From positions 37,580 through 101,579 of the IMG/VR virus record IMGVR_UViG_3300022925_002539: a DNA stretch of 64,000 nt; one strand, 5' to 3'. The notes under the pieces are model-generated. The model made no database searches and had not been told where the DNA came from. It was given only the letters and a program-made list of their open reading frames with translations. This document shows, in pieces, positions 1 through 64,000 of this stretch (position 1 is the first letter of the stretch; each line of letters opens with the position of its first letter). The position numbers and the translations under genes were made by a program. The stretch is from a virus.

Positions 1-78
1 AAAAGACATCAGAAGAGTAAGTTTCATAGAGGCAATGAAACTGTATTAAATTATGTTAAAACAGTTGACAAAGCATAA
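1..78 (+). CDS. C-terminal fragment of an upstream gene (truncated by window edge)
   Basis: Frame 1 is open from the window edge and ends with TAA at 76-78. It encodes 25 residues, basic and His-containing, ending VDKA. No family is recognisable from so short a tail. The reading frame fits the dense gene packing, but it cannot be distinguished from a chance open stretch with certainty. Confidence 0.45.
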   Translation, partial: KRHQKSKFHRGNETVLNYVKTVDKA

Positions 79-92
79 TAAGACACTACTAT
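65..92 (+). promoter_or_regulatory. sigma70-like promoter
   Basis: TTGACA at 65-70 and TACTAT at 87-92, spacer 16. It lies over the end of the upstream fragment and about 30 bp before the start of the next gene at 123. The same arrangement, a TTGACA overlapping a stop codon, recurs at 416 and 38839. Confidence 0.55.
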
Positions 93-122
93 TAAACTTT
101 AACAAACCTAAAGGAAAATAAA

Positions 123-419
123 ATGGGACAAATTCTAGATCTTTTTGAAAACGACAACAACTCTACAGGTGTTAAACAAATTAGTATGCCAGCTTACCAA
201 ACAAGTGACGGGAAAATCTTTTATACAAAAGGAGAAGCAGAAGATTATGAAGCTAGTGAACAACTAATCAAAGATCTTGTTAACAACTATCAAACATGGA
301 ATAATCCAAATCAAGTTGGCGGATGGACTCTACGAGGTATGGGAGACGAATTTGTAAGAGCAGATTGTAATACTTTAGAAATATACACTCGTTATATTGT
401 TTCGCAAATAAAAGGTTGA
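123..419 (+). CDS. hypothetical acidic phage protein, 98 aa
   Basis: The ATG follows AAAGGAAAATAAA, a good ribosome binding site. The product is acidic and soluble, with no signal peptide or membrane segment. It contains a stretch around residues 24-45 (YQTSDGKIFYTKGEAEDYE) of the kind found in small phage proteins where a conserved residue block introduces an element marked in data fields; I do not recognise a family. Its stop codon overlaps the next promoter's -35 box. Probably an early gene. Confidence 0.7.
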   Translation: MGQILDLFENDNNSTGVKQISMPAYQTSDGKIFYTKGEAEDYEASEQLIKDLVNNYQTWNNPNQVGGWTLRGMGDEFVRADCNTLEIYTRYIVSQIKG

Positions 420-443
420 CAAAACATAAAAAGGTGCTATAGT
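416..443 (+). promoter_or_regulatory. sigma70-like promoter
   Basis: TTGACA at 416-421 and TATAGT at 438-443 with a 16-bp spacer; the upstream TGC gives a partial extended -10. It drives the HAD phosphatase gene at 472. The -35 box overlaps the stop codon of the preceding gene. Confidence 0.65.
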
Positions 444-471
444 AATAATATAGTTAGAAAACGGAGAGAAG

Positions 472-1053
472 ATGAAAAAGACGATAGTTGTAGATTGTGA
501 TGGAGTAATATGTAATTGGGAATATGCCTTTGATATTTTTATGGCAGAACTTGGATTTAAGAGAGTAAAAGATAGTAATTTAATTTACAACATTGGTGAA
601 AGATACGGTGTAGATAAAACACAAGGTAAGAAACTTATTAAACAGTTTAATGAAAGTGCAGCAATTGGTTACCTTCCTCCACTTAGAGATGCAGTACAAT
701 ATGTTACAAAGATGGCTGAAGAAGGTTGGGACTTTCATTGTGTTACAAGTTTGTCAACAAACAAATATGCACAGAAACTAAGGAAGATGAACTTAGCAAA
801 ACTTTTTGGAAAAGATACATTCAGTGTTGTAACTTGTATAGGCACTGGTGCAGATAAAGATGATGCACTTTCAGTTTACAAAGACAGTGGTTACTTTTGG
901 GTAGAAGATAAGCCTGAGAATTGTTTAGCAGGATTAAAGCAAGGAATGAAACCGTTGCTAATGGAGCATGGTTTTAATATGCATGATAAAGACTTTCCAT
1001 TAATGAAAAATTGGAAAGATATATACAACTATGTAAATAAGAACTTAGTATAA
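472..1053 (+). CDS. HAD-superfamily phosphatase, 5'(3')-deoxyribonucleotidase-like
   Basis: This 193-aa protein opens with the HAD motif I, VVDCDGVICNW, giving nucleophile D8 and acid/base D10. A later WVEDKPEN segment (D146) fits motif IV, which holds Mg2+. The size and motif I resemble NT5C-type 5'(3')-nucleotidases, which dephosphorylate deoxynucleoside monophosphates; the exact substrate is inferred. Start ATG lies 7 nt after GGAGAG. The gene has its own promoter and is followed 10 nt later by a small membrane protein gene. A role in nucleotide pool control during infection is likely. Confidence 0.75.
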   Translation: MKKTIVVDCDGVICNWEYAFDIFMAELGFKRVKDSNLIYNIGERYGVDKTQGKKLIKQFNESAAIGYLPPLRDAVQYVTKMAEEGWDFHCVTSLSTNKYAQKLRKMNLAKLFGKDTFSVVTCIGTGADKDDALSVYKDSGYFWVEDKPENCLAGLKQGMKPLLMEHGFNMHDKDFPLMKNWKDIYNYVNKNLV

Positions 1054-1063
1054 GGAATACATT

Positions 1064-1423
1064 ATGAACAAATTTATTGCAGACTGTTGGAATGCAGTGA
1101 TGAATGATAAACGTAATCCACTGGCTAATATTCCTGATCTAAACACTAGACACATGGTAATGCAGGTATTAGCATGGATGTGGTGTATTATTTTTTCAAT
1201 GAGTATAGGTAGTATTACAGTGTTTGCATACAGTGCAGTTGCTCATAGTCTACTGCTTGCAGGAATAGTAATCACAGTGGGCACGTTTGAATTAGCCAAA
1301 AGACGTCCTACATTCTTTTTAGATAAAAGGTACCATACACCTAGCAGAAGCAGAGGCTATATGTGGGTAAACGGTAAAAAAGTCATACTGGATAAAAATG
1401 ATCCAGGTGGCGAACACGAATAA
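1064..1423 (+). CDS. small two-helix membrane protein
   Basis: A 119-aa product with two adjacent hydrophobic segments at about residues 31-55 and 58-78, followed by a basic C-terminal tail (KRRPTFF, RYHTPSRSRGYMW) that should face the cytoplasm. The start codon follows AAGGAATACATT. No family is recognised. It lies in the same transcription unit as the HAD phosphatase and just before tRNA-Arg. Host membrane modification is possible, but nothing in the sequence shows it directly. Confidence 0.65.
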   Translation: MNKFIADCWNAVMNDKRNPLANIPDLNTRHMVMQVLAWMWCIIFSMSIGSITVFAYSAVAHSLLLAGIVITVGTFELAKRRPTFFLDKRYHTPSRSRGYMWVNGKKVILDKNDPGGEHE

Positions 1424-1429
1424 AATTTA

Positions 1430-1506
1430 GCACCAGTAGCTCAGCTGGATAGAGCATCGGTCTACGAAACCGAGGGTCGGAGGTTCGAATCCTTCCTGGT
1501 GCACCA
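1430..1506 (+). tRNA. tRNA-Arg (anticodon ACG)
   Basis: A complete 77-nt cloverleaf: acceptor GCACCAG/CTGGTGC, D stem GCTC/GAGC, anticodon stem TCGGT/ACCGA with loop CTACGAA (U33, anticodon ACG), T stem GGAGG/CCTTC with one G-U pair and loop TTCGAAT, and an encoded 3' CCA. ACG would be edited to ICG by host TadA and read CGU/CGC/CGA. CGT is a common Arg codon in the phage genes around it, so this tRNA may support phage codon use. Confidence 0.95.
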
Positions 1507-1513
1507 ATTTTTC

Positions 1514-2044
1514 TTATTCTAAAAACCCATTAGGTGCACGGAATAATGCTATTAAAGGACATGTAATAACAACACCATCATCGCCACCCCAAACGATAAT
1601 ATCATAAAAATCCCCAGAACTTTCGTTCCAGTCTGCAGGAATTTGATCTCCTGTAACATTAGTTGGTATAGTTCTTCCCTGAAAATTATCATAATTTGTA
1701 AAATCAGTAACTGTAACATCAGTTGTCCCATTATATGCTTTAAAAATTCCATCTGTGTCTTTAGTAATATATCTTATACCATTTATATGTACATTTCTAT
1801 CAGTATCTGAATCTACATAATAATCATTTACTAAAACTACTTTAATAGTACATGTCACACTTCCATCACTATTAGGATCAGGTAGTCCTGTAGCATCAAA
1901 AGAAACAATACTTGGTGTATCACGTGATTCAGCAGAAACTTCTGCTTCTGTTAATATTTGAGTATCATTTACGAAGACATTTATTTTAGCATTTTCGCTG
2001 CCTTCTTTATCTTGCCAACACCTTAGTGCAAATTTATAATCCAT
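1514..2044 (-). CDS. putative beta-rich carbohydrate-binding-like phage protein
   Basis: A 176-aa acidic protein with alternating beta-type segments. The opening lines (residues ~15-60: NAKINVFVND, then an acidic loop and a DATGLPDPNSDGS segment) resemble small xylan-binding-type CBM sandwiches found in phage tail-fibre and virion accessory proteins; this is a weak fold-level impression. The start ATG follows CCGGAGACTTAATTC, and a late-type promoter box lies upstream within the end of phoH. It is encoded convergently to tRNA-Arg, only 7 bp away. Two other small proteins, at 19517 and 25811, have a similar look. Confidence 0.55.
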   Translation of the reverse strand: MDYKFALRCWQDKEGSENAKINVFVNDTQILTEAEVSAESRDTPSIVSFDATGLPDPNSDGSVTCTIKVVLVNDYYVDSDTDRNVHINGIRYITKDTDGIFKAYNGTTDVTVTDFTNYDNFQGRTIPTNVTGDQIPADWNESSGDFYDIIVWGGDDGVVITCPLIALFRAPNGFLE

Positions 2045-2081
2045 GAATTAAGTCTCCGGTTTTAAAAATGTTATAACACCA

Positions 2082-2825
2082 TTATTTATCGCCGTAGATG
2101 TCTAAAACTTCTGCAACTGCAGGATGTCTTTCGATATCTTCGTGATCAAATTTACTTACAGATATATATTCACTGTCTAAATAAGCATCGTATAACTTTT
2201 GAAAATCTAATAAGCCATTTTCATACTCTTTACGATCTGTTTGTGCTATATCACCTGTAACAACCATTCTACTGTCATCACCTATACGAGTGAGTAACAT
2301 CTTCATTTGACTAGGTGTAGCATTTTGCATCTCGTCTGCGATAACAAATGCATTTTTAAATGTACGTCCTCTCATAAAAGCAAGTGGACTAACTTCTATT
2401 ATACCCTCTGTAATCATAGTTTGTATTTGTTTTGCAGTATAATATTCTCTTACTACATCAAATATAGGCTTTGTCCAGGGTTCCATTTTTGCATTTAAAT
2501 CGCCAGGTAAAAATCCGTGTTTTTCATCATCTACACCAACTGCAGGTCTCGTAATAATTAACCTATCTATAGTCTGCTCTTTTAGTGCTTTCACTGCCGC
2601 CAACACTGCTAACATTGTCTTACCTGTACCAGCAGGTCCTGTAGCAAATATAATTGTTTGCGTCGGATCTAATAGTTTTTGTATGTAATCTTTTTGATTT
2701 GGGTTGCGACCATGTATATGGACTTGTTTTTGTTTTTGTGCTTGTGGTAGGTAGTGAACGTTATTATTGATGTATTCAGCATGAGTTTCGTGTCTATGTC
2801 TCTGCTTACGGTTTTTTCTAGCCAT
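2082..2825 (-). CDS. phoH: PhoH-like P-loop ATPase
   Basis: This 247-aa protein carries a Walker A motif GPAGTGKT, a Walker B-type segment FVIADEMQN and the PhoH-typical TRPAVGVDDEKHGFLPGD block. PhoH proteins are cytoplasmic ATPases of the helicase-related P-loop class, very common in marine myoviruses; their exact role in infection is unsettled. The N-terminus is basic and His-rich (KNRKQRHRHETHAEY). The start codon follows AGGAGATAGCAAATAA on the minus strand. It forms the upstream member of a two-gene minus-strand unit and is divergent from the gene at 2982. Confidence 0.93.
   Translation of the reverse strand: MARKNRKQRHRHETHAEYINNNVHYLPQAQKQKQVHIHGRNPNQKDYIQKLLDPTQTIIFATGPAGTGKTMLAVLAAVKALKEQTIDRLIITRPAVGVDDEKHGFLPGDLNAKMEPWTKPIFDVVREYYTAKQIQTMITEGIIEVSPLAFMRGRTFKNAFVIADEMQNATPSQMKMLLTRIGDDSRMVVTGDIAQTDRKEYENGLLDFQKLYDAYLDSEYISVSKFDHEDIERHPAVAEVLDIYGDK
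2083..2090 (-). promoter_or_regulatory. T4-late-type promoter box GATAAATA
   Basis: On the minus strand GATAAATA occupies 2090-2083. With T4 late geometry (box -13 to -6) transcription would begin near 2077, giving a 33-nt leader with a GGAG ribosome site before the gene starting at 2044. The box overlaps the phoH stop codon. Confidence 0.45.
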
Positions 2826-2981
2826 TTATTTGCTATCTCCTGTTAATGTTATAGAGAAGCAAATTTTTTAATTGATTCATGAAGACTCTTGCCTCCCTTT
2901 CCTAACTGTATTTAAATCACACTATTAGTAGATATAATACCATATATTAGTTATATACGTATATAATGGATAAATAATTTT
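2826..2981. promoter_or_regulatory. divergent intergenic region between phoH and the gene at 2982
   Basis: 156 bp with no gene. It holds the phoH ribosome site (AGGAGA on the minus strand), a TATAAT at 2933-2938 without a clear -35, a TTTAAATA on the minus strand at 2916-2909, and GATAAATA at 2969-2976 next to the plus-strand start. Assignment of individual promoters is tentative. Confidence 0.4.
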
Positions 2982-2984
2982 ATG
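2971..2984 (+). promoter_or_regulatory. late-type box placed for a leaderless start
   Basis: TAAATA at 2971-2976, then 5 nt, then ATG at 2982. In T4 late promoters the box ends at -6, so +1 would be the A of the ATG. No convincing Shine-Dalgarno sequence precedes this start. The same spacing occurs at 13074 and 29642. Confidence 0.45.
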
Positions 2985-3515
2985 CTTCCAGAATTAATAT
3001 TTTTTACAGGTGTGCCAGGCAGTCGTTGGAGTGGTATTGCACAGGAGATCAAACAAGACCCAGCTTACGATACAACAGACAGAGCGCCACATAGAGTTTA
3101 TACACACAATAAATTCTCAGGACATCGAGATGCTTATTTTGGCACAGGCATGGAGTTTGATTGTAGTTTATTTGCAAGCAACCTATATGCACCTTTTTCA
3201 GGTACAGGTACTAAATTACTAATGAGTCATGAGTGGCCATATTATTTTTCAGAAATACAATATCAATATCCAGATGCTTGGATACAACTAATATATAGAG
3301 CAGACCAACCTAGTATGGATTGGTGGTTACAAGCCGGAGGTTTTACAATTACATATCCTAACTATGAATGGTATGAAAATATAGATACTATGTGGGAAAG
3401 AATATGTGAACAAAATCAACTTATACTTGACTTTGCTCAGAAACATAAGTTACAATGGAAACAACATCATAAACACAGTGATATTTTCATTACTACATAT
3501 AAAGGTAAACCATGA
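2982..3515 (+). CDS. P-loop sulfotransferase-like protein
   Basis: This 177-aa protein begins with LIFFTGVPGSRWSGIAQEI, a phosphate-binding-loop-like segment of the kind seen at the N-terminus of sulfotransferase-family proteins (5' PAPS-binding loop). The rest is rich in aromatic residues and has no clear second motif. It overlaps the following methyltransferase start by 4 bp. If a sulfotransferase, it would sulfate a glycan or small molecule; this remains inference. Its start lacks a ribosome site and sits 5 nt after a late-type box. Confidence 0.5.
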   Translation: MLPELIFFTGVPGSRWSGIAQEIKQDPAYDTTDRAPHRVYTHNKFSGHRDAYFGTGMEFDCSLFASNLYAPFSGTGTKLLMSHEWPYYFSEIQYQYPDAWIQLIYRADQPSMDWWLQAGGFTITYPNYEWYENIDTMWERICEQNQLILDFAQKHKLQWKQHHKHSDIFITTYKGKP

Positions 3516-4195
3516 ATCATAAAATCCTTAACAAACTAGAACAGATGATACACGTATCACCTCAACTTCTACGAAATCCAAATACCATGCGTCAAGCAAT
3601 ACAGGCCACATTTAATGTAACTGTAGAAGATGTTGAGTACGAAAACATTGGACAACTAGTAGATAGAATTGATGATAAAGTGTTGGGACATTATTTTGCC
3701 AATGTTTGGCAAGGAGAAATGTCAAAATACAAATACAGTGGTCCAGCACTAATAGATGAAATAAACAAACTGAAACCAAGACATGTTCTAGATATTGGAT
3801 GTGGATACCATGAGTTCAAAGGCAAGATAGACAATATTATAGGGATTGATCCATATAATGATCGTGCTGATTTACAAATCAAACTATTAGATTACTATCC
3901 AGAAGAACGTTTTGATGCAATACTAGCACTAGGAAGTATAAATTTTGGTAGTACAGATAAAATATTTGCTGAGCTAGAACATGCAGTGAGTTTGTGCAAT
4001 CCAGGTGCAGTACTATTCTTTAGAGCAAATCCAGGACTGCCACATGATAAAACAGAATCAAACTGGATTAGTTTTTATCCCTGGGACGCCAACTTTGTAG
4101 TAAATTGTGCTAATCAACTAGGTGTAGACATATTGGATCTACGTACAGACAGTCATAAAAATCGACTGTACTTCGTTTGGAGGACAAAACAGTAA
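3512..4195 (+). CDS. SAM-dependent methyltransferase
   Basis: A 227-aa protein. Residues ~92-100 contain HVLDIGCGY, the Rossmann-fold motif I that binds S-adenosylmethionine, followed by an acidic strand end (IIGIDPY) and RFDAILALGSINF as motif II/III. The substrate is unknown. An N-terminal helical region of about 80 residues precedes the domain. The start overlaps the previous gene by 4 bp and the stop overlaps the next start (TAATG), indicating translational coupling. Confidence 0.78.
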   Translation: MNHKILNKLEQMIHVSPQLLRNPNTMRQAIQATFNVTVEDVEYENIGQLVDRIDDKVLGHYFANVWQGEMSKYKYSGPALIDEINKLKPRHVLDIGCGYHEFKGKIDNIIGIDPYNDRADLQIKLLDYYPEERFDAILALGSINFGSTDKIFAELEHAVSLCNPGAVLFFRANPGLPHDKTESNWISFYPWDANFVVNCANQLGVDILDLRTDSHKNRLYFVWRTKQ

Positions 4196-4545
4196 TGAAG
4201 TGGGAAATATTCCAAAAGAAATATACAAACGTAGGCTTATCCCCAGATGATAGACTATGGGAATATGATGCAGATGGATCACAAATTTATCAACTAAAAT
4301 GTGGATTTGGGTTAAAAACACTATGGGACGGTGGTCGTGCTTATTGGGAAAAAGATTTTGCACAAAAATGGAAAGATGCAAATGAACTATACTTTGCAGT
4401 AAAAGGACAACTTATACCTGATAGTTGGAGCCAAAAAGACGTAGATAGAATGGTTGATAATTATACCGCAAGACTTTGGGGAAACTGTGAACGTTTACCT
4501 CGTACTTCAGAAAAGTTTGAATCTGTCTGGAAAGAACATAAATAA
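4195..4545 (+). CDS. hypothetical protein, 116 aa
   Basis: The ATG at 4195 is chosen over an in-frame TTG at 4177 because GGAGG (4179-4183) lies 11 nt upstream and the ATG overlaps the preceding stop as TAATG. The product is soluble and Trp-rich (nine Trp in 116 residues), with DDRLWEYDADGSQIYQLKCG near its N-terminus. I do not recognise a family. It is the last gene before the tctA leader, and its final codons form part of a late-type promoter box. Confidence 0.65.
   Translation: MKWEIFQKKYTNVGLSPDDRLWEYDADGSQIYQLKCGFGLKTLWDGGRAYWEKDFAQKWKDANELYFAVKGQLIPDSWSQKDVDRMVDNYTARLWGNCERLPRTSEKFESVWKEHK
4538..4545 (+). promoter_or_regulatory. late-type promoter box CATAAATA for the tct operon
   Basis: CATAAATA at 4538-4545 includes the stop codon of the preceding gene. 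T4 late geometry predicts transcription starting near 4551, immediately before the first paired element (4553) of the structured tctA leader. The coincidence of predicted start and RNA structure supports both calls. Confidence 0.5.
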
Positions 4546-4550
4546 AAACA

Positions 4551-4643
4551 TACTACAACTAACGCTCGAATGTAAAGAAGTTCAGTTGTAGACTCCCGGA
4601 AATTTTTAAGGCACATTCGCATGTATGCGACTGTGGATTCTCT
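4551..4643 (+). promoter_or_regulatory. structured 5' leader of tctA with pseudoknot and competing hairpin
   Basis: About 93 nt. CTACAACT (4553-4560) pairs with AGTTGTAG (4584-4591). The loop between them carries CGAATGT (4567-4573), fully complementary to ACATTCG (4613-4619) downstream, which makes an H-type pseudoknot. The downstream strand also belongs to a competing hairpin: TCGCA-TGTA-TGCGA (4617-4630) flanked by CACA (4612-4615) and TGTG (4632-4635). That longer hairpin would tie up the weak GGA ribosome site at 4635-4637, six nt before the tctA ATG. This is the layout of a translational riboswitch or similar element; the ligand is unknown and no known class is matched with confidence. 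Confidence 0.6.
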
Positions 4644-6074
4644 ATGATTGAAATGATTACAGCTTTAATGGCTGGCGTACTATATGGATTACTAATAGGC
4701 ATAATACCTAGTGCAGGTGCTACTACAGGTTTGGTTGCACTGTTTGGTTTTATCAGTTACTTTGTTCATGAACCATATTTAGGTGTAGTATTCTTAATGG
4801 CAGTGGTTGCTGCTAGTACCACAGGCGATAGTTTTACTTCAATATTGTTAGGAATACCAGGAGCAAACAGTGCCGCTGCTACTATGGTAGATGGCTTTCC
4901 ACTTGCACAACAAGGCAGAGCAAGTTATGCAATCAGTGCCGCCGTTACCACTTCAACAGTAAATGGTTTAATTTGGGGTTGTTTAGTGTTCTTATTATTA
5001 CCTTGGTATACAAACTTATTGATGATTATTGGTGTACCTGAACTTTGGGCATTTACTGTACTTGCACTAGCAACAGTTGGATTTATAAGTACAAAATTTT
5101 GGTTCCGTAGTTTGTGTGCAATTTGTATTGGTATATTTTTAGGCATGGTAGGAGTTAACCCAGAAACAAATGAGCCACGTTTTACTGGTAGTTGGTTTTA
5201 TTTAGAAGATGGTATACAACTTATGCCAGTAGTTGCAGGACTATTTGCTATTCCAGAATTAATTAAAGGACTGTTCAATAGAACTAAGACTGCCACTATT
5301 GTAAAAAGCGAATTAACAGAAGGTGTCAAAGAATTTTGGCGTAATCGTTGGTTAGGACTACGAGGCGGTTTTATTGGTGCTTTTATAGGTTTACTGCCTG
5401 GACTAGGAGGTGCTATGGCAGATTGGATGGCATACGGAAGTGCAGTCGCTAGTAATCCAAATGAACGTTTTGGTAACGGCAATATTAAAGGTGTTATAGG
5501 ACCAGAAGGTGCTAATAATGCACAGAAAGCAACAAGTATGATTCCAACAGTTTTATTTGGTATACCAGGTGCACCGTTTGCGGCAGTTTTAATGAGTTTG
5601 TTTATGTATCTAAATTTTGAATTAGGCACACCAGATTTAGCCTACGACACAGAATTTTTTACAAGTATGACATTTGGCTTTTTAAGTGCAACAGTTATAG
5701 TTGCAATATTGTGTATATTTTTAATAAAGCCAATTAGTTATATTACCAGTGTCCCTTACAAATATTATTTTCCTATTTTACTAGCAGTAATTGTATGGAG
5801 TAGTATGCAGTATACAGGAGGCTGGGAAGATTTTGTAATGTTAGCTGTATTTTCCTGCATAGGATTTGTTTGCAGACATTACAAATTTAGTAGACCTGCT
5901 CTACTAATAGGATTTATATTATCCGAAAAAATAGAAAAACTTTCCATACAGATGTTTGCTTTGTATGACATTGAAAGTTTAATTACAAGACCGATATTTA
6001 TGGTATTAGTTATTTTTATTATAGGTATCTTTGCATATAGTTTTATAAAGAAAGGAAAAATCGATTATGCGTAA
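4644..6074 (+). CDS. tctA: TctA-family large membrane subunit of a tripartite tricarboxylate transporter
   Basis: This 476-aa, strongly hydrophobic protein has the TctA hallmarks: GLLIGIIPSAGATTG near the N-terminus, a TTGDSFTSILLGIPG segment, and an internal repeat of this (GLLPGLGGAMADWM and VLFGIPGAPFAA) in the second half, as in the two-fold TctA architecture. About ten or more membrane segments are visible. TctA forms the sodium- or proton-coupled channel for carboxylates delivered by a periplasmic TctC protein. The family is usually about 500 aa, so it appears full length. tctC overlaps its end by 8 bp. A phage copy would be an auxiliary metabolic gene. Confidence 0.93.
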   Translation: MIEMITALMAGVLYGLLIGIIPSAGATTGLVALFGFISYFVHEPYLGVVFLMAVVAASTTGDSFTSILLGIPGANSAAATMVDGFPLAQQGRASYAISAAVTTSTVNGLIWGCLVFLLLPWYTNLLMIIGVPELWAFTVLALATVGFISTKFWFRSLCAICIGIFLGMVGVNPETNEPRFTGSWFYLEDGIQLMPVVAGLFAIPELIKGLFNRTKTATIVKSELTEGVKEFWRNRWLGLRGGFIGAFIGLLPGLGGAMADWMAYGSAVASNPNERFGNGNIKGVIGPEGANNAQKATSMIPTVLFGIPGAPFAAVLMSLFMYLNFELGTPDLAYDTEFFTSMTFGFLSATVIVAILCIFLIKPISYITSVPYKYYFPILLAVIVWSSMQYTGGWEDFVMLAVFSCIGFVCRHYKFSRPALLIGFILSEKIEKLSIQMFALYDIESLITRPIFMVLVIFIIGIFAYSFIKKGKIDYA

Positions 6075-7128
6075 ATTTTTAATTGCATTATTTTTAATGC
6101 TTAGTACACCAGCACTTGCTGATTATACAATGATAGTACCACAAAAGCCAGGAGGAGGTACAAGTGTGTGGGCACAGATCGTGGCTACAGAAATGGAAAA
6201 ATATTTAGATGAAAAGATTGTTATCAAACACATTAGAGGTGCTAGAGACATTCCTGGATTCAACAAGTTTCACAATGAACTCCAAAATGATCCAAAAACA
6301 ATAATGGTATCTCATGGTGGTAATGGTGTAAGTTTCTTAAACGAAAAGGTAGATTACAACTATGCCGACTATGAAAGTGTAGGATTAATGAATCTAAATA
6401 TTATTGTTGCATCACGTAAGGATCATAATCCATACGGTGGAAAGAAAACTGCTTTTGCTGCTGGTAGTGGAATGATTCCAGAAGGCATTGCAATGACATT
6501 ACTAAAGTGTGGAGCAGGACTTACTACAGAACAATACATTGACTGTTTCAAACGTAAAGTAAACTGGGTAAAAGGTATGTCAGGTGGCGAAAGACGTTTA
6601 GCATTTAAACGTGGCGAACTAGACGGTACTAGAGAAAATCCAGCTGCTTTTAAAAAACATGTTCAACCTACTATTGAACAAGGCGTTGCAGGATTATGGT
6701 TTCACCATGGGATACTACAAGCAGATGGTTCACATGCTGATGATCCAAATTATCCAGGATATCAAATGGAGCAATTATTCTATGCAGCAAATAGAACAAA
6801 ACCAGAAGGTGATTTATATGCCGCCTATAAACTTGTAAAAAGTTTCCGTGATGGTATGCAAAAAGCACTATGGGTTGGAAAAGGAAATCCAAATAAAGCG
6901 AAACTAATCGCAGCATTAAAACAAGTTGCTACAAATCCTGAAAGTGTCAGTGCAGTAGAAAAGAAAGTTGGCAAGTATCAATGGCTAATTGGCAATGCCG
7001 GTGATGCTCATAGAGATACACTGATGAAACTTATTACACCTGAAGCATTAAGTACACTTGTGAAGTTTAATAACGAAGCATTTGGAATTAAAGCTGTGTA
7101 TAAGGATACATTACTTGCCCAAAAATAA
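6067..7128 (+). CDS. tctC: TctC-family periplasmic substrate-binding protein
   Basis: 353 aa. An N-terminal signal peptide (basic MRKF, hydrophobic core, AxA-type cleavage at ALA-DY) sends it to the periplasm. The opening of the mature protein, MIVPQKPGGGTSVWAQIVATEME, matches the Bug/TctC P[NQ]xPGGGxD-type ligand loop with GGGTS. The body is the two-lobed binding-protein type. It should present a carboxylate to TctA. The ligand cannot be read from sequence. Translationally coupled to tctA, and its end overlaps a small membrane protein gene. Confidence 0.88.
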   Translation: MRKFLIALFLMLSTPALADYTMIVPQKPGGGTSVWAQIVATEMEKYLDEKIVIKHIRGARDIPGFNKFHNELQNDPKTIMVSHGGNGVSFLNEKVDYNYADYESVGLMNLNIIVASRKDHNPYGGKKTAFAAGSGMIPEGIAMTLLKCGAGLTTEQYIDCFKRKVNWVKGMSGGERRLAFKRGELDGTRENPAAFKKHVQPTIEQGVAGLWFHHGILQADGSHADDPNYPGYQMEQLFYAANRTKPEGDLYAAYKLVKSFRDGMQKALWVGKGNPNKAKLIAALKQVATNPESVSAVEKKVGKYQWLIGNAGDAHRDTLMKLITPEALSTLVKFNNEAFGIKAVYKDTLLAQK

Positions 7129-7354
7129 TAGTGGCATCGTAGTTTACGTTAAATATGCGAGTGCAGTGGTCATACTTATTGCTATGATACTGCATGTCGC
7201 AGGCGTAACTCCATGGAATAGCATACTGCAAATGATAGGTGCTAGTGGGTGGATTTATGTTGGTTTTAAATGGAATGAACGTGCAATTATTCTTAACTTT
7301 TTACCACAGTTTGCGATAATAGTTCCTATGTTAATTTGGATGTACTTATTATGA
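7115..7354 (+). CDS. small membrane protein in the tct operon, in the position of tctB
   Basis: 79 aa from a TTG at 7115, chosen because AAGGA (7101-7105) is well spaced; an in-frame ATG at 7082 lies deeper in tctC and has no such site. Two hydrophobic segments follow (about residues 12-30 and 55-78), separated by GASGWIYVGFKWNERA. Canonical TctB has about 150 residues and four membrane helices, so this is either a reduced partner or an unrelated small protein. It overlaps tctC by 14 bp and the next gene by 4 bp. Confidence 0.65.
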   Translation: MPKNNSGIVVYVKYASAVVILIAMILHVAGVTPWNSILQMIGASGWIYVGFKWNERAIILNFLPQFAIIVPMLIWMYLL

Positions 7355-8088
7355 GAAAATTTGTAAACAAAAAACTTGATGATCCTAACGACTATGCCAG
7401 TAGTTGGGATTGGACTGTTGCACATAGTGATTACCATTTTGATGACACTATACAAGACCAACCAGGTGATTGGTTTGAAGTGATTGGTAGATTCGAAGGA
7501 GATTGGAAAGCGGAACGTGATAGACTTGTCAAAGCAACACATCCTGTAAACTGGTCAACACGTAAACATTTTGCACAAAAGAAAAAAGATCCTGAAATGC
7601 TTACTCAGGAAGAATATGATATTGCTCAAGCAGGCGGGGATCCAAAAGGATTAATTCTTACTAACAAAAATAGTTTTTCAGATTGGTCAGATTATCCAAC
7701 ATTATATAAAATGATGGATTACTTTAAACTTACAAGTGATGGTGTTAGTTTAGTAAAGTGGCAAGCACATATACAAATGACTGGACAAATGTTTAACAAG
7801 CACATTGATAAATTATGGGACAGATGTCCAGACGATCCAGAACGTGTAGTACGAATAACTATTATGTTAGATGACTGGCAACCTGGACATTTTTATATGT
7901 ACGGAAACTGTATGTACGATCGATGGCGTGCCGGAGAGGTACATGTATTTGATTGGAGTAATGTTCCACATTGTACTGCTAATGCTAGTAGTCATCCACG
8001 AGCAGTATTACAAATGACTGGACTAAAGACAGATCGTACAAGAGAAATTCTAGATAATGCAAACAAGGATAATATCTTTAAAATATGA
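7351..8088 (+). CDS. aspartyl/asparaginyl beta-hydroxylase-like (2OG-Fe(II) dioxygenase type) protein
   Basis: 245 aa from the ATG at 7351, which overlaps the previous stop as ATGA. The C-terminal half has a jelly-roll dioxygenase pattern: FNKHIDKLW (H and D as putative iron ligands), DDWQPGHFY, WRAGEVHVFDW, then VPHCTAN (distal His) and RAVLQMTG (possible 2-oxoglutarate-binding Arg). Two shorter proteins at 43035 and 43601 share the W-x-x-GH, RxGDxxxW, PHxxxN and MQITG landmarks. The N-terminal ~90 residues are unique to this copy. The substrate is unknown. Confidence 0.7.
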   Translation: MRKFVNKKLDDPNDYASSWDWTVAHSDYHFDDTIQDQPGDWFEVIGRFEGDWKAERDRLVKATHPVNWSTRKHFAQKKKDPEMLTQEEYDIAQAGGDPKGLILTNKNSFSDWSDYPTLYKMMDYFKLTSDGVSLVKWQAHIQMTGQMFNKHIDKLWDRCPDDPERVVRITIMLDDWQPGHFYMYGNCMYDRWRAGEVHVFDWSNVPHCTANASSHPRAVLQMTGLKTDRTREILDNANKDNIFKI

Positions 8089-8771
8089 CAGTATTAATAG
8101 CAGGCGGAGATAGTTTTACATATGGTAGTGAACTACCAAGCCAAGAACATACCTGGGCAAATTTACTAGCAAAACGAAAAGGTTGGAATATTTGTAATAC
8201 TGCAAAACCTGGTTACTCTAATAGTGCTATTAGACGTAATGTCATGAATGCAGTAAATCAATATAAAGACTTAGATATTTATGTAGCAGTTATGTGGAGT
8301 TTTCCTAATCGTTATGAGTTTAGATTTGCATACGATACAGGACAACGTGAAAGTCCTTGGTATAGTATTAATCCTTTTACACCTCCAACATTTACAAATC
8401 AAACACATACAGATAATGCAGACTCTAAAGGTATTACAGAATTTGTAGGCAATTATGTCAAAAATATAGCAATTGACCCATATTGGGAAATATATAATAG
8501 CTGGTGTGAAATTGTTATGTTACAAAATTATCTTATCAAACATAACATCAGATATGTTTTTATGACAGTAGATCATACAATTTTTAAGTCGCAATTAGTA
8601 TTAGACACAACACTTAAAACACTTATTGCTGATATAGATATGTCAAAATTTATTGACCAGGAAGGAATGTTTACCTGGGCAAAACGTACAAAACAGGAGT
8701 TTTATACAACTCATCCTAAAGAGTCTGCACATATAGAATGGATAAATATGTTATATGATAGGATTGTGTAA
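8085..8771 (+). CDS. SGNH/GDSL-type hydrolase
   Basis: 228 aa. The GGDSFTYGSE block gives the catalytic Ser (S10) and the block I motif of SGNH esterases; KPGYSNSAIRR fits the Gly/Asn blocks, and a C-terminal TTHPKESAH segment supplies the usual Asp/His-type position (here H-P). These enzymes hydrolyse ester bonds, often acetyl groups on glycans. Located after a dioxygenase-like gene with a 4-bp overlap and followed by a 1-bp overlap, so it is part of one translationally coupled unit. Confidence 0.75.
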   Translation: MTVLIAGGDSFTYGSELPSQEHTWANLLAKRKGWNICNTAKPGYSNSAIRRNVMNAVNQYKDLDIYVAVMWSFPNRYEFRFAYDTGQRESPWYSINPFTPPTFTNQTHTDNADSKGITEFVGNYVKNIAIDPYWEIYNSWCEIVMLQNYLIKHNIRYVFMTVDHTIFKSQLVLDTTLKTLIADIDMSKFIDQEGMFTWAKRTKQEFYTTHPKESAHIEWINMLYDRIV

Positions 8772-9298
8772 TGGATATAGTTGATATTATCAAAAATACT
8801 AAAAGTATTTACATGAGTGAGAGCAGTCTAGAAACTATGATGGACATTGAACGTGTTGTAGATAGTTTAGACATATATGCTTTTAAAAATTGGAAAAAAG
8901 GTGAACTAGTAGAAGGCCCTATACGTAAGAAGCATTGGGTTGAAGCAACCTTTATGTGGCCTAAGAAACTTATGCCAGATCCTGACGGGGCAAAACGTTT
9001 GCTTGGGTACAATGCAAAAGTTACATACAGAGAAAGTACAGTTGCTACACCAGTTAAAGTAGAAGATTACAGTGACTTTAGACCTGGAACTAAGAAGCCT
9101 AAGTTACGTGAAGATCCAGTTTGGCTAGTAAATATTAAATTACCTATTGAACTTATAAAAGAATTTCGTGATGGATATATGGACATTGAAGGTAAAGAAA
9201 TAGACGTTTCTGAAATTGATGATGCATATGAAGAAGGCTTAGATCAAGCAGAACTAACAAACTTGAATAAAGACAAGGATGAATTTGATGCCACTTGA
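8771..9298 (+). CDS. hypothetical phage protein, possibly virion-associated
   Basis: 175 aa, acidic C-terminus (SEIDDAYEEGLDQAE). No signal peptide or membrane segment. The middle contains WVEATFMWPKKLMPDPDGA. I do not recognise a family with certainty. It is coupled to the next gene, which also looks like a conserved phage protein, and both precede the endolysin, so a structural or assembly role is possible. Confidence 0.6.
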   Translation: MDIVDIIKNTKSIYMSESSLETMMDIERVVDSLDIYAFKNWKKGELVEGPIRKKHWVEATFMWPKKLMPDPDGAKRLLGYNAKVTYRESTVATPVKVEDYSDFRPGTKKPKLREDPVWLVNIKLPIELIKEFRDGYMDIEGKEIDVSEIDDAYEEGLDQAELTNLNKDKDEFDAT

Positions 9299-9818
9299 TG
9301 AACAGGATTTAGAAGGTCGTATTGAGGAAACTGTACACTTTGATGAATACAAGCCTAAGATGGGAACTGATGATGCAATTATAGTTGCAACATTCAAAGT
9401 GTTTGGTAAACAACCTGCAATGGATCTTGAAAGTTTTATTGAAAAAGGATATGACTGGGTAATAGATGCAGAAACTAGTGCTGGTGAAATAAGCGAAGGC
9501 AAGTATATTGTATTCGTTGAAGCAGAACGTAGAACACATTATCCTGCAAAGTTTATGGGTCTAATTGAAGATCTTAAAAATATTACAGATGTAGAAAACT
9601 GGCAGTTTATGTATTTTGATAGACCTGAAAGTAGAAAAAATGCAACACTTCCTCTAACACAAACACAGTTGGCATCATCTATTCCACTTAGTCCTAAAAA
9701 ATATAGAGATGCTAAACGTGCAGTAGCAACAATGGAAAGTATTCTAAACAGTGCAAGAGTGCCAAGAAGCAAAGGCGATATAGAACAATTCAAACCTTAC
9801 CAACCAAAAGAGAGATAG
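9288..9818 (+). CDS. hypothetical phage protein upstream of endolysin
   Basis: 176 aa from the ATG at 9288, preferred over ATG 9279 because AAGGA (9275-9279) is 8 nt upstream of 9288 and overlaps the other codon. The sequence has an alpha/beta pattern with SFIEKGYDWVIDAETS and KYIVFVEAERR strands, a style I associate with conserved T4-like marine phage proteins of unknown role. No catalytic motif is apparent. Overlaps the previous gene by 11 bp and is followed 3 nt later by the endolysin. Confidence 0.6.
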   Translation: MPLDEQDLEGRIEETVHFDEYKPKMGTDDAIIVATFKVFGKQPAMDLESFIEKGYDWVIDAETSAGEISEGKYIVFVEAERRTHYPAKFMGLIEDLKNITDVENWQFMYFDRPESRKNATLPLTQTQLASSIPLSPKKYRDAKRAVATMESILNSARVPRSKGDIEQFKPYQPKER

Positions 9819-9821
9819 TCA

Positions 9822-10346
9822 ATGCAAGAAAATTACGATAAATGTATAGAAACAATACTACATCATGAAGGTGGATATGTAAATCATCCAAGCGATCCAG
9901 GTGGTGAAACTAACTTAGGTGTTACACTAAAAGTTTATGAAGCATGGTGTGCTGAACAAGATATAGAACAAAAAGATATGCGTGATCTTATTGTTGAAGA
10001 TGTTGCACCAATTTACAAAAAGAACTATTGGGATAGAGTGAAAGGTGATCAATTACCAGCAGGATTAGATTTATGTGTTTTTGATTTTGGTGTTAATGCA
10101 GGTACAGGACGTAGTGCAAAATACTTACAAACAATGATTGGTACAGTTGCAGACGGAGGCATTGGTCCAAACACACTTAAAAAATTAGATGAATATATAG
10201 AAGAAAACGGATTAACAGATACCATAACAAATTTTCAACAAGCAAGACAGGAATACTATGAAAGTCTTAGCACATTTGAAACATTTGGCAGAGGATGGAC
10301 TCGACGAGTAGATGAAACTACAGAACTAGCACTTAACATGATTTAG
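9822..10346 (+). CDS. endolysin, glycoside hydrolase family 108 lysozyme
   Basis: 174 aa. It begins with the GH108 signature ILHHEGGYVNHPSDPGGETNLGVT, in which E16 is the catalytic glutamate. A C-terminal part (GIGPNTLKKLDEY and DTITNFQQARQEYYESL) matches the peptidoglycan-binding half of the family. It hydrolyses the glycan backbone of murein. There is no signal peptide, so release needs a holin; the small membrane protein at 10773 is a candidate. First gene of a compact lysis cassette with spanins at 10937-11687. Confidence 0.92.
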   Translation: MQENYDKCIETILHHEGGYVNHPSDPGGETNLGVTLKVYEAWCAEQDIEQKDMRDLIVEDVAPIYKKNYWDRVKGDQLPAGLDLCVFDFGVNAGTGRSAKYLQTMIGTVADGGIGPNTLKKLDEYIEENGLTDTITNFQQARQEYYESLSTFETFGRGWTRRVDETTELALNMI

Positions 10347-10356
10347 GAGAAAAAAG

Positions 10357-10605
10357 TTGGGATTCGCATTCGATACACCAGTAGACCCATACAGTGAAGC
10401 AATGTCAGAAAGTGATATTGATACATGGTGGGCAAGTAAAGATAGAACAATGGCACATGGGTGGGATGACGCACACGGATATATTATGCGTGATGTTAGC
10501 AGTCGTATTCCTAAAGGCCACACTATTAAACACGGCATTAATGATGCAGGTAACAAATATTACTTAACAATAAGTGGTCCTAATATAAACAAAAGTTGGA
10601 CATAA
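10357..10605 (+). CDS. hypothetical protein, TTG start
   Basis: 82 aa starting at TTG 10357, supported by AGGAG at 10345-10349 with 7-nt spacing. Soluble, acidic, Trp- and His-containing (TWWASKDRTMAHGWDDAHGY). No recognised domain. Sits between endolysin and a Cys-rich small gene, within the lysis unit. Confidence 0.6.
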   Translation: MGFAFDTPVDPYSEAMSESDIDTWWASKDRTMAHGWDDAHGYIMRDVSSRIPKGHTIKHGINDAGNKYYLTISGPNINKSWT

Positions 10606-10606
10606 T

Positions 10607-10780
10607 TTGACAGTAGAAAATTACAAATCAACAAGTTGTGTAGTTTGTGGACATTATAGTCATTGCGGACAACCGCTATGGCTAGAAAATAAAGGCTATC
10701 CACAAGATGGCAATAACTTCTACAAGGCTTGCGAAAGTTGTAGTTGTGAAAAATGTAATAAAGGAGATTCAGATGATTAA
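10607..10780 (+). CDS. small cysteine-rich, zinc-ribbon-like protein
   Basis: 57 aa with a TTG start one nt after the preceding stop. It has seven Cys: CVVC early, then HYSHCG, and CESCSCEKC near the end. The CxxC pairs suggest a zinc-binding ribbon. Its stop codon overlaps the start of the next membrane protein (ATGATTAA). Too short to assign by family. The coding status rests on the clean frame, tight packing and the Cys pattern. Confidence 0.6.
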   Translation: MTVENYKSTSCVVCGHYSHCGQPLWLENKGYPQDGNNFYKACESCSCEKCNKGDSDD

Positions 10781-10937
10781 GAAATTTATTACAAGTAGAT
10801 TAGAAGAAAGAACAACCTGGGACGGTGCTATGCTAATAGGCTTAGGTCTAATAGTTTTAATTGCAGGTCCGTTTGCAAAACTTGCAGCTTACATCGCAAT
10901 AGGTTATGGTGCTTGGACAATTTACAAGAGTGAATAA
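10773..10937 (+). CDS. small membrane protein, holin candidate
   Basis: 54 aa from ATG 10773, chosen because AAAGGAGA (10760-10767) precedes it; longer in-frame extensions run through the Cys-rich gene. The N-terminus is basic (MIKKFITSRLEER), then one long or two short hydrophobic segments cover residues ~19-50 (AMLIGLGLIVLIAGP and AAYIAIGYGAW). Position between endolysin and spanins and the basic/hydrophobic layout suit a holin, but this is not shown by homology. Confidence 0.6.
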   Translation: MIKKFITSRLEERTTWDGAMLIGLGLIVLIAGPFAKLAAYIAIGYGAWTIYKSE

Positions 10938-11437
10938 TGGCTAGACTGTATCTTGTTTTATTACTTTTAGGTGTACTAGGAGGCGTTGGTTACGGCGCCT
11001 ACGGGTACTATACAAGTACACAACAAAGAATACAAACTCTATCTGAAAATAATGCTAAACTAGAAGTAGCAATTGAACAAAGTGAAAAAAGTGTAAATTT
11101 ATTAAAAAGTGAAGCAGCAAAGAATGCAGAGCTTAGTAAAAATTTACAAGTACAATTACAAAAAGCAGAAGCATATGGAGACGATCTAAGAAATAGATTA
11201 AGGAAACTTGATCTACTAGCAGATGCTATTTCAAATGCTAAAAATTTAGAAGGACGTATGAATGGTGCAACAGCTAAACTGTGGCGTGAAATCATGGGCG
11301 AAACTGGCAACAATACTGGCAGTACTAGCGATCTTCCTTTCTGGTTGCAGCGGTCTAAAACCGGAACCGGAAGTGAAGGTAGTGACACAAGTACAAAAAG
11401 TGACAGTACCGATAGTAGCCAGACCAAAGCCGATTAA
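10937..11437 (+). CDS. inner-membrane spanin (Rz-like)
   Basis: 166 aa. An N-terminal transmembrane helix (LYLVLLLLGVLGGVGYGAYGYY) is followed by an extended coiled coil (residues ~30-100, rich in Gln, Lys, Glu and Leu) and a Ser/Thr/Gly-rich flexible C-terminus. This is the i-spanin plan: anchored in the inner membrane, spanning the periplasm, bridging to the o-spanin to fuse membranes at lysis. The o-spanin gene starts inside it in another frame at 11262, as in Rz/Rz1 pairs. Confidence 0.8.
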   Translation: MARLYLVLLLLGVLGGVGYGAYGYYTSTQQRIQTLSENNAKLEVAIEQSEKSVNLLKSEAAKNAELSKNLQVQLQKAEAYGDDLRNRLRKLDLLADAISNAKNLEGRMNGATAKLWREIMGETGNNTGSTSDLPFWLQRSKTGTGSEGSDTSTKSDSTDSSQTKAD

Positions 11438-11687
11438 CCTTACAGATACACAAGTATATGTTGTAAACAAAGGTAATCTGGAAGCGTTTATTGCTGAGTT
11501 CACAGAGCAAAATGGTGAACTAGCCTTTGTTGCACTAAGCATTGACACATACGAAAACCTAGCACTTAATATAAGTGAACTAAGACGTTTCATAAATCAA
11601 CAAAATGAGATTATAGTCTATTATGAAAAAGCAATGACACCGGATGAAACAAACGAAAAAGATAAATCTACAATCAAAACTGACTGA
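11262..11687 (+). CDS. outer-membrane spanin lipoprotein (Rz1-like)
   Basis: 141 aa. A basic/hydrophobic signal followed by a lipobox, LAIFLSGCSG, gives a lipoprotein with Cys at the cleavage point. The mature part is Pro/Val-rich at first (KPEPEVKVVTQVQKVTVPIVARPKP), like Rz1 proteins, then helical. It overlaps the i-spanin gene out of frame by 176 bp and the following methyltransferase by 44 bp. The ATG at 11262 has AGGA 8-9 nt upstream. Longer than typical Rz1. Confidence 0.78.
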   Translation: MVQQLNCGVKSWAKLATILAVLAIFLSGCSGLKPEPEVKVVTQVQKVTVPIVARPKPINLTDTQVYVVNKGNLEAFIAEFTEQNGELAFVALSIDTYENLALNISELRRFINQQNEIIVYYEKAMTPDETNEKDKSTIKTD

Positions 11688-12465
11688 CACAATAAGTGGT
11701 AAAATGTTAATCTATATAGACGATCCTACAATAGGACGTAGTTTAGATTTATACGGCGAGTACTGTCAAGCAGAAATAGAATTACTTAAAAGCCTATCTA
11801 AAAAAAATACATGGTTCGTTGATATAGGTGCAAATATAGGTACACATACAATCCCACTTAGTTACAATGTAGAACGAGTACTAGCATTTGAACCTGACGA
11901 TGCTAATTTTGATTTGTTATCAAAAAATGTAGCAGGCATGTGTGCATTAAGAAAAAATGTTACTGCCACTAAAATGGCAATAGGTGATACTTTAGTAGAA
12001 GTTGATACAGAATTCGATTACGGAAAAACAAAAGTAGTACAAGGCACAGGTATAAAATCTGCACCACTTGATATACTAGGATTACCCAAAGTTGATCTGG
12101 TTAAAATTGATGTAGAAGGTCAAGAATTAAAAGTGTTAGTAGGAATGCGTAATATTTTACATACACATAAACCAGACATGCTAATAGAAATGCAAGACGA
12201 AACAACATATGCTGAAACTTATGACTTTTTAAAAAGTTGCAATTACAGTATGTATTGGTTTCCTGTAAGCACATATAATAAAAACAATCAAAAAAATAAT
12301 ACAGATGATATATTTGGGCCAAAACACGGAGTTATAAACTGGGTTTGTACTGCATATAAGTTAAATACAAAGTTAGAACCAGTAGTCGATAGAGATGATA
12401 CTGTAGAACGAATGGTATATAGGAGTAGAGAGAATGTGGGAAATGATAGAAAGGATGGCAGATGA
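11644..12465 (+). CDS. FkbM-family methyltransferase
   Basis: 273 aa. Contains TWFVDIGANIGTHTIPLS (motif I, about residues 56-73), LAFEPDDANFDLLSKN (motif II) and VDLVKIDVEGQELKVLVGM (FkbM signature). FkbM enzymes O-methylate small molecules or sugars using SAM. Overlaps the o-spanin at its start and the next small membrane protein at its end. A role in modifying a surface glycan would match the many carbohydrate genes of the phage, but the substrate is not shown. Confidence 0.85.
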   Translation: MKQTKKINLQSKLTDTISGKMLIYIDDPTIGRSLDLYGEYCQAEIELLKSLSKKNTWFVDIGANIGTHTIPLSYNVERVLAFEPDDANFDLLSKNVAGMCALRKNVTATKMAIGDTLVEVDTEFDYGKTKVVQGTGIKSAPLDILGLPKVDLVKIDVEGQELKVLVGMRNILHTHKPDMLIEMQDETTYAETYDFLKSCNYSMYWFPVSTYNKNNQKNNTDDIFGPKHGVINWVCTAYKLNTKLEPVVDRDDTVERMVYRSRENVGNDRKDGR

Positions 12466-12721
12466 CCGTCTATGGATCTATACTGCAATAGTTGGATCAT
12501 TATTTGGAGCTGCATTTTTATTTTGGTTTAAAGACACACGTATGGCTACATGGGGTGTACAAAAGTTTGATGCTACACTAGAATATCTTGCAATACGTTG
12601 GGGCTGGACTTGGCTACAGAATGATCCAAATGCTTGGCGTATAAAATATCCTAAGATAACAAATAAAATTGACGAACTTGAAGCCAGAATTCAAGAATTA
12701 GAGGAGAGAAATAATGGCTGA
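12434..12721 (+). CDS. small membrane-anchored coiled-coil protein
   Basis: 95 aa. One hydrophobic segment at about residues 13-32 (LWIYTAIVGSLFGAAFLFWF) and a charged C-terminal helix (NKIDELEARIQELEERNNG) with heptad spacing, giving a membrane anchor plus coiled coil. Overlaps both neighbours. No family recognised. Lies after the lysis genes, so an accessory lysis or membrane role is possible. Confidence 0.65.
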   Translation: MWEMIERMADDRLWIYTAIVGSLFGAAFLFWFKDTRMATWGVQKFDATLEYLAIRWGWTWLQNDPNAWRIKYPKITNKIDELEARIQELEERNNG

Positions 12722-13046
12722 AGAAATTAAACAAGCAGGTTTTCATCCTGCAGATACAAACGGTGACGGAAAAGTAACCGAAGAAGAACAGGCAATGTAC
12801 TTAGAGTTCAAACGCAAAGAACTAGAAGATGCAGATGCTATGCGTGATGCACAACGTAGCATGGCATGGTTTGCACTGTTTGGTATGTTGTTGTATCCTG
12901 CAATAGTACTAATAGCAAATATAATTGGCATGGATCAAGCTGCTAAGATATTAGGTGACATGGCTGCAGTATATTTTGTTTCTGTTGCTGCTATTGTAGC
13001 TGCATTTTTTGGTGCACAAGCAGTAGGCAATACTAAGAAAAAGTAA
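12714..13046 (+). CDS. EF-hand-containing membrane protein
   Basis: 110 aa. Residues ~14-25, DTNGDGKVTEEE, form a canonical EF-hand calcium loop (D-x-N-x-D-G-x-V-x-x-x-E). It is followed by a charged helix and two hydrophobic segments at ~51-70 and ~84-104. A single EF-hand on a membrane protein is unusual in phages. The function is unknown; calcium sensing is inference from the loop. Confidence 0.7.
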   Translation: MAEEIKQAGFHPADTNGDGKVTEEEQAMYLEFKRKELEDADAMRDAQRSMAWFALFGMLLYPAIVLIANIIGMDQAAKILGDMAAVYFVSVAAIVAAFFGAQAVGNTKKK

Positions 13047-13073
13047 AAATTTATCTATAGTCCTAATATGACG

Positions 13074-13087
13074 TAAATAGACATATG
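13074..13087 (+). promoter_or_regulatory. late-type box placed for a leaderless start
   Basis: TAAATA at 13074-13079, 5 nt, then ATG at 13085 (dnaJ). There is no ribosome site between box and start. Same spacing as upstream of 2982 and 29653. Confidence 0.45.
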
Positions 13088-13894
13088 AACTATTATGATG
13101 TATTAGGACTAAAAACTGATTGCAGTCCGCAAGATATTACAAAAGCATATCGTACACTAGCGAAAGAATTTCATCCTGATACAGGTGGTGATGAACAAAA
13201 GTTTCACGAAATAAGTGAAGCATATGACGTCCTTAAAGATCCACATAAACGTGCAAGATTTGATATGCATAATGCTAGACAACATACACTAAAAACAAAT
13301 GATATTTTCGATGATATGTTTACTGTGTTTGGAAGTGCAGGATTTCATCCTAGTAAGAGAGAATATACAAGAACAAAAACAAATAAAAATTTGGGCATTG
13401 TTATAGATTGCACACTAGAAGAAAGTTTTAGCGAACAAGAAAAAACTGTTAGTATTAAACATACAAATGGTACAAGACATTTAGTAAATTTAAAAATACC
13501 TCGTAGTGTTAATGATGGTACAAAAATAAAATATAAAGGCCTAGGAGATTTAAGATATCCTGATCTTCCACAGGGTGATTTAACTGTTACTGTAAAAATT
13601 ATTCCAGACGATGTGTTCATTAGAGAAGGCGATAATCTCAAAATACACTTGACAATAAACGCATGGAATGCTATAATAGGTACTGTTGTGCAAGTTACAA
13701 CAATTGATAAAAAGTTATTAAATTTAAATATTCCTGCAGGTACACAATTTGGTACAATACTGAAACTACCTAATTATGGAATGTATAATAAAAAAGACAG
13801 TAGAGGTGATTTACTTGTACAAGTACTTGTAAAAATACCAGAAAATTTATCAGAACAACAATTAAATATATGCAAGAAACTAAGAGACGAATAA
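13085..13894 (+). CDS. DnaJ-type co-chaperone (type II, no zinc fingers)
   Basis: 269 aa. The N-terminal J domain (residues 1-64) has the HPD motif at 30-32, needed to stimulate Hsp70 ATPase. A short linker follows, then the peptide-binding C-terminal domains (SVNDGTKIKYKGLGDLRYP and the repeat RSRGDLLVQVLVKIP-like segment). The zinc-finger repeats of type I DnaJ are absent, so it is CbpA-like. Followed immediately by a ClpA-type ATPase with a 0-nt gap. It should work with host DnaK. Confidence 0.92.
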   Translation: MNYYDVLGLKTDCSPQDITKAYRTLAKEFHPDTGGDEQKFHEISEAYDVLKDPHKRARFDMHNARQHTLKTNDIFDDMFTVFGSAGFHPSKREYTRTKTNKNLGIVIDCTLEESFSEQEKTVSIKHTNGTRHLVNLKIPRSVNDGTKIKYKGLGDLRYPDLPQGDLTVTVKIIPDDVFIREGDNLKIHLTINAWNAIIGTVVQVTTIDKKLLNLNIPAGTQFGTILKLPNYGMYNKKDSRGDLLVQVLVKIPENLSEQQLNICKKLRDE

Positions 13895-16168
13895 ATGAAA
13901 ACATCAAAAGAAGTTGATAAAGTTTTAAAAATTGCAACAGATATTGCATCTAAGTATGGTCATTCTTATATAAGCACTGAGCATATGTTGCTGGCTATTC
14001 TTAAAAATAATCAATTTTCAAAGTTACTATTAAAATTTGGTGTACAATTAGAAGAGATGAGTCTTGATTTAGAAAGTCACATTGTAAACCAATATGGCAA
14101 ATATACAAATAGCAATCCTGTAAAAACACAAAGTTTAGAACGTGTTTTCAACAGATCATTAACAAGTGTTCTTTTTAGTGGCAGAGATCAAGTACAAATT
14201 GTTGATATATTCGTAAGTCTAATGCAAGAGAACAGTAGTTACAGTAGTTATTTTTTAATGAAGTATAACATCGAAAGAGATGAATTTTTAGACTTTGTAA
14301 AAAAGAATGATAGAAACAGTGCAATTAGTAGACAACAGCAGCAATATTTAAATGGTATTGTAAATGAATTTTGTGAAGATTTAAACAAGGCTGCTGAAGA
14401 AAATAAACTTGATCCTGTTGTTGGCAGAGACGATGTAATAGATGATATTACACAAACATTTGCAAGACGAAATAAAAGCAATGTACTAATGGTTGGTGAT
14501 CCTGGAGTTGGTAAAACTGCAGTCGCAGAAGGACTTGCAGTAAAAATTGTAAACAAACAAGTTCCAGAATATTTGTATGACCATACTGTTTACAACCTTG
14601 ATGTAGCAAATATGTTGGCAGGTACACAGTACAGAGGACAGTTTGAAGAACGTGTAAAAGAAGTGCTTGAGGCTCTAATACAAAAAACAAAATGTATATT
14701 GTTTATAGACGAAGCACATACACTTAAAGGTGCAGGCTCTGGCGGTAATGGTGGTACAGATTTTGCAAATATGTTAAAGCCATATCTAGGAAGAGGCAAA
14801 CTTAAAGTAATTGCAAGTACTACCTGGGAAGAATATAATCAGAGTTTTGAAAAAGATCGTGCATTAATGAGACGTTTTTATCACATAACTGTTGATGAGC
14901 CTACACCTAAACTTGCAAAAGAAATACTTAAAAATAGTGCAAAGTATTATGAAGAATTTCACGGTTGCACAATTACTGCAGAAGCAATTGAATATGCAGT
15001 AGATTTAAGTGTACGTTATCTCACTGATAAAAGATTACCTGATAAAGCATTTGATATGATTGATAGTGCTAGTGCAAAACAACGTAGACTTGGTGTAAAA
15101 AATGCAATAATTGCTAAACATAATATACTTGAAGAAATTAGTAAGTATGCAAAAATACCTATTGAAAACTTAGATCAAAAAGAAATAACTGTATCTCCTG
15201 ATGCTGTTGAAAATAAAATTAAGAGCAAAGTATTTGGACAGGATACTGCAGTAGACGCAGTACTAGATAAAGTATGGATAGCAAAGGCTGGTCTAAACAA
15301 AAAAGATAAAACACTAGGTGTATTTGTGTTTACAGGTCCTACAGGAACAGGTAAGACAGAACTAGCAAAACAACTAGCAGAATCAAATGGAATGAAACTA
15401 TTACGTTATGATATGAGTGAGTATCAGGAACGACATACAGTTGCTAGATTTGTTGGTGCACCTCCTGGCTATGTTGGTTATGAAGATAGCAATTTAAGTG
15501 GTGGATTATTAATACGTGATATAGAACGTAATCCTAATAGTGTTATTCTGTTTGATGAAATCGAAAAGGCACATCCAGATGTTAGTAATGTATTACTACA
15601 ACTTATGGATGAAGGATTTGTTACAGGAAGTAATGGTAAACGTGCAGACGCAAGGAACTGTTTTATAATTTTAACTACAAATTTGGGTAGTGCAGATGCA
15701 GAAAAAAATACAATTGGATTTGGTGACTTAGAACAAACTGGTATAGAAGCGGAAGCATACAAGAACTTTTTTGCTCCTGAGTTTAGAAATAGAATAGACC
15801 AAGTTTGTACTTTTGGACCATTAAATGATTTGGCAAAACGTAAAGTAGCACTTAAATTTATACAAGAATTAGAAGCACAATTAAACGAAAAAGGATTAAT
15901 ACTAAGTGTAGATGAAGCAAGCATAGACTACATTTTAGAAAGAGGTTATGACAAACGTATGGGTGCAAGGCCTATGGCGAGAGCAGTGGATAACCTTTTA
16001 AGAAAGCCTATTGCTAAACAATTATTGGTTGACAAAAACACAAATGGCTGTAAAATTAAAATTAGAAATGTAAATAATAACTTACTAGTAAAGTTTAGGT
16101 ATACAGATGGATCATCAAAAGAAGTTGGAGGATCTGAGCAATCAGAATCGACTTCCGTTAACAACTAA
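13895..16168 (+). CDS. ClpA-type AAA+ unfoldase
   Basis: 757 aa. It has an N-terminal Clp-N repeat region (residues ~1-145), a first AAA+ module with Walker A GDPGVGKT (201-208) and LFIDEAHTL, and a second with GPTGTGKT (481-488) and LFDEIEKAHPD. The ClpB middle coiled coil is absent, so it is ClpA-like. IGF at 607-609 lies at the place of the IGL/IGF loop that docks on ClpP, so it could redirect host ClpP. Directly follows dnaJ. Length matches E. coli ClpA (758 aa). Confidence 0.92.
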   Translation: MKTSKEVDKVLKIATDIASKYGHSYISTEHMLLAILKNNQFSKLLLKFGVQLEEMSLDLESHIVNQYGKYTNSNPVKTQSLERVFNRSLTSVLFSGRDQVQIVDIFVSLMQENSSYSSYFLMKYNIERDEFLDFVKKNDRNSAISRQQQQYLNGIVNEFCEDLNKAAEENKLDPVVGRDDVIDDITQTFARRNKSNVLMVGDPGVGKTAVAEGLAVKIVNKQVPEYLYDHTVYNLDVANMLAGTQYRGQFEERVKEVLEALIQKTKCILFIDEAHTLKGAGSGGNGGTDFANMLKPYLGRGKLKVIASTTWEEYNQSFEKDRALMRRFYHITVDEPTPKLAKEILKNSAKYYEEFHGCTITAEAIEYAVDLSVRYLTDKRLPDKAFDMIDSASAKQRRLGVKNAIIAKHNILEEISKYAKIPIENLDQKEITVSPDAVENKIKSKVFGQDTAVDAVLDKVWIAKAGLNKKDKTLGVFVFTGPTGTGKTELAKQLAESNGMKLLRYDMSEYQERHTVARFVGAPPGYVGYEDSNLSGGLLIRDIERNPNSVILFDEIEKAHPDVSNVLLQLMDEGFVTGSNGKRADARNCFIILTTNLGSADAEKNTIGFGDLEQTGIEAEAYKNFFAPEFRNRIDQVCTFGPLNDLAKRKVALKFIQELEAQLNEKGLILSVDEASIDYILERGYDKRMGARPMARAVDNLLRKPIAKQLLVDKNTNGCKIKIRNVNNNLLVKFRYTDGSSKEVGGSEQSESTSVNN

Positions 16169-16793
16169 CGACAGACTATTCTTTTCAAAATATTTGTATA
16201 GATTAACTATAGAGTTATATTCTTACAGATATCCAGACTTGATGTATGTACAAACTGTTGATCACAATGCATTTACAGTTGATACGACTGCAGAAATAAA
16301 TTTTTTAAATGCTATTAGAAAATATGCAGGTAAAAATTCTGAACGAGTAAGATTAGAATATAAACACGTAATGTATTATACTAGCGATATTACGAGACTA
16401 GAAACTGTAATTGATTATGTCAAAAAACTAAAAGAAAAGGAAACTGGAACTGTTGATGAAAGGTTACTAGAACTTATAGACATAAAATATTTTCCAGGCG
16501 GTGAAACAGATTACAACATACGTTTTAGAAAAAGTCGTTTGCCTTATGGTAAATTTAAGTATCAAATACTAGGCGAAAGAATGGAATTTGATGAATTACA
16601 AGAATGGGAAAAATGGGCAATACAGTATCCTAATGATATTAAACTTAAAAAAAGCAAATATGGTAATATGATGTGGGGTACTTGGGCAGGCCAATCATTA
16701 GGATACGTCTCTAATGAAAAAATGTTACAGTTAATAAATTTTAAACTTGGGTCAAAAATTAACAAAATAATTGAATTTCAAATCAGAGGATAA
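16107..16793 (+). CDS. hypothetical protein, 228 aa
   Basis: Begins inside the end of clpA in another frame (62-bp overlap); the ATG at 16107 has AGG 7 nt upstream. The product is basic, soluble and mixed alpha/beta (TIELYSYRYPDLMYVQTVDHNAFTV). I recognise no family. It is followed by small genes preceding structural-type genes, so a virion or assembly role is plausible. Confidence 0.6.
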   Translation: MDHQKKLEDLSNQNRLPLTTNDRLFFSKYLYRLTIELYSYRYPDLMYVQTVDHNAFTVDTTAEINFLNAIRKYAGKNSERVRLEYKHVMYYTSDITRLETVIDYVKKLKEKETGTVDERLLELIDIKYFPGGETDYNIRFRKSRLPYGKFKYQILGERMEFDELQEWEKWAIQYPNDIKLKKSKYGNMMWGTWAGQSLGYVSNEKMLQLINFKLGSKINKIIEFQIRG

Positions 16794-16794
16794 T

Positions 16795-17061
16795 ATGAAA
16801 CAAGAACTACTAGATACACTTGTAGAACGAGAATTAGTAAACCATAATACAATAGTTTATGCACAAGTAAAAGCAGAAGGGCTAGGTGGTAAACCTGTGT
16901 TAGTTAAAAAAGATGTATATTATAATAGAGATATTCCTGCAGGTGCTATATATGATATAGAAGGTATGGTACCTGAAAGATTTGCAAAAGCGTATGACAT
17001 TAAACCTGACGGATCTTATAAAGAATATAAAAAACGAGGTCGTAAATCTAAATACATTTGA
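16795..17061 (+). CDS. hypothetical protein, 88 aa
   Basis: ATG 16795 is preferred to 16771 because AGAGGAT lies directly upstream and the longer form overlaps the previous gene. The C-terminus is very basic (YKEYKKRGRKSKYI), suggesting nucleic-acid contact. No recognised domain. Confidence 0.6.
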   Translation: MKQELLDTLVERELVNHNTIVYAQVKAEGLGGKPVLVKKDVYYNRDIPAGAIYDIEGMVPERFAKAYDIKPDGSYKEYKKRGRKSKYI

Positions 17062-17062
17062 G

Positions 17063-17070
17063 CATAAATA
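17063..17070 (+). promoter_or_regulatory. T4-late-type promoter box CATAAATA
   Basis: CATAAATACACTGTAAGGAG: the box is at 17063-17070, predicted start near 17076, then AAGGAG and the ATG at 17089. A nearly identical CATAAATACACTGT occurs at 19965. Confidence 0.6.
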
Positions 17071-17088
17071 CACTGTAAGGAGTATATT

Positions 17089-17274
17089 ATGGCAAAACTC
17101 AATGAACAAATGCTAGTAATCAAAGTAAGTGAATTACTAAAAGATAATCAACAAGCAAACGAAATCCTTAGTACAGATATTTTAGTACAGTTAGAAGCTG
17201 TTATTGCTGAACTTGCAGGTCCAGGTAAAGTAGTAGAAATTATACAGGAAGAGAACATTGCCAGCAACAACTAG
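17089..17274 (+). CDS. small helical protein, 61 aa
   Basis: Follows a late-type promoter and AAGGAG. Predominantly helical (VIKVSELLKDNQQANEILSTDIL), acidic, no Cys. Its end overlaps the next structural-type gene. Possibly a virion or assembly factor; not recognised. Confidence 0.6.
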   Translation: MAKLNEQMLVIKVSELLKDNQQANEILSTDILVQLEAVIAELAGPGKVVEIIQEENIASNN

Positions 17275-17632
17275 TGTAACATTATTACCAACAACTGCAT
17301 TTGGTACTTCAGCAGGAAACTATGACGGGTCAAGTGCCGCTTTTAACGGAGACAAAGTTAAAGGTGATGGTTACTATGGATTTAGTGACGGCGTACATAC
17401 TGTACAGACTCGTGTTACTGCACTTATAGGAACAGTCAAAATACAAGGCACACTAGTAAAAGACCCAGCAAGTACAGACTGGGTTGATATTGCAAGTATT
17501 GTTACTAGTGATGGAAGTACGGCAATTACTAACAGTTACTTTAATAATTTTACAGGAAATTTTGTTTGGATTCGTATTGCAGTAAGTGAATTTACTGCTG
17601 GATCTATTAACAATATTTTTATGGCACACTAA
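17258..17632 (+). CDS. putative virion structural protein
   Basis: 124 aa from a TTG start at 17258 with AGGAAG upstream (17246-17251). It is Gly/Ser/Thr-rich and beta-stranded: SVTLLPTTAFGTSAGNYDGSS, then VQTRVTALIGTVKIQGTLVKDP and WIRIAVSEFTAGSI. The middle resembles small beta-sandwich fibre or decoration proteins of T4-like marine phages. Expressed from the late promoter at 17063. The two glycosyltransferase-like genes follow it. Confidence 0.6.
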   Translation: MPATTSVTLLPTTAFGTSAGNYDGSSAAFNGDKVKGDGYYGFSDGVHTVQTRVTALIGTVKIQGTLVKDPASTDWVDIASIVTSDGSTAITNSYFNNFTGNFVWIRIAVSEFTAGSINNIFMAH

Positions 17633-17659
17633 AACACAACCAATCAATTAGGCGTATAT

Positions 17660-18865
17660 ATGATACAATGGTTGTTCGATAAAAGGAATCAGTATGGATT
17701 TCTTCCGAACTTAATTAAAGACGAGACACTACAACCAAACACAAAAAAATGGTGGGACCTTGCTATAACTCCACCGTTTAGTTTAGATTTTACTTTTTTA
17801 AAGTATTGTAGTTTGGACAAAATACCTCAGAATTGTTCATTAGTAAGTGATTACATTTCAGGTACACAGAGTGCTTACTATCCAATTAATATAAACTTCT
17901 TTGATGAGAATATTGATTACATCAGTTTAATGGATAATTACAGTAAGAATAGGTTTATAAATGGTGATTTCCGTATCTTATTTTATTATACAGAAGGTGA
18001 CAATCCAGATCCTGAAATAAACAATGGATTAAAAAAACTATATGACAAATACAATGTTAGTGAGAATAACATTAGATTTGTTACAGGTAATTACAAACTA
18101 AACAAAAAAACACCATTTGTGTTCTTTCCAGACATGGAACTTTATTATAGATACCTGCAAATATTAGAAAACAATTATGTAAAAGAGCATGTGGCAGACA
18201 AACGTGATAAAAAATTTACGTGTTTAATACGTGCAGATAAATTATGGCGTAAAATTTATGCCACTTATTTGTATCAACTAAATGTAATTGATAAAGGATA
18301 CTTTAGTTATACAGGGTACAATTACGAGACAAGTAGTAAAGGCCTAAATAATTTTGATGAATGGAAAACGTATGATGACACATTAATGCAAGATGTGTTA
18401 AGTTTTGGTTTGAAAGTGCCTTTTAGATGTGATGACTTAGACGATTATCAACATAATAATCATAAACTTGTTAATAAGGATTTTTTTACAAATGCATATT
18501 GGAATTTTGTAGTAGAAACGTTATTTTCTAACGATACTGTAGTCTTAAGTGAGAAAACATTCAAACCCATACTTAACCTACAACCTTTTGTTATAATAGG
18601 AAACCCTGGAAGTTTAGATTTACTAAAGGTACTAGGGTATAAAACTTTTCATGAAGTGATCAAAGAAGATTATGATAAAATAATAGATCATAAAGATAGA
18701 ATGAGCCAGTTAATTAAAAGTAGTTTTGACTTGATAAATTTAAGTGACAGGCATCATATTAGAATACAAGAAATTATTAAAGACACTCTTTTACACAATC
18801 AAACTAACTTTCTATCACCTAAGACTACTCGTATAAAAAACTTATTACAAGAATTGGAATACTAA
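17660..18865 (+). CDS. glycosyltransferase-like protein
   Basis: 401 aa. The C-terminal third holds VVLSEKTFKPILNLQPFVIIGNPGSLDLLKVLGYKTF, close to the SEKxFxPxxxxxPPVxxG donor-binding pattern of alpha-1,3-fucosyltransferase-type (GT10-like) enzymes. The N-terminal two-thirds has no clear motif. Probably transfers a sugar to a virion or surface glycan. Follows the structural-type gene 17258 and overlaps the next glycosyltransferase-like gene by 1 bp. Confidence 0.6.
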   Translation: MIQWLFDKRNQYGFLPNLIKDETLQPNTKKWWDLAITPPFSLDFTFLKYCSLDKIPQNCSLVSDYISGTQSAYYPININFFDENIDYISLMDNYSKNRFINGDFRILFYYTEGDNPDPEINNGLKKLYDKYNVSENNIRFVTGNYKLNKKTPFVFFPDMELYYRYLQILENNYVKEHVADKRDKKFTCLIRADKLWRKIYATYLYQLNVIDKGYFSYTGYNYETSSKGLNNFDEWKTYDDTLMQDVLSFGLKVPFRCDDLDDYQHNNHKLVNKDFFTNAYWNFVVETLFSNDTVVLSEKTFKPILNLQPFVIIGNPGSLDLLKVLGYKTFHEVIKEDYDKIIDHKDRMSQLIKSSFDLINLSDRHHIRIQEIIKDTLLHNQTNFLSPKTTRIKNLLQELEY

Positions 18866-19530
18866 TGACTAAGATACATTTTTTAACTCCTTGTTATGGT
18901 GGAAACATAACCGAAGTATGTTTTAGTAGTTACTTGGGTTTTACAATAATGGCTATGCAAAATGGTATAAACTTTCAAGTAGATACACTCAGTAACGAAA
19001 GTAATGTAAACAGAGCTAGAAATAGTTGTGCTGCAAAGTTTTTAAGTGGAGATTGTACACACCTAATGTTTGTAGATGCAGATATACAATTTAATCCACA
19101 AGATATTGTAAAGTTAGTAAGCCATGATAAAGATATAGTAGGTGGTATATATCCACAAAAAACATTACCTCCTAAAATGGTAGTTAACACATTAAACAAC
19201 GGCGAACAACAAGGTAACTTAATCGAAGTTGGTACACTAGGTACAGGTTTTATGATGATAAAACGCACTGTGTTTGAAAAGATGATTGAAGCTGGCGCTA
19301 TTCCTTATGTTGATGCTATAGGATTAAGCCCAGAAGAGAATGCAAATCAATATGATTTCTTCCAATGTACAATAGACAGTCAAGGAAGATACTTAACAGA
19401 AGACTGGAGTTTTTGTAGGCGTTGGAGACAGTTAGGTGGTAAAATATGGGCGGACAAAACTATAGGTTTGACACATGTAGGTTATTTTAGATTTCCACCA
19501 GACATGGAGCAATTAAATGGAACAAATTAA
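18865..19530 (+). CDS. GT-A-fold glycosyltransferase-like protein
   Basis: 221 aa. NRARNSCAAKFL and THLMFVDADIQF give a DxD metal/sugar-nucleotide motif (DAD), followed by GGIYPQK and a late EDWSFCRRWRQLGGKIWAD segment that fits the acceptor/catalytic side of family 2-like enzymes. Overlaps 17660 by 1 bp and the next gene by 14 bp. The pair could glycosylate a tail protein. Substrate unknown. Confidence 0.7.
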   Translation: MTKIHFLTPCYGGNITEVCFSSYLGFTIMAMQNGINFQVDTLSNESNVNRARNSCAAKFLSGDCTHLMFVDADIQFNPQDIVKLVSHDKDIVGGIYPQKTLPPKMVVNTLNNGEQQGNLIEVGTLGTGFMMIKRTVFEKMIEAGAIPYVDAIGLSPEENANQYDFFQCTIDSQGRYLTEDWSFCRRWRQLGGKIWADKTIGLTHVGYFRFPPDMEQLNGTN

Positions 19531-19963
19531 ATTTAAAATCGATTTAGGTATTATCACTCATGATGATGTAGTGGAGCACCCTTTTGTAAACATAAGTGTA
19601 AATGGGTATCCAAAATTTGGAGAAATACTTGAAAAAGATAAAACTATAGAATTTAATTTAGAGGTTGAAGAAAATACAAAAAACAGTTTAACAGTTGAAT
19701 ATTCAAATAAAGATCCAAAAACAGATGTGGTATTTGATGGCGACAATATAATCAAAGATAAACGTATAGAAATAAAAAGTTTAACAATAAATGATATAGA
19801 ATTAGATTTTTTTACCTTTAATACAGAAGATACACTATCATATGAAAGTTTTGATGGTAAAGAAAAGCATACAGGGTTTCAAGCGAGTAAGCTAAGTTGG
19901 AATGGACGCACTACACTAAAATTTACAACACCTGTCTACATCTGGTTATTAGAAAACTTATAA
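19517..19963 (+). CDS. small beta-rich phage protein
   Basis: 148 aa. ATG 19517 has GGAG at 19506-19509. Beta-strand pattern with HPFVNISVNGYPKFGEI, NSLTVEYSNKDPKTDVVFDGD and KDKRIEIKSLTINDIELDFFTF, a fold reminiscent of CBM-like sandwiches in phage accessory proteins. Follows two glycosyltransferases. Compare 1514 (minus) and 25811. Confidence 0.55.
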   Translation: MEQIKFKIDLGIITHDDVVEHPFVNISVNGYPKFGEILEKDKTIEFNLEVEENTKNSLTVEYSNKDPKTDVVFDGDNIIKDKRIEIKSLTINDIELDFFTFNTEDTLSYESFDGKEKHTGFQASKLSWNGRTTLKFTTPVYIWLLENL

Positions 19964-19964
19964 G

Positions 19965-19972
19965 CATAAATA
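19965..19972 (+). promoter_or_regulatory. T4-late-type promoter box CATAAATA
   Basis: CATAAATACACTGT with box at 19965-19972, predicted start near 19978, leader GTTTAGGGATATATA then ATG at 19994. Nearly identical to the element at 17063. It would transcribe the virion/injected-protein block. Confidence 0.6.
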
Positions 19973-19993
19973 CACTGTGTTTAGGGATATATA

Positions 19994-21235
19994 ATGGATA
20001 CAGTTGTAATTTATCCGGGTAGATTTCACCCGTTTCATAAAGGACATAAGAGTGTATATGATACACTTGTAAAACGTTTCGGAAAGAATCGTGTGTTTAT
20101 TGCTACAAGTAATAAAGTTGATCCACCTAAATCCCCATTCACTTTTGAAGAAAAACGAGCAATGATTGCCCTAACAGGCATAGATCCAAGCCGTGTTATC
20201 CAAGTAAAAAATCCATACCAGGCAACTGAAATAACAGACAACTACGATCCCCAAAACACAATAGTGTTGTTTGCAGTCAGTGATAAAGATATGGCTGAAG
20301 ATCCTCGTTTTTCCTTCAAACCTCGCAAAGACGGAAACCCAAGTTATTATCAACCAGCACAAAAAGATATGCAGGGTTTTGATAAGCATGGTTACATAAT
20401 TACAGTACCTACATTACAATTTAATGTACTAGGAAAGCCAATGCGTAGTGCAAGTGAGTTTCGTGCAAACTTTGCTCGTGCAGATGCAGATACACAAAAG
20501 CAAATGGTAACAGATTTATTTGGCAAATATGATAGCAAAGTTCATAATATTATGACACAAAAAATTAATGAAACACTTGTACGTGCAGATGAAATATTAG
20601 ATAAACTTATTGAAATGGGTGCAGACGATCACTATATATTAGAAGCATGTCGTAGAGTAGATGCACTTGTTGAAAGTATGCAAGTTAATGAACTTAAAGG
20701 CAATGCAAGACTTGTTAGAAGTCCTGAAGAGATAGATAAAAGATTGACTTTTATAAAACCAGTAAAAGGATTGTCAAACTTAATAACACCTAAAAAGCCA
20801 ACAAGATTAATGAAACGTAGAGCATATAGTCAAATGCCTGAGGAAATTACAAAGTTTGATGATGCAGATCCTATGAGCAGTATAATTGCAATTAGAGGTA
20901 TTGGTACAATGACAATTCCTCAAGCATTAGATAAAGTTGCAGAAATGTCTAGTATGATTGCAGAAATAGCAAAATCATATGATGCAAAAGATGTACAGGA
21001 TAATGTTCCTTACTATATGAATTTACTAAAAACTTATAATGAAAGTATACAGGAAGCATACAGTGAATTAGCACAACAACGTAAACGTGGTGGCACAAAA
21101 AGTCGTGGCATAGATCCTGACATCACTGAGGATGAATTGACTGAAAAGTGCTGGCCAGGTTATGAAAAAAAAGGTATGAAGACACATTATGGAAAACGTG
21201 TACCTAACTGTGTAAAGAAAGAAAGTATAAATTAG
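19994..21235 (+). CDS. cytidylyltransferase-like protein with C-terminal Cys/basic module
   Basis: 413 aa. Residues 8-18, GRFHPFHKGHK, are the nucleotidyltransferase HxGH motif (adenylyl- or cytidylyl-transfer), and RSASEFR further on fits its second motif. The last ~35 residues contain CWPGYEKKGMKTHYGKRVPNC, a Cys-flanked basic module that recurs in phage virion/injected proteins. The middle is helical. It sits first in a block of tagged proteins under a late promoter. The enzyme may be carried in the virion; the nucleotide substrate is not known. Confidence 0.7.
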   Translation: MDTVVIYPGRFHPFHKGHKSVYDTLVKRFGKNRVFIATSNKVDPPKSPFTFEEKRAMIALTGIDPSRVIQVKNPYQATEITDNYDPQNTIVLFAVSDKDMAEDPRFSFKPRKDGNPSYYQPAQKDMQGFDKHGYIITVPTLQFNVLGKPMRSASEFRANFARADADTQKQMVTDLFGKYDSKVHNIMTQKINETLVRADEILDKLIEMGADDHYILEACRRVDALVESMQVNELKGNARLVRSPEEIDKRLTFIKPVKGLSNLITPKKPTRLMKRRAYSQMPEEITKFDDADPMSSIIAIRGIGTMTIPQALDKVAEMSSMIAEIAKSYDAKDVQDNVPYYMNLLKTYNESIQEAYSELAQQRKRGGTKSRGIDPDITEDELTEKCWPGYEKKGMKTHYGKRVPNCVKKESIN

Positions 21236-21846
21236 TGTTATTAGATAGTATACATAAACAAAATGTGTTCACTGAACAAGAAATACAAAGTCTAGAATCT
21301 AGTATTGCAGATATTTGTACAATATCTGAGCATGTTACAGATGGCAAAATGTATGCAAGAGTTTATGAATGGGATTTTTACAGTGAAAATGCACAGAAAA
21401 TAAAAAATATACTAGAACCCAAGTTGCCTGTAACAACTGTAACTCAAAGTCATATACTAGACAGTTTTTATCCTTATGAGATACACACAGACGTAAAACA
21501 TAACAACGATAAAGTTGATAGTGAATATACTGTTATTATACCTTTAGAAAACTATAATAGTGAAACAGTTGTATTTAATGAACATAATGAACACACTAAT
21601 GAGTTTGAAGATTTTAAACAATCTTATTCAGGATCACGTGAATTAAAAATTCCTATTGATATGTGTTTAAAACTTACTCATTTACATCCAAAAGATCTTA
21701 AATATCTGAGTATAAAAGAAACATTTCAATGGTCAAAAGGCAGTCTGTTTGCTTTCGATAGAAAATATTATCACTGTAGCGATAACCATTTAAAATCTTT
21801 AGACACTAGCAAACGTGCTATACTATTATGGACAAGTAAGCAATGA
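21235..21846 (+). CDS. 2OG-Fe(II) dioxygenase/cupin-like protein
   Basis: 203 aa from a GTG start overlapping the previous stop. PYEIHTDVKH provides an HxD iron-ligand pair, and the later WSKGSLFAFDRKYYHCSDN has a distal His, followed by KRAILLWT with a possible substrate Arg. EYTVIIPLENYN is a jelly-roll strand. No close relationship to the dioxygenase paralogues at 7351/43035/43601 is visible. Overlaps the 781-aa gene by 4 bp. Confidence 0.6.
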   Translation: MLLDSIHKQNVFTEQEIQSLESSIADICTISEHVTDGKMYARVYEWDFYSENAQKIKNILEPKLPVTTVTQSHILDSFYPYEIHTDVKHNNDKVDSEYTVIIPLENYNSETVVFNEHNEHTNEFEDFKQSYSGSRELKIPIDMCLKLTHLHPKDLKYLSIKETFQWSKGSLFAFDRKYYHCSDNHLKSLDTSKRAILLWTSKQ

Positions 21847-24188
21847 AATTAGATGAATTTGGTGTAGGAAAAATTACTGCACAAAATACAACTAAAGATG
21901 TTAAACCAGGCGAAACAGAACGTCAGGCAAAAAAACTTGGCTTAATGAATGGCAAAGCAAAGTTACTACATAAAACTGCTGCAAAGAATAGTGATCCAAA
22001 CACACTTTTTAATTTAGGAATTGCAGAAGATTATTCAAAAGATATGGATGAGAAATGGTTTAAAAATAATATTTCAAAAATTGCAAAAAAGTATAACATA
22101 GACCCAGACGTAGCACTTAAAGTATGGCGTAGTGAAGGCGGTATGAAATGGCAGAGCCAATTGAAACCTAAGACAACAAAAGTCAAAACTGCAGGTGGCA
22201 AAGAAGCAAGTTATGGTCCATTCCAATTGTATACAGGTAAAGGTGGACTTGGTAATGCTTGGGAAGAAAAATATGGCAAAAAACTTTCTACTGCAAATAG
22301 TCCGGAAGATGTATTAAGTCAAATAGATTTTGCATTGAGTACAGTTCCAAAACGTGGTTGGCAAGATTTTAAAGGTGCTGAAAGAGTAGGTATCAAACAG
22401 AATCAAGGCGTAAACATGTACAAAGATTTACCTAAACCTAAACCTACAGATTTAAAAAACAAAAGTATGTATAAAAAATTGGATAAGGTACAAACACAAC
22501 CTAGTGTTTTAGATCCTCGTCCACTAATAAAGAAAATACCAGATTTAGTTAATCCACTACCACTTGCTAGAACACTTAAAAAGCAAGGTCAAGACTTTTA
22601 CAAACAAAGTAAAAAAGAGTTAGACAACATTAGTGTAGACAAAGATAGTTTTACATACAAAAATATTGTTAAACCAGCTGGTAAAGCATATGATTACATA
22701 AGTAAAGGCTTTACAGGTTTTATGAAAGATTTAAAGAATAGTCCTGAGTATAAAGCTGCAGGTGAAAAAAATAAAAAACTATATGGACCTAAAAAAGAAA
22801 ACACAGTAAAAGAACTAAAAATACAAAAGCCAGATCCTAAAACTACACTAGGTATAAAACGTAAAGATATGCCACAGATTAAGAAAAAGGATTATGAAGA
22901 GTTTATAGAATACTTACAGAATAACGGTGCAAAGTTCCGTAAAGAAACAGTTCCTGCTAGTGAACTAAAAGCAATGCAAAGTGAATTTAGCGACAAAGGT
23001 ATTATTAAACAAATTGAAAAAAATTTAGATCAGGGTATTAATACAAAAGCAATTATTGTAAGTGAAGATGATTATGTTCTAGATGGACACCATAGATGGC
23101 TTGTTGCAAGTAATACAGGCAATGACTTAGACATTTACCGTATCAATATGCCTGCATATGAATTATATGATCTAGTAAAAGGTTTTGAAAAGACATATTA
23201 CAAAGATATGTATGACGAAACACGTGGCAGTATTGGCGTACCATTGTCCAGTGGATTAGTTGTAAGTATATTTCCACATCGTCCATTAAAAATAAAAAAA
23301 CCTACTAAAGGCAAATTGAATTACAATGAAGATTTAAACACACAACGTGGTAGACTAGAATACTTTTTAAAGCAACCTAGTATAAGTCAAGGTAGAGCAA
23401 TACATTTAGGCAAGTTACCAAAATACCACGATGGTGATGATGAACTTGCAAAATTAGTTCCAGAACGCAATGGTGTGTACGCATTGCATCCTGATGCGTG
23501 GGAAAGTACATTTTATAGTTTAACAAATAAAGACCTTAAAAAGATTACTCGTTACCAACCAGCAATTGTAAAAATACCTGAAGGTAGTATTGTTGCTGAT
23601 ATGGCAATTGCTAATCAGTTTTATAGAACAAACGATCCAGAAGAAAAAGAAAAGTTTGCAAAAGCATACAAAGACAGTATAGTGCCTTATGGTAGTGATA
23701 CTAGTCATATAAAGATGCCTGAAATTATTATGCCACGGCTAATAGAAAGCAAAATGAAAGGTGGTTCAGATTTTTATAAATTTATGGGATATAAACTTAA
23801 AGATTTAGATCCTGATAACATTAGACAACTTCCTAAAGTATTAAAAATAGATCCAGCCGTAGCAAAACCTAAACTTAAACCAAAAGTTGACCCTGAGGAT
23901 TTTGAAGAACAAATAGATGAAGATTTAAGAGATTGGTTCAAACAAAAATGGGTAAACATTGGTAAGAAGAAAAAAGGCGGTGGACATCCTGAGTGTGGCA
24001 CTAGTGGCGATAAACGTGGATATGCAAAATGCGTACCTGCTGCAAAAGCCGCCAAGATGACTAAGAAAGAAAAAGAAAGTGCAGTAAGACGTAAGCGAGC
24101 TGCACAGAATAAAAAAGGCAGAGGCGGTAAAAAGAAATCAGGTTCAGGTAAAAAGCCAATTCGTGTAAGTACAAAGGCTAAAAAATGA
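21843..24188 (+). CDS. multi-domain protein: lysozyme/transglycosylase-like and ParB-like domains, N-terminal tag
   Basis: 781 aa. The N-terminus MKLDEFG resembles tags on four neighbouring proteins. Residues ~80-185 look like a lytic transglycosylase/lysozyme (SEGG with E98 and SYGPFQLYTG). Residues ~365-450 contain VLDGHHRW (D414-R418), the ParB-like nuclease fold signature. A following region (~505-640, including NGVYALHPDAWESTFY) is unassigned. The C-terminus carries CGTSGDKRGYAKCVPAAKA (C718 and C731 area) and a very basic tail. This is a plausible virion-carried effector with a murein-cutting and a DNA-acting part. Confidence 0.75.
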   Translation: MKLDEFGVGKITAQNTTKDVKPGETERQAKKLGLMNGKAKLLHKTAAKNSDPNTLFNLGIAEDYSKDMDEKWFKNNISKIAKKYNIDPDVALKVWRSEGGMKWQSQLKPKTTKVKTAGGKEASYGPFQLYTGKGGLGNAWEEKYGKKLSTANSPEDVLSQIDFALSTVPKRGWQDFKGAERVGIKQNQGVNMYKDLPKPKPTDLKNKSMYKKLDKVQTQPSVLDPRPLIKKIPDLVNPLPLARTLKKQGQDFYKQSKKELDNISVDKDSFTYKNIVKPAGKAYDYISKGFTGFMKDLKNSPEYKAAGEKNKKLYGPKKENTVKELKIQKPDPKTTLGIKRKDMPQIKKKDYEEFIEYLQNNGAKFRKETVPASELKAMQSEFSDKGIIKQIEKNLDQGINTKAIIVSEDDYVLDGHHRWLVASNTGNDLDIYRINMPAYELYDLVKGFEKTYYKDMYDETRGSIGVPLSSGLVVSIFPHRPLKIKKPTKGKLNYNEDLNTQRGRLEYFLKQPSISQGRAIHLGKLPKYHDGDDELAKLVPERNGVYALHPDAWESTFYSLTNKDLKKITRYQPAIVKIPEGSIVADMAIANQFYRTNDPEEKEKFAKAYKDSIVPYGSDTSHIKMPEIIMPRLIESKMKGGSDFYKFMGYKLKDLDPDNIRQLPKVLKIDPAVAKPKLKPKVDPEDFEEQIDEDLRDWFKQKWVNIGKKKKGGGHPECGTSGDKRGYAKCVPAAKAAKMTKKEKESAVRRKRAAQNKKGRGGKKKSGSGKKPIRVSTKAKK

Positions 24189-25582
24189 GAATAGACCAGA
24201 TCACTGAAAAGTGGAGCCAAAAATATAAGCGAAGTATAGACTGTAGTAACCCAAAAGGTTTCTCACAGAAAGCTCACTGTGCTGGTCGTAAAAAGAAAAA
24301 GAATGAAAGTATCCGCGAATCATATGAAATAGAGTTTGTTTGTGTAAACCCTAAGTTCTGTGATGCCACTGAGCAAAAGAATCAAGATAGACTATTCCAA
24401 GCACTAAGAGCAGTACCAGGTATTATTGTATACAAGCAAGACTTTGATGAGCATAACAGTATGGCTGCTATTATTAAAGATGAAGCAGACACAGACGCAC
24501 CTAAACTAATACAAAAAATAGCACAACAACACAAAGTTGCTATTGATTTAGAAAATGATGTTAGCCAAAGTATGATGGATGATATTATCACTGGCAGACT
24601 TGAAGGACTCACAGACTATTATGATACAGATAGTTTGTCAGAAGCAAAAGCAAACGAATCTATACCAAGTCCCGATAAAATGGGTAAACCTACTTTACCA
24701 AGTTTACAAAATACAATTCAAGATCTAAACGACTTAATAAAAGACTTAGACAAAGGTAAACCACAACCTAAAGAAATAATACTTGATCCTGAAGATTACA
24801 GAGAGAAACGTAAGAAGTTTAAACAACAAGGTAAGCCTTATATGATTACTAAGGTTCAGGAAGTACAGGTTGACGAAGGTGTAAATGATCCGCACATTTT
24901 TAAAGCAGTGTTTATGGCAGGTGGTCCAGGCAGTGGCAAAAGTTTTGTAGCACAAAACATATTAGGTGGCACAGGATTACGTGCAGTAAACAGTGATGAA
25001 GTATATGAATTTTTATTGAAGCGTCAAGGTCTTTCTCTGGATCCAGACACAATTGCTTCTACCCAGGGCCAAGAAATCAGAGGTACTGCAAAAGACTTAA
25101 CTGCTAAAAGACAACAAAATTATATCGATGGCAGAATAGGATTGTTAATTGATGGTACCGGTAAAAATGTTAGTGTAATACAAGACCTAGCACAAAAATT
25201 AAAGAGCATAGGTTACAGTGTTAGCATGATATTTGTTAATACTAGTTTAGAAGTTGCACAACAAAGAAACAGACAAAGAGACAGAGTTTTGCCTGCTAAT
25301 TTAGTAGCAGACTCTTGGAATGAAGTTCAACAAAACCTTATGAAATATCAGCAAATCTTTGGTGCTGATAGATTTCATATCGTTGATAACAGTGGAGGAT
25401 TAGAAGATCTTGATAGACAAAAAAACTTTGATAAAGTATACAATGAAGTACAACGTTTTTTAAACACTCCACCTAAACATAAAAAAGCATTAGAGTGGAT
25501 TAAAAATCAAAAGGCACAGAACAATGCAAAACCAACAACCAACAGTGGAAAGTCTGATGGAGGAGTTACAAGCACTAACTGA
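24185..25582 (+). CDS. zeta-toxin/polynucleotide-kinase-like P-loop protein with N-terminal tag and Cys module
   Basis: 465 aa. N-terminal tag MRIDQITE is followed by a Cys module (residues 20-32, C-NPKGFSQKAH-C) and a basic patch. A middle of unassigned helices leads to a P-loop kinase domain with GGPGSGKS at 246-253, DEVYEFL, RIGLLIDGTGKN and QRNRQRDR, as in zeta-type or T4 Pnk-type kinases. Its substrate could be a nucleotide, sugar or nucleic acid. It overlaps the preceding gene by 4 bp and shares frames with the next gene at its end. Confidence 0.7.
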   Translation: MRIDQITEKWSQKYKRSIDCSNPKGFSQKAHCAGRKKKKNESIRESYEIEFVCVNPKFCDATEQKNQDRLFQALRAVPGIIVYKQDFDEHNSMAAIIKDEADTDAPKLIQKIAQQHKVAIDLENDVSQSMMDDIITGRLEGLTDYYDTDSLSEAKANESIPSPDKMGKPTLPSLQNTIQDLNDLIKDLDKGKPQPKEIILDPEDYREKRKKFKQQGKPYMITKVQEVQVDEGVNDPHIFKAVFMAGGPGSGKSFVAQNILGGTGLRAVNSDEVYEFLLKRQGLSLDPDTIASTQGQEIRGTAKDLTAKRQQNYIDGRIGLLIDGTGKNVSVIQDLAQKLKSIGYSVSMIFVNTSLEVAQQRNRQRDRVLPANLVADSWNEVQQNLMKYQQIFGADRFHIVDNSGGLEDLDRQKNFDKVYNEVQRFLNTPPKHKKALEWIKNQKAQNNAKPTTNSGKSDGGVTSTN

Positions 25583-25808
25583 AGATTTACACGAAAGAAA
25601 GTCAAAACCCGGTAGTAGACCAGGTAGTTTAAAACGCAAAGCAGCACAATACTTAGGCAAGGGTGCAGGAGAAAAACTAAGTAAAACAGATTTAAAAAGA
25701 CTTAGAGCTAAAGCAAATAAAATGAAAAATAGCACTAAGAAATCTGAAAGAGATAGAGGCATACAATTAGCAAGACAAGTAAGTTTTGCATTTAATATGC
25801 GAGATTAA
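25524..25808 (+). CDS. small basic protein with K/R-rich module
   Basis: 94 aa starting within the end of the kinase-like gene (59-bp overlap, different frame). The C-terminal two thirds is strongly basic and helical (SLKRKAAQYLGKGAGEKLSKTD, RLRAKANKMKNSTKKSERDRG), suggesting DNA binding or compaction. This module recurs in T4-like phage virion proteins as I know them. Late expressed, in the injected-protein block. Confidence 0.6.
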   Translation: MQNQQPTVESLMEELQALTEDLHERKSKPGSRPGSLKRKAAQYLGKGAGEKLSKTDLKRLRAKANKMKNSTKKSERDRGIQLARQVSFAFNMRD

Positions 25809-25810
25809 AA

Positions 25811-26035
25811 ATGTTATTAGAAGCAAAACTAAAATGCGATAAAGATCATATTCCATATAGAATATATGTGAACGATGAACTAGTCACAGAACGCTTTTAT
25901 ACAATTGCTTCTAAAAATACTGTTAGTAATGATTTACAAATAGAACTAGTTGATGCTAATGACTATGATGTAAAAATAGAGAGTTTATCAGACACACCAG
26001 TGCATTTAGTTGATTATACAGTAAGGAAAATATAA
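25811..26035 (+). CDS. small beta-rich phage protein
   Basis: 74 aa with repeated beta segments: IPYRIYVNDELVTERFYTI and DLQIELVDANDYDVKIESL. Similar in style to the proteins at 1514 (minus) and 19517 (I/VND or NG near the start, D-rich strand ends). No known family; follows 2 nt after the previous gene. Confidence 0.55.
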   Translation: MLLEAKLKCDKDHIPYRIYVNDELVTERFYTIASKNTVSNDLQIELVDANDYDVKIESLSDTPVHLVDYTVRKI

Positions 26036-26036
26036 A

Positions 26037-26249
26037 ATGAGAATACGTGAAATAACTGAAGCTGCAAGCAGTGGTGCAACTAGTAGTGGAAATATGGCTG
26101 CAGTTGCAAATCCTATACAAGCACATCAAAAATTAAAACGTGATAAAAATGGTATACCGGTTGCACCACAAAAAAAGAATCCAGATGGTACTGCTAAGAA
26201 TGCACTTGACGTAAAAGATAATGTTATGGGTACACCTATAAAACGATAA
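26037..26249 (+). CDS. small tagged protein, 70 aa
   Basis: Begins MRIREITEAASSG, one of five N-termini of the type M-R/K-I/L-x-E/Q-F/I. The rest is low-complexity, Ala/Lys/Asn-rich and probably disordered. The TEA-A junction resembles a prohead-protease-type cleavage site in style. Its stop codon forms part of a GATAAATA late-type box. No enzyme motif. Confidence 0.55.
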   Translation: MRIREITEAASSGATSSGNMAAVANPIQAHQKLKRDKNGIPVAPQKKNPDGTAKNALDVKDNVMGTPIKR

Positions 26250-26252
26250 ATA
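26245..26252 (+). promoter_or_regulatory. T4-late-type promoter box GATAAATA
   Basis: The box at 26245-26252 overlaps the stop of the preceding gene; predicted start near 26258, followed by CAGGAACTAACT and the ATG at 26283. Confidence 0.45.
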
Positions 26253-26282
26253 ACACTAACACATATTAATCAGGAACTAACT

Positions 26283-27152
26283 ATGCGTGATATTATTAGT
26301 AAATTAGAAGAATTAAATACTGACCAGCAACCAGTACAAGAAGTATTAAGTAGCAAAGGTAAGGATAATCTTATTAGAGCAGTACAAAACTTTGAAAGTA
26401 TGGCAGAAGATTTAAATTTAAGTGATCAAGCAATGGACGTTATTGCAATGCACCTAGATGATATGTTAGCAGATGTTATGGAAATTGAAGGTGTTAGAGA
26501 AAGTAAACAACCTGTAAAAGAAGGTAACATGAGTGACATGGCTCAAGAAGTTGAGAAAGATCACGAAGTACAAATGGCAAGAAACGACCTATACAAAAGT
26601 GCAAAATATGCAGTAGCAATCCATAAAATGATGAAAGACATTTCAGAGATGGAAGGCATAGATGGTTGGGTCGCAGCAAAGATTACAAAAGCTGCTGATT
26701 ACTTGGGTAGTGTAAAACACTATATGGAAGGTCAAATGATGGCTGATGTCGAACTAGCAGTTGTTCCTGTTGCTGGTGATATGACAGATGCAATGACTGT
26801 TCCAGAAGAAGAGGAAGCAGTTGAGGAAGTTCACGAAGAAGTCAAAGAAGATGCAATAGGTGATATAATAAAAAACTTACCTAAGAATAAAGCAACAAAG
26901 TCTACAACATCTAGCGATACAGGTATTATGAACCAAATATTAGATAAGCTAGATATGAATAAAGGTATAGACGGACCAGCAAAAACACAAACTAAACCTA
27001 GTACTATGCCATCAGCAGATCCTAAACAACCTGCAAAACCTCCTGTTCCGATGCAGAGAAAACAAGCAATAGCAAATAAAATGGCACGTGATCCTTACGG
27101 AGCAGACACAACTAAATCATTTGGTAGATTAAACGACTGGAGTAAAAAATAA
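26283..27152 (+). CDS. acidic/low-complexity phage protein, 289 aa
   Basis: Helical N-terminal half (EDLNLSDQAMDVIAMHLDDMLADVMEIEGV and DLYKSAKYAVAIHKMMKDISEMEGIDGWVAAK), an acidic run around residues 178-195 and a Pro/Lys-rich C-terminus ending DPYGADTTKSFGRLNDWSKK. It resembles scaffold-like or internal virion proteins of T4-like phages in composition; no specific family. Overlaps the next start by 1 bp. Confidence 0.6.
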   Translation: MRDIISKLEELNTDQQPVQEVLSSKGKDNLIRAVQNFESMAEDLNLSDQAMDVIAMHLDDMLADVMEIEGVRESKQPVKEGNMSDMAQEVEKDHEVQMARNDLYKSAKYAVAIHKMMKDISEMEGIDGWVAAKITKAADYLGSVKHYMEGQMMADVELAVVPVAGDMTDAMTVPEEEEAVEEVHEEVKEDAIGDIIKNLPKNKATKSTTSSDTGIMNQILDKLDMNKGIDGPAKTQTKPSTMPSADPKQPAKPPVPMQRKQAIANKMARDPYGADTTKSFGRLNDWSKK

Positions 27153-27667
27153 TGGACTTCGCACAATTAGTAGCAAAAATGAATGAAATAGAAAACAGTA
27201 AAAAACCTGAAGAAGTAATTCAAGAATCTGGTACAACAAAAACAGAAGTAGGTGCAACTAAAGACTTACTTACAAAGTTTAATGAAATACAAGATGCTAA
27301 TCCTTATGAGCCAGTGGTAGAAGCAAAAGCTGAAGAAGTTGAAGAAACTATGCAGGATAGATTTGCAAAGTTTATGAAGGCAGAACGTAGTTCAGGTGCA
27401 GAAATAGATGCTATCAAAAGCACTATAGATGAAGGTACTACAGAATATGAATATGCAGATAGAGCTTTTAGTAAAATGGGCGAATTGATAGAGACTATGC
27501 AAAAAATGGTTAGTGAAGGCGGAATGCTAGGACGTAAAATCAACGAAGCAGGCGGTGACGCAAACGCACTAGTAGAAATGCAACAAGCATTAATAGTAGC
27601 AAGTGAAGCACTGTCAAGAGCACATGCTGATGCATTAGGAATAACAATAGAACAAACAGAAGAGTAA
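27152..27667 (+). CDS. acidic helical phage protein, 171 aa
   Basis: Long amphipathic helices with acidic character (DRFAKFMKAERSSGAEIDAIK, FSKMGELIETMQKMVSEGGMLGRKINEAGGDA). No enzymatic motif. Sits in the injected/virion protein block between 26283 and 27670. Its C-terminal region (QALIVASEALSRAHADALG) is also helical. Likely a structural, scaffold or internal protein. Confidence 0.6.
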   Translation: MDFAQLVAKMNEIENSKKPEEVIQESGTTKTEVGATKDLLTKFNEIQDANPYEPVVEAKAEEVEETMQDRFAKFMKAERSSGAEIDAIKSTIDEGTTEYEYADRAFSKMGELIETMQKMVSEGGMLGRKINEAGGDANALVEMQQALIVASEALSRAHADALGITIEQTEE

Positions 27668-27669
27668 AA

Positions 27670-27876
27670 ATGCGTTTAAATGAATTTGCTATTCCAAAAT
27701 TAATTGAAACTATAAGTACTCTTACTGAAAAGAATACTCCTACTGATCCAGGAAAGTGGAGTTACTACAAGTCACAAGCAAAGAAAAAGTTTGAAGTATA
27801 TCCAAGTGCTTATGCCAATGCATGGGCTGCAAAGAAGTATAAAGCAGCAGGCGGTGGCTGGAGAAAAGGCAAGTAA
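27670..27876 (+). CDS. small tagged protein with basic aromatic module
   Basis: 68 aa. The N-terminus MRLNEFAIPKL is a tag of the M-R/K-I/L-x-E/Q-F/I type. The body, with PGKWSYYKSQAKKKFEVYP then SAYANAWAAKKYKAAGGGWR, is a basic module seen at the ends of many phage proteins. Its function is unknown; DNA or RNA contact is plausible. Confidence 0.65.
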   Translation: MRLNEFAIPKLIETISTLTEKNTPTDPGKWSYYKSQAKKKFEVYPSAYANAWAAKKYKAAGGGWRKGK

Positions 27877-28601
27877 TGCGTATTAAAGAATTTAATACTG
27901 TAGAAGATATAGATCCTAAAGGACCAGAAGTTACTATAGGTGATTATACAACAACACATTTTTATATGTGTGGAAGTGCAATCGAAACTGCTGAAAAACA
28001 TGCTGATAAACCAGGCATGGAAAAACTTATAAAACTACAGGATATGATATACAAACTAGAACGTGCAGTAATGGATGCAGGCGAATCCTCAGACGAAGCA
28101 AAGGAATTTGCACAAAAAGTACATATAGAAATTATGCAAACTGCAAGAGATATTGGTATAGATGACGAAGTGGCTGAATATCAAAATATGCATTTAGATA
28201 GTATCGTTAAAGGTGATCCTAAACCAGGATTTGGTCGTGTAGACATAGATGAGCAAGAAGAAATTACATTAGATGAAGATCAAGACTTTCATGAAGAATT
28301 TGGAATACTAGGATATAGTATAGACGATAATGATATGTTCGAAGCAGAGTATCGTGGACGTAAAGTTAAACTTAATAAACCTATGCAAGGTGATGTAAAA
28401 AAGTTTAAAGTATATGTTAAGAACAAAAAAGGCAATGTTATTAAAGTAAACTTTGGGCATGGTGGAACAAGTGCTAAAGGTAAGACAATGCGTATTCGAA
28501 AAAGTAATCCTAAAGCACGTAAGAGTTTTAGAGCTAGACACAACTGCGATAATCCAGGACCAAAGACAAAAGCAAGATATTGGTCATGTCGCAAGTGGTA
28601 A
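27876..28601 (+). CDS. tagged protein with C-terminal Cys/basic module
   Basis: 241 aa. The N-terminus MRIKEFNTVED carries the tag. The C-terminal ~65 residues (KKFKVYVKNKKGNVIKVNFG, then RKSFRARHNCDN and ARYWSCRKW) form a module common in T4-like phage virion proteins, with Cys and a basic patch. The middle is acidic and helical (TAEKHADKPGMEKLIKLQ). Ends the block of tagged proteins. Overlaps the preceding stop by 1 bp. Confidence 0.65.
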   Translation: MRIKEFNTVEDIDPKGPEVTIGDYTTTHFYMCGSAIETAEKHADKPGMEKLIKLQDMIYKLERAVMDAGESSDEAKEFAQKVHIEIMQTARDIGIDDEVAEYQNMHLDSIVKGDPKPGFGRVDIDEQEEITLDEDQDFHEEFGILGYSIDDNDMFEAEYRGRKVKLNKPMQGDVKKFKVYVKNKKGNVIKVNFGHGGTSAKGKTMRIRKSNPKARKSFRARHNCDNPGPKTKARYWSCRKW

Positions 28602-28680
28602 ACTTTGCTAAATAAAGCAACGGTAAAATAACAAGACTCAATTTTTTTTGAGCAAATTTTTTTTGACAAAAGGAAACAAA
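28602..28680 (+). other. AT-rich intergenic leader upstream of the synthetase-like gene
   Basis: 79 bp holding a poly-T hairpin (28637-28664), a TTGACA (28663-28668) with no matching -10, and AAAGGA (28669-28674) as ribosome site for the ATG at 28681. No promoter was identified. Confidence 0.5.
28637..28664 (+). terminator. weak terminator-like hairpin plus T-tract
   Basis: CTCAA (28637-28641), T6 loop and TTGAG (28648-28652), then CAAA and T8 (28657-28664). The stem is short and AT-rich, so termination would be leaky. It could end the virion block transcript. Confidence 0.4.
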
Positions 28681-29523
28681 ATGACGCAACTAATAGAACC
28701 AAGTAAATTTACAGACACAGTAGGCCTTTTAAGGTCCTTTTTTTTGGACAAAGGATTTTTAGAAGTACATACACAAAACAGACTAAGCATACTAGCTGCA
28801 TGTGAAGATCCATTTAATGTAGCAACATACAATTACGCAGGCCAAGTATGGCCACTACCACAAACAGGCCAAATGTGGTTAGAACATGAATTATTAAGTA
28901 AGCCCGATAGTAAGGGCTTTTTTTGTGTGTCCACTAGTTACAGACAAGAGCCAAATGCTATACCAGGCAGACACGACATTATCTTTCCAATGTTTGAATT
29001 TGAAATGCCAGGAGACATAAATGACCTTAAGAAGATGGAATACGAATTATGTGAATACTTAGGCTTTCCAGCAATAACAGAAAAGACATATGCTGATTGG
29101 CAAAAATATTATGGACTTGCTAGTGATTATGAAATGACTGCTGAAGAAGAAACGAAAATGTACAACGAGTTTGGTGCCACTATGATAACAGACTTTCCAG
29201 AAATGACATCACCATTTTGGAACATGAGCAGATATCCAGGTGAAACCGAAAGTAAAAAGATTGATGTTATACTTGGTGGTATGGAAACAATAGGTAGTGC
29301 AGAACGTAGTACAGATGTAGACATGATGAGAGATACATTTCATACTATTACAGATGGTGCTTATAGTAACTTACTTTACAAACTGTTTGGCAAAGATAGA
29401 GTAGAAGCAGAACTGGAAGAGTTCTTAAAGTTTGACTTCTTTCCAAGAGTTGGTGGAGGAATAGGCATGACAAGAATGATTGCGGCTTTAGAAAAACATA
29501 ATGCACTAGCAAAGGCGGCTTAG
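28681..29523 (+). CDS. class II aminoacyl-tRNA-synthetase-like (AsxRS/AsnA-type) catalytic domain
   Basis: 280 aa from ATG 28681, which has AAAGGA upstream. Motif 2 (STSYRQEPNAIPGRH, R88 and E90) and motif 3 (GGGIGMTRMIAAL, R265) are intact, as in Asp/Asn/Lys-type class II synthetases. There is no N-terminal OB-fold anticodon-binding domain; that absence is the mark of the archaeal AsnA-type asparagine synthetase and other synthetase paralogues. So it may make free asparagine, charge an unusual RNA, or do something else. It is followed 7 nt downstream by an atypical tRNA. Two terminator-like hairpins lie inside its coding sequence. Confidence 0.8.
   Translation: MTQLIEPSKFTDTVGLLRSFFLDKGFLEVHTQNRLSILAACEDPFNVATYNYAGQVWPLPQTGQMWLEHELLSKPDSKGFFCVSTSYRQEPNAIPGRHDIIFPMFEFEMPGDINDLKKMEYELCEYLGFPAITEKTYADWQKYYGLASDYEMTAEEETKMYNEFGATMITDFPEMTSPFWNMSRYPGETESKKIDVILGGMETIGSAERSTDVDMMRDTFHTITDGAYSNLLYKLFGKDRVEAELEEFLKFDFFPRVGGGIGMTRMIAALEKHNALAKAA
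28723..28745 (+). terminator. intragenic terminator-like hairpin 1
   Basis: GGCCTT (28723-28728), TT loop and AAGGTC(C) (28731-28737), with one G-U pair, then T8 at 28738-28745. It lies at codons 15-22 of the synthetase-like gene, on the sense strand. The 2-nt loop means only five or four pairs would actually form. Confidence 0.4.
28900..28924 (+). terminator. intragenic terminator-like hairpin 2
   Basis: AAGCCC (28900-28905), 8-nt loop, GGGCTT (28914-28919), running into T7 (28918-28924). This is the canonical form of an intrinsic terminator, in the sense direction inside the coding sequence (codons about 74-82). It may cause premature termination unless translation or antitermination masks it. 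Confidence 0.5.
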
Positions 29524-29530
29524 TTTATAA

Positions 29531-29631
29531 TCTGGGGTGATGAAATCGGTAGACATGCACGACCGTTTATCGTGTGTTAAATGTACTGCAATATATTTAG
29601 CGTGTAGGTTCGAGTCCTACCCCCAGAGCCA
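29531..29631 (+). tRNA. atypical tRNA with long variable arm (anticodon reads GTT if loop is taken literally)
   Basis: 101 nt. Acceptor TCTGGGG/CCCCAGA (7 pairs), discriminator G, CCA encoded, T arm GTAGG-TTCGAGT-CCTAC. The D arm (ATG-AAATCGGTAGA-CAT) is of tRNA-Leu type. Anticodon stem CACGA/TCGTG encloses CCGTTTA, so position 33 is C instead of the near-universal U and 37 is T; the anticodon would be GTT (Asn). A 29-nt variable region can form a 7-bp stem (GTTAAAT/ATTTAGC). U1-A72, C2-G71 and G73 match tRNA-Asn; the long arm does not. Decoding ability is uncertain. Confidence 0.7.
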
Positions 29632-29639
29632 AACTGCAA

Positions 29640-29655
29640 TATAAATAGAGTTATG
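29640..29655 (+). promoter_or_regulatory. late promoter TATAAATA placed for a leaderless start
   Basis: An exact TATAAATA at 29640-29647, then 5 nt, then ATG at 29653. There is no ribosome site. T4 geometry would put +1 on the A of the ATG. Confidence 0.5.
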
Positions 29656-30717
29656 TACGCAGTTTATCAACATTGGGATCCACTAGAAGTATGTGTCGTT
29701 GGCAAAGCGTATCCTCCAGAATTTTATAGTTGGATTAAAGATATAGATACACGTAAAAAGTTTGAGCAAGTAGCATTAGAAACAGAAGAAGATTTTCAAA
29801 AATTAATAAAGTTACTGGTTCAATTTGATGTTGAAGTATTACGTCCAACTATACCTGACACATTTGAAAATTGCATGGTTGATAATATATGGGTACCTCC
29901 ACCAGTTACTCCAAGAGACTATTTTATTCAAATACATGATAAATGTTGGGTACCAGTAGTTCCAAATGCTAACCATGCACATAATGCTTTCAAAAAACAA
30001 AAGCAAAAAACATGGGCTCAGTTTCAATTGCATGACCAAAAGAAGCATAATAGAAAATTAGATTTTTATAAAGACATTTTTAAAAAATGCAATGTCAAAC
30101 CTACAGACTGTAGTTATATTTCTGGATGCTTTGTAAGTAGACTTGGAAACGATTTATTTTTTGCAACACAAAGTATATATGACGACTGGACTGCAATCCA
30201 AAAAAACGTAAATGAATTATTTCCTAATACAAATAATCATATAGTTGATGCACAAGGACACGGTGATGCAGTATATTGTCCTGTTGCTCCTGGATTAATT
30301 ATTAGTATTGCTAACGAAGACTATAAAGATAGTTTTCCTAATTGGGAAGTTGTGCATTTACCTGAAAGTCACTATGCCGCACATAAAATGTTTCAAGCAA
30401 GTATGAAACTGAATGCAGGCAAATGGTATATTCCTGGCTTTGATGAAAATCCTCTTATTACAGAAACTGTAGATAGTTATATGAATGATTGGATAGGTGA
30501 AGTAAGTGAAACAGTATTTGGTGTTAACATTTTAATTATTAATCCTACAAATGTAGTTCTTGCTGAATATAATAAACAAGCAGTTGATGCGTTAACTCGT
30601 CATGGCATAACTGCACATATTTCACCTTTTAGACACAAGTATTTTTGGGACGCCGGAATACACTGTGTTACAAACGATTTAAGTAGGCGAGGTTCATGCC
30701 AACGATACCATTTTTAG
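29653..30717 (+). CDS. amidinotransferase-family enzyme
   Basis: 354 aa. It has the amidinotransferase/agmatine-deiminase-type beta-propeller features: an N-terminal WDPLEVCVVGKAYPP strand, a central GHGDAVYCPV with catalytic His region, and the C-terminal nucleophile Cys C338 in WDAGIHCVTNDL. Such enzymes move an amidino group from arginine to an amine (for example glycine). A second family member, 290 aa, lies at 46052. Acts in the cytoplasm. Overlaps the following radical SAM gene by 22 bp. Confidence 0.82.
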   Translation: MYAVYQHWDPLEVCVVGKAYPPEFYSWIKDIDTRKKFEQVALETEEDFQKLIKLLVQFDVEVLRPTIPDTFENCMVDNIWVPPPVTPRDYFIQIHDKCWVPVVPNANHAHNAFKKQKQKTWAQFQLHDQKKHNRKLDFYKDIFKKCNVKPTDCSYISGCFVSRLGNDLFFATQSIYDDWTAIQKNVNELFPNTNNHIVDAQGHGDAVYCPVAPGLIISIANEDYKDSFPNWEVVHLPESHYAAHKMFQASMKLNAGKWYIPGFDENPLITETVDSYMNDWIGEVSETVFGVNILIINPTNVVLAEYNKQAVDALTRHGITAHISPFRHKYFWDAGIHCVTNDLSRRGSCQRYHF

Positions 30718-31550
30718 AATTACAAGTAAACCAAGCATGTAATCTATCCTGTACAGGATGTAGTACCTTTAGTGACCTAAAGTGGAGTGGTTATTTTACT
30801 TGGGAAGAAGGACGTAGTTGGTTAGTGCCATGGATTGATAAAGTACACTTGCCTGCTATAGGATATATGGGAGGTGAACCTTTACTCAATCCTACAATAA
30901 AAGAATGGATACGTGGTGTAAAAAAATTATTACCTGATGCTCAACAACGTTTTGTAACAAATGGTACACTAATACAAAGACACTGGGACGTTTTTCACTT
31001 ACTAAGAGACATAGGAAACAGTGTTTTTAAAATTACATATCATATAAGTACACCAGCATTGGATGAAGCGATAGATAGAATATTCCAAAAATATGAATGG
31101 AAAAAGGTTACAGAATTTGGTATTGATCGTTGGCTAGAACCAAGTACTAATTTTAGATTACAGATTAACAAACCAGATACTTTTGTTAGAGTATTCAAAA
31201 ACGATTACAAAAACATGGCACCATTTGATAGTAATCCTGTTGAGGCATTTGATGCATGTTGCCAACAAAGATGTCCTTTATTATACAAAGGAAAAATATA
31301 CAAATGCGGACATCTTGCTTACTTGCCAGAATTACTTGACAGATTTGATAGACCTAATTATGATTTATGGCAACAGGCATTAGGATATGGACATAGTCCA
31401 GATGATAATATGGATGCTTTTGCTAACAATTTTGGTAAACCACACAAAATTTGTAAAATTTGTCCTACTAGCAAAGATACGGAACAATTTGTTGCACATA
31501 AAGACAACATAAAAATAAAAAGCAAACTACCAGTTGACATAATAGTATAA
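30696..31550 (+). CDS. radical SAM protein with SPASM-like C-terminal Cys
   Basis: 284 aa. CNLSCTGC gives the 4Fe-4S ligands C15, C19 and C22, GYMGGEPLLNP is the SAM-binding GGE motif, and RFVTNGTL follows. The C-terminal part contains CCQQRC, YKCG and CKICP, consistent with additional cluster ligands (SPASM/twitch type). These enzymes often modify peptides or small molecules. It overlaps an amidinotransferase, so an arginine-derived product is possible; that is inference. Confidence 0.82.
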   Translation: MPTIPFLELQVNQACNLSCTGCSTFSDLKWSGYFTWEEGRSWLVPWIDKVHLPAIGYMGGEPLLNPTIKEWIRGVKKLLPDAQQRFVTNGTLIQRHWDVFHLLRDIGNSVFKITYHISTPALDEAIDRIFQKYEWKKVTEFGIDRWLEPSTNFRLQINKPDTFVRVFKNDYKNMAPFDSNPVEAFDACCQQRCPLLYKGKIYKCGHLAYLPELLDRFDRPNYDLWQQALGYGHSPDDNMDAFANNFGKPHKICKICPTSKDTEQFVAHKDNIKIKSKLPVDIIV

Positions 31551-31562
31551 ATCACATATAAT
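31534..31562 (+). promoter_or_regulatory. consensus sigma70-type promoter
   Basis: TTGACA (31534-31539), 17-bp spacer, TATAAT (31557-31562): a perfect consensus. It drives the DsbA-like gene at 31591 and probably the replication genes beyond. The -35 box lies in the end of the radical SAM gene. Confidence 0.8.
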
Positions 31563-31590
31563 AGTAAAGTTATAACTAAGGAGTAATCAC

Positions 31591-31848
31591 ATGAGTGATA
31601 GAGTGTTTTCTAGCGAAGAAAAAGCAAAACTTACACAACTAATAAATGAAGGCATTACAGTAATGCAAGAAGTAGAAGACCTTCAAGAAGGTTTATCTGA
31701 TACTGTAAAAGCAATTGCAGAAGAGATGCAAATTAAACCAACTGTTCTTAAAAAAGCAATGAGGACTGCTTACAAAGCAGACTTTGATAAACACAGTGAT
31801 GAGTATAGTGAACTTGAAAATATTTTGTCTACAGTTGGCAAAATATAA
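31591..31848 (+). CDS. DsbA-like double-stranded DNA-binding protein (T4 type)
   Basis: 85 aa, helical, acidic-basic mix (AIAEEMQIKPTVLKKAMRTAYK, then SELENILSTVGK). Size and pattern resemble T4 DsbA, a late-transcription dsDNA-binding protein of about 89 aa; similarity is by impression. The start ATG follows AAGGAG 31580-31585. First gene behind a consensus promoter, with the nucleosidase, membrane proteins and DNA polymerase following. Confidence 0.65.
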   Translation: MSDRVFSSEEKAKLTQLINEGITVMQEVEDLQEGLSDTVKAIAEEMQIKPTVLKKAMRTAYKADFDKHSDEYSELENILSTVGKI

Positions 31849-32418
31849 ATGCAATATAGAATTCTGTTAGTTGCATTAGAAGCAGAACTTCCTTACAAAA
31901 AAGCACCTAGCAATTACAAAGTAATATACACAGGTGTTGGAAAAGTAAATGCTTCTATTGCCACTACAAGAGCTATTATGGAAGCACATGATTTAGGATT
32001 TCATCCTCGTGTTGTGAATTATGGCACTGCGGGTAGTTGTAGAGAAGATTTATCTGGTTTACATAGAGTAACTAGATTTATACAACGTGATATGAATGCA
32101 GAACCATCTGCTCCTCGAGGCGTAACGCCGTTTGAGGCAGGGCTACCTTATTTAGAATTCGGTGCAGATAGTATTGCTAACCCGTTTACATTAGGCACAG
32201 GTGATAGTTTTGTACATACTGAAGACCCATGGCTTATAGATAATAATATAGATATTGTAGACATGGAAGGTTATGCTATAGCACAAGTTTGTAAACAGAT
32301 GAACGTTGAGCTAACCTGTATGAAATATATTACAGACTATGTAGGCACACCGCATCAGTTTGATGTTTGGGAAAAAAATGTTGCACAAGGTGTAGAGGCA
32401 GTATTGGAAGTATTATGA
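31849..32418 (+). CDS. MTA/SAH nucleosidase-like protein
   Basis: 189 aa. It has the nucleoside phosphorylase/hydrolase fold marks: YTGVGKVNASIATT near the start, NYGTAGSC, a TLGTGDSF segment and VDMEGYAIAQVC (the ME-type ribose-binding glutamate). This fits 5'-methylthioadenosine/S-adenosylhomocysteine nucleosidase, which cleaves these by-products of SAM use to adenine. Slightly short for the family (about 230 aa). Adjacent adenine phosphoribosyltransferase at 54437 would recycle the adenine. Confidence 0.78.
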   Translation: MQYRILLVALEAELPYKKAPSNYKVIYTGVGKVNASIATTRAIMEAHDLGFHPRVVNYGTAGSCREDLSGLHRVTRFIQRDMNAEPSAPRGVTPFEAGLPYLEFGADSIANPFTLGTGDSFVHTEDPWLIDNNIDIVDMEGYAIAQVCKQMNVELTCMKYITDYVGTPHQFDVWEKNVAQGVEAVLEVL

Positions 32419-32696
32419 TAGGAATAAAAACATTTTGGGTAAACAGTTATACTAGTGATCGAATAGCATTTATATTTGAACTTATAAGTTTTATATTTAC
32501 AGTAGGCGCAAGTGCAATTCTTGCTATACAAGCAGACAATCCAAATATGTTAATTGTTTATCCTGGATTTTTTGTAGGAAGTGTTACACAACTTTATGCA
32601 AGTTGGCGTAGAGGAGCAGCATGGATCATGTTGCTTACTTTTTATTTCGCAATAATTAATGTCTTTGGTTATGGAGTTGCTGCACAATGGTGGTAG
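32415..32696 (+). CDS. small multi-helix membrane protein
   Basis: 93 aa from ATG 32415, chosen because GGAAG (32406-32410) precedes it and the codon overlaps the previous stop. Three hydrophobic segments: about residues 14-35 (AFIFELISFIFTVGASAIL), 42-58 (MLIVYPGFFVGSVTQLYA) and 66-90. Unassigned. Paired with the small membrane gene 32687 and coupled to it by a 10-bp overlap. Confidence 0.62.
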   Translation: MIGIKTFWVNSYTSDRIAFIFELISFIFTVGASAILAIQADNPNMLIVYPGFFVGSVTQLYASWRRGAAWIMLLTFYFAIINVFGYGVAAQWW

Positions 32697-32950
32697 ATTA
32701 CTATACATTACATTGGAGTGATATTGTAGGACAATGTGGTATGTTGCTACTAGTTGGTACTTACTTTTTATTACAAACAGATCGTATAGATGCAAAAGGC
32801 TTTTGGTATAGTTGCTTTAATTTAATGGTTGCTATTCTTTTGGGAATTAACTTGTATTATAAACCGGTAATTGCTAATATAACACTAGAGATATTCTGGG
32901 CCACAATGAGTATTTGGGGCATATATAAATGGTATAAAGGAAGAAAATGA
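32687..32950 (+). CDS. small membrane protein, CBU_0592-like
   Basis: 87 aa. Hydrophobic segments at about residues 12-28, 40-58 and 64-82; pattern IVGQCGMLLLVGTYFLLQTDRIDAK and FWATMSIWGIYKWYKG, similar in style to the CBU_0592/DUF-type small membrane domain. It overlaps DNA polymerase by 4 bp. Function unknown. Confidence 0.62.
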   Translation: MVVDYYTLHWSDIVGQCGMLLLVGTYFLLQTDRIDAKGFWYSCFNLMVAILLGINLYYKPVIANITLEIFWATMSIWGIYKWYKGRK

Positions 32951-35604
32951 GTTACGTTGATGCATACATAGATAGAGAACGTGATAGGATACATGTTGTA
33001 GAAAGAGTGAATGGAAAACGTGAGTATCGTGAGTACCCTGCTAACTATGTATTTTATTATGATGATGCACGTGGCAAACATAGAACAATTTTTGATACAC
33101 CAGTAAGTAGATTTGCTACACGTAATCGCAAAGAGTTTCAGAAAGAAATAAAAATACAAGGACATACTACACTATATGAAAGTGATATCAACCCTGTATT
33201 TCGTTGCTTAGAAGAAAATTATTTAAATGCAGAACCTCCTAAACTGCATACTGCTTTTTTTGACATTGAAGTAGATTTTGATAAAGAGCGAGGATACAGT
33301 AACCCTGATGATCCTTTCAATGCAATAACTGCTATCACATTATATTTGGACTGGAGCGAGCAACTTGTAACACTTGCAATACCTCCAAGTTCAATGACTA
33401 TGAAGACTGCAGAAGATTTATGCAAACGTTTTGATAATACATATCTGTTTACTAGTGAAGCAGAAATGCTAAAGGTATTCTTGGACTTAATTGAAGATGC
33501 AGATATAGTTAGTGGTTGGAACAGTGAAGGTTATGATATACCTTACACAGTAAATCGTATTACAAAAGTACTAAGCAAAGACGATAATAGAAAATGGTGT
33601 TTATGGGGACAACAACCTAAGAAACGTACATTTGAACGATTTGGTAAAGAGAGTACAACATTTGATTTAGTAGGGCGTGTACATTTGGATTATATGCAAT
33701 TGTATCGCAAGTATACATATGAAGAACGTCATAGTTATACACTAGATGCTATAGGCGAGTATGAGCTAGAGGAACGTAAAGTACAATATGAAGGCACACT
33801 GGACCAATTATATAATCAAGATTTTGAAAAGTTTATTGATTATAATAGGCAGGATACATTACTACTAAACAAACTGGATAAGAAGTTACGTTTTATAGAT
33901 TTGAGTAACGTGTTAGCACATGAAAATACTGTGTTGTTAATGACAACAATGGGTGCAGTAGCAGTTACAGAACAAGCAATTATTAATGATGCTCATGCAC
34001 GTGGTATGGTTGTGCCTAATCGTAAGAATAGTGAAAAGAATACAACTGCAGCAGGTGCATATGTAGCATATCCTAAAAAAGGATTACATGACTGGATTGG
34101 TGCTATAGATATAAACAGTCTATATCCTAGTGTTATTCGTGCATTAAATATGGGTCCTGAAACAGTTGTAGGACAACTTAGACAAACAATGACTGAAAGT
34201 CGTATTAAAGACTTAATGTCACAAAAGAAAACTTTTGCAGATGCTTGGGAAGGTGAATTCGGCAGTAGAGAATATCAAGCAGTAATGAATATGGATCGTG
34301 GTACAGAAATAACTATTGATTGGGAAAATGGTGATGAAGATGTTTGTAGTGCATATGATGTATGGCGATTAATATTCGATAGTAACCAGCCCTGGACTTT
34401 AAGTGCAAACGGTACTATCTTTACATATGAACGTGTAGGCATTATTCCTGGTTTATTAGAACGTTGGTATGCAGAACGTAAAGAAATGCAGAAGGAATTA
34501 AAACGTGCAAAAGATGAAGATGGTGATGTAGAGTATTGGGATAAGCGACAGTTAGTAAAAAAGATTAACCTAAATAGTTTGTATGGTGCAATCCTAAATC
34601 CAGGGTGTAGATTCTTTGACGCTCGTATAGGACAGAGTACAACACTTACTGGTAGATGTATTAGTAAACGTATGGCAGAAGTTGTAAACAGTTTACTTAC
34701 GGGTAAAGAAGATCACATAGGTGATGCGATAGTTTATGGTGATACAGATAGTGTATACTTTAGTGCATGGCCTATGATGAAAGCAGACGTAGAAGCAGGT
34801 AAAACAGAATGGACAAAAGATATTGTAACAGCACTTTATGACAATATAGCAGATGAAGTTAACTTAGACTTTCCAGTTTTTATGGAACGTGCATTCCATT
34901 GTCCTCGTAAAAATGGTGAGATTATACGAGGTGGAAGAGAAATAGTTGCAACAAAAGGATTATATATAACAAAAAAACGTTATGCTGCACTAATATATGA
35001 TCAAGAAGGTTTCCGTTTAGATACAGAAGGCAAGCCAGGTAAAGTAAAAGCAATGGGTTTAGATCTTAAACGTAGTGATACTCCTAAAGTTATGCAGGAC
35101 TTTTTAAGTGAACTATTGCAAGATGTACTTACAGGCCATGGTAGAGAAGAAATTATTGAAAAAGTAAAAGAGTTTAAAAATATATTTCATGAACGTCCTG
35201 GTTGGGAAAAGGGCACACCAAAACGTGTGAACAACTTGACTAAGTATACTGCAGAAGAAAAACGTTTAGGCAAAGCAAATATGCCAGGGCACGTGAGAGC
35301 TGCAATGAACTGGAATAACCTACGTAGAATGAATGGTGACAAGTACAGCCAGGAAATTATGGACGGTGCAAAAACTATTGTTTGTAAACTAAAAGCAAAT
35401 CCATTAGGATTTACAAGTATAGGTTATCCAACAGATGAAACACACTTACCACAATGGTTTAAGGATTTGCCTTTTGATGATGGATTAATGGAAGAAACTA
35501 TTGTAGATCAAAAAATAGATAACCTGTTAAGTGTTCTTAATTGGGACTTAAAAGGTGCAACACAAACTGCCAATACATTTGATGATTTATTTTCATTTGA
35601 ATAA
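32947..35604 (+). CDS. family B replicative DNA polymerase (T4 gp43-like)
   Basis: 885 aa, close to T4 gp43 (898 aa). The 3'-5' exonuclease motif FFDIEVDFD gives D106/E108. Polymerase motif A, DINSLYPSVIRALN, begins at D388; motif C YGDTDSVY has D599 and D601; KKINLNSLYGA is motif B. It replicates the phage genome with the clamp encoded downstream at 36629. Its start overlaps the small membrane gene by 4 bp. No insert or intein is visible. Confidence 0.97.
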   Translation: MSYVDAYIDRERDRIHVVERVNGKREYREYPANYVFYYDDARGKHRTIFDTPVSRFATRNRKEFQKEIKIQGHTTLYESDINPVFRCLEENYLNAEPPKLHTAFFDIEVDFDKERGYSNPDDPFNAITAITLYLDWSEQLVTLAIPPSSMTMKTAEDLCKRFDNTYLFTSEAEMLKVFLDLIEDADIVSGWNSEGYDIPYTVNRITKVLSKDDNRKWCLWGQQPKKRTFERFGKESTTFDLVGRVHLDYMQLYRKYTYEERHSYTLDAIGEYELEERKVQYEGTLDQLYNQDFEKFIDYNRQDTLLLNKLDKKLRFIDLSNVLAHENTVLLMTTMGAVAVTEQAIINDAHARGMVVPNRKNSEKNTTAAGAYVAYPKKGLHDWIGAIDINSLYPSVIRALNMGPETVVGQLRQTMTESRIKDLMSQKKTFADAWEGEFGSREYQAVMNMDRGTEITIDWENGDEDVCSAYDVWRLIFDSNQPWTLSANGTIFTYERVGIIPGLLERWYAERKEMQKELKRAKDEDGDVEYWDKRQLVKKINLNSLYGAILNPGCRFFDARIGQSTTLTGRCISKRMAEVVNSLLTGKEDHIGDAIVYGDTDSVYFSAWPMMKADVEAGKTEWTKDIVTALYDNIADEVNLDFPVFMERAFHCPRKNGEIIRGGREIVATKGLYITKKRYAALIYDQEGFRLDTEGKPGKVKAMGLDLKRSDTPKVMQDFLSELLQDVLTGHGREEIIEKVKEFKNIFHERPGWEKGTPKRVNNLTKYTAEEKRLGKANMPGHVRAAMNWNNLRRMNGDKYSQEIMDGAKTIVCKLKANPLGFTSIGYPTDETHLPQWFKDLPFDDGLMEETIVDQKIDNLLSVLNWDLKGATQTANTFDDLFSFE

Positions 35605-35612
35605 TATGCTAT

Positions 35613-35620
35613 TATAAATA
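35613..35620 (+). promoter_or_regulatory. T4 late promoter TATAAATA
   Basis: Exact TATAAATA at 35613-35620, predicted start near 35626, then ATTAGGAGTG as ribosome site for ATG 35641. It lies between polymerase and the methyltransferase-like gene. Confidence 0.6.
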
Positions 35621-35640
35621 CAATGTATTAGGAGTGTTCG

Positions 35641-36561
35641 ATGAAACTTGTAGATAAAATGATTCTTTTCAATCAATTTTTGAGAGAGAACAAAAATCAC
35701 AAGTTTGATATAGATCAAGAACTGCAAAGACATAAAGACTATTTTGAAAAACAGAGCAAGTATTGGAAAGACAAGCATCTGTATGAATACATAGATGAAA
35801 CTCTCAATAACTTAATTAATTTAAGTAAAATCTATAGACAATCCATAGATAAAATAAATGATAAAACAAACGAACTACTAAGAGAACAAGAGCTAGTAGT
35901 ACTCAAACGTGACTATGACGATTACGAAACTAATGAACGTGATCTACAGTTAATACAAGAAAGAGCTAATTTAGACAAAGACTTAATTAAAGAAATTACT
36001 GCAGATATAGGATATTATAGTGATTGGCGTTATGCAGGAATAGAACTTAATCCTAGTACAGGAATACATACTGCAAGCATGTTAGCATGTGACCCATTAT
36101 ATCTATATACTGGAAACATAACAGATACTAAAAATATAAAAAACAAGTTTAACAATTTCTTTGCAGATAAACGTTTGTTGTTTTATAATGACTTTGATAA
36201 ACTTCCTCAAAATCAATTAGGATTAGCAACAAGTATTAACTGTTATGAGTTTTTGCCTATTGATCCTATTAAGGATGAAATGCGTAGTGTGTATAATATG
36301 TTACGCCCTGGTGGTTATTTTATTTTCACATTTAATGACTGTGAACAAGAAGCAAGTTTAGATTTTTTAAATGGGCCGGGTGCTTATAGAACTTACAATA
36401 CTAAAACACTTATGACAAGTATGGTACAAATGTTAGGTTTTGATATTATAAAACAAGAATGCTGGAGAGAATCACACAGTTGGATGGTGGTTAAAAAACC
36501 CGGTGACCTAACAAGTAAAAAACTTTCTGGACCACTTGTAAAAATTACAGATAAAATTTAA
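35641..36561 (+). CDS. SAM-dependent methyltransferase-like protein
   Basis: 306 aa. The N-terminal ~120 residues are helical, including a coiled-coil-like stretch. A C-terminal Rossmann-like region has LATSINCYEFLP and MLRPGGYFIFTFNDC, the post-motif III pattern of type 11 methyltransferases. Motif I is not obvious, so the activity could be weak or absent. Behind a late promoter, ahead of the clamp promoter. Confidence 0.6.
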   Translation: MKLVDKMILFNQFLRENKNHKFDIDQELQRHKDYFEKQSKYWKDKHLYEYIDETLNNLINLSKIYRQSIDKINDKTNELLREQELVVLKRDYDDYETNERDLQLIQERANLDKDLIKEITADIGYYSDWRYAGIELNPSTGIHTASMLACDPLYLYTGNITDTKNIKNKFNNFFADKRLLFYNDFDKLPQNQLGLATSINCYEFLPIDPIKDEMRSVYNMLRPGGYFIFTFNDCEQEASLDFLNGPGAYRTYNTKTLMTSMVQMLGFDIIKQECWRESHSWMVVKKPGDLTSKKLSGPLVKITDKI

Positions 36562-36567
36562 ATTTTA

Positions 36568-36596
36568 TTGACACTCGTCTAAATACCTTATATAAT
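36568..36596 (+). promoter_or_regulatory. consensus sigma70-type promoter
   Basis: TTGACA (36568-36573), 17-bp spacer, TATAAT (36591-36596), a perfect consensus, starting 6 bp after a stop codon. It drives the sliding clamp and probably dpdA. AAAGGA precedes the clamp ATG. Confidence 0.82.
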
Positions 36597-36628
36597 AATC
36601 ACATAATTGTAAAACAAAAGGACGTCTT

Positions 36629-37360
36629 ATGAAAGATTATCTATTAGATATAGTTAAGCATACACATTCGCTTGGCTTTATCAGTCTTGTTAAAGTAACA
36701 GGAACTGATGCAAAAACAACATTTGAAGGACTTGCAGAAGATCGTAGTGTTATTCTACAAGCAACAACAAAAACACCAGTAGCAGATTTTATGGGTACAT
36801 TTGGTATGCCTAATTTGGATAAACTTGGTGTTATTCTACGTATTCCAGAATATGCAGAAAATGCAAACATAAGCATTAATACTCAGGAACGTAATGGTGA
36901 AACGGTACCAGTAGGTATTGCATTTGAAAATGCTAGTGGTGATTTTAAAAATGACTATCGATTTATGGCAAGTGAGATTATTAATGAAAAACTTAAAACT
37001 GTAAAGATGCGAGATGTAAATTGGGGTATTGAATTCCAACCTACAGTAGCAAGTATACAACGTTTTAAATTTATGATTAGTGCAAACAGTGAAGAAACTA
37101 CATTCATTGCTAAAACTGAAGGCAATGATTTAAAATTCTTCTTTGGTGATCATAGTACACATGCTGGTAACTTTGTGTTCCAACCTGATGCAGGTGGAAA
37201 GTTAGAAAGAGCATGGAGTTGGCCTGTAGAACAAGTTAGCAAAATACTTAGTCTCGGTGGCGATACAACATTTAAATTTAGTGACGATGGTGTTGCTGAA
37301 ATAGTTGTTGATAGCGGACTAGCAGAATATAGATATTTACTTCCTGCACAAAGCAAATAA
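36629..37360 (+). CDS. DNA polymerase sliding clamp (gp45-like)
   Basis: 243 aa versus 228 for T4 gp45. It has the PCNA-like pattern, including HTHSLGFISLVKVTGTD and a C-terminal FKFSDDGVAEIVVDSGLAEYRYLLPAQ segment, which matches the end of gp45 proteins. It would hold the polymerase on DNA, and in T4 also activates late promoters, which agrees with the late-type boxes seen here. No clamp loader (gp44/62) is in the window. dpdA follows with a 0-nt gap. Confidence 0.9.
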   Translation: MKDYLLDIVKHTHSLGFISLVKVTGTDAKTTFEGLAEDRSVILQATTKTPVADFMGTFGMPNLDKLGVILRIPEYAENANISINTQERNGETVPVGIAFENASGDFKNDYRFMASEIINEKLKTVKMRDVNWGIEFQPTVASIQRFKFMISANSEETTFIAKTEGNDLKFFFGDHSTHAGNFVFQPDAGGKLERAWSWPVEQVSKILSLGGDTTFKFSDDGVAEIVVDSGLAEYRYLLPAQSK

Positions 37361-38842
37361 ATGACTGATCTCCCAACTAACCTAACAGAACTACAAAAAG
37401 ACTATGCAGTATTTTTACCTGCTCTTAGTAGTTTCTATGTAAATGTAACAGGCAAAATAAAACATACTGCAGGCACAAATGAACCAAGTGTCCTTCCTGA
37501 ACGTATACCTAAGCCTATTAGTGCAGATGTACGAGAACTTGACTACTTAAAACCTAATGCACTCTGGCACTATAAGTGGAGTCTACATAGTGCAGGTCAT
37601 GCTAGTTTAGATATAGAAAAAGACTTACCTCGTGAATATATGTATCGTCATCGTGATAAAACAAGTAGTTTTATGCTAGGTGATAGTGGTGGATTCCAGA
37701 TTGGTAAAGGCAAGTGGCCAGGTGATTGGAAGGCAAATAGTGGATGTCCACAAGCACAAAAGAAACGTGAAAGTGTACTGAAGTGGATGGACGAATATAT
37801 GGATTATGGAATGATCCTAGATGTTCCTGCTTGGTTAAGTCGTGAACCGGAAGGTGCAAAGGCGGCTCAGATTAGTTCATATCAAGAGGCAGTAGATGGA
37901 ACTGCATTTAACAATGAATACTTTGTAAACAATCGTAATGGAAATTGTAAGTTCTTAAACGTATTACAAGGTGAAAACCATGCACAAGCCGATGATTGGT
38001 ATAATGCAATGAAAAGGTTTAGTGATCCTAAAATTTATCCTGATGCACATTTTGAAGGTTATGGTATGGGTGGACAAAATGCATGTGATGTACATCTTAT
38101 ATTAAAAAGAATAGTAACCTTAATGCACGATGGTTTACTTGAAAAAGGTAAACATGATTGGATGCATGTTTTAGGAACAGGAAAACTTGAATGGGCTGGT
38201 GTACTGACTGCTATACAACGAGGTGTCCGTAAATTATATAATGAAAATTTTACTGTAAGTTTTGACTGTGCAAGTCCTTTTCTTGCAACAAGTAATGGAC
38301 AACAATATACACATTATCGTATGCCACACAATGGCAAGTGGAAATACATGATGGAAGATGCACCTGATGATAAAAACATGAGTAACAGTATACAAAGTTA
38401 TGATGAATATTGTGAAAGTATATATGATAAATGGATACCTAGTCCTATAACTGAACTAATGAAAGTTAAGGATATTTGTGTCTATGCACCTGGTGATCTT
38501 AACAAAATTGGTAAAGAGGGTAAAACAAGTTGGGATACATTCAGTTATGCACTTCTAATGAATCATAATATGTACTTACACATACGCAGTGTACAGGAAA
38601 CAAATAGACTATATGATGAAGGTCAGTATCCTAAAGAACTAGTTGATGATAACTTTGATCGTACTGAAGTAAAAGATGTAATTGCACACTTGTTTACAAT
38701 GGATGATCGCGACAAACAAAATAAACTAATAGAAGATCATAGTCGACTATGGATGAAAGTTATAGGAAGTCGTGGTGCAACTGGTAAAAGAACAGTAAAT
38801 GCAAGTACACAATTTGCAAGTTTATTCGAGGAAGTTAGTTGA
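37361..38842 (+). CDS. dpdA: DpdA-like DNA-guanine transglycosylase
   Basis: 493 aa. It has the tRNA-guanine-transglycosylase fold marks: DSGGFQ (D108, base-binding Asp), then VLQGENHAQAD and HVLGTGKLEWA, and FDCASP (D302, the nucleophile position). The TGT zinc-binding Cys set is absent. DpdA enzymes exchange guanine in DNA for a 7-deazaguanine, protecting phage DNA from restriction. Product identity depends on the precursor; see folE, queD and queE in this window. Encoded directly after the clamp with no gap. Confidence 0.85.
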   Translation: MTDLPTNLTELQKDYAVFLPALSSFYVNVTGKIKHTAGTNEPSVLPERIPKPISADVRELDYLKPNALWHYKWSLHSAGHASLDIEKDLPREYMYRHRDKTSSFMLGDSGGFQIGKGKWPGDWKANSGCPQAQKKRESVLKWMDEYMDYGMILDVPAWLSREPEGAKAAQISSYQEAVDGTAFNNEYFVNNRNGNCKFLNVLQGENHAQADDWYNAMKRFSDPKIYPDAHFEGYGMGGQNACDVHLILKRIVTLMHDGLLEKGKHDWMHVLGTGKLEWAGVLTAIQRGVRKLYNENFTVSFDCASPFLATSNGQQYTHYRMPHNGKWKYMMEDAPDDKNMSNSIQSYDEYCESIYDKWIPSPITELMKVKDICVYAPGDLNKIGKEGKTSWDTFSYALLMNHNMYLHIRSVQETNRLYDEGQYPKELVDDNFDRTEVKDVIAHLFTMDDRDKQNKLIEDHSRLWMKVIGSRGATGKRTVNASTQFASLFEEVS

Positions 38843-38869
38843 CAACCTAGTGTTATATGTTATTATAAT
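38839..38869 (+). promoter_or_regulatory. sigma70-like promoter
   Basis: TTGACA (38839-38844) overlaps the dpdA stop codon. TATTAT at 38861-38866 gives a 16-bp spacer and TATAAT at 38864-38869 gives 19. Start of the gene at 38898 is about 30 bp beyond. Confidence 0.6.
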
Positions 38870-38897
38870 AGAATTATAACAACTTATAGGCAAACTA

Positions 38898-39665
38898 ATG
38901 AGCAAACCTACAACAAAACAAAAAGAAGATCTTATAGAAGCATTTAAAGGTCCACATTTCTATACTATTAGACTTTGGGGATATGGTGCAGAAACATCCT
39001 ATATAAACATTTCAAAAGAAGCACATGATTTTTGGAAAGCACACACTGACGAACATGGTGACGGTGATGCAGTTCATTATGTGATTGAAGCAGAAGATAA
39101 AAGCCCAGAAGACGTAAACAAAGATGAAGACTTTGATGAGTTAGATCCTGCAACAATTCCACGTGAAGCAATGTTTATGCATAATGAAGAAGGTGAAGGC
39201 AGTACATATTACGAACCCTGGGACCAGTTTGATGCTACTTGGGGAGTAGCACAGGATGCAGCATATCTTACAGTAGAAAAAGTAGACAGTGCAGATTATG
39301 GTGCAATGATACTTGAAGAAGTAATAGAACACGAAGATTTAAATGAGTTTTTAAACAAGGTAGGTGAAGATAGTGATTGGGAAGTTGAACCTTATGTTCA
39401 AGATCATGGGTATGGTGATAGATTTCCAGAAAAAGGACAACATATATGTCAGTTTATGAGCAGTGAAAAAGGAACTTTCTTTGAAGCAGTTATAGAAACT
39501 GCTTTACCTTTTGATCAAAATCTGTTAAAATTTTCAATAGCAGAAGCACCTAATGGTGAAGATTTAGTATATGCAGTTGAGTATGATGGCGTTGAACTTG
39601 ATAATGGTGGCGGTGATACTAACGGTAAAGGATATTTTGCATATTTTTATGAACAGGAATACTAA
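38898..39665 (+). CDS. acidic hypothetical protein, 255 aa
   Basis: Very acidic, no Cys pattern, no signal peptide. The N-terminal half contains FYTIRLWGYGAETSYINI and a D/E-rich region around residues 60-85; the C-terminal half has AVIETALPFDQNLLKFSIAEA. I do not recognise a family. The gene is translationally coupled to the next one by a 1-bp overlap and lies behind its own promoter after dpdA. Confidence 0.6.
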   Translation: MSKPTTKQKEDLIEAFKGPHFYTIRLWGYGAETSYINISKEAHDFWKAHTDEHGDGDAVHYVIEAEDKSPEDVNKDEDFDELDPATIPREAMFMHNEEGEGSTYYEPWDQFDATWGVAQDAAYLTVEKVDSADYGAMILEEVIEHEDLNEFLNKVGEDSDWEVEPYVQDHGYGDRFPEKGQHICQFMSSEKGTFFEAVIETALPFDQNLLKFSIAEAPNGEDLVYAVEYDGVELDNGGGDTNGKGYFAYFYEQEY

Positions 39666-40231
39666 TGGAACGGCACATTCAATACATGATGCGACGTCTT
39701 AAAGAAGAAGAAGAAAAGGAAAAAAGTATGGCAGGTGAAAGATTAGATATAGATCCAGAAACAGGACAGGTTACAGGAATTCATCCATCTCCAAATATAA
39801 ATGAAATACTTAATGAACAAAGAGATACTGCTCTAAAAGAATCTCTCTCACAAAGTAAACGTATGATTTGGGTAACTTTCCAAAAAGAAGGTATCCATAT
39901 GTATCCTGGTGCAGACAAAGATCCTAAACTTGCAACAGGCGATTGGGATGATGTGAGTTTCTTAGGTTATCCACATAGGCATATGTTTCATTTTAAAGTT
40001 ACTATAGAAGTATTTCATGATGATAGAGAAATAGAGTTTATACAGTTTAGTCGTTGGTTACAAAGATTGTTTAATGAAGATGTTGTACAACTGGATTACA
40101 AATCCTGTGAAATGATAGCAGATGATATGATTATAGAAATACGTAAACGTTATGGCACAAACAGAGATGTTGTTATAGAAGTAAGTGAAGATAACGAAAA
40201 TGGGTGTGTTGTAACGTATCCTGGGAGTTAA
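39665..40231 (+). CDS. hypothetical protein, possible T-fold relative
   Basis: 188 aa. The first 60 residues are charged and likely disordered. The core reads HRHMFHFKVTIEVFHDD, IEFIQFSRWLQRLF, LDYKSCEMIADDMIIEI and VVIEVSEDNENGCVV, in an order like the PTPS/QueD T-fold (strand, helix, lDh segment, final E-T-type strand). The His metal ligands do not align clearly, so this is only a weak suggestion. Confidence 0.5.
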   Translation: MERHIQYMMRRLKEEEEKEKSMAGERLDIDPETGQVTGIHPSPNINEILNEQRDTALKESLSQSKRMIWVTFQKEGIHMYPGADKDPKLATGDWDDVSFLGYPHRHMFHFKVTIEVFHDDREIEFIQFSRWLQRLFNEDVVQLDYKSCEMIADDMIIEIRKRYGTNRDVVIEVSEDNENGCVVTYPGS

Positions 40232-40233
40232 CA

Positions 40234-41283
40234 ATGACAATTTATATAGTAGATATAGAAGCAGTTGATACTCGTTATACTAAGCAATGGAAAGAGCATC
40301 TTCCTAAACAACTTCAACGTGCTACTAACGTAGACGTAAAAGTTATAAGTGGAGGTGAAGTACCGCAATCTACTACACCAGGTGCATTTTTAAACTTTGG
40401 CGGAACGAACATATATAAGAGTAAGCAACTTGAACAAATAGGAGAAATGTTCTGTGCCGGCTCTATTAAAAATGGTGATTATTTTCTGTACACCGATGCT
40501 TGGAATCCTACAGTTATACAACTCCGTTACATGGCAGAGTTATTGGGTGTTAGGATTCGCATTGGTGGCATGTGGCATGCTGGTAGTTATGATCCGCAAG
40601 ACTTTCTAGGCAGATTAATTGGTGATAAGCCTTGGGTTAGAAATGCAGAACGTAGCATGTACGAATGTTATGATCACAACTTTTTTGCAAGTGACTTCCA
40701 TATAGATATGTTTGATGAAACATTCTTTATACAACAAGACAAAATACATCGTGTTGGTTGGCCTATGGAATATCTAAAGCATAGTTTAGATAGTTACAAA
40801 GGTATGAAAAAACGTGACCTTATTATTTTCCCACATAGATTAGCACCTGAAAAACAACCTGAAATATTTCGTGATTTAAAAGAACAGTTACCAGAATATG
40901 AATTTGTAATGTGTCAAGAACACAACCTCAGTAAAAATGAATATCATAATATGCTAGGAGAAGCAAAATTATTATTCAGTGCTAATCTGCAAGAAACACT
41001 GGGTATAAGTTGGTATGAAGGTGCTATTGTAGATACTATTCCTATGGTTCCTGATAGACTTAGTTACACAGAAATGGCTATGCAAGATTTCTTGTATCCT
41101 AGTATATGGACACAAGATTATAATAAATACTTGGAACACAAAAATTCAATTATAAATCAAATCAAAGATTATATGGAAAACTACGATAAGTTTCTTCCTG
41201 CTTTAAAAAACCAAGTTAAAAAATTAGATACACACTTCTTTAGCGGAAAAGATCTTTACAGTATAATAGGAAACAATAAATGA
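40234..41283 (+). CDS. GT-B-fold glycosyltransferase (GT4-like)
   Basis: 349 aa from ATG 40234, with GGGAG upstream; an in-frame start at 40204 overlaps the previous gene. The C-terminal half has IIFPHRLAPEKQPEIFRDL, a donor-binding segment, and ANLQETLGISWYEGAIVDTIP, matching the E-x7-E pattern of GT4 (E of QETLG and E of YEG). It should transfer a sugar from a nucleotide-sugar to an acceptor. First gene of the glycan block 40-44.7 kb. Confidence 0.75.
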   Translation: MTIYIVDIEAVDTRYTKQWKEHLPKQLQRATNVDVKVISGGEVPQSTTPGAFLNFGGTNIYKSKQLEQIGEMFCAGSIKNGDYFLYTDAWNPTVIQLRYMAELLGVRIRIGGMWHAGSYDPQDFLGRLIGDKPWVRNAERSMYECYDHNFFASDFHIDMFDETFFIQQDKIHRVGWPMEYLKHSLDSYKGMKKRDLIIFPHRLAPEKQPEIFRDLKEQLPEYEFVMCQEHNLSKNEYHNMLGEAKLLFSANLQETLGISWYEGAIVDTIPMVPDRLSYTEMAMQDFLYPSIWTQDYNKYLEHKNSIINQIKDYMENYDKFLPALKNQVKKLDTHFFSGKDLYSIIGNNK

Positions 41284-41840
41284 GTAAACTTATTATTTTT
41301 GCTCCTAACACCGGTGGTAATCATATTGCAAACATTATAGGTGCAGGGCAAAATTTGGATAATTGTATAAACGATCAACTGTTATTACAAAATTATACTA
41401 ATAATAATAATATTAATTCTATTCATCATTTCAACAATTTATTTCTTCATCGTCAAACAAACATTAGAAATAATTGTATATACATAGGTCATTTAGATGA
41501 GGTATGGCAAAATTACAAAAAAATTAAAGGAATAATCCAAGACATTTTGATCATAACTATCCAAGGATATGCAACAAAAAAATTAAGAGGTTATTATACA
41601 TTAAGTTATTTAGAAGAAGCAGTTTATACAAAAGAATTTTTGGAAAATATTTTTCTGAATGAAAATTTATATACTATACCTTTTAATGATATCTTAAATA
41701 ATTTTGATGTGTTAAAATTTGTTTTAGATGATACACCTTTTCATATCGAAAGTAAGTACGAAAAACATCATAACTTATGGTTGAAAAATATTAAAAAAAA
41801 GAAAAATAGAATGCTGGTTAAAGAGGAAATACCAACATGA
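41280..41840 (+). CDS. P-loop-like protein, possible sulfotransferase relative
   Basis: 186 aa. Starts LIIFAPNTGGNHIANIIG, reminiscent of the phosphosulfate-binding loop of sulfotransferases. Asn- and Ile-rich, very AT-rich codons, and a basic C-terminus (KKKKNRMLVKEE). Overlaps both neighbours by 4 bp. Function unknown. Confidence 0.45.
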   Translation: MSKLIIFAPNTGGNHIANIIGAGQNLDNCINDQLLLQNYTNNNNINSIHHFNNLFLHRQTNIRNNCIYIGHLDEVWQNYKKIKGIIQDILIITIQGYATKKLRGYYTLSYLEEAVYTKEFLENIFLNENLYTIPFNDILNNFDVLKFVLDDTPFHIESKYEKHHNLWLKNIKKKKNRMLVKEEIPT

Positions 41841-43054
41841 AAATAGCATTTATTGGTTGTGGTAAATTAGGATTACCATGTGCTGAAGAAATAGCTAAAA
41901 AAGGACACACTGTTACAGGGTATGATATTGCAAAAGTTACTAGCGAACTAGTAGATATAAAACCGTCTATTGAACAAGCAGTACAAGATGCAAAAATAGT
42001 ATTCGTTGCAGTACCAACGCCACATAAACCTGAATATGATGGAAGATTACCTACAGCACATTTACCACCTGAAGATTTTAGTTATAGTATAGTTACACAA
42101 GTATTAACTGAAACAAACAAGCATATGGACAAAAGTCAATTGTTATGTTTAATATCTACAGTTATACCTGGCACTGTAAGAAGTATATTAGAACCATTAT
42201 GCACAAACACTCGTTTTGTTTACAACCCTTACTTAATTGCAATGGGTAGTGTAGCATGGGATATGGTTAATCCTGAAATGGTTATGATAGGAACAGAAGA
42301 TGGTACAGAAACTGGTGATGCAAAAGAATTAGTTGACTTTTACAAAACTATTATGGAAAATGACCCACGTTATGAAATAGGAACTTGGGACGAATGTGAA
42401 TGCATTAAAGTTTTTTATAATACATTTATAAGTGCAAAATTAAGTTTAGTCAATATGATACAAGATGTAGCAATGAAACAAGGCAATATAAATGCTGACG
42501 TTGTCTGCAATGCACTAGCACATAGTACAAAACGTATTATGGGCCCACAATATATGACACCAGGCATGGGAGATGGAGGTGCATGCCATCCTAGAGATAA
42601 TATAGCATTAAGATATATGGCACAGAAACTAAATTTAGGTTATGATTTATTTGATAGCATAATGAATGCAAGAGAAAAACAAGCACAAAATATAGCAGAG
42701 TTTTTAGTTAGCAAAGCAAAAGAAACTGATTTACCTGTACTAATACATGGTGTAGCATACAAACCTAATGTTGAATACCAAGACGGTAGTTATAGTGTTC
42801 TTGTTGCACACTATTGTGAAAAACTAGGTTACCATCCAATTATGGTAGATCCTATGACTCATCCTTTAAAAGGGCCTTTTAAAGCAGTTGCACTATTAGG
42901 TCATAGTGCTGAAACTACATATAGATACACCAATCAAAAATACAAAGATCAACTGTATTGTTATTTAGAACCAGGAAGTATAATTGTTGATCCTTGGCGA
43001 AAATTTAATAGTTCAGAATTTGAAGTAGTACATTATGGCAACACACGGAAATAG
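41837..43054 (+). CDS. nucleotide-sugar dehydrogenase (UDP-glucose/GDP-mannose dehydrogenase family)
   Basis: 405 aa. Rossmann GCGKLG (G7, G9, G12) near the N-terminus binds NAD. C250 in DGGACHPRD is the catalytic thiol of the family, and VAYKPNVEYQDGS and EVVHYGN fit the C-terminal nucleotide-sugar domain. It oxidises a hexose of a nucleotide sugar to the uronic acid in two NAD-dependent steps. Located between GT-type and dioxygenase-like genes. Confidence 0.85.
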   Translation: MKIAFIGCGKLGLPCAEEIAKKGHTVTGYDIAKVTSELVDIKPSIEQAVQDAKIVFVAVPTPHKPEYDGRLPTAHLPPEDFSYSIVTQVLTETNKHMDKSQLLCLISTVIPGTVRSILEPLCTNTRFVYNPYLIAMGSVAWDMVNPEMVMIGTEDGTETGDAKELVDFYKTIMENDPRYEIGTWDECECIKVFYNTFISAKLSLVNMIQDVAMKQGNINADVVCNALAHSTKRIMGPQYMTPGMGDGGACHPRDNIALRYMAQKLNLGYDLFDSIMNAREKQAQNIAEFLVSKAKETDLPVLIHGVAYKPNVEYQDGSYSVLVAHYCEKLGYHPIMVDPMTHPLKGPFKAVALLGHSAETTYRYTNQKYKDQLYCYLEPGSIIVDPWRKFNSSEFEVVHYGNTRK

Positions 43055-43598
43055 ACATTTAGGTTCAGTTGTAATCCAAGACTATGGAAATTGGCATAGA
43101 GGATATATGAATCCTTTTTGGAGTAAAAACAGTTATACTAAATTAGACTATAAAAGACAACCTTTCAACAATACTAGTGATTTGAAAAAATGGCACAATC
43201 AAGGTTATACACACAAATATTATACAGGTTTATTATGTGATATGAATTCAGAACAACCTAAATATGTACCAGACTTTATAAATTGGTTTGCAAAAACATA
43301 TAATGCAAAGAACATAGGTGTTAGTTTTTATGAAATGCCCACAGGTGTAATACTACCAACTCATAAAGATACTTTCAAAAAGTATAGAAGTATATTTAAA
43401 TGCAAACTAAAAGATTGTGTGAGAGCAATAGTCTTTTTAGATAAATGGCAACCAGGACATTTTTTTGAGATAGATGGTCATAGTATTACAAATTATCGCA
43501 AAGGTGATTTTATATTTTGGAAAGGCAATACGCCTCACATGGCCGCTAATATAGGAATAAAAACAAGATACACTATGCAAATTACAGGCCACAAATAA
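43035..43598 (+). CDS. aspartyl-hydroxylase-like dioxygenase paralogue
   Basis: 187 aa. Contains THKDTFKKY (HxD iron ligands), LDKWQPGHFFEIDG, YRKGDFIFW, TPHMAANIG (distal His) and RYTMQITG. These match the proteins at 7351 and 43601 in order and spacing. The substrate is unknown; an amino acid side chain or glycan component is possible. Overlaps the dehydrogenase by 20 bp and lies directly before its paralogue. Confidence 0.68.
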   Translation: MATHGNRHLGSVVIQDYGNWHRGYMNPFWSKNSYTKLDYKRQPFNNTSDLKKWHNQGYTHKYYTGLLCDMNSEQPKYVPDFINWFAKTYNAKNIGVSFYEMPTGVILPTHKDTFKKYRSIFKCKLKDCVRAIVFLDKWQPGHFFEIDGHSITNYRKGDFIFWKGNTPHMAANIGIKTRYTMQITGHK

Positions 43599-43600
43599 AA

Positions 43601-44113
43601 ATGACATATAGAATAGGACATATAAACCCATGGTGGGATACTAGTTTTAAAGATCTAGACTATGAATATTATCCTTTAACAAACGATGAAGATGAGAAAA
43701 ATTGGATTTCACAAGGATACAAAGGCCTTACATTAAACGGTGGAATTTATAAAATGCCGAAACCTATGCCAGAGTATGCTAAACCATTTTTTACTATGTG
43801 GGACTGGGAAAATGTTGGTTTAGCATTCTATAGACAAAATACTTTAGAAGCATTACCTTTACATTTTGACAAATACACAAGTTATGTTAAAATGTTTAAC
43901 ATAAAAGATCCTAATGTTATATGGAGGTGTATAGTATTTTTAGAAGACTGGCGTAGTGGTCATTATTTTGAAATAGGAGATTCTGCACATTGTAATTGGC
44001 GTGCAGGTGATTATATTTGTTGGAATAATGACGAGCCACATTTTGCTGGTAACTTCGGAATACAACCAAAATATACAATGCAAATTACAGGTATGCAATG
44101 CGAAAACCGTTAA
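43601..44113 (+). CDS. aspartyl-hydroxylase-like dioxygenase paralogue
   Basis: 170 aa. LHFDKYTSY (HxD), EDWRSGHYFEIGD, WRAGDYICW, PHFAGNFGIQPKYTMQITG. Tandem with 43035 and similar in length and layout, so the pair looks like a duplication that has diverged. The end overlaps the aminotransferase-like gene by 16 bp. Confidence 0.68.
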   Translation: MTYRIGHINPWWDTSFKDLDYEYYPLTNDEDEKNWISQGYKGLTLNGGIYKMPKPMPEYAKPFFTMWDWENVGLAFYRQNTLEALPLHFDKYTSYVKMFNIKDPNVIWRCIVFLEDWRSGHYFEIGDSAHCNWRAGDYICWNNDEPHFAGNFGIQPKYTMQITGMQCENR

Positions 44114-44700
44114 GTTTTGATCTCCTATTGGAGTTTGAAAAAGAAATTAGTATATATACAGGTGCACCTTATGTTGTTCTTACAGATTGTTGTACTCATG
44201 CCTTAGAAATGTGTATACAATACATAAGTCCAACTAAATTATCTTGTTCAGCACACACATATTTGAGTGTGCCTATGATGTTACACAAGTTAAAAATACC
44301 CTTTACATATAATCATAAACCATGGCAGTTTGAGTACCAACTTAAACCAAGTAATATTTGGGATAGTGCTAGAGCATTCGATCAGGGAATGTATAGAAAA
44401 GGTTCATTACAATGTGTCAGTTTTGGACACAGTAAACGTTTAGAGATAGGACATGGAGGATGTATACTTACTGATAGTAAGAAAGATTATATAACATTGA
44501 AACAAATGGCGTTTGATGGTAGAGATCTTAATGTTAGCCCATGGCAAAACCAAAAAGAATTTAGAATTGGTTATCATTATTACATGAGATTAGAAGATGC
44601 ACAAAAAGGACTTGATATGCTTCGTAATGGAAAATTGAATAGTAAAGAATCTCAAATAGTGAATTACCCTGATTGTAGCAACCTTAACATTAAAATTTAG
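44098..44700 (+). CDS. truncated DegT/DnrJ/EryC1-type aminotransferase-like protein
   Basis: 200 aa, against about 370 for the family. It keeps the PLP-domain landmarks: NIWDSARAFDQG (PLP-binding Asp region) and SFGHSKRLEIGHGGCIL, where the Lys of SKR is at the Schiff-base Lys position. The C-terminal domain is missing, although the stop is clean and no frame continuation was seen downstream. It may be a small active relative or a decaying gene. Confidence 0.65.
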   Translation: MRKPLSFDLLLEFEKEISIYTGAPYVVLTDCCTHALEMCIQYISPTKLSCSAHTYLSVPMMLHKLKIPFTYNHKPWQFEYQLKPSNIWDSARAFDQGMYRKGSLQCVSFGHSKRLEIGHGGCILTDSKKDYITLKQMAFDGRDLNVSPWQNQKEFRIGYHYYMRLEDAQKGLDMLRNGKLNSKESQIVNYPDCSNLNIKI

Positions 44701-44714
44701 AGCGATATTATTTA

Positions 44715-45062
44715 ATGAGTACAAATATAATACCTTTCAAACCTAAAGAAATAGTAGAATATGAATTTAGGTTATCTGATAATGAAATCAACTTTATGGA
44801 TAGAGACAGTGTAAAAGCACTGCTCCCAGATATACTAAGCAGAGTTTTGGCAAGAAGTTGGATAGATGCTGAATACCGAGAACGTTTAGAAAAAGATGTT
44901 AAACACACACTAGCAAAAGGTGGAATATACTTGCCTGATGATTATGAATGCCAATATGTAAAAACAAGTGGACAACGTGCAAGAATTAGTATATTTGAAG
45001 TAAGTGGCAATTTAAAAGTAAAAGTTTGCAGTTTAAGTTTGACAATGGTAGCCACAAGATAG
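44715..45062 (+). CDS. hypothetical protein, 115 aa
   Basis: Charged helical N-terminal half (DSVKALLPDILSRVLARSWIDAEYRERLEKDVKHTLA) and a beta-type C-terminal half (RISIFEVSGNLKVKVCSLSLTMV). No recognised family. Its last codons overlap the promoter at 45039. Confidence 0.55.
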   Translation: MSTNIIPFKPKEIVEYEFRLSDNEINFMDRDSVKALLPDILSRVLARSWIDAEYRERLEKDVKHTLAKGGIYLPDDYECQYVKTSGQRARISIFEVSGNLKVKVCSLSLTMVATR

Positions 45063-45068
45063 TATACT
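45039..45068 (+). promoter_or_regulatory. sigma70-like promoter
   Basis: TTGACA (45039-45044), 18-bp spacer, TATACT (45063-45068). It drives the small gene at 45088 and probably folE at 45372. Confidence 0.65.
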
Positions 45069-45087
45069 AATAAAAAAGGTAAAAAAT

Positions 45088-45327
45088 ATGTGGTTTATAA
45101 TTAGTATGATTTATATGAATTCTGGAAACGTAGCACCTGAAATACTTGTGTACAAAACAGTTTACAAAGATAAAACAAGTTGCCAACGTATATATAAAGA
45201 CAACCCAAAACTATTCATAAACGAATTATCTAACCTTAAACCTCAAGCAAAAAGTATGTCAATTACATGTGTTAATGCAACACAGTTAAATGAACTAAAA
45301 ACACAAAACAAAATTAAAAACTTATAA
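45088..45327 (+). CDS. small secreted or membrane-linked protein, 79 aa
   Basis: N-terminus MWFIISMIYMNSG is short and hydrophobic, a weak signal-like segment. The rest is basic with two Cys (SCQRIY and ITCVN). AAAAAGG precedes the ATG. First gene behind the promoter at 45039. No family recognised. Confidence 0.5.
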   Translation: MWFIISMIYMNSGNVAPEILVYKTVYKDKTSCQRIYKDNPKLFINELSNLKPQAKSMSITCVNATQLNELKTQNKIKNL

Positions 45328-45371
45328 AGTGACAGGTCTTAATGACACACCACTATAACTCGGAGAAAAAT

Positions 45372-46052
45372 ATGATAAGTGATATAATTAAGAAAAAACT
45401 AAAAAATGCCAATATAAGATATTGGGCAGGTGATAACATTAGTAGTGTACTCAACGAAGGTGATAAAGAAGCACTTATTGAAGAGCTTACTCCCAAGTTT
45501 GAATCAGTGTTAGATAGTTTAGTAATTGATAGACACAATGATCCTAATAGCATGGGAACTGGTAGACGTTTAGCAAAGATGTACGTTAATGAACTAATGT
45601 CTGGACGTTATAACCCTATGCCTAATGCAACTGCATTTCCCAATGATAGTATAGATAGATATGATGGCATGTTAGTAGTAAGAAGTGAACTTAAAAGTAT
45701 GTGTTCACATCATCACCAGCCAGTAACAGGTGTTGCATATATTGGAATAATAGCTGCTGAAAAACTTATTGGGCTTAGTAAATATACCCGTATTGCACAA
45801 TGGTGTGCTAGACGTGGCACACTACAGGAAGAACTTAACAATGTTATTGCTAATGAAATACAACGGGCAACACAGAGTGAACATGTAGGAGTTTATATAC
45901 AAGCAACTCATGGTTGTTGTGAAAACAGAGGTATTGGTGCCCATAGTAGTTTAACTCAAACAACTGTATTACGTGGTGCATTTAGTGATAATCCTAGTAC
46001 TAAAAAAGAGTTTATGGATAATATAAAACTACAACAAGAATTTGCCTGTTAA
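45372..46052 (+). CDS. folE: GTP cyclohydrolase I
   Basis: 226 aa from ATG 45372, preferred over ATG 45342 because CGGAG (45360-45364) sits 7 nt before it. It has the FolE marks: CSHHHQPVTG (zinc Cys/His), IGLSKYTRIAQW and THGCCENRGI (second zinc Cys). FolE turns GTP into dihydroneopterin triphosphate, the first step of the 7-deazaguanine pathway (and folate). Follows a sigma70-like promoter. With queD- and queE-like genes at 62156 it would feed DpdA. Confidence 0.92.
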   Translation: MISDIIKKKLKNANIRYWAGDNISSVLNEGDKEALIEELTPKFESVLDSLVIDRHNDPNSMGTGRRLAKMYVNELMSGRYNPMPNATAFPNDSIDRYDGMLVVRSELKSMCSHHHQPVTGVAYIGIIAAEKLIGLSKYTRIAQWCARRGTLQEELNNVIANEIQRATQSEHVGVYIQATHGCCENRGIGAHSSLTQTTVLRGAFSDNPSTKKEFMDNIKLQQEFAC

Positions 46053-46924
46053 TGATATCTACTAATAATGAATGGGACACATTAAAAAGTATATTTGTTG
46101 GTTCAGCATGGGGAGCAAATAAACCTCAAGGGTGCCATTTTGAAAAGACAGGTCCCTATCCTAGCATTGTGACTGCACAAGCAGATTTTGATTTAAATAA
46201 ATTGATTAATATACTACAGCAAGAAGGCGTACAAGTACATCGTCCAAAAAAGCATAGTTTTGTACCACACGGTATGTACAACTATTGTCCACGTGATAGA
46301 TTGCTCATTATTGGCAATACTGTAATAGATTGCAATATGCAATATTCTTGTAGGCAAGAAGAAATAAACTATATGCCTGAGGTAACAAAACATGGTGTAA
46401 TTAGTGTTCCTAGGGACGAAGGAATATTTTTTGATGCAGCAAACGTTTGTAGGTTAAATAACACTTTACTATACTTAATAAGTCCAAGTGGAAATGCAGA
46501 AGGTGCAAAATGGTTACAAAAACAATTTCCAAATCATGTTGTAGAAACTACTGAAACTTATAGTGGTATTCACATAGATAGTACCTTTGTTCCAGTAAGA
46601 AATGGACTAGTTGTAGTAAATAAGGACAGAGTATCAAGTAAGACACTTCCAAAGTGTTTTAAAGATTGGGACGTAATCTGGTTAGGTAAAGATGATTTAA
46701 AACAAAAAAGTTTTGTAGGCGAAGCATTTGCCAGTAATTACATACTATTAAATTTTTTAATGGTAAATCCAAAACTTGCAGTAATAGATGATTGTCCTAG
46801 ACTAGAAGAAGAATTAACAAAACATGGAGTAGTATGCATTACTGTTCCATTTAAACACAGTAGAACACTTGGTGGAGGTCACCATTGTGTTACACTTGAT
46901 TTGATAAGAGAGCCTAATGAGTGA
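46052..46924 (+). CDS. amidinotransferase-family enzyme
   Basis: 290 aa. It has the amidinotransferase family features: WDTLKSIFVGSAWG at the start, a central IPR-type DEGIFFDAANV segment and nucleophile Cys C279 in GGGHHCVTLD. Shorter than the 354-aa copy at 29653. Likely transfers the amidino group of arginine to an amine. Starts one nt overlapping folE. Confidence 0.82.
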   Translation: MISTNNEWDTLKSIFVGSAWGANKPQGCHFEKTGPYPSIVTAQADFDLNKLINILQQEGVQVHRPKKHSFVPHGMYNYCPRDRLLIIGNTVIDCNMQYSCRQEEINYMPEVTKHGVISVPRDEGIFFDAANVCRLNNTLLYLISPSGNAEGAKWLQKQFPNHVVETTETYSGIHIDSTFVPVRNGLVVVNKDRVSSKTLPKCFKDWDVIWLGKDDLKQKSFVGEAFASNYILLNFLMVNPKLAVIDDCPRLEEELTKHGVVCITVPFKHSRTLGGGHHCVTLDLIREPNE

Positions 46925-47102
46925 ATTCAAAATAAGACAAAAGCAAGAAAATGGAGTCATTAAACAAGAATTAATAACCTATCGTGTTGAAAGCGATGGA
47001 ATATTAAAAATTGAGACAGAGACTAGACAACTAAATGGCGATGATTGGCTAGATAGTTATAAGTCTGAGACTATCTCAACAAAAACACTGGGTGATGCAT
47101 AA
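46917..47102 (+). CDS. small charged hypothetical protein
   Basis: 61 aa, overlapping the amidinotransferase by 8 bp. Beta-like, charged (KIRQKQENGVIKQELITYRV). No family recognised. Confidence 0.5.
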   Translation: MSEFKIRQKQENGVIKQELITYRVESDGILKIETETRQLNGDDWLDSYKSETISTKTLGDA

Positions 47103-47136
47103 GTTAACGAACACCCTCTATGAGAAAGGAAAATAA

Positions 47137-48204
47137 ATGAAACTACTTCAACTATTGGCAGTACTTCTGTCAGTTATGTTTTTCAGTGTAGCACACGCTG
47201 GAGACAAAATCAAAGTAGGTTTTATCTACGTTGGTCCAATTGGTGACCATGGATGGACCTACAGACACGACATCGGAAGATTGGATGTCGAAAAACACTT
47301 TGGAGACAAAGTGGAAACTGTATATTTGGAAAATGTAAAATATGGTCCTGATAGTGAAAGAGCTATTAGAGCTATGGCAAAATCAGGTGCAGACATTATT
47401 TTTGCAACAAGTTTTGGTTATATGGAGCCTATGCTTAAGGTTGCTAAAGAATTTCCAAATGTAAAATTTGAACATGCTACTGGGTACAAGCAATCAAAGA
47501 ACATGGCAACTTATGGTTTAAGATTATATCAAGCAAGACACGTACAAGGTGTTATTGCTGGATTGATGACCAAAACTAATAAAATTTGTTATGTTGGAGC
47601 ATTTCCAATACCTGAAGTTATTCGTGAAATCAACACTTACTATTTAGGTGCTAAGACTGTTAATCCAGATGTTGACATTGACATTGTATGGGTAAACACA
47701 TGGTATGATCCAGGTAAAGAAGCACAGGCTGCAGACGTTATGATTGCTGAAGGTTGTGATATGGTTGCACAACACACTGATTCACCAGCACCTTTACAGA
47801 CTGCTGAAAAAGCAGGTGTACTTGGTTTTGGTCAAGCAAGTGATCAATACAAATTTGCTCCTAAGGCTCAATTAACTGCAACTATTGATAACTGGTCACC
47901 TTACTATATTAGTAAAGTACAAGCAGTAATTGATGGTAATTGGAAAACAGGTGATTACTTTGGACACATGAATGAAGACGTAGTACAAATGGCTCCGTTT
48001 ACAAACATGCCAGACAAAGTAAAAGCATTCGCACAAAAGATCAAAGATAGTATCAAGAACGGCAAATACTTTGCATTTACAGGTCCTATCAAAGATAATA
48101 CAGGAAAGATTCAGTTAAAAGCTGGAGAAATTGCTGATGATGCTCACCTCAATAGCATGATGTACTATGTTGAAGGTATTGATGCTAAAGTACCAGGAAA
48201 CTAA
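47137..48204 (+). CDS. BMP-family substrate-binding protein (ABC transporter type)
   Basis: 355 aa. Signal peptide with a hydrophobic core and AHA-GD cleavage, so periplasmic. IKVGFIYVGPIGDHGWTYRHD and AMAKSGADIIFATSFGYM are BMP/Med-family landmarks, as is HTDSPAPLQTAEKAG. BMP proteins bind nucleosides, purines or similar ligands. No ABC ATPase or permease gene is nearby, so it would have to use host transporters. A 2OG-dioxygenase gene follows 3 nt later. Confidence 0.88.
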   Translation: MKLLQLLAVLLSVMFFSVAHAGDKIKVGFIYVGPIGDHGWTYRHDIGRLDVEKHFGDKVETVYLENVKYGPDSERAIRAMAKSGADIIFATSFGYMEPMLKVAKEFPNVKFEHATGYKQSKNMATYGLRLYQARHVQGVIAGLMTKTNKICYVGAFPIPEVIREINTYYLGAKTVNPDVDIDIVWVNTWYDPGKEAQAADVMIAEGCDMVAQHTDSPAPLQTAEKAGVLGFGQASDQYKFAPKAQLTATIDNWSPYYISKVQAVIDGNWKTGDYFGHMNEDVVQMAPFTNMPDKVKAFAQKIKDSIKNGKYFAFTGPIKDNTGKIQLKAGEIADDAHLNSMMYYVEGIDAKVPGN

Positions 48205-48207
48205 AAA

Positions 48208-49065
48208 ATGATTCCAGTAATTGATTTTGAAAGCGAAACAGTACTGGACGAAATACGCGAAGCCTATACAACTGTGGGCTTCGCAGTATTCAAAAACTGT
48301 TTAACAGTACGTGACCAGCAAACAATGAGATACTGGTTTAAAAAAATGAAAAAGTTTTTTGAACTAGAACTAGAAGAAAAACAAAAATACAAATACCAAA
48401 CTGAAAACAATTTAGGATACAGTATTATGGGTGCAGAAAATGTAGATCCAACTGCTCCTAAAGACATGAAAGAAAGTTTCAATTATAATAATACACGTAT
48501 GCCTGCAGAACTTTGGCCTGAACTAAGCGGGTTCAAAAAAACTGCATTAGAATCCATAGATATAATGGATAATCTTACATTAGACATTCTAGAAAAATTT
48601 GACACAATATTAGATTGTGGTACTACACTTGTTGATGCACATCAAGATATGTATAATACTACAAGAGTTATTCACTATCCTGCTTATACAGGTCCACTTG
48701 AGGACAAACAAATGAGGATAGGTGAACATAGTGACTACGGCACCATTACATTACTCTGGCAGATAAATGATGTGCCAGGACTAGAAGTACAGGACTTAGG
48801 AGGTGTTTGGCATCCAGTACCATATCAAGAAGATGGTGTCGTAGTTAACATTGGTGATTTATTACAACGTTGGACTAATGACTATTTTGTCAGTACGAAA
48901 CATAGAGTAATAAATACTCATATACACATACCAAGATACAGTATGCCACATTTTGTTGACCCTACTCCAGGGACTATAGTAGCAAACTTAACAGACAATC
49001 CAAGTAAGTATGATCCTATCGAAAGTAAAGAATACTTGATGTGGCGGTTAGCACAAAGTTATTAA
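48208..49065 (+). CDS. isopenicillin-N-synthase-like 2OG-Fe(II) oxygenase
   Basis: 285 aa. EHSDYGTITLL has HxD (iron ligands), STKHRVI has the distal His, and RYSMPHFV has the 2OG-binding Arg-x-Ser. GFAVFKNCL and WHPVPYQED strands fit the plant/fungal DOXC-like family. It could hydroxylate or demethylate a purine or nucleoside delivered by the BMP protein encoded just upstream (3-nt gap), but this is inference from context only. Confidence 0.82.
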   Translation: MIPVIDFESETVLDEIREAYTTVGFAVFKNCLTVRDQQTMRYWFKKMKKFFELELEEKQKYKYQTENNLGYSIMGAENVDPTAPKDMKESFNYNNTRMPAELWPELSGFKKTALESIDIMDNLTLDILEKFDTILDCGTTLVDAHQDMYNTTRVIHYPAYTGPLEDKQMRIGEHSDYGTITLLWQINDVPGLEVQDLGGVWHPVPYQEDGVVVNIGDLLQRWTNDYFVSTKHRVINTHIHIPRYSMPHFVDPTPGTIVANLTDNPSKYDPIESKEYLMWRLAQSY

Positions 49066-49078
49066 TAAAAGGTAAAAT

Positions 49079-50011
49079 ATGAAAATATTACTTACAGGTA
49101 GCAGTGGCTTTATAGGCCAGGCTATGACTAAAAGATTAGAGAAAGTATATGATGTTCATCATTTATCTAGTGATCTTACACACCATAATGCAGTTAAGCA
49201 CGAAGTATTAAAAGCAAATCCTGATATTATCGTACACTTAGCGGCTAGAACTGAAGTTGAAAAAAGTTTTTATGAACAAATTACTTTTAGTGAAATTAAC
49301 TACGTAGGTACAGTTAATTTAATAGAAACTGCATTGCAATTACCAAAATTAAAAAACTTTGTTTTTGCAAGTACAATGGAAGTGTTTGGTTGGCAACCTA
49401 TAAGTGACGAAATAAAAAATAACTTGATACCACAAAAATTAATTGCTTTTGACGAACATACACAAGTACATCCAAGTGCTCCTTATGCAGTAGCAAAAAG
49501 AGGATGTGAATTATATTTAGAGTATGCACATAGAAGTTTAGGATTACCTTTTACAGCAATAAGACAGACAAATGCATATGGAAGACACGACAATGACTTC
49601 TTTGTAACTGAACAAATAATAAATCAAATGTTGCATAATGAAAATGAGATTAAACTAGGATACGGAGAACCCTATCGTAATTTTATTTACATTGAAGATC
49701 TACTTGATGCTTGGATGGCTATAATTGAAAATCCTAGTAAAGTAAGCAACGGAAGAATCCTGACTGTAGGACCAGACAATGCAATTAAGATAAAAGATTA
49801 TGTTAAAAAAATTGCTGATAAAATGGGCTGGAACGGAAAAGTTTTATGGAATACAAAACCTGAAAGACCAGGAGAAATATATTTGTTGAATAGCAATCAC
49901 AATTTAATTACAGAATTGCTAGGATGGAAGCCTAAAATATCATTAGATGAAGGGTTAGAGAATACAATTAATATTTGGGAATATATGCACAAGGAGGGTT
50001 TACATGTCTAA
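49079..50011 (+). CDS. NAD-dependent nucleotide-sugar epimerase/dehydratase (extended SDR)
   Basis: 310 aa. LLTGSSGFIG gives the GxxGxxG NAD site (G7, G10, G13). Y136-x3-K140 in PYAVAKRG is the catalytic pair. FREL-like substrate loop GYGEPYRNFIYIEDLLDAW follows. It interconverts nucleotide sugars (4-epimerase or dehydratase type). First gene of the carbohydrate block continuing to 53.1 kb. Confidence 0.85.
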   Translation: MKILLTGSSGFIGQAMTKRLEKVYDVHHLSSDLTHHNAVKHEVLKANPDIIVHLAARTEVEKSFYEQITFSEINYVGTVNLIETALQLPKLKNFVFASTMEVFGWQPISDEIKNNLIPQKLIAFDEHTQVHPSAPYAVAKRGCELYLEYAHRSLGLPFTAIRQTNAYGRHDNDFFVTEQIINQMLHNENEIKLGYGEPYRNFIYIEDLLDAWMAIIENPSKVSNGRILTVGPDNAIKIKDYVKKIADKMGWNGKVLWNTKPERPGEIYLLNSNHNLITELLGWKPKISLDEGLENTINIWEYMHKEGLHV

Positions 50012-51149
50012 TCTTAGTGATATACACAAACATTGGGATAACAATACATTAAATTATGATTTAAAAAAATTCAATTGGCCAGAATGGGCATTAAGTGTAA
50101 TACAAGAAGTAGCACCAAGTGTAAAAGAATTAGAAACACTTCACGAAGTATTGACACCTAGCGAAATAGTAAAAGTTTCAAAACATGTACAAAATTCATG
50201 TAGTAGAATAGATTTTATGCAAAGATTTGATGCTTTTGTTGCTGAATATATACCTCCTTTAATTAATAACAAAAGATATATGATACAAAGACAAGGCACA
50301 CTACGTGTGGTTATACCTAATCAAGAAGAAGTTGGTAGACGTTTACAAATGCACCAAGGTATATTCGTTGGCAACGGAAGAGGTTGTAGAACTATATGGA
50401 CTCCTTTTACTGAAGCACGTGGTACAAATACAATGCAAATTTTACCTTTAGAAGAAAGTAGAGAAATAACAAAACGTGTACTTGAAGAAAAATGGGATTT
50501 AGATAAGTTTGAAGAAGAATGTTACAAACACGCATTTCCTGTTACTTTGAAGCCTGGTCAAAGTCATTTATTCTTTCAAGAGCATTTACATGGTAATTTA
50601 AATAATACAGAAGGTTATACAAGAGTAAGTATGGACATGCGTATCCTGATAGAGGGCGAAGAATACGGAAGAAGAAATCCAGGAGGATTTATGCGTTTTC
50701 CAGGTGATTATGAAGTGGCACAAACGTATGATTATACAAATAAACAGTTTATTACTTATGCTGGGTGGAATAGTGAGTTTACTAAAAATATTACATTACC
50801 TATGCAACGTGCAACTATTGATCAGTATTGTGAAAACAATAACATAAGATACAATAATTATGAATTTGAAAATGAACACATGGATTGGCAACCTAGTTTA
50901 GAGTATTTTATTAAACAAAAACCAGACGGAATTATTTTATGTAGTATGTATGCATTAACTGATGACACACAAAGACGTAATGAAATACTTAACATAGCCT
51001 TAGATAATAATGTAGAATTGCATTTTGCTAATGAACTTATAGCACTAAGAACAAAAGATGATTTAAACAAAATAAAAGACTATCTAGACTTTGCAGTTTA
51101 TCAAAAAGGCCCACAAGTATGGCAAGAGAATTGGCCTGAAGGAACCTAA
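50004..51149 (+). CDS. fusion of sporadic-carbohydrate-cluster 2OG-Fe(II) oxygenase and LIC12192-type domain
   Basis: 381 aa. The N-terminal ~245 residues carry a jelly-roll-type pattern with MHQGIFVGNGRGC, TLKPGQSHLFFQEHLHGNLNN and TRVSMDMRI, matching the sporadic carbohydrate cluster oxygenase type as I know it. The last ~130 residues (TYAGWNSEFT, MQRATIDQYCENNN, EHMDWQPSLEYF, DGIILCSMYALTDD) match the LIC12192 family of the same clusters. Normally separate genes, here they are one frame. The role is presumably in an unusual sugar modification. Confidence 0.68.
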   Translation: MSNLSDIHKHWDNNTLNYDLKKFNWPEWALSVIQEVAPSVKELETLHEVLTPSEIVKVSKHVQNSCSRIDFMQRFDAFVAEYIPPLINNKRYMIQRQGTLRVVIPNQEEVGRRLQMHQGIFVGNGRGCRTIWTPFTEARGTNTMQILPLEESREITKRVLEEKWDLDKFEEECYKHAFPVTLKPGQSHLFFQEHLHGNLNNTEGYTRVSMDMRILIEGEEYGRRNPGGFMRFPGDYEVAQTYDYTNKQFITYAGWNSEFTKNITLPMQRATIDQYCENNNIRYNNYEFENEHMDWQPSLEYFIKQKPDGIILCSMYALTDDTQRRNEILNIALDNNVELHFANELIALRTKDDLNKIKDYLDFAVYQKGPQVWQENWPEGT

Positions 51150-51152
51150 CTT

Positions 51153-52181
51153 GTGTATGAAGATTTAAGCAACTATCTATGCGGTGTTACAAGTCTACCA
51201 GTATTACCTAGTGCAATTGACATAGATTTAACAAATGTGTGTAATCAAGATTGTTTTTATTGTAATAGTGCAAACTTTAGAGCAAAATTCTTAACAACAC
51301 CGAATAAAGATAAATTTATTAAACTAATAGATCAATTAAGCACGTGGCGTGAACATACACCTCTTAGTGTAGGTACTGTAAGAAGCATAAACTTTACAGG
51401 AGGAGGTGAGCCAACTGTTCATCCTTATTATCATGAATTAGTAGAATATGCAATTGATAAAGGTTTTTTAGTTACTATTATAACAAATGGTAGTAAATTA
51501 CATAAACTTGCAAACTACTTACCAAGAGAAAAAGCAAATAAAATAATTTGGATTGGCGTAGATGTAGATAGTGGTATAGACAAAACTTATGAAGAAATAA
51601 GGCAAAGTTTAACTACTTATGATTTATTACCACGTGTAAAAGAAAATATTAAATTAGCAGTTGATGCAGGAATTAATGTAGATTTAAAAGCATTACTTAT
51701 GGAGCAAAATACAACCGATCAAGAACTATACGGATTGTTTAACCTAGTGAAAGAAACAGGTGCAAGAAGTTTACACATAAGGCCTTTGTTCGATTTAAAA
51801 ACAAAAAAGTTATTTGAAGTTACTGACAAGCTCAAAGAGAAAATACACAAAATATCTATTGAAACAAATGTTAAATATAGGTTACCTGAAAATAGAAAAG
51901 AACCCAGAACATATACTAAATGTCATCAAATGTTCTTATATACTATTATGGCGGCAAATGGAGACATTAATGTTTGTTGTGAAAGTAGAGGAGACAGAAC
52001 TTTTACAATAGGCAACTGGATGACTGAAGACATTAGAGATATATGGATGAAAGACAAACATCTTGAACTTTACAATAGTATAGACACTATGAAATGTGCT
52101 CCATGTAAACCTAACAAAATTAACAACATTATACAAACAGATATAGAAAATAATCAACTGCTTGAAAGGCAAATAATGTGA
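51153..52181 (+). CDS. radical SAM/SPASM protein
   Basis: 342 aa from GTG 51153 with AAGGAA upstream. CNQDCFYC gives the cluster ligands C30, C34 and C37; NFTGGGEPTVHP is the SAM motif; ITNGSKL follows. C-terminal TKCHQMFLYT, DINVCCES and KCAPCK fit a SPASM cluster domain. It probably modifies a sugar or amine within the carbohydrate block. Overlaps the GHMP kinase by 4 bp. Confidence 0.82.
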   Translation: MYEDLSNYLCGVTSLPVLPSAIDIDLTNVCNQDCFYCNSANFRAKFLTTPNKDKFIKLIDQLSTWREHTPLSVGTVRSINFTGGGEPTVHPYYHELVEYAIDKGFLVTIITNGSKLHKLANYLPREKANKIIWIGVDVDSGIDKTYEEIRQSLTTYDLLPRVKENIKLAVDAGINVDLKALLMEQNTTDQELYGLFNLVKETGARSLHIRPLFDLKTKKLFEVTDKLKEKIHKISIETNVKYRLPENRKEPRTYTKCHQMFLYTIMAANGDINVCCESRGDRTFTIGNWMTEDIRDIWMKDKHLELYNSIDTMKCAPCKPNKINNIIQTDIENNQLLERQIM

Positions 52182-53128
52182 TTGTATCACGTAGTCCATT
52201 ACGTATAAGTTTTGCTGGAGGCGGTACTGATTTGCCTCCCTTTGTAGACCAATATGGTGGTGCAGTTTTAAATGTAACAATTAACAGATATGCTTATTGC
52301 TCAGTCAAAGAATCTATATCTCATATATCTAATGTAGACGAAATAACTGATCATTGCTTATATTTTGTTAAAAGCAAATATAATAAAGATACAACACCTG
52401 TAGAAATTACAATACACAGTGAAACAGAAAAAGGCAGTGGTCTTGGAAGTAGTAGTGCGATAGTAGTAAGTTGCCTTAATGCATTATACAAATATTATAA
52501 TATTATAGTTGACAAATACCAACTAGCAAATGATGCATTGTATGTAGAAAGAAAACTTTGTGGATTTCCAGGAGGCAAACAAGATCAATTTGCAACTGTG
52601 TTTGGCGGATTTAATTATATAAGATTTTTACCTAGTGGAGATAATATTGTTACTCCTATTTCTATGAATCAAGAAAATACTAGGAAATTACTTTATAGTC
52701 TAATACTTTATAATATAGGCGTTAGTAGGACTAATAACACAGTTTTAGATAATAACATACAAGGTCTAACAAACGACAATAAAATTATAGATAATACAAA
52801 ATACTTATTAGCAAATTGCGAAGAAACAAGAAACAACCTACTTCGTTGTGATATAGATGCAATTGCAAAGAGTTTTGAAATAAATTGGCAAATTAAAAAA
52901 GATTTACATAGTGGAATAACAAGTAATCCTTTTGATGAGGTAAAATCTATAGGTATGCAACATGGAGCAATAGGTGCAAAAATATGTGGTGCTGGCGGTG
53001 GCGGCCATTTGTTATTTTTAGTAGATCAAAACAGACGAGCAGACTTAATAGATAAATTAGAGGATTTGCCTGGACATGTAGAATATTTTGATTTTAGTTA
53101 CACAGGATCAGAAGTATGGACACAATAG
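52178..53128 (+). CDS. GHMP-family sugar kinase (heptose/hexose 1-kinase like)
   Basis: 316 aa from GTG 52178. SRSPLRISFAGGGTDLPPF at the N-terminus and GSGLGSSSA at residues 86-94 are GHMP ATP-site signatures; ICGAGGGGHLLF is the C-terminal one. The N-terminal signature resembles D-glycero-D-manno-heptose 7-phosphate kinase and similar sugar kinases. It phosphorylates a sugar for nucleotide activation. Overlaps the radical SAM gene and the cupin gene. Confidence 0.83.
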   Translation: MIVSRSPLRISFAGGGTDLPPFVDQYGGAVLNVTINRYAYCSVKESISHISNVDEITDHCLYFVKSKYNKDTTPVEITIHSETEKGSGLGSSSAIVVSCLNALYKYYNIIVDKYQLANDALYVERKLCGFPGGKQDQFATVFGGFNYIRFLPSGDNIVTPISMNQENTRKLLYSLILYNIGVSRTNNTVLDNNIQGLTNDNKIIDNTKYLLANCEETRNNLLRCDIDAIAKSFEINWQIKKDLHSGITSNPFDEVKSIGMQHGAIGAKICGAGGGGHLLFLVDQNRRADLIDKLEDLPGHVEYFDFSYTGSEVWTQ

Positions 53129-53466
53129 AAGAACATCCTAAAGGTTGGGGTAGAGAACTATGGATTGTGAATAATAAAGGATATTGCGGTAAAATATTAG
53201 AATTCAATAGAAACAAAAGATGCAGTTTTCATTATCACTTACTAAAAGACGAGACTTTTTACTTACAAGAAGGACTTATTGAACTTGTAACAAGTTGGGA
53301 AGATGATATTGAATCAGCAAAGAGCATTGTATTAAAACCTGGAGATAAACATCATATACCTCAAGGACTAAGACATCAAATGATTGCTTTAGAAGATAGC
53401 AAGTTATTTGAATTTAGTACAACACATTATGAATCAGACAGTTATAGAATAGTAAAAGGCGATTAA
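53116..53466 (+). CDS. cupin-domain protein, phosphomannose-isomerase-type
   Basis: 116 aa. CSFHYHLLKDETFYLQEG and LKPGDKHHIPQGLRH are the two cupin metal motifs (H-x-H...E and H). HPKGWGRELWIV matches the opening of mannose-6-phosphate isomerase/GDP-mannose pyrophosphorylase-like cupins. Likely a sugar isomerase or epimerase. Overlaps the GHMP kinase by 13 bp. Confidence 0.72.
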   Translation: MDTIEEHPKGWGRELWIVNNKGYCGKILEFNRNKRCSFHYHLLKDETFYLQEGLIELVTSWEDDIESAKSIVLKPGDKHHIPQGLRHQMIALEDSKLFEFSTTHYESDSYRIVKGD

Positions 53467-53467
53467 A

Positions 53468-53848
53468 ATGGATTTATTTCAAGAATATGATTATGTAGGA
53501 CATGCAGGCGGTAAACTTACATGGAAAATAGAGTGTGATGCATTAAGCAATGCTGAATGGGAAGTTCTTGCAAACTTAATATTACACTATGAACGCAGAC
53601 CTTTTAGAGTTGCAGTTGGTATTCCAACAGGTGCTACACTATTAGGTGATATACTTAACAAACATGCAACAGGTCAACCACAACATCCTGTGCTTGTAGT
53701 TGACGATGTATATACTACAGGAACTAGTTTTAAAGAATTTAAAGAAGCAAACTACAAAGATGAACATGTAATACAATGGGTATGCTTTGCACGTAAACCA
53801 ACCACACATGATGTAAATGCACTTTTTACTATGCCTGCAGAGGTTTAA
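53468..53848 (+). CDS. phosphoribosyltransferase, orotate-PRTase-like
   Basis: 126 aa. The PRPP-binding motif LVVDDVYTTGTSF is present, with PTGATLLGDIL before it. Shorter than true OPRT (about 210 aa), so it keeps mainly the catalytic core. It makes a nucleotide from a base and PRPP; the base is unknown. One of three PRTases in the window (54437 and 60214). Confidence 0.72.
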   Translation: MDLFQEYDYVGHAGGKLTWKIECDALSNAEWEVLANLILHYERRPFRVAVGIPTGATLLGDILNKHATGQPQHPVLVVDDVYTTGTSFKEFKEANYKDEHVIQWVCFARKPTTHDVNALFTMPAEV

Positions 53849-54250
53849 ATGATAGAAGATTTTGATTACGATAGAGCAGACTATCCTACGAGCAAGGTTG
53901 CAGATGTGTTTCCGTTTGAACTGAGTGAAAATTTAGGACACACATGGATTATTGATGTTGATGGTACAATAGCAGAAGTTAACCAATACCCATATGACGA
54001 TGATAAACTCTTACCTGGTGTAAAAGAAATGTGGAACAATATTCCTAGTGAAGACATGATTATAATAATGACTGCTCGTGAAGAATCTGTCAAAGAAAAA
54101 ACCTTAACATTTATAGAAAGTCATGGATTACGTTATGATAGTGCAGTTTTTGGTGTTCATCATGGCGAAAGAATTGTTGTAAACGACAACAAACCAGGCG
54201 GATTACAGACTGCAATTGCATGGAATGTAAAAAGAAATAAGGGGTATTAA
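53849..54250 (+). CDS. HAD-superfamily phosphatase
   Basis: 133 aa. IIDVDGTIAEVNQYPYDDD is HAD motif I (D-x-D), IIIMTAREES motif II (T) and IVVNDNKPGG a motif IV-like segment. KdsC/polysaccharide-biosynthesis phosphatases have this size. It sits between PRTase and coiled-coil genes; substrate unknown, probably a sugar or nucleotide phosphate. Confidence 0.72.
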   Translation: MIEDFDYDRADYPTSKVADVFPFELSENLGHTWIIDVDGTIAEVNQYPYDDDKLLPGVKEMWNNIPSEDMIIIMTAREESVKEKTLTFIESHGLRYDSAVFGVHHGERIVVNDNKPGGLQTAIAWNVKRNKGY

Positions 54251-54251
54251 T

Positions 54252-54440
54252 ATGGAAAATAATAATATAGAAAAAATACTTGATAAACTAGAAATAATTC
54301 AATTACGTCTAGATAAAGTAGAACTCCAACAAAAGGAATTACTCAATAAATTTGGAGCTCATATAGATTTTATAAATGAAACATATGAAGGGTTACGTAA
54401 TCCTATCCAAGCAGCAAAAAGACTTTTAGGTAAAAAATGA
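54252..54440 (+). CDS. small coiled-coil protein, 62 aa
   Basis: Heptad-rich helix (IEKILDKLEIIQLRLDKVELQQKELLNKFGA), probably a coiled-coil oligomer. ATG follows the preceding stop by 1 nt with GGGG-type site upstream. Overlaps apt by 4 bp. No family. Confidence 0.55.
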   Translation: MENNNIEKILDKLEIIQLRLDKVELQQKELLNKFGAHIDFINETYEGLRNPIQAAKRLLGKK

Positions 54441-54961
54441 TTAAAGAATACATAAAGAGTTACAAAGACTTTCCTGTAAAAGGGGTAGATTTTAAATGTA
54501 CTGCTAGTTTGTGTGCAAGCGAAAAAGGGTTTGCTAGAACAAACAACTTTATATATCAAAATTTACTAAAGTATATGCCTGTAGATAAGATTATAGGATT
54601 AGATGCAAGGGGTTTTATATTTGCAAGTGTGCTATGTCATAGAACTAGAACACCTTTAGTATTAGCTCGTAAACAAGGCAAGCTACCAGGAAGTTTAATT
54701 AGTAAAACATTTGAATTAGAGTATGGCACTGCTACAATGGAAATACAAAGCGATAGTATTAATAGAGGCGACAGAGTTATAATTATAGATGACTTAATGG
54801 CAACAGGTGGCACTGCTCAGGCAGTAATAGATATGGTATATGAGTTGCATGCCACGCCTGTAGCAGTTGCATGTGCAATGGATCTAAGTTTTTTAGGCGG
54901 AAGTAAGAAAATTCGAGAACAAGGAATAGATTTTTATGGAGCAGTCGAGTACCAAGGATAG
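54437..54961 (+). CDS. apt: adenine phosphoribosyltransferase
   Basis: 174 aa, full family length. GLDARGFIFAS, VLARKQGKLPG and YGTATMEIQSDSI are APRT signatures, and RVIIIDDLMATGGTA is the PRPP site. It converts adenine and PRPP to AMP. With the MTA/SAH nucleosidase (31849) it would recycle adenine released from SAM by-products. Its end overlaps the next gene by 26 bp. Confidence 0.93.
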   Translation: MIKEYIKSYKDFPVKGVDFKCTASLCASEKGFARTNNFIYQNLLKYMPVDKIIGLDARGFIFASVLCHRTRTPLVLARKQGKLPGSLISKTFELEYGTATMEIQSDSINRGDRVIIIDDLMATGGTAQAVIDMVYELHATPVAVACAMDLSFLGGSKKIREQGIDFYGAVEYQG

Positions 54962-55223
54962 AACATTAATTTTTGAACGTGCAAACGGCATTACATATGC
55001 AAGATATGCTAATGATCCAAGCACTTCTAGATGGCCAGTAGGTGGAAATACAAAAGGTTGGATACCAGGTACACAAATACAATGTCCAAAAGAATGGTAT
55101 GAATTTAATGATGTTAGACCTAACTTTGCTTTAATTGTAAAAAATAAAAAATTGCAAGATGCATACAAAAAATTCCTACAAGAACAAGAAAAGTATATAG
55201 TATGGGAGAGTTTACGTGACTAA
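54936..55223 (+). CDS. hypothetical protein, 95 aa
   Basis: Trp- and Pro-containing (SRWPVGGNTKGWIPGTQIQCPKEW), with a helical charged tail. Overlaps apt and the next gene. Not recognised. Confidence 0.55.
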   Translation: MEQSSTKDRTLIFERANGITYARYANDPSTSRWPVGGNTKGWIPGTQIQCPKEWYEFNDVRPNFALIVKNKKLQDAYKKFLQEQEKYIVWESLRD

Positions 55224-55404
55224 CGACTGGACACTAGGCACAATAGACATGCACGGTAATCCTATTTTTGAAAAAGTAAGAAGTGTAAAAGAAGACTTAC
55301 GTGAACAAGAATTACGAGAAAAACATCCAGATCTGAAAAAAGCATATGAAGATTATCAAACTTTACTTGAAAAGTACGGGTTCTGGGATGATATTACAAA
55401 ATAG
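55216..55404 (+). CDS. small charged helical protein, 62 aa
   Basis: GTG start overlapping the previous gene by 8 bp. Highly charged (KVRSVKEDLREQELREKHPDLKKAYEDYQ), helical. Ends just before the promoter at 55406. Not recognised. Confidence 0.5.
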   Translation: MTNDWTLGTIDMHGNPIFEKVRSVKEDLREQELREKHPDLKKAYEDYQTLLEKYGFWDDITK

Positions 55405-55405
55405 G

Positions 55406-55433
55406 TTGACACATATTTAATACATGTTAATAT
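55406..55433 (+). promoter_or_regulatory. sigma70-like promoter of the subtilase gene
   Basis: TTGACA (55406-55411) and TAATAT (55428-55433), spacer 16; it begins directly after a stop codon. AGGTAGGAG precedes the ATG at 55468. The long protease gene therefore has its own promoter. Confidence 0.6.
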
Positions 55434-55467
55434 AAGTTATTGTTTAATTGTAAGGTAGGAGTTACAT

Positions 55468-58400
55468 ATGAAAACAAAAGCATTAACAGGGTTAGCATTA
55501 GTCACTGCACTTTCTGCATGTGGAGGCGGTGGCGGCGGTGGAGGAACAAGTTTCACTCCAATCAAAGTAAGCGATTTAGGCAGTATTAACACTGCCGCCA
55601 TTAGTAACGGATTTGCAAGTGCTATACAAAAGATAGCAGGAGATGGATTAGTAGATGCTAAAGAAAGTTTAGAAATCTTTAAATGGGTAGATACTAACGA
55701 AAATATCAACACTACAGAATTAGCAAAATATAATGTTACTGTAAATGGCACAAAGATGTCTTTACAACGAGCATGGTTTATGCTGAAAGGCTACAAAGCA
55801 CTTTACTATGATGGTAAAGAAACCTTTTGGGAAAATATGATTGAAAATGAGCAGTATGATGATACTGATAGTACTTTTGTAGAACTTAAGGCACTTGCAG
55901 AAAAAGACGATCCTGATTATGCTGAAAAGATTGGTAAAGGTACAAAATCTGTAGAAGAATTCAAAAAGGAAAAAAGTGTTGTAACCCTAGTCAGTACATC
56001 AACAAGTACTATTACCACAGATAGTGATCCAGTTGTTGGTGAACCTACTGTAACTACTACATATGTTGATAGTAGTGCAGATACATTATTAGATGATGGC
56101 AGAACTAAAACTGAAGTCACTAGAACTTATACACATACTAGTAAAACTCCTAGTACAATAACTACCACTACTTATACATTGTATACCTATACTTATAGCA
56201 ATGGTACTACAAATGAAGTAAAAGGACCTGAAACGAAAACCCCTAACACAACTTATACAACTACAATAAGTACAGAAGAAAAAATAATAAGCACTAGTTA
56301 CACAGAACCAGCAGTTGTAGAAACTGATAGATCAGAAAGTTTTGATGTTAGTACAAAAGAAGAAACTAAAATTGTAGTGAGTGATCCTGTAGTTACTACT
56401 ACATATAGTGATGCAGAGGATAGTGGTGTTGCACAGGATAATGGTGATACATTATACACTACTACAAGAACATACACAGATAAATCGGTTGTTACTACTA
56501 CAACTACTATAACAAAAACAGAAACAAGTATTAGAAAAGTTACTATAAAATATAGTGATGGCACAACAGAAGTTGTTACTGACGATCCAGTAATAACTGT
56601 AACTCCTGTTACTACTAGTGAAGATACTGTAACAACAAGTACTAGAACAGAATTATTAAGCACTAGAACAGAGTCTGGTGTTATAGAAAGTGAATCTATA
56701 GTATATAGTGTTTCTTCTTATGAGGAAGATCCTGTTGTTATTGTTAATGATCCAGTCGTTACTACAACATACGTAGACACAGAAGATGCTGGTGTATTAC
56801 AGGATAATGGTGATAAGTTATTTACAACTACAAGAACTTATACAGACACAAGTACAACAAAAACTGAAACAACAATAACAACTGTACAAACAAGTATACC
56901 TACTAAAACTATTAAGTTTACAAATGGAAAAATTAAAAAAGTTGTAGGTGATCCAATAATAACAAAAAGTTCAGAAACAACAGTAAGTATAAGTGATCCA
57001 GTCATTACTACAAGAACAGAAGTGTTATCTACTAGGACTGTAGAAAAGTCAATTACAAAAACTACTGAAGAAAAAATAAAGACTGTTAGTGATCCTGTAA
57101 TAGGAGATTCTATTACTACATCTACATATGTAGATAATACTGAAGAAACTAATTTAGATGATGGTCGAACTAAAATTGTAGTTACACGAACTTACACTTA
57201 TACAACTAAGGTTCCTAGTACAATTACTACTACAGAATACATAAAATATACTAACACATATAGCGATGGTAGTGTAGTAATAGTAGATGGACCAAAGACA
57301 GTTACGCCTGTTACTACGTACACAGAATCAAGTAGTACAGAAGATAAGGTTATTAGTACTAGTTATATTGAAGCGACTGTAATAGATACTGTAGAAACAT
57401 ATGACATCAGCACTAGCAAAGACACAACTAGTATAGACGGTGATCCTGTAGTTACTACAACATACGTAGATGAAGAAGATGCTGGTGTATTACAGGATAA
57501 TGGTGACACCATATTTACTACTACAAGGACATACACAGATAAAACAACAGTTACTACTAGTACAACTATTACTACTACAGAAACTAGTGTGAAGACTACT
57601 GTAATAAAATATGCAAATGGTGCAACAAAAACAGTAATAGATGACCCAGTAATTACTGTGACACCTGTCACTACAACTAAAGATACTGTAACTACAAGCA
57701 CTAGAACAGAAGTAATTAGTACTAGAACAGTAGAAGCAGTTGTTGAACCTAGTGAGCCTACAGTAATTAGTACAAATACTTTTGTAGATAATTTAGTTTA
57801 TAGTCATTTAGATAAAACATATGGACCTGAAACTACAACTTCAGAAGACATAGTTACTTACAGTGGCAGTATAAAAACTACAACTAGACGTACTACTACT
57901 TGTATTGTAGAATATCATGAACATTTTGATAAACGTGAAACTATTACAAGGACAAAATACAGTGATGGCACACAAAAAGATGTTGTGGATAGCACAGAGT
58001 ATTTTACAAGAGGAAAAGTAAACAAAGGCGAAACTTGTAACAGTGAAGATACAGTTATAAGTGTTGAGAATACTGATGACGGTGTAATAGGTGATGACCA
58101 TGCTGATATGGGAACTAGAACACCTGGATACAACAGTGATGCAAGTTCATATATTACAGATGAATTCAATTACATTAACAACAAACAACTCAGTGCTAGT
58201 AACTTTAATGTTGCATATAGTAGAGGTTGGACTGGTAAAGGTAGTTTAGTCACTATTGCAGATACTGGTGCTAATGTAAATCATACAGATTTAGATGATA
58301 ATATAAAATATACTATAGATTATTCAGACACAAACGTAAGTGATAGTAGTTCGCACGGTACACACGTTGCAGGTATCGCTGGTGCAGAGAAGAACAGTTC

Positions 58401-60045
58401 AGGTATGCATGGTGCTGCATTTGATGTAGACCTAGCTATTGCAAAAGTTGCAAGTGGATACAGTTATAGTTTTAGCAATGCAAAGAAAGCAGCAGCTTGG
58501 GGAAGAGACAAAGGCTCTGTTGCTATAAATGTTAGTGCAGAAGTACGTTATGATACTGGATTTAGAAATAGTATTGTAAAGAAAACAGATGGTGAATGGT
58601 ATAGCACACACTGGTATTATGGCATAAATGGTTATAATGGTGCAGTAAATGAAGCAGTAGGATGGAAGAGTGCATTAGGCAATGAACAAGTACTTGTTAA
58701 GGCTGCAGGCAATGCAGGATATGATTATAGTGCTGGTATGAATCAAATGGCAACTGCTACAGACTCAGATGGCAATCTAATATTAGATGGTCAAATGATT
58801 ATTGTGGGTAATTGGGACGAAAACAACAAACAAATTAACGGTTCAAGCAATAAAGCAGGTACAGTATGTGCTACATATCAAAATAATATATGTATAGATG
58901 CAGCAAAAATAAAAGATTACTATATTATGGCAAACGGTACTAATATTACAAGCACTGCAGAAGATGGCGGATACGTAACAATGACTGGTACTAGTATGGC
59001 GGCTCCTGTAGTTACAGGCAGTATTGCAGTATTACATCAAATGTGGCCTCATATGAAAGGCAAACATTTAGTACAACTAGTTCTTGTAACTGGCAATAAG
59101 AATATTGCTGGTTATAATGAAAATGTTCATGGACAAGGATTACTTGACATGGACAAAGCAACACGACCAGTTGGTGCAACCGGGATTCCTACTACCGGTC
59201 GTACCAACGGTGGTGTAAGCAGTATTACTGGCGGAGCAAACATAAGTGGAGTTAGTGCAAGCCAAATGCAAGCACTTACAGGCATAATGGTTTTAGATAG
59301 TTTTGAAAGAGACTTTTACATAGACTTAGGAGATATGACACAGAGTGTTGATACAAGAACAGGCAGTGTTGCAAAACAAATGGGTGCTTTAAACTATTAT
59401 GGTAGTTATATGGATCCAAACAAACATGCAGTATTTCCAAAGTTTATACTAGATGATAATAGCAATATTGAAGTAGGATTTGGTACAAGTGATAAACATT
59501 ACTTAGGAAACAGTTTCTCAGGTACACTGGGCACTACAAAAGATAGTTCAACATTATATGCTAATTACAACTACAGAGATGGTGGCTTTTATGCACAGGC
59601 AGGACTAGGTTACAGTACTGTAAACTTTGATACTACAAACAGTCTGCTTAACACTAAGACTGCTAAGGTAATTAGTAGTACTGCTACTGTTGGATATGAG
59701 ATGAATCCTACAGATGGACATAAGTTTGGATTTGCAGTAAGTCAACCAGTGAACGTTGAAGATGCAAAATTAAACTATAATGTTCCAGTAGGACGTACAC
59801 TTGACGGTACAGTACAACACGAAAACAGAACAATAAACTTTAAAAATAACAAACGTGAAATAGATGTTGGAACATATTACACATTTAATATACAAAAGAC
59901 AGGCAATGCAGAAATAGATGCGATTACTAAAAAACTAGGTTTGCAAGGTACTGTTAATACTTTTGCAGAAATACGAACAGGAGTCAGTGCTATTAAAAAA
60001 GAGATTGAAAAAGTTGCTGGTTTTAGTGTACAATTAAAGTTTTAG
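55468..60045 (+). CDS. large subtilisin-family (S8) lipoprotein protease with C-terminal barrel-like domain
   Basis: 1525 aa. A signal peptide ends in LSACGGGG, a lipobox, so the protein is a lipoprotein. Residues ~186-765 hold five ~115-120-aa Thr-rich repeats. The S8 catalytic triad is intact: D932 (ADTGANVNH), H963 (SHGTHVAGIAG) and S1176 (GTSMAAPV). The last ~270 residues, in short alternating strands ending in Phe, look like an autotransporter-type outer-membrane barrel. Thus a surface-anchored, possibly self-translocating protease. Phage copies of such proteins are not something I know to be common. Own promoter upstream. Confidence 0.85.
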   Translation: MKTKALTGLALVTALSACGGGGGGGGTSFTPIKVSDLGSINTAAISNGFASAIQKIAGDGLVDAKESLEIFKWVDTNENINTTELAKYNVTVNGTKMSLQRAWFMLKGYKALYYDGKETFWENMIENEQYDDTDSTFVELKALAEKDDPDYAEKIGKGTKSVEEFKKEKSVVTLVSTSTSTITTDSDPVVGEPTVTTTYVDSSADTLLDDGRTKTEVTRTYTHTSKTPSTITTTTYTLYTYTYSNGTTNEVKGPETKTPNTTYTTTISTEEKIISTSYTEPAVVETDRSESFDVSTKEETKIVVSDPVVTTTYSDAEDSGVAQDNGDTLYTTTRTYTDKSVVTTTTTITKTETSIRKVTIKYSDGTTEVVTDDPVITVTPVTTSEDTVTTSTRTELLSTRTESGVIESESIVYSVSSYEEDPVVIVNDPVVTTTYVDTEDAGVLQDNGDKLFTTTRTYTDTSTTKTETTITTVQTSIPTKTIKFTNGKIKKVVGDPIITKSSETTVSISDPVITTRTEVLSTRTVEKSITKTTEEKIKTVSDPVIGDSITTSTYVDNTEETNLDDGRTKIVVTRTYTYTTKVPSTITTTEYIKYTNTYSDGSVVIVDGPKTVTPVTTYTESSSTEDKVISTSYIEATVIDTVETYDISTSKDTTSIDGDPVVTTTYVDEEDAGVLQDNGDTIFTTTRTYTDKTTVTTSTTITTTETSVKTTVIKYANGATKTVIDDPVITVTPVTTTKDTVTTSTRTEVISTRTVEAVVEPSEPTVISTNTFVDNLVYSHLDKTYGPETTTSEDIVTYSGSIKTTTRRTTTCIVEYHEHFDKRETITRTKYSDGTQKDVVDSTEYFTRGKVNKGETCNSEDTVISVENTDDGVIGDDHADMGTRTPGYNSDASSYITDEFNYINNKQLSASNFNVAYSRGWTGKGSLVTIADTGANVNHTDLDDNIKYTIDYSDTNVSDSSSHGTHVAGIAGAEKNSSGMHGAAFDVDLAIAKVASGYSYSFSNAKKAAAWGRDKGSVAINVSAEVRYDTGFRNSIVKKTDGEWYSTHWYYGINGYNGAVNEAVGWKSALGNEQVLVKAAGNAGYDYSAGMNQMATATDSDGNLILDGQMIIVGNWDENNKQINGSSNKAGTVCATYQNNICIDAAKIKDYYIMANGTNITSTAEDGGYVTMTGTSMAAPVVTGSIAVLHQMWPHMKGKHLVQLVLVTGNKNIAGYNENVHGQGLLDMDKATRPVGATGIPTTGRTNGGVSSITGGANISGVSASQMQALTGIMVLDSFERDFYIDLGDMTQSVDTRTGSVAKQMGALNYYGSYMDPNKHAVFPKFILDDNSNIEVGFGTSDKHYLGNSFSGTLGTTKDSSTLYANYNYRDGGFYAQAGLGYSTVNFDTTNSLLNTKTAKVISSTATVGYEMNPTDGHKFGFAVSQPVNVEDAKLNYNVPVGRTLDGTVQHENRTINFKNNKREIDVGTYYTFNIQKTGNAEIDAITKKLGLQGTVNTFAEIRTGVSAIKKEIEKVAGFSVQLKF
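56023..57757 (+). repeat. five diverged in-frame tandem repeats inside the subtilase gene
   Basis: Two repeat types alternate as B-A-A-B-A, starting near 56023 (B), 56378 (A), 56743 (A), 57082 (B) and 57439 (A). Type A starts DPVVTTTY and has DNGDTLFTTTRTYTD-like segments; type B has LDDGRTKTEVTRTYT. Protein-level similarity is clear; nucleotide-level identity is only partial, so it is an old duplication. Confidence 0.75.
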
Positions 60046-60059
60046 TATAGGAAAAATAA

Positions 60060-60227
60060 ATGGTACCAAAACCTGCTATATTACTAGCATTACAAGAAGA
60101 AATTAAACATGCAAAAACTTGTTTAAGACCGTCTGCTACAGGGCATATCCATACTGCTATTAGTTGGATGGAGTATAGAGTAGAACAAATTGCAAAAGAA
60201 CTAAAGGAACAACATGGCAAAAATTAA
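60060..60227 (+). CDS. small helical protein, 55 aa
   Basis: ATG 60060 follows AGGAAAAATA. One predicted helix-rich product (PAILLALQEEIKHAKTCLRP), with an HIHTAISWMEY stretch. Overlaps the next gene start by 14 bp, the packing typical of this window. No family; coding supported by ribosome site and overlap. Confidence 0.55.
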   Translation: MVPKPAILLALQEEIKHAKTCLRPSATGHIHTAISWMEYRVEQIAKELKEQHGKN

Positions 60228-60684
60228 AAAAAGATATATTAGTCAAGACGAAATAAAACGTTACTGTCTAAATATAGTTAGTATGATGTTTAAAGATGAC
60301 TTTAAACCTGATATTATAGTAGGTGTCACTAGAGGTGGATTATGGCCTGCAATGATGCTAAGTCATTATTTAGATATAAAAATGTATACACTGGATGTTA
60401 GATTACGAGACGGTGATACAAAAGAAAATGCTACATTTCTTAAAACACAAATGGTAAAAGGCAAAAAGATTCTAATAGTAGATGATATAAATGATTCTGG
60501 TGCAACTTTTAAATGGATTGCACAAGATTGGGAAGTTGACAATGATAGTGAAGAAAGCAATGTAAAATTTGCTGCACTAATTGATAATATCCCTAGTGAG
60601 TTCGTCGTGGAATACAGCGGAACTGAAATCAACAAAGAAGAGAATCCTGAATGGATTGTTTTCCCTTATGAGGAGTGGTGGTAA
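60214..60684 (+). CDS. xanthine/guanine-type phosphoribosyltransferase-like protein
   Basis: 156 aa. VGVTRGGLWPAMMLSHYL and ILIVDDINDSGATFKW (PRPP motif) match XGPRT/Gpt-like enzymes, which convert xanthine, guanine or hypoxanthine to nucleotides. It acts in the cytoplasm, in line with a purine salvage theme (apt, MTA nucleosidase, BMP protein). AAGGAA precedes the ATG 60214. Confidence 0.75.
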   Translation: MAKIKKRYISQDEIKRYCLNIVSMMFKDDFKPDIIVGVTRGGLWPAMMLSHYLDIKMYTLDVRLRDGDTKENATFLKTQMVKGKKILIVDDINDSGATFKWIAQDWEVDNDSEESNVKFAALIDNIPSEFVVEYSGTEINKEENPEWIVFPYEEWW

Positions 60685-60920
60685 TGAGTAACTTTGATTG
60701 GCCTAGAATGCACAAAGATGAAGAGCATATTGAAAGAGAAGCATACAGTTGTGTGGAACATGCAATATGTCAGCACTATGGTATTGAAGATATAACTGAA
60801 CTAACAGAAGCACAATGGGAAGAAATACATGCTTGGCAGGAAGAAAATGTTAGTGAATATTCACCAATGAACATTGGATTCAGTGATGTGTATGCTTATT
60901 GGGAAATGGAAAATGAATGA
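60684..60920 (+). CDS. acidic hypothetical protein, 78 aa
   Basis: ATG 60684, with GGAG 60672-60675, preferred over ATG 60675, and overlapping the previous stop. Acidic with paired Cys and His (CVEHAICQHYG), Trp-rich (AQWEEIHAWQEEN). No family recognised. Confidence 0.6.
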   Translation: MSNFDWPRMHKDEEHIEREAYSCVEHAICQHYGIEDITELTEAQWEEIHAWQEENVSEYSPMNIGFSDVYAYWEMENE

Positions 60921-61483
60921 AAATATTAATAGTAGGCAAAAGCGATTTAGGTAATGCTTTAGCAGACCTTTGTGTTAATCATGATGTTACAATAGTTGGT
61001 CGTCCTGAATATGATTTATCAAGTCAGTATGAGTGTAATAGAATTGTACGAGAATATGAGGCTGATTGTGTAATTATAACACAAGGCAATATGGATGAAG
61101 ATGTCTGGAATAGCCTTACAATAAATTCTACAAGTGCAATTTATTTAATAACCGAATTTTATAAAAAAATGAATTACGGACAAATAATAGCAGTAAGTAG
61201 TGCTACTACTAATTGGCAGAGCTGGCCAGGAATAGATATACATAGGCTAATATATGCAACTGCAAAAACTTCCCTAAGTGAGTTTTGTAAACAAATGAAT
61301 AGAAAAAATATGCCAGGTGAAGAAGAAAAAGATGTAAGCATACAAGTATATGAACCAAACAATTTTTTGTCACGGACAGGTACTAAAAGCAAACAAGATA
61401 TAAATCCAATTGCACAGGAATTATTAAGTCTTGTATGTAATAGACGTATAAGTGTTTTACAAGGACTTAATAGAAATGTATAA
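60917..61483 (+). CDS. short-chain dehydrogenase/reductase-like protein
   Basis: 188 aa. ILIVGKSDLGNALADL has the Rossmann dinucleotide site (G-x3-G-x-G type variant), and YATAKTSLSEF gives the Y-x3-K catalytic pair. The family is usually about 240 aa, so it is a trimmed form. NAD(P)-dependent oxidation or reduction of an unknown alcohol or ketone. Follows two small genes in tight order. Confidence 0.68.
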   Translation: MKILIVGKSDLGNALADLCVNHDVTIVGRPEYDLSSQYECNRIVREYEADCVIITQGNMDEDVWNSLTINSTSAIYLITEFYKKMNYGQIIAVSSATTNWQSWPGIDIHRLIYATAKTSLSEFCKQMNRKNMPGEEEKDVSIQVYEPNNFLSRTGTKSKQDINPIAQELLSLVCNRRISVLQGLNRNV

Positions 61484-61504
61484 TTACGAGTTAGGAAATG
61501 AAAA

Positions 61505-62086
61505 ATGAGCAAACTGATTACGGAATATAAAGACTGGGTAAATGAAGAAGCCCTAAGAAATTTATGGGGTAGTACAGTATGTCAAGGACATTGGAAGTTT
61601 GGACAGAAGTCTAATGATGATACAGTCTATCCTATGTGGTTTCAAACATTCTTTCATACATTTCAGCAAGCATATATGGAACCTGTAAATGAATTTGCAA
61701 AAGAAGTTGGTGACCGTTTTTTAGAAACATGTGGTAAAGATTACACATTAGTTAGAAATATGTTAGCAGGAAATACTTTTGGTCAGGACGGTGACGTTCA
61801 TGATGACTGGCCCAACCTTGGAGAAAGTATTACTGGTGTACTGTATCTTAATCGTACCTGGAATGATAATTGGGGCGGTGAAACAATAGTATATGATAAA
61901 AACAACTTAGACTATTGTGAAATAAGCAAATTTCAAGCAGGAAAACTTATTGTATTTGATGGTGCAAATCCACATATAGGCAAAGGCCCTCAACGTGCTT
62001 GTGGAGAACTGCGTTCTATTATTGCAGTACAAGCAGTTAAAACAGATGCATGGAACAAATTACTTGACAGTAAGAAGCAAAAATAA
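61505..62086 (+). CDS. 2OG-Fe(II) oxygenase (prolyl-hydroxylase-like)
   Basis: 193 aa. DVHDDWPN gives HxD iron ligands, GETIVYD a strand typical of P4H-like enzymes, ANPHIGKGP the distal His, and GELRSIIAVQ the 2OG-binding Arg. Substrate unknown. Its end carries the promoter at 62064. Different from the aspartyl-hydroxylase-like trio. Confidence 0.75.
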   Translation: MSKLITEYKDWVNEEALRNLWGSTVCQGHWKFGQKSNDDTVYPMWFQTFFHTFQQAYMEPVNEFAKEVGDRFLETCGKDYTLVRNMLAGNTFGQDGDVHDDWPNLGESITGVLYLNRTWNDNWGGETIVYDKNNLDYCEISKFQAGKLIVFDGANPHIGKGPQRACGELRSIIAVQAVKTDAWNKLLDSKKQK

Positions 62087-62092
62087 TATAAT
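62064..62092 (+). promoter_or_regulatory. consensus sigma70-type promoter of queD
   Basis: TTGACA (62064-62069), 17-bp spacer, TATAAT (62087-62092): perfect consensus. It overlaps the end of the oxygenase gene. Predicted start near 62099. Confidence 0.8.
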
Positions 62093-62098
62093 AAACAT

Positions 62099-62155
62099 AG
62101 ACGTCTTAGGTTCGTCCGTCTTTAAATATTCCGCCCATAACAATAGGAGAATATA
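62099..62155 (+). promoter_or_regulatory. leader of queD with 5'-terminal hairpin
   Basis: 57 nt. The stem AGACG (62099-62103)/CGTCT (62117-62121) encloses a 13-nt loop and begins at the predicted transcription start. The leader ends AATAGGAGAATATA, a ribosome site for the ATG at 62156. No pseudoknot partner for the loop was found, so a preQ1-type riboswitch is not supported. Function unknown. Confidence 0.4.
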
Positions 62156-62617
62156 ATGGCTTTTTATAGCACAAAAACATATGGACACAATATTGGACTT
62201 AGTGCAGTATTCAGACAACCTAATGCAGATCATTCACATTGTCAATTACTACATGGTTATAGTTTAGGATTTAAATTTACATTTGGTTGTAATGAACTAG
62301 ATAATAAAAACTGGGCAGTTGACTTTGGAGGCTTAAAGCCTTTGAAAGCATGGTTAGAAGAACAGTTTGATCATAAAGTCGTAATTGATAGTCAAGATCC
62401 ACATATGGAAGACTTTTACGAATTAGAGAAAAAAGGTTTATGTGAAGTAACAATGATGGATGGCGTTGGTGCAGAAATGTTTGCAAAACATGCATTTGAA
62501 TTTGCAGATGCCTTAATTAAAAAACAAACACAAGGAAGGTGTTTTGTTTATGAAGTAGAATGTAGTGAACATGGAGCAAATAGTGCAATTTATAGGATCG
62601 AAGATGCTAACAGTTAA
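62156..62617 (+). CDS. queD: QueD-like 6-carboxytetrahydropterin synthase (altered metal site)
   Basis: 153 aa. Landmarks: HCQLLHGYSLGFKF, AVDFGGLKPLKAWL and FDHKVVIDS match the PTPS/QueD T-fold. Catalytic Cys C29 and H33 are present. However, two of the three canonical zinc His are changed: the first (usually in a F-x2-x-H-R motif) aligns with F19, and the second of HGH is Tyr (Y35). So the enzyme may use another metal arrangement or be a specialised relative. Starts behind a consensus promoter, overlaps queE start by 14 bp. Confidence 0.78.
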   Translation: MAFYSTKTYGHNIGLSAVFRQPNADHSHCQLLHGYSLGFKFTFGCNELDNKNWAVDFGGLKPLKAWLEEQFDHKVVIDSQDPHMEDFYELEKKGLCEVTMMDGVGAEMFAKHAFEFADALIKKQTQGRCFVYEVECSEHGANSAIYRIEDANS

Positions 62618-63551
62618 GGAAGCAGAAGATATGGTATCTAATGCTCCTAAACAAGCAAAACTAAGATATAGTGAAGCATTTTATAGTGTACAAGGTGAAG
62701 GCAAGTTTGTAGGAGTACCTAGTGTGTTTCTACGTACATTTGGTTGTAACTTTCGTTGTATGAACTTTGGTTTACCTCGTACTGAAGAAATGAGAGATGT
62801 AAAGCAAAAACAAGGCATAATACACAATCAAGAAGTACAAGGTTTACTGGATAACAAAGTACATGAAACTACAAAAGAATTTAATGACTTACCAATAATA
62901 CACACAGGTTGCGATACATATGCTAGTATCTACCCTGAGTTCAAACACTTCAATATGTTACGTACAGTTGATGAAGTAGTTGAACATTTAATTAGTTTAC
63001 TGCCAGAAGGCAAGTGGACAATGGATAATGGGCAAGACGTACACTTGATAATGACAGGTGGAGAGCCACTACTTGCTTGGCAAAGATTATATGAAGAATT
63101 GTTTGAACATCCAAAAATGAAGGACTTAAAAAATGTTACGTTTGAAACAAACACTACACAATTTTTACACAAAGATTTTAAAGATTACCTCAACAGACAG
63201 GACAGATTTACAGTCACTTGGAGTTGTTCCCCAAAACTTTCAGTTAGTGGAGAACCTTGGGAGACTGCTATTAAGCCTGAAGTGGCTTGTGATTATGCTA
63301 GTGTGGACGGTAGTGACATTTACCTCAAGTTTGTTGTCGCTGACAGGACCGATATTGATGAAGCTGGCAGAGCTGTTAGTGAATATCGTAGTGCAGGTTT
63401 GGAATGTCCTGTGTATCTTATGCCGTTGGGTGGTAGATCAGAAGAATACAACCTCAATGTCCAAGAAGTTGCGAACCTTTGCATGGAAAGAGGTTGGAGG
63501 TTCACTCCACGATTACATATCTCGCTCTTTGGCAATGCCTGGGGAACTTAA
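62604..63551 (+). CDS. queE: QueE-like 7-carboxy-7-deazaguanine synthase (noncanonical cluster motif)
   Basis: 315 aa from ATG 62604, chosen because AGGA (62594-62597) precedes it. SEAFYSVQGEGKFVGVPSVFLR is the QueE opening, and TGGEPLLAW the SAM motif. But the cluster motif is C48-x3-C52-x2-F55: the third Cys is Phe. A ~45-residue insertion follows and includes TGCDTYAS with C103, a possible replacement ligand. QueE closes the deazapurine ring from 6-carboxytetrahydropterin. Overlaps queD. Confidence 0.78.
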   Translation: MLTVKEAEDMVSNAPKQAKLRYSEAFYSVQGEGKFVGVPSVFLRTFGCNFRCMNFGLPRTEEMRDVKQKQGIIHNQEVQGLLDNKVHETTKEFNDLPIIHTGCDTYASIYPEFKHFNMLRTVDEVVEHLISLLPEGKWTMDNGQDVHLIMTGGEPLLAWQRLYEELFEHPKMKDLKNVTFETNTTQFLHKDFKDYLNRQDRFTVTWSCSPKLSVSGEPWETAIKPEVACDYASVDGSDIYLKFVVADRTDIDEAGRAVSEYRSAGLECPVYLMPLGGRSEEYNLNVQEVANLCMERGWRFTPRLHISLFGNAWGT

Positions 63552-64000
63552 ATTATTTAAGACATCTAAGTATAAATTAGAAGAATTAGATCATATTGAT
63601 TGTACAAAAGATCCTGTAAGACCCGAACTAGATGTAGCATTTAGAACTAGTGAAGGTAGAAAGATTTACGGACTTAGAGATCCAGAAGGTGACATTTGTG
63701 CTATTATGTGTTTTGCATTTACCGATGATGTGCCTACTACCGTTGAAGAAATGGATGTAATGAGTAAATCTGCAAGACTATCATCAGTACACAAAGCAGG
63801 ACAACAGGGTAGTATTGCTATTGCATATACTGTTTGGGCAGTAAAACGTGGTGGTGGGCGTAAGATTGTTAACGAAGTTTACAAAATGGTTAAGAAATCA
63901 AATAACTTAAATAGACTAGTAACACTAAGTCCTCTCACAGATATGGCACGTAAGTTTCATTTAGCAAATGGTGCAAAAGAATTACAAGTAAACGAAACAA
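63535..64000 (+). CDS. GNAT-like acetyltransferase-like protein, C-terminus off the window
   Basis: Open from ATG 63535 (inside the queE end) to the window edge, with no stop. It encodes at least 155 residues, with ICAIMCFAFTDDVPT, QGSIAIAYTVWAVKRGGGRKIVNE and NLNRLVTLSPLTDMARKF, resembling the GNAT fold (acetyl-CoA loop QGSI and the strand after it). No clear ribosome site, so the start is uncertain. Overlaps queE by 17 bp. Confidence 0.55.
   Translation, partial: MPGELKLFKTSKYKLEELDHIDCTKDPVRPELDVAFRTSEGRKIYGLRDPEGDICAIMCFAFTDDVPTTVEEMDVMSKSARLSSVHKAGQQGSIAIAYTVWAVKRGGGRKIVNEVYKMVKKSNNLNRLVTLSPLTDMARKFHLANGAKELQVNET

Follow-up and report, generated by a model that had tools for sequence, protein, structure and literature searches.

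A conserved small hairpin at the head of the tct mRNA of marine phages looks like an undescribed gene-control element

From the comparison of its leaders, the tct mRNA of marine phages looks as if it begins with a conserved small hairpin (P1) that would be an undescribed gene-control element. The explanation towards which the evidence leans is a conserved cis-acting leader RNA in which P1 is the recognition part and is followed by an exchangeable output module. The P1 motif is small, recurs in diverse phages and is joined to three kinds of output module. If this reading is true, phages that import a whole substrate importer also bring the RNA control for it, which has rarely been documented.

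The window and its tct operon

The window (the whole stretch of 64,000 nucleotides that was analysed, to which all coordinates refer) comes from a virus record of 101,579 bases. The DNA polymerase of its phage matches the phage family phrog_262, and the nearest named phages for this protein are the very large phages Phosso (Sinorhizobium phage, 51.1%) and Atu_ph07 (Agrobacterium phage, 47.7%). On the plus strand, tctA (4644..6074; PF01970 TctA, E 1.1e-96), encoding the membrane subunit of a tripartite tricarboxylate transporter, is followed by a gene for a probable TctC/Bug-type solute-binding protein (6067..7128) and by a gene for a small DUF6552 protein in the TctB position (7082..7354; PF20189, E 1.1e-11), which would be the TctB. 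Among PDB sequences, BugD (E 0.0082) and a TctC (E 0.022) were matched weakly by residues 19-129 of the 6067..7128 product, and a Pfam search with this product returned no match. With these two genes following tctA, the locus is a tripartite-transporter operon. PMC4164917 describes the role of viral tctA as unknown. A short ORF (4177-4545) lies directly before the leader, with tctA on the other side.

A 177-residue protein encoded at 2982-3515 accompanies methyltransferase and tct genes across phages. It has no match in Pfam or PHROGs, and contains FTGVPGSRWSG, which we take to resemble a P-loop or sulfotransferase motif. A pattern search of one-per-species bacterial genomes found relatives of the phage TctA at 3 loci (33-59% identity), a scarcity which suggests that the phage TctA is a phage-specific branch.

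Collection of leaders and distribution of P1

Relatives were collected using TctA searches of a viral collection, a DNA pattern of the P1 core, and searches with the neighbouring 177-residue protein. In one set of 286 tctA upstream regions (121 distinct), 30 passed the first P1 finder; among them, the L275 and L233 groups were chance or coding matches, and L297 and L300 were set aside for their deviant interior. A stricter core scan of all loci gave 38 distinct hairpins, from which 7 minus-strand, coding or chance matches were dropped; the 31 retained leaders, together with 4 that vary in the core flanks or linker, make up the 35 leaders tabulated (including L145 and L147, which differ only just outside P1). 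Coding matches (L057, L060, L286) and AAC..GTTC hairpins with a different interior (L297/L298) were omitted from the alignments, and L373, in which the core is absent, was dropped (E 0.16 and 0.72 in two model searches). The first covariance model (R1) missed L003, L007, L013 and L027, which the core scan found later; over 49 records this model reported 5 with E up to 0.5, only one of them below 0.03, and a record in which it has no match may still carry P1.

A DNA-pattern scan of 2.9 million viral contigs, in which neither a hairpin nor a gene was demanded, returned 57 stretches. P1 is formed by 14 of these and all 14 precede tctA (in L121, L124, L126, L135 and L137 the downstream tctA was seen among the TctA-search loci; the L088 contig stops shortly after the gene start, and its sequence reads like L123). 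Of the remaining stretches, without P1, the majority come from a single repetitive coding sequence or are matches standing alone. When whole phage records, some of about 300 kb, were searched with the covariance model, one strong match (E <=2.9e-7) was obtained in 22 of 24; both records without a match belong to a core-less clade described below, and only two extra weak matches (E 0.126 and 0.604) occurred over the 24 records.

The TctA proteins encoded behind P1 include groups 43-48% identical to the window protein as well as proteins 65-100% identical to it. In two TctA subfamilies that are about 45% identical, P1 immediately precedes either tctA or a short operon that includes it. In L359, L360, L362-L364, L368 and L022, and also in L003, L007/L011, L013 and L027 (the leader alone being read in L027), P1 stands before the gene of the 177-residue protein, which precedes tctA in the operon. 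Since P1 lies either before tctA or before this gene, it marks the start of the tct transcription unit and not tctA itself. Its distribution is confined to leaders of one metabolic theme, those of the tct operon, as would be expected of a riboswitch; many tctA loci have no detectable P1. A host origin was considered and rejected: in bacterial genomes P1 was not found except in L340, one of the 3 loci of the TctA search, on a contig of a Pelagibacter MAG that is perhaps viral. A model scan of 297 genomes of the order of this MAG gave no match, even in the genome known to hold one, and so carries no weight; the exact-core pattern gave 10 matches in 397 genomes, with a stem in L340 alone and none in the other 9.

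Other arrangements were seen upstream of tctA. A common GCGAGTGCAA stretch occurs in possible hairpins within the 135 nt before tctA, without P1, in L293, L294, L296 and L308, and is possibly another leader element. L034 and L304 carry a different 5' hairpin after a TAAATA box, then a CATG...CATG segment; they are another leader family.

Structure and covariation of the P1 hairpin

In the window, P1 (4553..4591, plus strand) is the sole match of the covariance model (58 bits, E 6.1e-13). Its outer helix P1a is formed by CTACAACT (4553-4560) and AGTTGTAG (4584-4591), inside which AAC (4561-4563) is paired with GUU (4580-4582), leaving a bulged C (4583). An internal loop (GC 4564-4565 / A 4579) separates these pairs from P1b (UC 4566-4567 / GA 4577-4578) and a variable loop (4568-4576). 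P1 is followed on the same strand by a linker (4592..4607), consisting of a short C run (CCC 4595-4597) and then an A/U-rich stretch; CCC is present at most 16 nt 3' of P1 in 21 of the 35 leaders. The general form of the hairpin is a P1a of 6-9 bp with free sequence, an AAC-GC / A-GUU-C core, a P1b of 2-4 bp, and a loop whose length varies across leaders.

Counted over the 35 leaders, P1a pairs 1 to 6 are present in 35, 35, 34, 35, 34 and 35 of them respectively, with 2-5 standard pair types at each. In the alignment of 30 sequences, 89.6% of the cells pair, 94 double-changed cells are observed (29.9 +/- 4.3 in shuffles), and the covariation score is 0.609, against 0.174 in shuffles and at most 0.112 in slid controls. 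P1b also co-changes: UC/GA becomes CU/AG, and AGAC/GUCU or UGAC/GUCA is found in L007/L027 and L013. The internal-loop strand reads GC in 25 of 35 leaders and GG in 7, with the opposite A retained in 32. AAC and GUUC are invariant across the alignments, an invariance that is partly built in, AAC and GTTC having been required by the P1 finders. In the clade L019, L020, L023 and L038, the P1 core is lost or replaced; since the rest of the leader (linker, AAGG and a second hairpin, P2) is kept there, the core is dispensable in this clade, which constitutes a natural core-loss control.

The folding energy of the leader is unexceptional (z -0.80 for 4546-4660, -1.40 for 4550-4643); chance is therefore not excludable from the window alone, and comparison decides. 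The first-pass annotation had proposed a first stem at the position of P1a, and among leaders P1 is kept by compensatory changes. The same annotation had named uncompensated one-sided changes as the observation that would speak against its helices; compensatory changes were found instead in both P1 and P2. P1 is thus a conserved, covarying structure of the kind that a riboswitch possesses, with a putative aptamer status.

Promoter box and transcript start

A late-type promoter box, ATAAATA, lies at 4538..4544 on the plus strand, inside CATAAATAA. Such a box just before the first stem was part of the initial proposal and was recovered, with the leader RNA expected to begin behind it. On the model of T4 late promoters, the RNA would be expected to start near the base of P1 in the window. 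Of the 19 plus-strand MTAAATA boxes of the window, 9 are found 110 nt or less upstream of an ORF start (2.25 expected), although such boxes are depleted overall (32 vs 69 expected); those just upstream of ORF starts are likely to be late promoters of this phage. Further MTAAATA boxes of the window are located at 2970, 8742, 19966, 26246, 28608, 29641, 35614 and 36579. Among the 34 leaders with enough upstream sequence, 27 carry a TAA(A/G)TA box (-14 to -28 relative to the P1 core); part of this conservation may be coding, since the preceding gene often has its stop codon overlapping the box. The other 7 are the six terminator leaders described below and L340.

The P2 hairpin and the ribosome site

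The proposed Shine-Dalgarno sequence of tctA is AAGG (4608..4611, plus strand), which lies 32 nt before the start codon in sequence. It is separated from the start codon by the P2 hairpin (4612..4635) and by the 8-nt spacer GATTCTCT (4636..4643), both on the same strand. In A3, a set of 20 P2 leaders aligned from AAGG at one end to the start codon at the other, AAGG lies directly 5' of P2 in all 20; the helix shows 38 double-changed cells (12.6 +/- 3.1 in shuffles) and a covariation score of 0.501 (0.205 in shuffles). In minimum-energy folds of 19 leaders, P2 begins right after AAGG and ends 8 nt before the start codon in 13, the hairpins with this 0/8-nt geometry being 18-25 nt long. The exceptions are L098 (7 nt to the start), L089 (1 and 9 nt), and L143, L144, L147 and L148, in which a shorter minimum-energy P2 gives a spacing of 4 and 11 nt and the 0 and 8 nt are reached with two outer pairs added by hand past an internal loop. 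The distance from AAGG to AUG is 26-33 nt by sequence and 7-10 nt in the fold for most leaders.

A canonical Shine-Dalgarno sequence is present at 42 of the 73 ORF starts of the window and is missing at the tctA start, the only one of the 73 with the AAGG/hairpin/AUG layout. As this layout was met at 21 of 2000 random positions, its single occurrence in the window is not significant, and it is conservation that carries the argument for a split site. The tctA leader thus combines a distant Shine-Dalgarno sequence with a hairpin that would restore the spacing, as in the split ribosome sites of T4.

The first-pass annotation had read the second hairpin (4612-4635) as one that hides a GGA ribosome site. 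The hairpin itself is present and covaries, whereas 10 of the 20 A3 leaders lack GGA and all 20 have the invariant AAGG; a lock on GGA was therefore rejected as a general rule. Because the invariant AAGG adjoins the 5' side of P2, the AUG lies 8 nt 3' of it, and the length of the hairpin varies, P2 most likely does not hide the ribosome site, and would aid translation rather than block it. In L031 and L032, where AAGG is missing, a start codon at the usual position of P2, about 20 nt before tctA, opens a 4-codon ORF (ATGGGGAAATTATAATG) whose stop overlaps the tctA start.

Output modules and terminators

The 35 leaders were classed by reading their sequences into 18 with a split ribosome site, 6 with a terminator, 6 with a plain Shine-Dalgarno sequence or purine-rich start, and 5 others (L031, L086, L262, L080, L340). 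In two lineages (e.g. L364, L288), an intrinsic terminator separates P1 from the first gene, which is the arrangement of a transcription attenuator; no such terminator was found in the window leader itself. Long terminators are present in 6 of the 7 leaders without a late box and in none of the 27 with one, a correlation that is suggestive and not a count of independent events, since the terminators come from two lineages only. Among these 27 leaders, a loose terminator test was satisfied only by short stems, 7-9 pairs long, at the place of P2. In L364, 16 nt separate the end of the terminator stem (1829) from the start codon of the first gene (1846), and the terminator probably lies in the operon's own leader; there being no evident promoter room in this interval, it would have to be read through. 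An antiterminator was sought in L364, L368 and L288, where truncated RNAs fold P1 alone.

Alternative folds and rival explanations

The first-pass annotation had proposed a translational riboswitch resembling SAM-II/SAM-V, in which a pseudoknot between the P1 loop and the 5' strand of P2 alternates with a P2 that hides the start site. The complementarity on which it was built, CGAATGT (4567-4573) with ACATTCG (4613-4619), is exact in the window. The conserved helix was not recovered: 7 of 7 pairs form in the window alone, against 1-4 of 7 in the 18 other leaders of A2, and the loop sequence GAATGT recurs in L025, L049, L058 and L098 without a pairing partner. The pseudoknot, kept in no relative, was rejected. 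The order of AAGG, variable hairpin, 8 nt and start codon points away from a two-state switch and suits the assembly of a ribosome site, so this riboswitch is very improbable. An alternative helix between P1 and the ribosome site, also considered, failed in two conservation tests. Pairing between the P1 core and the start region in 35 leaders had a median p of 0.42 (3' strand) and 0.50 (5' strand), with p <0.05 in 14% and 9% of leaders respectively, and is overall no stronger than in shuffles. A helix between the 3' tail of P1 and the start region stands out in L172 alone, where 0 of 300 shuffles did as well and where ACAAUCC is complementary to GGAUUGU, which spans the Shine-Dalgarno sequence; such pairing is borderline in the window and in L114 and absent in most other leaders. 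A conserved mutually exclusive fold between P1 and the output module was not found, and control may be exerted through a bound protein or ligand acting on the ribosome or polymerase, or through another fold. Of the riboswitch-like idea, what persists is a structured and conserved leader, the pseudoknot and the two-state lock having been given up; it survives because the output module behind P1 differs between phages and is in some of them a terminator.

What P1 would recognise, or be recognised by, can be weighed from its form and position. Tentatively, it may be the aptamer of an undescribed riboswitch class in marine T4-type (jumbo) phages, one that would adjust expression of their carboxylate importer to the amount of the imported substrate or a related metabolite, in terminator and split-site versions. 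An invariant internal-loop and bulge core on a variable helix is typical of protein-binding RNA sites, and P1, with its short invariant core, internal loop, bulge and freely varying helix, has this appearance. A phage or host RNA-binding protein that recognises the core and represses or activates the operon is thus possible, if somewhat doubtful; T4-type phages use such operators upstream of a gene, e.g. those of gp32 and gp43 (PMC3014915), but there is no candidate protein here and the element is present only before the tct operon. P1 could also be a stability or processing hairpin at the 5' end of a late mRNA, with P2 as a translation aid and nothing sensed. This is unlikely: P1 does lie at the expected 5' end in most leaders and the geometry of P2 is constructive, but stability does not need an invariant internal core, a record has only a single hairpin of this kind, that of the tct operon, and P1 is kept where the late box seems not to be the start and a terminator follows.

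The terminators that lie right after P1 in two lineages, and the folding of P1 before the terminator with no competing fold in truncated RNAs, are what would be expected if P1 modified the elongating polymerase to pass terminators, as put or nut sites do; the 5' core ACGCUC also resembles boxA (CGCUCUU). This explanation is quite unlikely, given that a long terminator is absent from the 27 of 34 leaders that have a late box, and that the CUC part, unlike a linear boxA, varies together with the strand it pairs with (UC/GA to CU/AG) or gives way to other sequences (AACGG, AACUU, AACGCAGAC).

The leader RNA with a recognition part and an exchangeable output module remains the preferred reading. 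Comparison of the leaders establishes P1, its core, its operon, P2 with its geometry, and the terminators. That one conserved hairpin is combined with interchangeable terminator or ribosome-site modules, and always stands before this one transporter operon, suggests a sensor acting in cis. P1, placed right at the 5' terminus of the RNA, would act as the recognition part, its variable helix presenting the AAC-GC / A-GUU-C internal loop and the bulge to a small molecule or protein. We infer that P1 is bound by something and that this binding alters expression of the operon. In the window module, P2 would fold away 24 nt, so bringing AAGG to 8 nt from the AUG for translation of tctA; other phages would instead have, as the module, an intrinsic terminator for transcription attenuation or else a Shine-Dalgarno sequence of the plain kind. 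Naming the partner of P1 would reveal what the phage transporter carries.

Comparison with known systems

SAM-II and SAM-V riboswitches use H-type pseudoknots, which is why they had been proposed at the outset; unlike them, the P1 leader has no pseudoknot conserved in its homologues and no Rfam match. The first-pass annotation had claimed no class match, and the Rfam scan agrees. At gathering thresholds the window gave one tRNA and nothing else, the leader at E up to 10 gave one chance match, L114 and L007 gave no match, and sub-threshold matches of L364 (e.g. PyrR, 20.9 bits vs 54 required) were rejected; no covariance model of SAM-II, SAM-V or another Rfam class thus matches the leader. No description of the P1 leader was found among the listed open-access papers on tctA, phage riboswitches and phage RNA motifs. 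It can be described as a leader RNA of a phage metabolic gene whose conserved core is new.

Several phage leaders resemble it in part. The T4 gene 32 and 43 operators also place a 5' RNA structure before an A/U-rich stretch and a ribosome site (PMC3014915), but serve autogenous control by replication proteins, whereas the P1 leader has no conserved pseudoknot and no known protein. The manA, wcaG and PhotoRC-II RNAs, putative cis-regulators from T4-like cyanophages and marine metagenomes, are likewise structured leaders of metabolic genes in marine T4-type phages (PMC2864571); the P1 element differs in having no Rfam model match and in preceding other genes. Glutamine riboswitches occur in marine myophages such as Melnitz and Mosig, so that riboswitch-type control exists in T4-like phages whose hosts are streamlined marine bacteria (PMC9004378); the P1 leader has another structure and gene, and no Rfam riboswitch match. 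The T4 genes 38 and 25 come closest to the P2 module in layout: in these genes of a T4-type phage, the Shine-Dalgarno sequence is likewise too far from the AUG, a hairpin cuts the distance from 22 to 5 nt and from 27 to 11 nt respectively, and translation falls when the hairpin is destabilised (PMC3014915). In the tct leaders, known from sequence, the change would be from 26-33 to about 8 nt, a conserved P1 precedes, and the gene is that of a transporter. The P2 leaders would thus be a conserved case, outside the T-even phages, of ribosome sites assembled by a hairpin.

Follow-up and report, generated by a model that had tools for sequence, protein, structure and literature searches.

A phage synthetase-like enzyme and its adjacent type II tRNA: a co-inherited unit with a possible role in pyrimidine synthesis

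Introduction

A 101.6-kb viral record (IMGVR_UViG_3300022925_002539) contains a gene encoding a small synthetase-like protein, followed after only 7 nt by a tRNA gene of atypical form. Both lie within the stretch of 64,000 nt analyzed in this study (bases 37580-101579 of the record), which is referred to below as the window. Their arrangement raises the question of whether the enzyme and the tRNA serve translation or a different process. The original prediction, made from the nucleotide sequence, was that the pair may form a self-contained aminoacylation system, for example one supplying an aminoacyl donor outside translation, or alternatively that the protein is an asparagine synthetase of the AsnA type and the tRNA is degenerate. 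The two features are as follows:

28681..29523, + strand: AsnRS-type class II catalytic core of 280 aa, without an anticodon-binding domain (profiles, alignment, AF2 model)
29531..29631, + strand: type II tRNA with an encoded CCA end (sequence parse, covariance model, alignment)

Characterization of the enzyme

The product of the 280-aa ORF matches the Pfam family tRNA-synt_2 (5.2e-17) and phrog_29758 (1.5e-130). The Pfam match is confined to the catalytic domain of class II Asp/Asn/Lys synthetases, and neither the alignment with full-length AsnRS, AspRS and LysRS nor the AF2 model (pLDDT 92 across 280 residues) contains an N-terminal OB anticodon-binding domain, so that the predicted class II core lacking this domain was borne out by all three approaches. 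The best structural matches of the model are AspRS and AsnRS structures (1x54, TM 0.78).

The enzyme carries the features expected of an AsnRS, i.e. class II motifs 2 and 3 and an Asn-type pocket. Residues R88, E90 and H98 of motif 2, and R209 and R265 of motif 3, are invariant in the enzyme family, as is E68 (83/83 members), the pocket Glu that follows the SGQ/TGQ loop; AsnRS shares this Glu, whereas AspRS has a Lys nearby. The likeness to class IIb AsnRS (1x54, 2xgt) thus comprises the catalytic fold, both motifs and the Asn-type Glu. In contrast to AsnRS, the phage enzyme has neither the OB domain nor the C-terminal PFPR tail, shows approx. 19% identity, and belongs to a family whose phage and cellular members are associated with a type II tRNA or with genes of pyrimidine synthesis. 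Its score against the NCBIfam asnS equivalog (20.3 bits) is below the cut-off of 342.6 bits. The best explanation, which we hold jointly with the pyrimidine role discussed below and with slightly less than even confidence, is that the family descended from an AsnRS-like catalytic core.

Two kinds of asparagine synthetase were considered. AsnA aspartate-ammonia ligase is also a free-standing class II core with Asp/Asn chemistry; since no match to AsnA models or structures was found in Pfam, NCBIfam or PDB searches, the predicted AsnA identity was rejected. The archaeal enzyme AS-AR (3p8t, 1nnh), which forms asparagine from aspartate and ammonia, resembles the phage protein in being an AsnRS-derived core without an anticodon-binding domain, and it gave a weak profile match (24.4 bits, 1.5e-4). 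If the phage enzyme were of this kind, the tRNA would be a neighbour that uses its product. However, full AsnRS structures scored far higher in the same family-profile search (52.7 bits), the gene context differs, and AS-AR has no known tRNA partner. We judge this identity improbable, and return to it with the cellular genomes.

Structure and conservation of the tRNA

The body of the tRNA spans positions 29531-29628 and its CCA end 29629-29631, with the anticodon GUU at 29565-29567 and the discriminator G73 at 29628. The 5′ part folds as TCTGGGG TG ATG AAATCGGTAGA CAT G CACGA CCGTTTA TCGTG, and the 3′ part, which follows a 29-nt variable arm (29575-29603), as GTAGG TTCGAGT CCTAC CCCCAGA G CCA. 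This tRNA has a Leu-type D arm, the pairs U1-A72 and C2-G71, and the anticodon loop CCGTTTA, with C33 and U37. The predicted parse (U1-A72, C2-G71, G73, GUU, C33, U37 and the 29-nt variable region) proved right in every detail checked.

ARAGORN and Rfam did not call the window copy of the tRNA; several relatives with U33 are called tRNA-Asn(gtt) by ARAGORN or a tRNA by ARAGORN/Rfam. The proposed covariance-model check was positive: a model built from relatives recovered the window copy with 96.3 bits (E 4e-19), this copy being itself among the 27 training sequences. Minimum-energy folding of the lone sequence failed to reproduce the complete cloverleaf, which often happens with individual tRNAs, and the cloverleaf presented here comes from the alignment. 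Among the 27 aligned tRNAs, 99.5% of cells are paired, 15 of the 23 pairs have changes on both sides, and compensatory double changes occur in 105 cells, compared with 22 in shuffles. The structure of the tRNA is therefore under selection. The view that it is a degenerate tRNA beside an unrelated AsnA-type gene, which could draw on C33 and on the failure of ARAGORN and Rfam to detect the window copy, is refuted by this covariation, by the invariant identity bases and by the linkage described below (113/113 cases), and its probability is virtually nil.

The comparison was extended to 117 distinct tRNAs of this type. GUU, G73 and U1-A72 are invariant (117/117), and the length of the variable arm ranges from 11 to 37 nt. 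U33 is present in 114 tRNAs, C33 in two (only the close clade of the window) and G33 in one. Position 37 is occupied by U (94 tRNAs), A (17) or C (6), and never by G; the U37 of the window tRNA is thus the family norm. A pyrimidine at this position distinguishes 100 of the 117 pair tRNAs and only 1 of 74 other phage tRNAs (Fisher 7e-35). In these other tRNAs, which come from the same viral loci, position 33 is U in 74/74 and position 37 a purine in 73/74 cases. We also observed that the long variable arms (29575-29603 in the window, and those of many relatives) share a motif, GTACTGCAATATATTTA or GCAAA.TATTTA, even though the tRNAs otherwise differ widely, which is more conservation than stem pairing demands.

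The identity of tRNA-Asn is determined by the anticodon and G73, and GatCAB requires U1-A72 (PMC9976931, PMC4206432). All 117 tRNAs have the GUU and G73 of a canonical decoding tRNA-Asn together with the U1-A72 of a GatCAB substrate, but not the purine 37 and short variable region. The constant part is therefore what a charging route reads, and the drifting part is what decoding and t6A37 need. The anticodon loop is atypical for decoding. The earlier doubt about normal decoding accords with pyrimidine 37; C33 is private to one clade. The suggestion of an aminoacyl donor outside translation fits this atypical loop.

Since the enzyme has no anticodon-binding domain, GUU must be read by something else, either a host synthetase or the ribosome; the retention of U33 in 114/117 tRNAs keeps the ribosome among the candidate readers. 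The tRNA carries the exact identity bases used by the ND-AspRS and GatCAB transamidosome (anticodon, G73, U1-A72), and differs from the tRNA of that system in its type II body, its pyrimidine 37 and its tie to another enzyme.

The loop changes at positions 33, 37 and 38, combined with a foreign tRNA body, could also mark a counter-defence tRNA, i.e. a substitute for tRNA-Asn that evades a host anticodon nuclease and is charged by the dedicated enzyme. Changes in phage tRNA loops have a precedent (PMC10264068). However, the anticodon is unchanged in 117/117 tRNAs, no association with nuclease genes was seen, and the pyrimidine genes and cellular relatives described below would be left unexplained, which makes a counter-defence role very unlikely.

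Linkage of the enzyme and the tRNA

A search with the enzyme protein identified at least 599 viral loci, 80 of which were examined for the tRNA; in nearly all of these the same tRNA is located just 3′ of the enzyme gene. The reverse scan searched for type II tRNAs with GUU by a DNA pattern, independently of the enzyme, and yielded 120 matches. The enzyme gene lies directly upstream on the same strand, at a distance of ≤235 bp, in 113 of them, and the remaining seven are at contig ends, where just 10-119 bp precede the tRNA. The enzyme and the tRNA are thus a strict co-inherited unit (113/113 testable cases). The pair is also present in the isolated cyanophages P-SSM2, P-SSM5 and P-SSM7; in P-SSM2 and P-SSM7 the enzyme gene has been listed just as a tRNA ligase, T4-GC 194 (PMC3037559). 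In our literature search, which covered few subscription papers, the pair was nowhere described as a unit.

The expected co-occurrence in related phages holds with few exceptions. The enzyme is found without the tRNA only in cellular relatives, in huge phages and in a handful of phage loci (L053, L055/L058, L090-L092). In the 187-kb record containing L055/L058, neither the covariance model nor ARAGORN found the tRNA anywhere. The 187-kb phage record G042, which has the enzyme and no such tRNA, gave no pyrD/E/F match, a point against a pyrimidine role. Two huge phages, whose enzymes show 44-48% identity, also lack the pair tRNA; the tRNAs at their inspected loci are tRNA-Leu and one of ordinary length for tRNA-Asn. 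On a Pacearchaeota MAG contig (L090, positions 4866-4885), only an acceptor-stem remnant follows the enzyme gene (TCCGGGG T C CCCCGGA GCCA). It keeps U1-A72 and GCCA and has no D, anticodon, variable or T arms, which may mean that part of the tRNA was deleted, that the assembly collapsed here or that an acceptor minihelix is encoded. Several related marine phages carry tmRNA genes detected by ARAGORN (L017, L025, L055/L058, L065), that of L055 being an alpha_tmRNA in Rfam (122 bits).

The strict one-to-one linkage is what would be expected of a minimal orthogonal AsnRS-tRNA pair dedicated to translation, in which the enzyme would charge its own type II tRNA via the acceptor and variable arms, and the tRNA would read AAC/AAU, making the phage independent of Asn charging by the host. 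This is the main rival to a role in pyrimidine synthesis. The AsnRS-type pocket and fold, the invariant GUU, U33 in 114/117 tRNAs and the ARAGORN assignment to tRNA-Asn also speak for it. On the other hand, an enzyme without an anticodon domain implies that GUU is kept for another reader; the pyrimidine 37 of 100/117 tRNAs is incompatible with t6A37 and alien to tRNAs that decode; the phage pair is itself associated with pyrD/E/F; and the closest cellular relatives adjoin pyrimidine genes without any such tRNA. We therefore regard a translation pair as unlikely. The predicted self-contained aminoacylation system holds insofar as the unit is real and strict; charging of the tRNA by the enzyme itself is not supported, the invariant bases being the set read by host AspRS/AsnRS and GatCAB.

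Pyrimidine genes adjacent to the phage pairs

A gene of the pyrD, pyrE or pyrF type was found in the flanks of 24 of 160 distinct phage loci, many of which are short contigs. All 13 pyrimidine-gene matches located <500 bp from a pair are on the same strand (13/13), and their density is 6.5-fold that found beyond this distance. These neighbours include (i) DHODH (L008, L010, L088, L093, L358, L369), (ii) PyrE (L276, L277, L288, L333, L361) and (iii) a small phosphoribosyltransferase (many loci); Pfam and NCBIfam confirmed DHODH, PyrE, OMPDC and Prs beside phage pairs. A reciprocal scan with the phage DHODH returned two contigs only, a number too small to be informative. One viral contig (L348, positions 1013-7116, - strand) carries a near-complete pyrimidine cassette, composed of genes for PRPP synthetase, OMP decarboxylase, a PEP-carboxykinase-like protein, a small phosphoribosyltransferase, the enzyme and the tRNA.

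The window itself contains a candidate gene of this kind:

53468..53848, + strand: small phosphoribosyltransferase, OPRT-like, 126 aa (context of homologues, AF2 model)

The encoded protein belongs to the same family as that of the cellular operon described below, and its AF2 model matches orotate phosphoribosyltransferases best. Its homologues adjoin the pair in other phages, and in cells the enzyme homologue together with pyrF/pyrD. No match to it was found among the INPHARED phages.

Among the cyanophages of INPHARED, in which a T4-type capsid gene is present in 387 Synechococcus-phage and 61 "Cyanophage" records, PyrE is encoded only by P-SSM2, P-SSM5 and P-SSM7. These are precisely the three that have the pair, and they represent two lineages, not three. 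Cyanophage pyrE is already known (PMC9983427), without its tie to the enzyme-tRNA pair.

Cellular relatives

A genome scan detected the enzyme family, at 48-64% identity, in CPR bacteria, Dependentiae, Chlamydiae, nanoarchaea, Midichloriaceae and Pasteurella atlantica. Five matches carry the tRNA (L087, L088, L089, L093, L137) and look like phage contigs in MAGs; the other cellular relatives have no such tRNA at the enzyme gene. Across 25 whole carrier genomes, the exact type II GUU pattern did not occur; the many covariance-model matches in carriers were counted irrespective of anticodon. In a tree of 83 family members and six AsnRS, whose deep forks lack resolution, the tRNA-linked forms constitute two phage groups among tRNA-less cellular forms, and the linkage label requires 5 changes, compared with 19 in shuffles.

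The fetched flanks of 18 of 72 cellular loci contain a gene of the pyrD, pyrE or pyrF type, which in 11 cases is close and on the same strand. In P. atlantica, genes for OMP decarboxylase and the small phosphoribosyltransferase follow the enzyme homologue, and one for DHO dehydrogenase adjoins it. In 41 carrier genomes, proteins above cut-off were PyrB (2), CarB (2), multifunctional-type PyrC (1) and DHODH (18), while PyrB and CarB were above cut-off in 14/14 control genomes. The frequency of PyrB in carriers (2/41) is lower than in Patescibacteria at large (62/287, 22%; P 0.003). Since PyrB is rare in Patescibacteria anyway, its absence from carriers is suggestive and not proof. A dimer-type PyrC-like gene occurs near one cellular homologue (L140), a neighbour that would agree better with a carbamoyl product than with dihydroorotate.

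The presence of AsnRS, AsnB and GatB in the carrier genomes is mixed, and the enzyme as a simple replacement for AsnRS or AsnB in cells was not borne out. The finding that 8 of 12 carriers with a full AsnRS have no AsnB over cut-off would agree with an AS-AR-like activity. However, such an activity leaves unexplained the pyrimidine context, the missing CarB and PyrB, and the strict linkage to the tRNA.

In summary, a role in the pyrimidine pathway is well supported, and the enzyme family probably has such a role. That the phage enzyme-tRNA unit as a whole acts in pyrimidine synthesis rather than decoding is our best overall explanation, albeit one to which we give somewhat under an even chance.

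A possible reaction and the role of the tRNA

In terms of pathway position, gene context would place the enzyme where CarAB, PyrB and PyrC act, with its product feeding PyrD, PyrE and PyrF. Its fold is unrelated to theirs, and most carriers of the enzyme lack CarB and PyrB. Dihydroorotate corresponds to asparagine cyclized through a single bicarbonate-derived carbon, the alpha nitrogen becoming N1 and the amide nitrogen N3. The reaction we favour over others would form dihydroorotate from asparagine, bicarbonate and ATP. The amino group of Asn would be carboxylated and the carbamate adenylated in the class II site, and the side-chain amide nitrogen would close the ring. Dethiobiotin synthetase activates a carbamate; by analogy, activation of the N-carboxy form is conceivable in a class II site that accommodates Asn and ATP. 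We infer this chemistry tentatively, and consider it conceivable rather than likely. The phage and cellular enzymes most likely share their chemistry, whatever it is, given approx. 60% identity and an unchanged active site.

A role of the tRNA as a host-charged carrier of Asn is equally tentative. Host AsnRS, or AspRS with GatCAB, would read GUU, G73 and U1-A72 and produce Asn-tRNA from the phage tRNA, and the type II body would mark this Asn-tRNA for the phage enzyme, away from ordinary decoding. Where the host makes Asn on tRNA only, such a dedicated tRNA, with its Asn identity, would safeguard the supply of substrate. A role of the tRNA in catalysis is called into question mainly by the acidity of the phage enzymes (mean net charge -19, compared with -9 for the cellular relatives), which does not favour tRNA binding, and the absence of a special tRNA in cells: cellular relatives with approx. 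60% identity do without it, so the core reaction may need no tRNA.

The full scheme would be a tRNA-dependent pyrimidine route in ocean phages, in which Asn on the host-charged phage tRNA, bicarbonate and ATP yield dihydroorotate. It would take the place of carbamoyl-phosphate synthetase, aspartate carbamoyltransferase and dihydroorotase, and many reduced genomes of bacteria and archaea would use it with no special tRNA. Taken with all its parts, this scheme is unlikely to be correct. The same literature search, with its limited coverage of subscription papers, revealed no published alternative route to dihydroorotate.

Other features of the window

Several further genes were noted. A 7-deazaguanine pathway is probably encoded, perhaps serving DNA modification; its candidate genes (37361-38842, 45342-46052, 62156-62617, 62565-63551) comprise GTP cyclohydrolase I and a QueD-type gene, both recognized by Pfam, and TGT/DpdA-like and QueE-like genes assigned by eye. 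Two proteins were judged by eye to be amidinotransferase-like, with no Pfam match (29653-30717, directly after the tRNA, and 46052-46924); a protein resembling them, also by eye, is encoded approx. 1.2-0.3 kb upstream of the enzyme homologue in L140. Membrane or periplasmic transporter-like genes in this T4-like phage (4644-7128, 47137-48204) appear by eye to be of the tricarboxylate-transport and basic-membrane-protein types. A 1525-aa protein (55468-60045) has, by eye, a long region of Thr-rich repeats, then a subtilase-like domain, and ends in an autotransporter-like part.

Conclusions

Pyrimidine synthesis is held, to our knowledge, to begin identically in all life, with CarAB, PyrB and PyrC. 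If the proposed reaction is true, a 280-aa replacement for these enzymes would amount to a novel route used by ocean phages, CPR bacteria and symbionts. One small gene in place of carAB, pyrB and pyrC would suit phages and reduced genomes, and would explain the retention of PyrD, PyrE and PyrF in genomes without CarB and PyrB. A tRNA linked to a metabolic enzyme would, if confirmed, represent a new role for tRNA. Should the pair serve translation instead, it would be a natural phage-encoded orthogonal synthetase-tRNA pair, directly useful for genetic code work.
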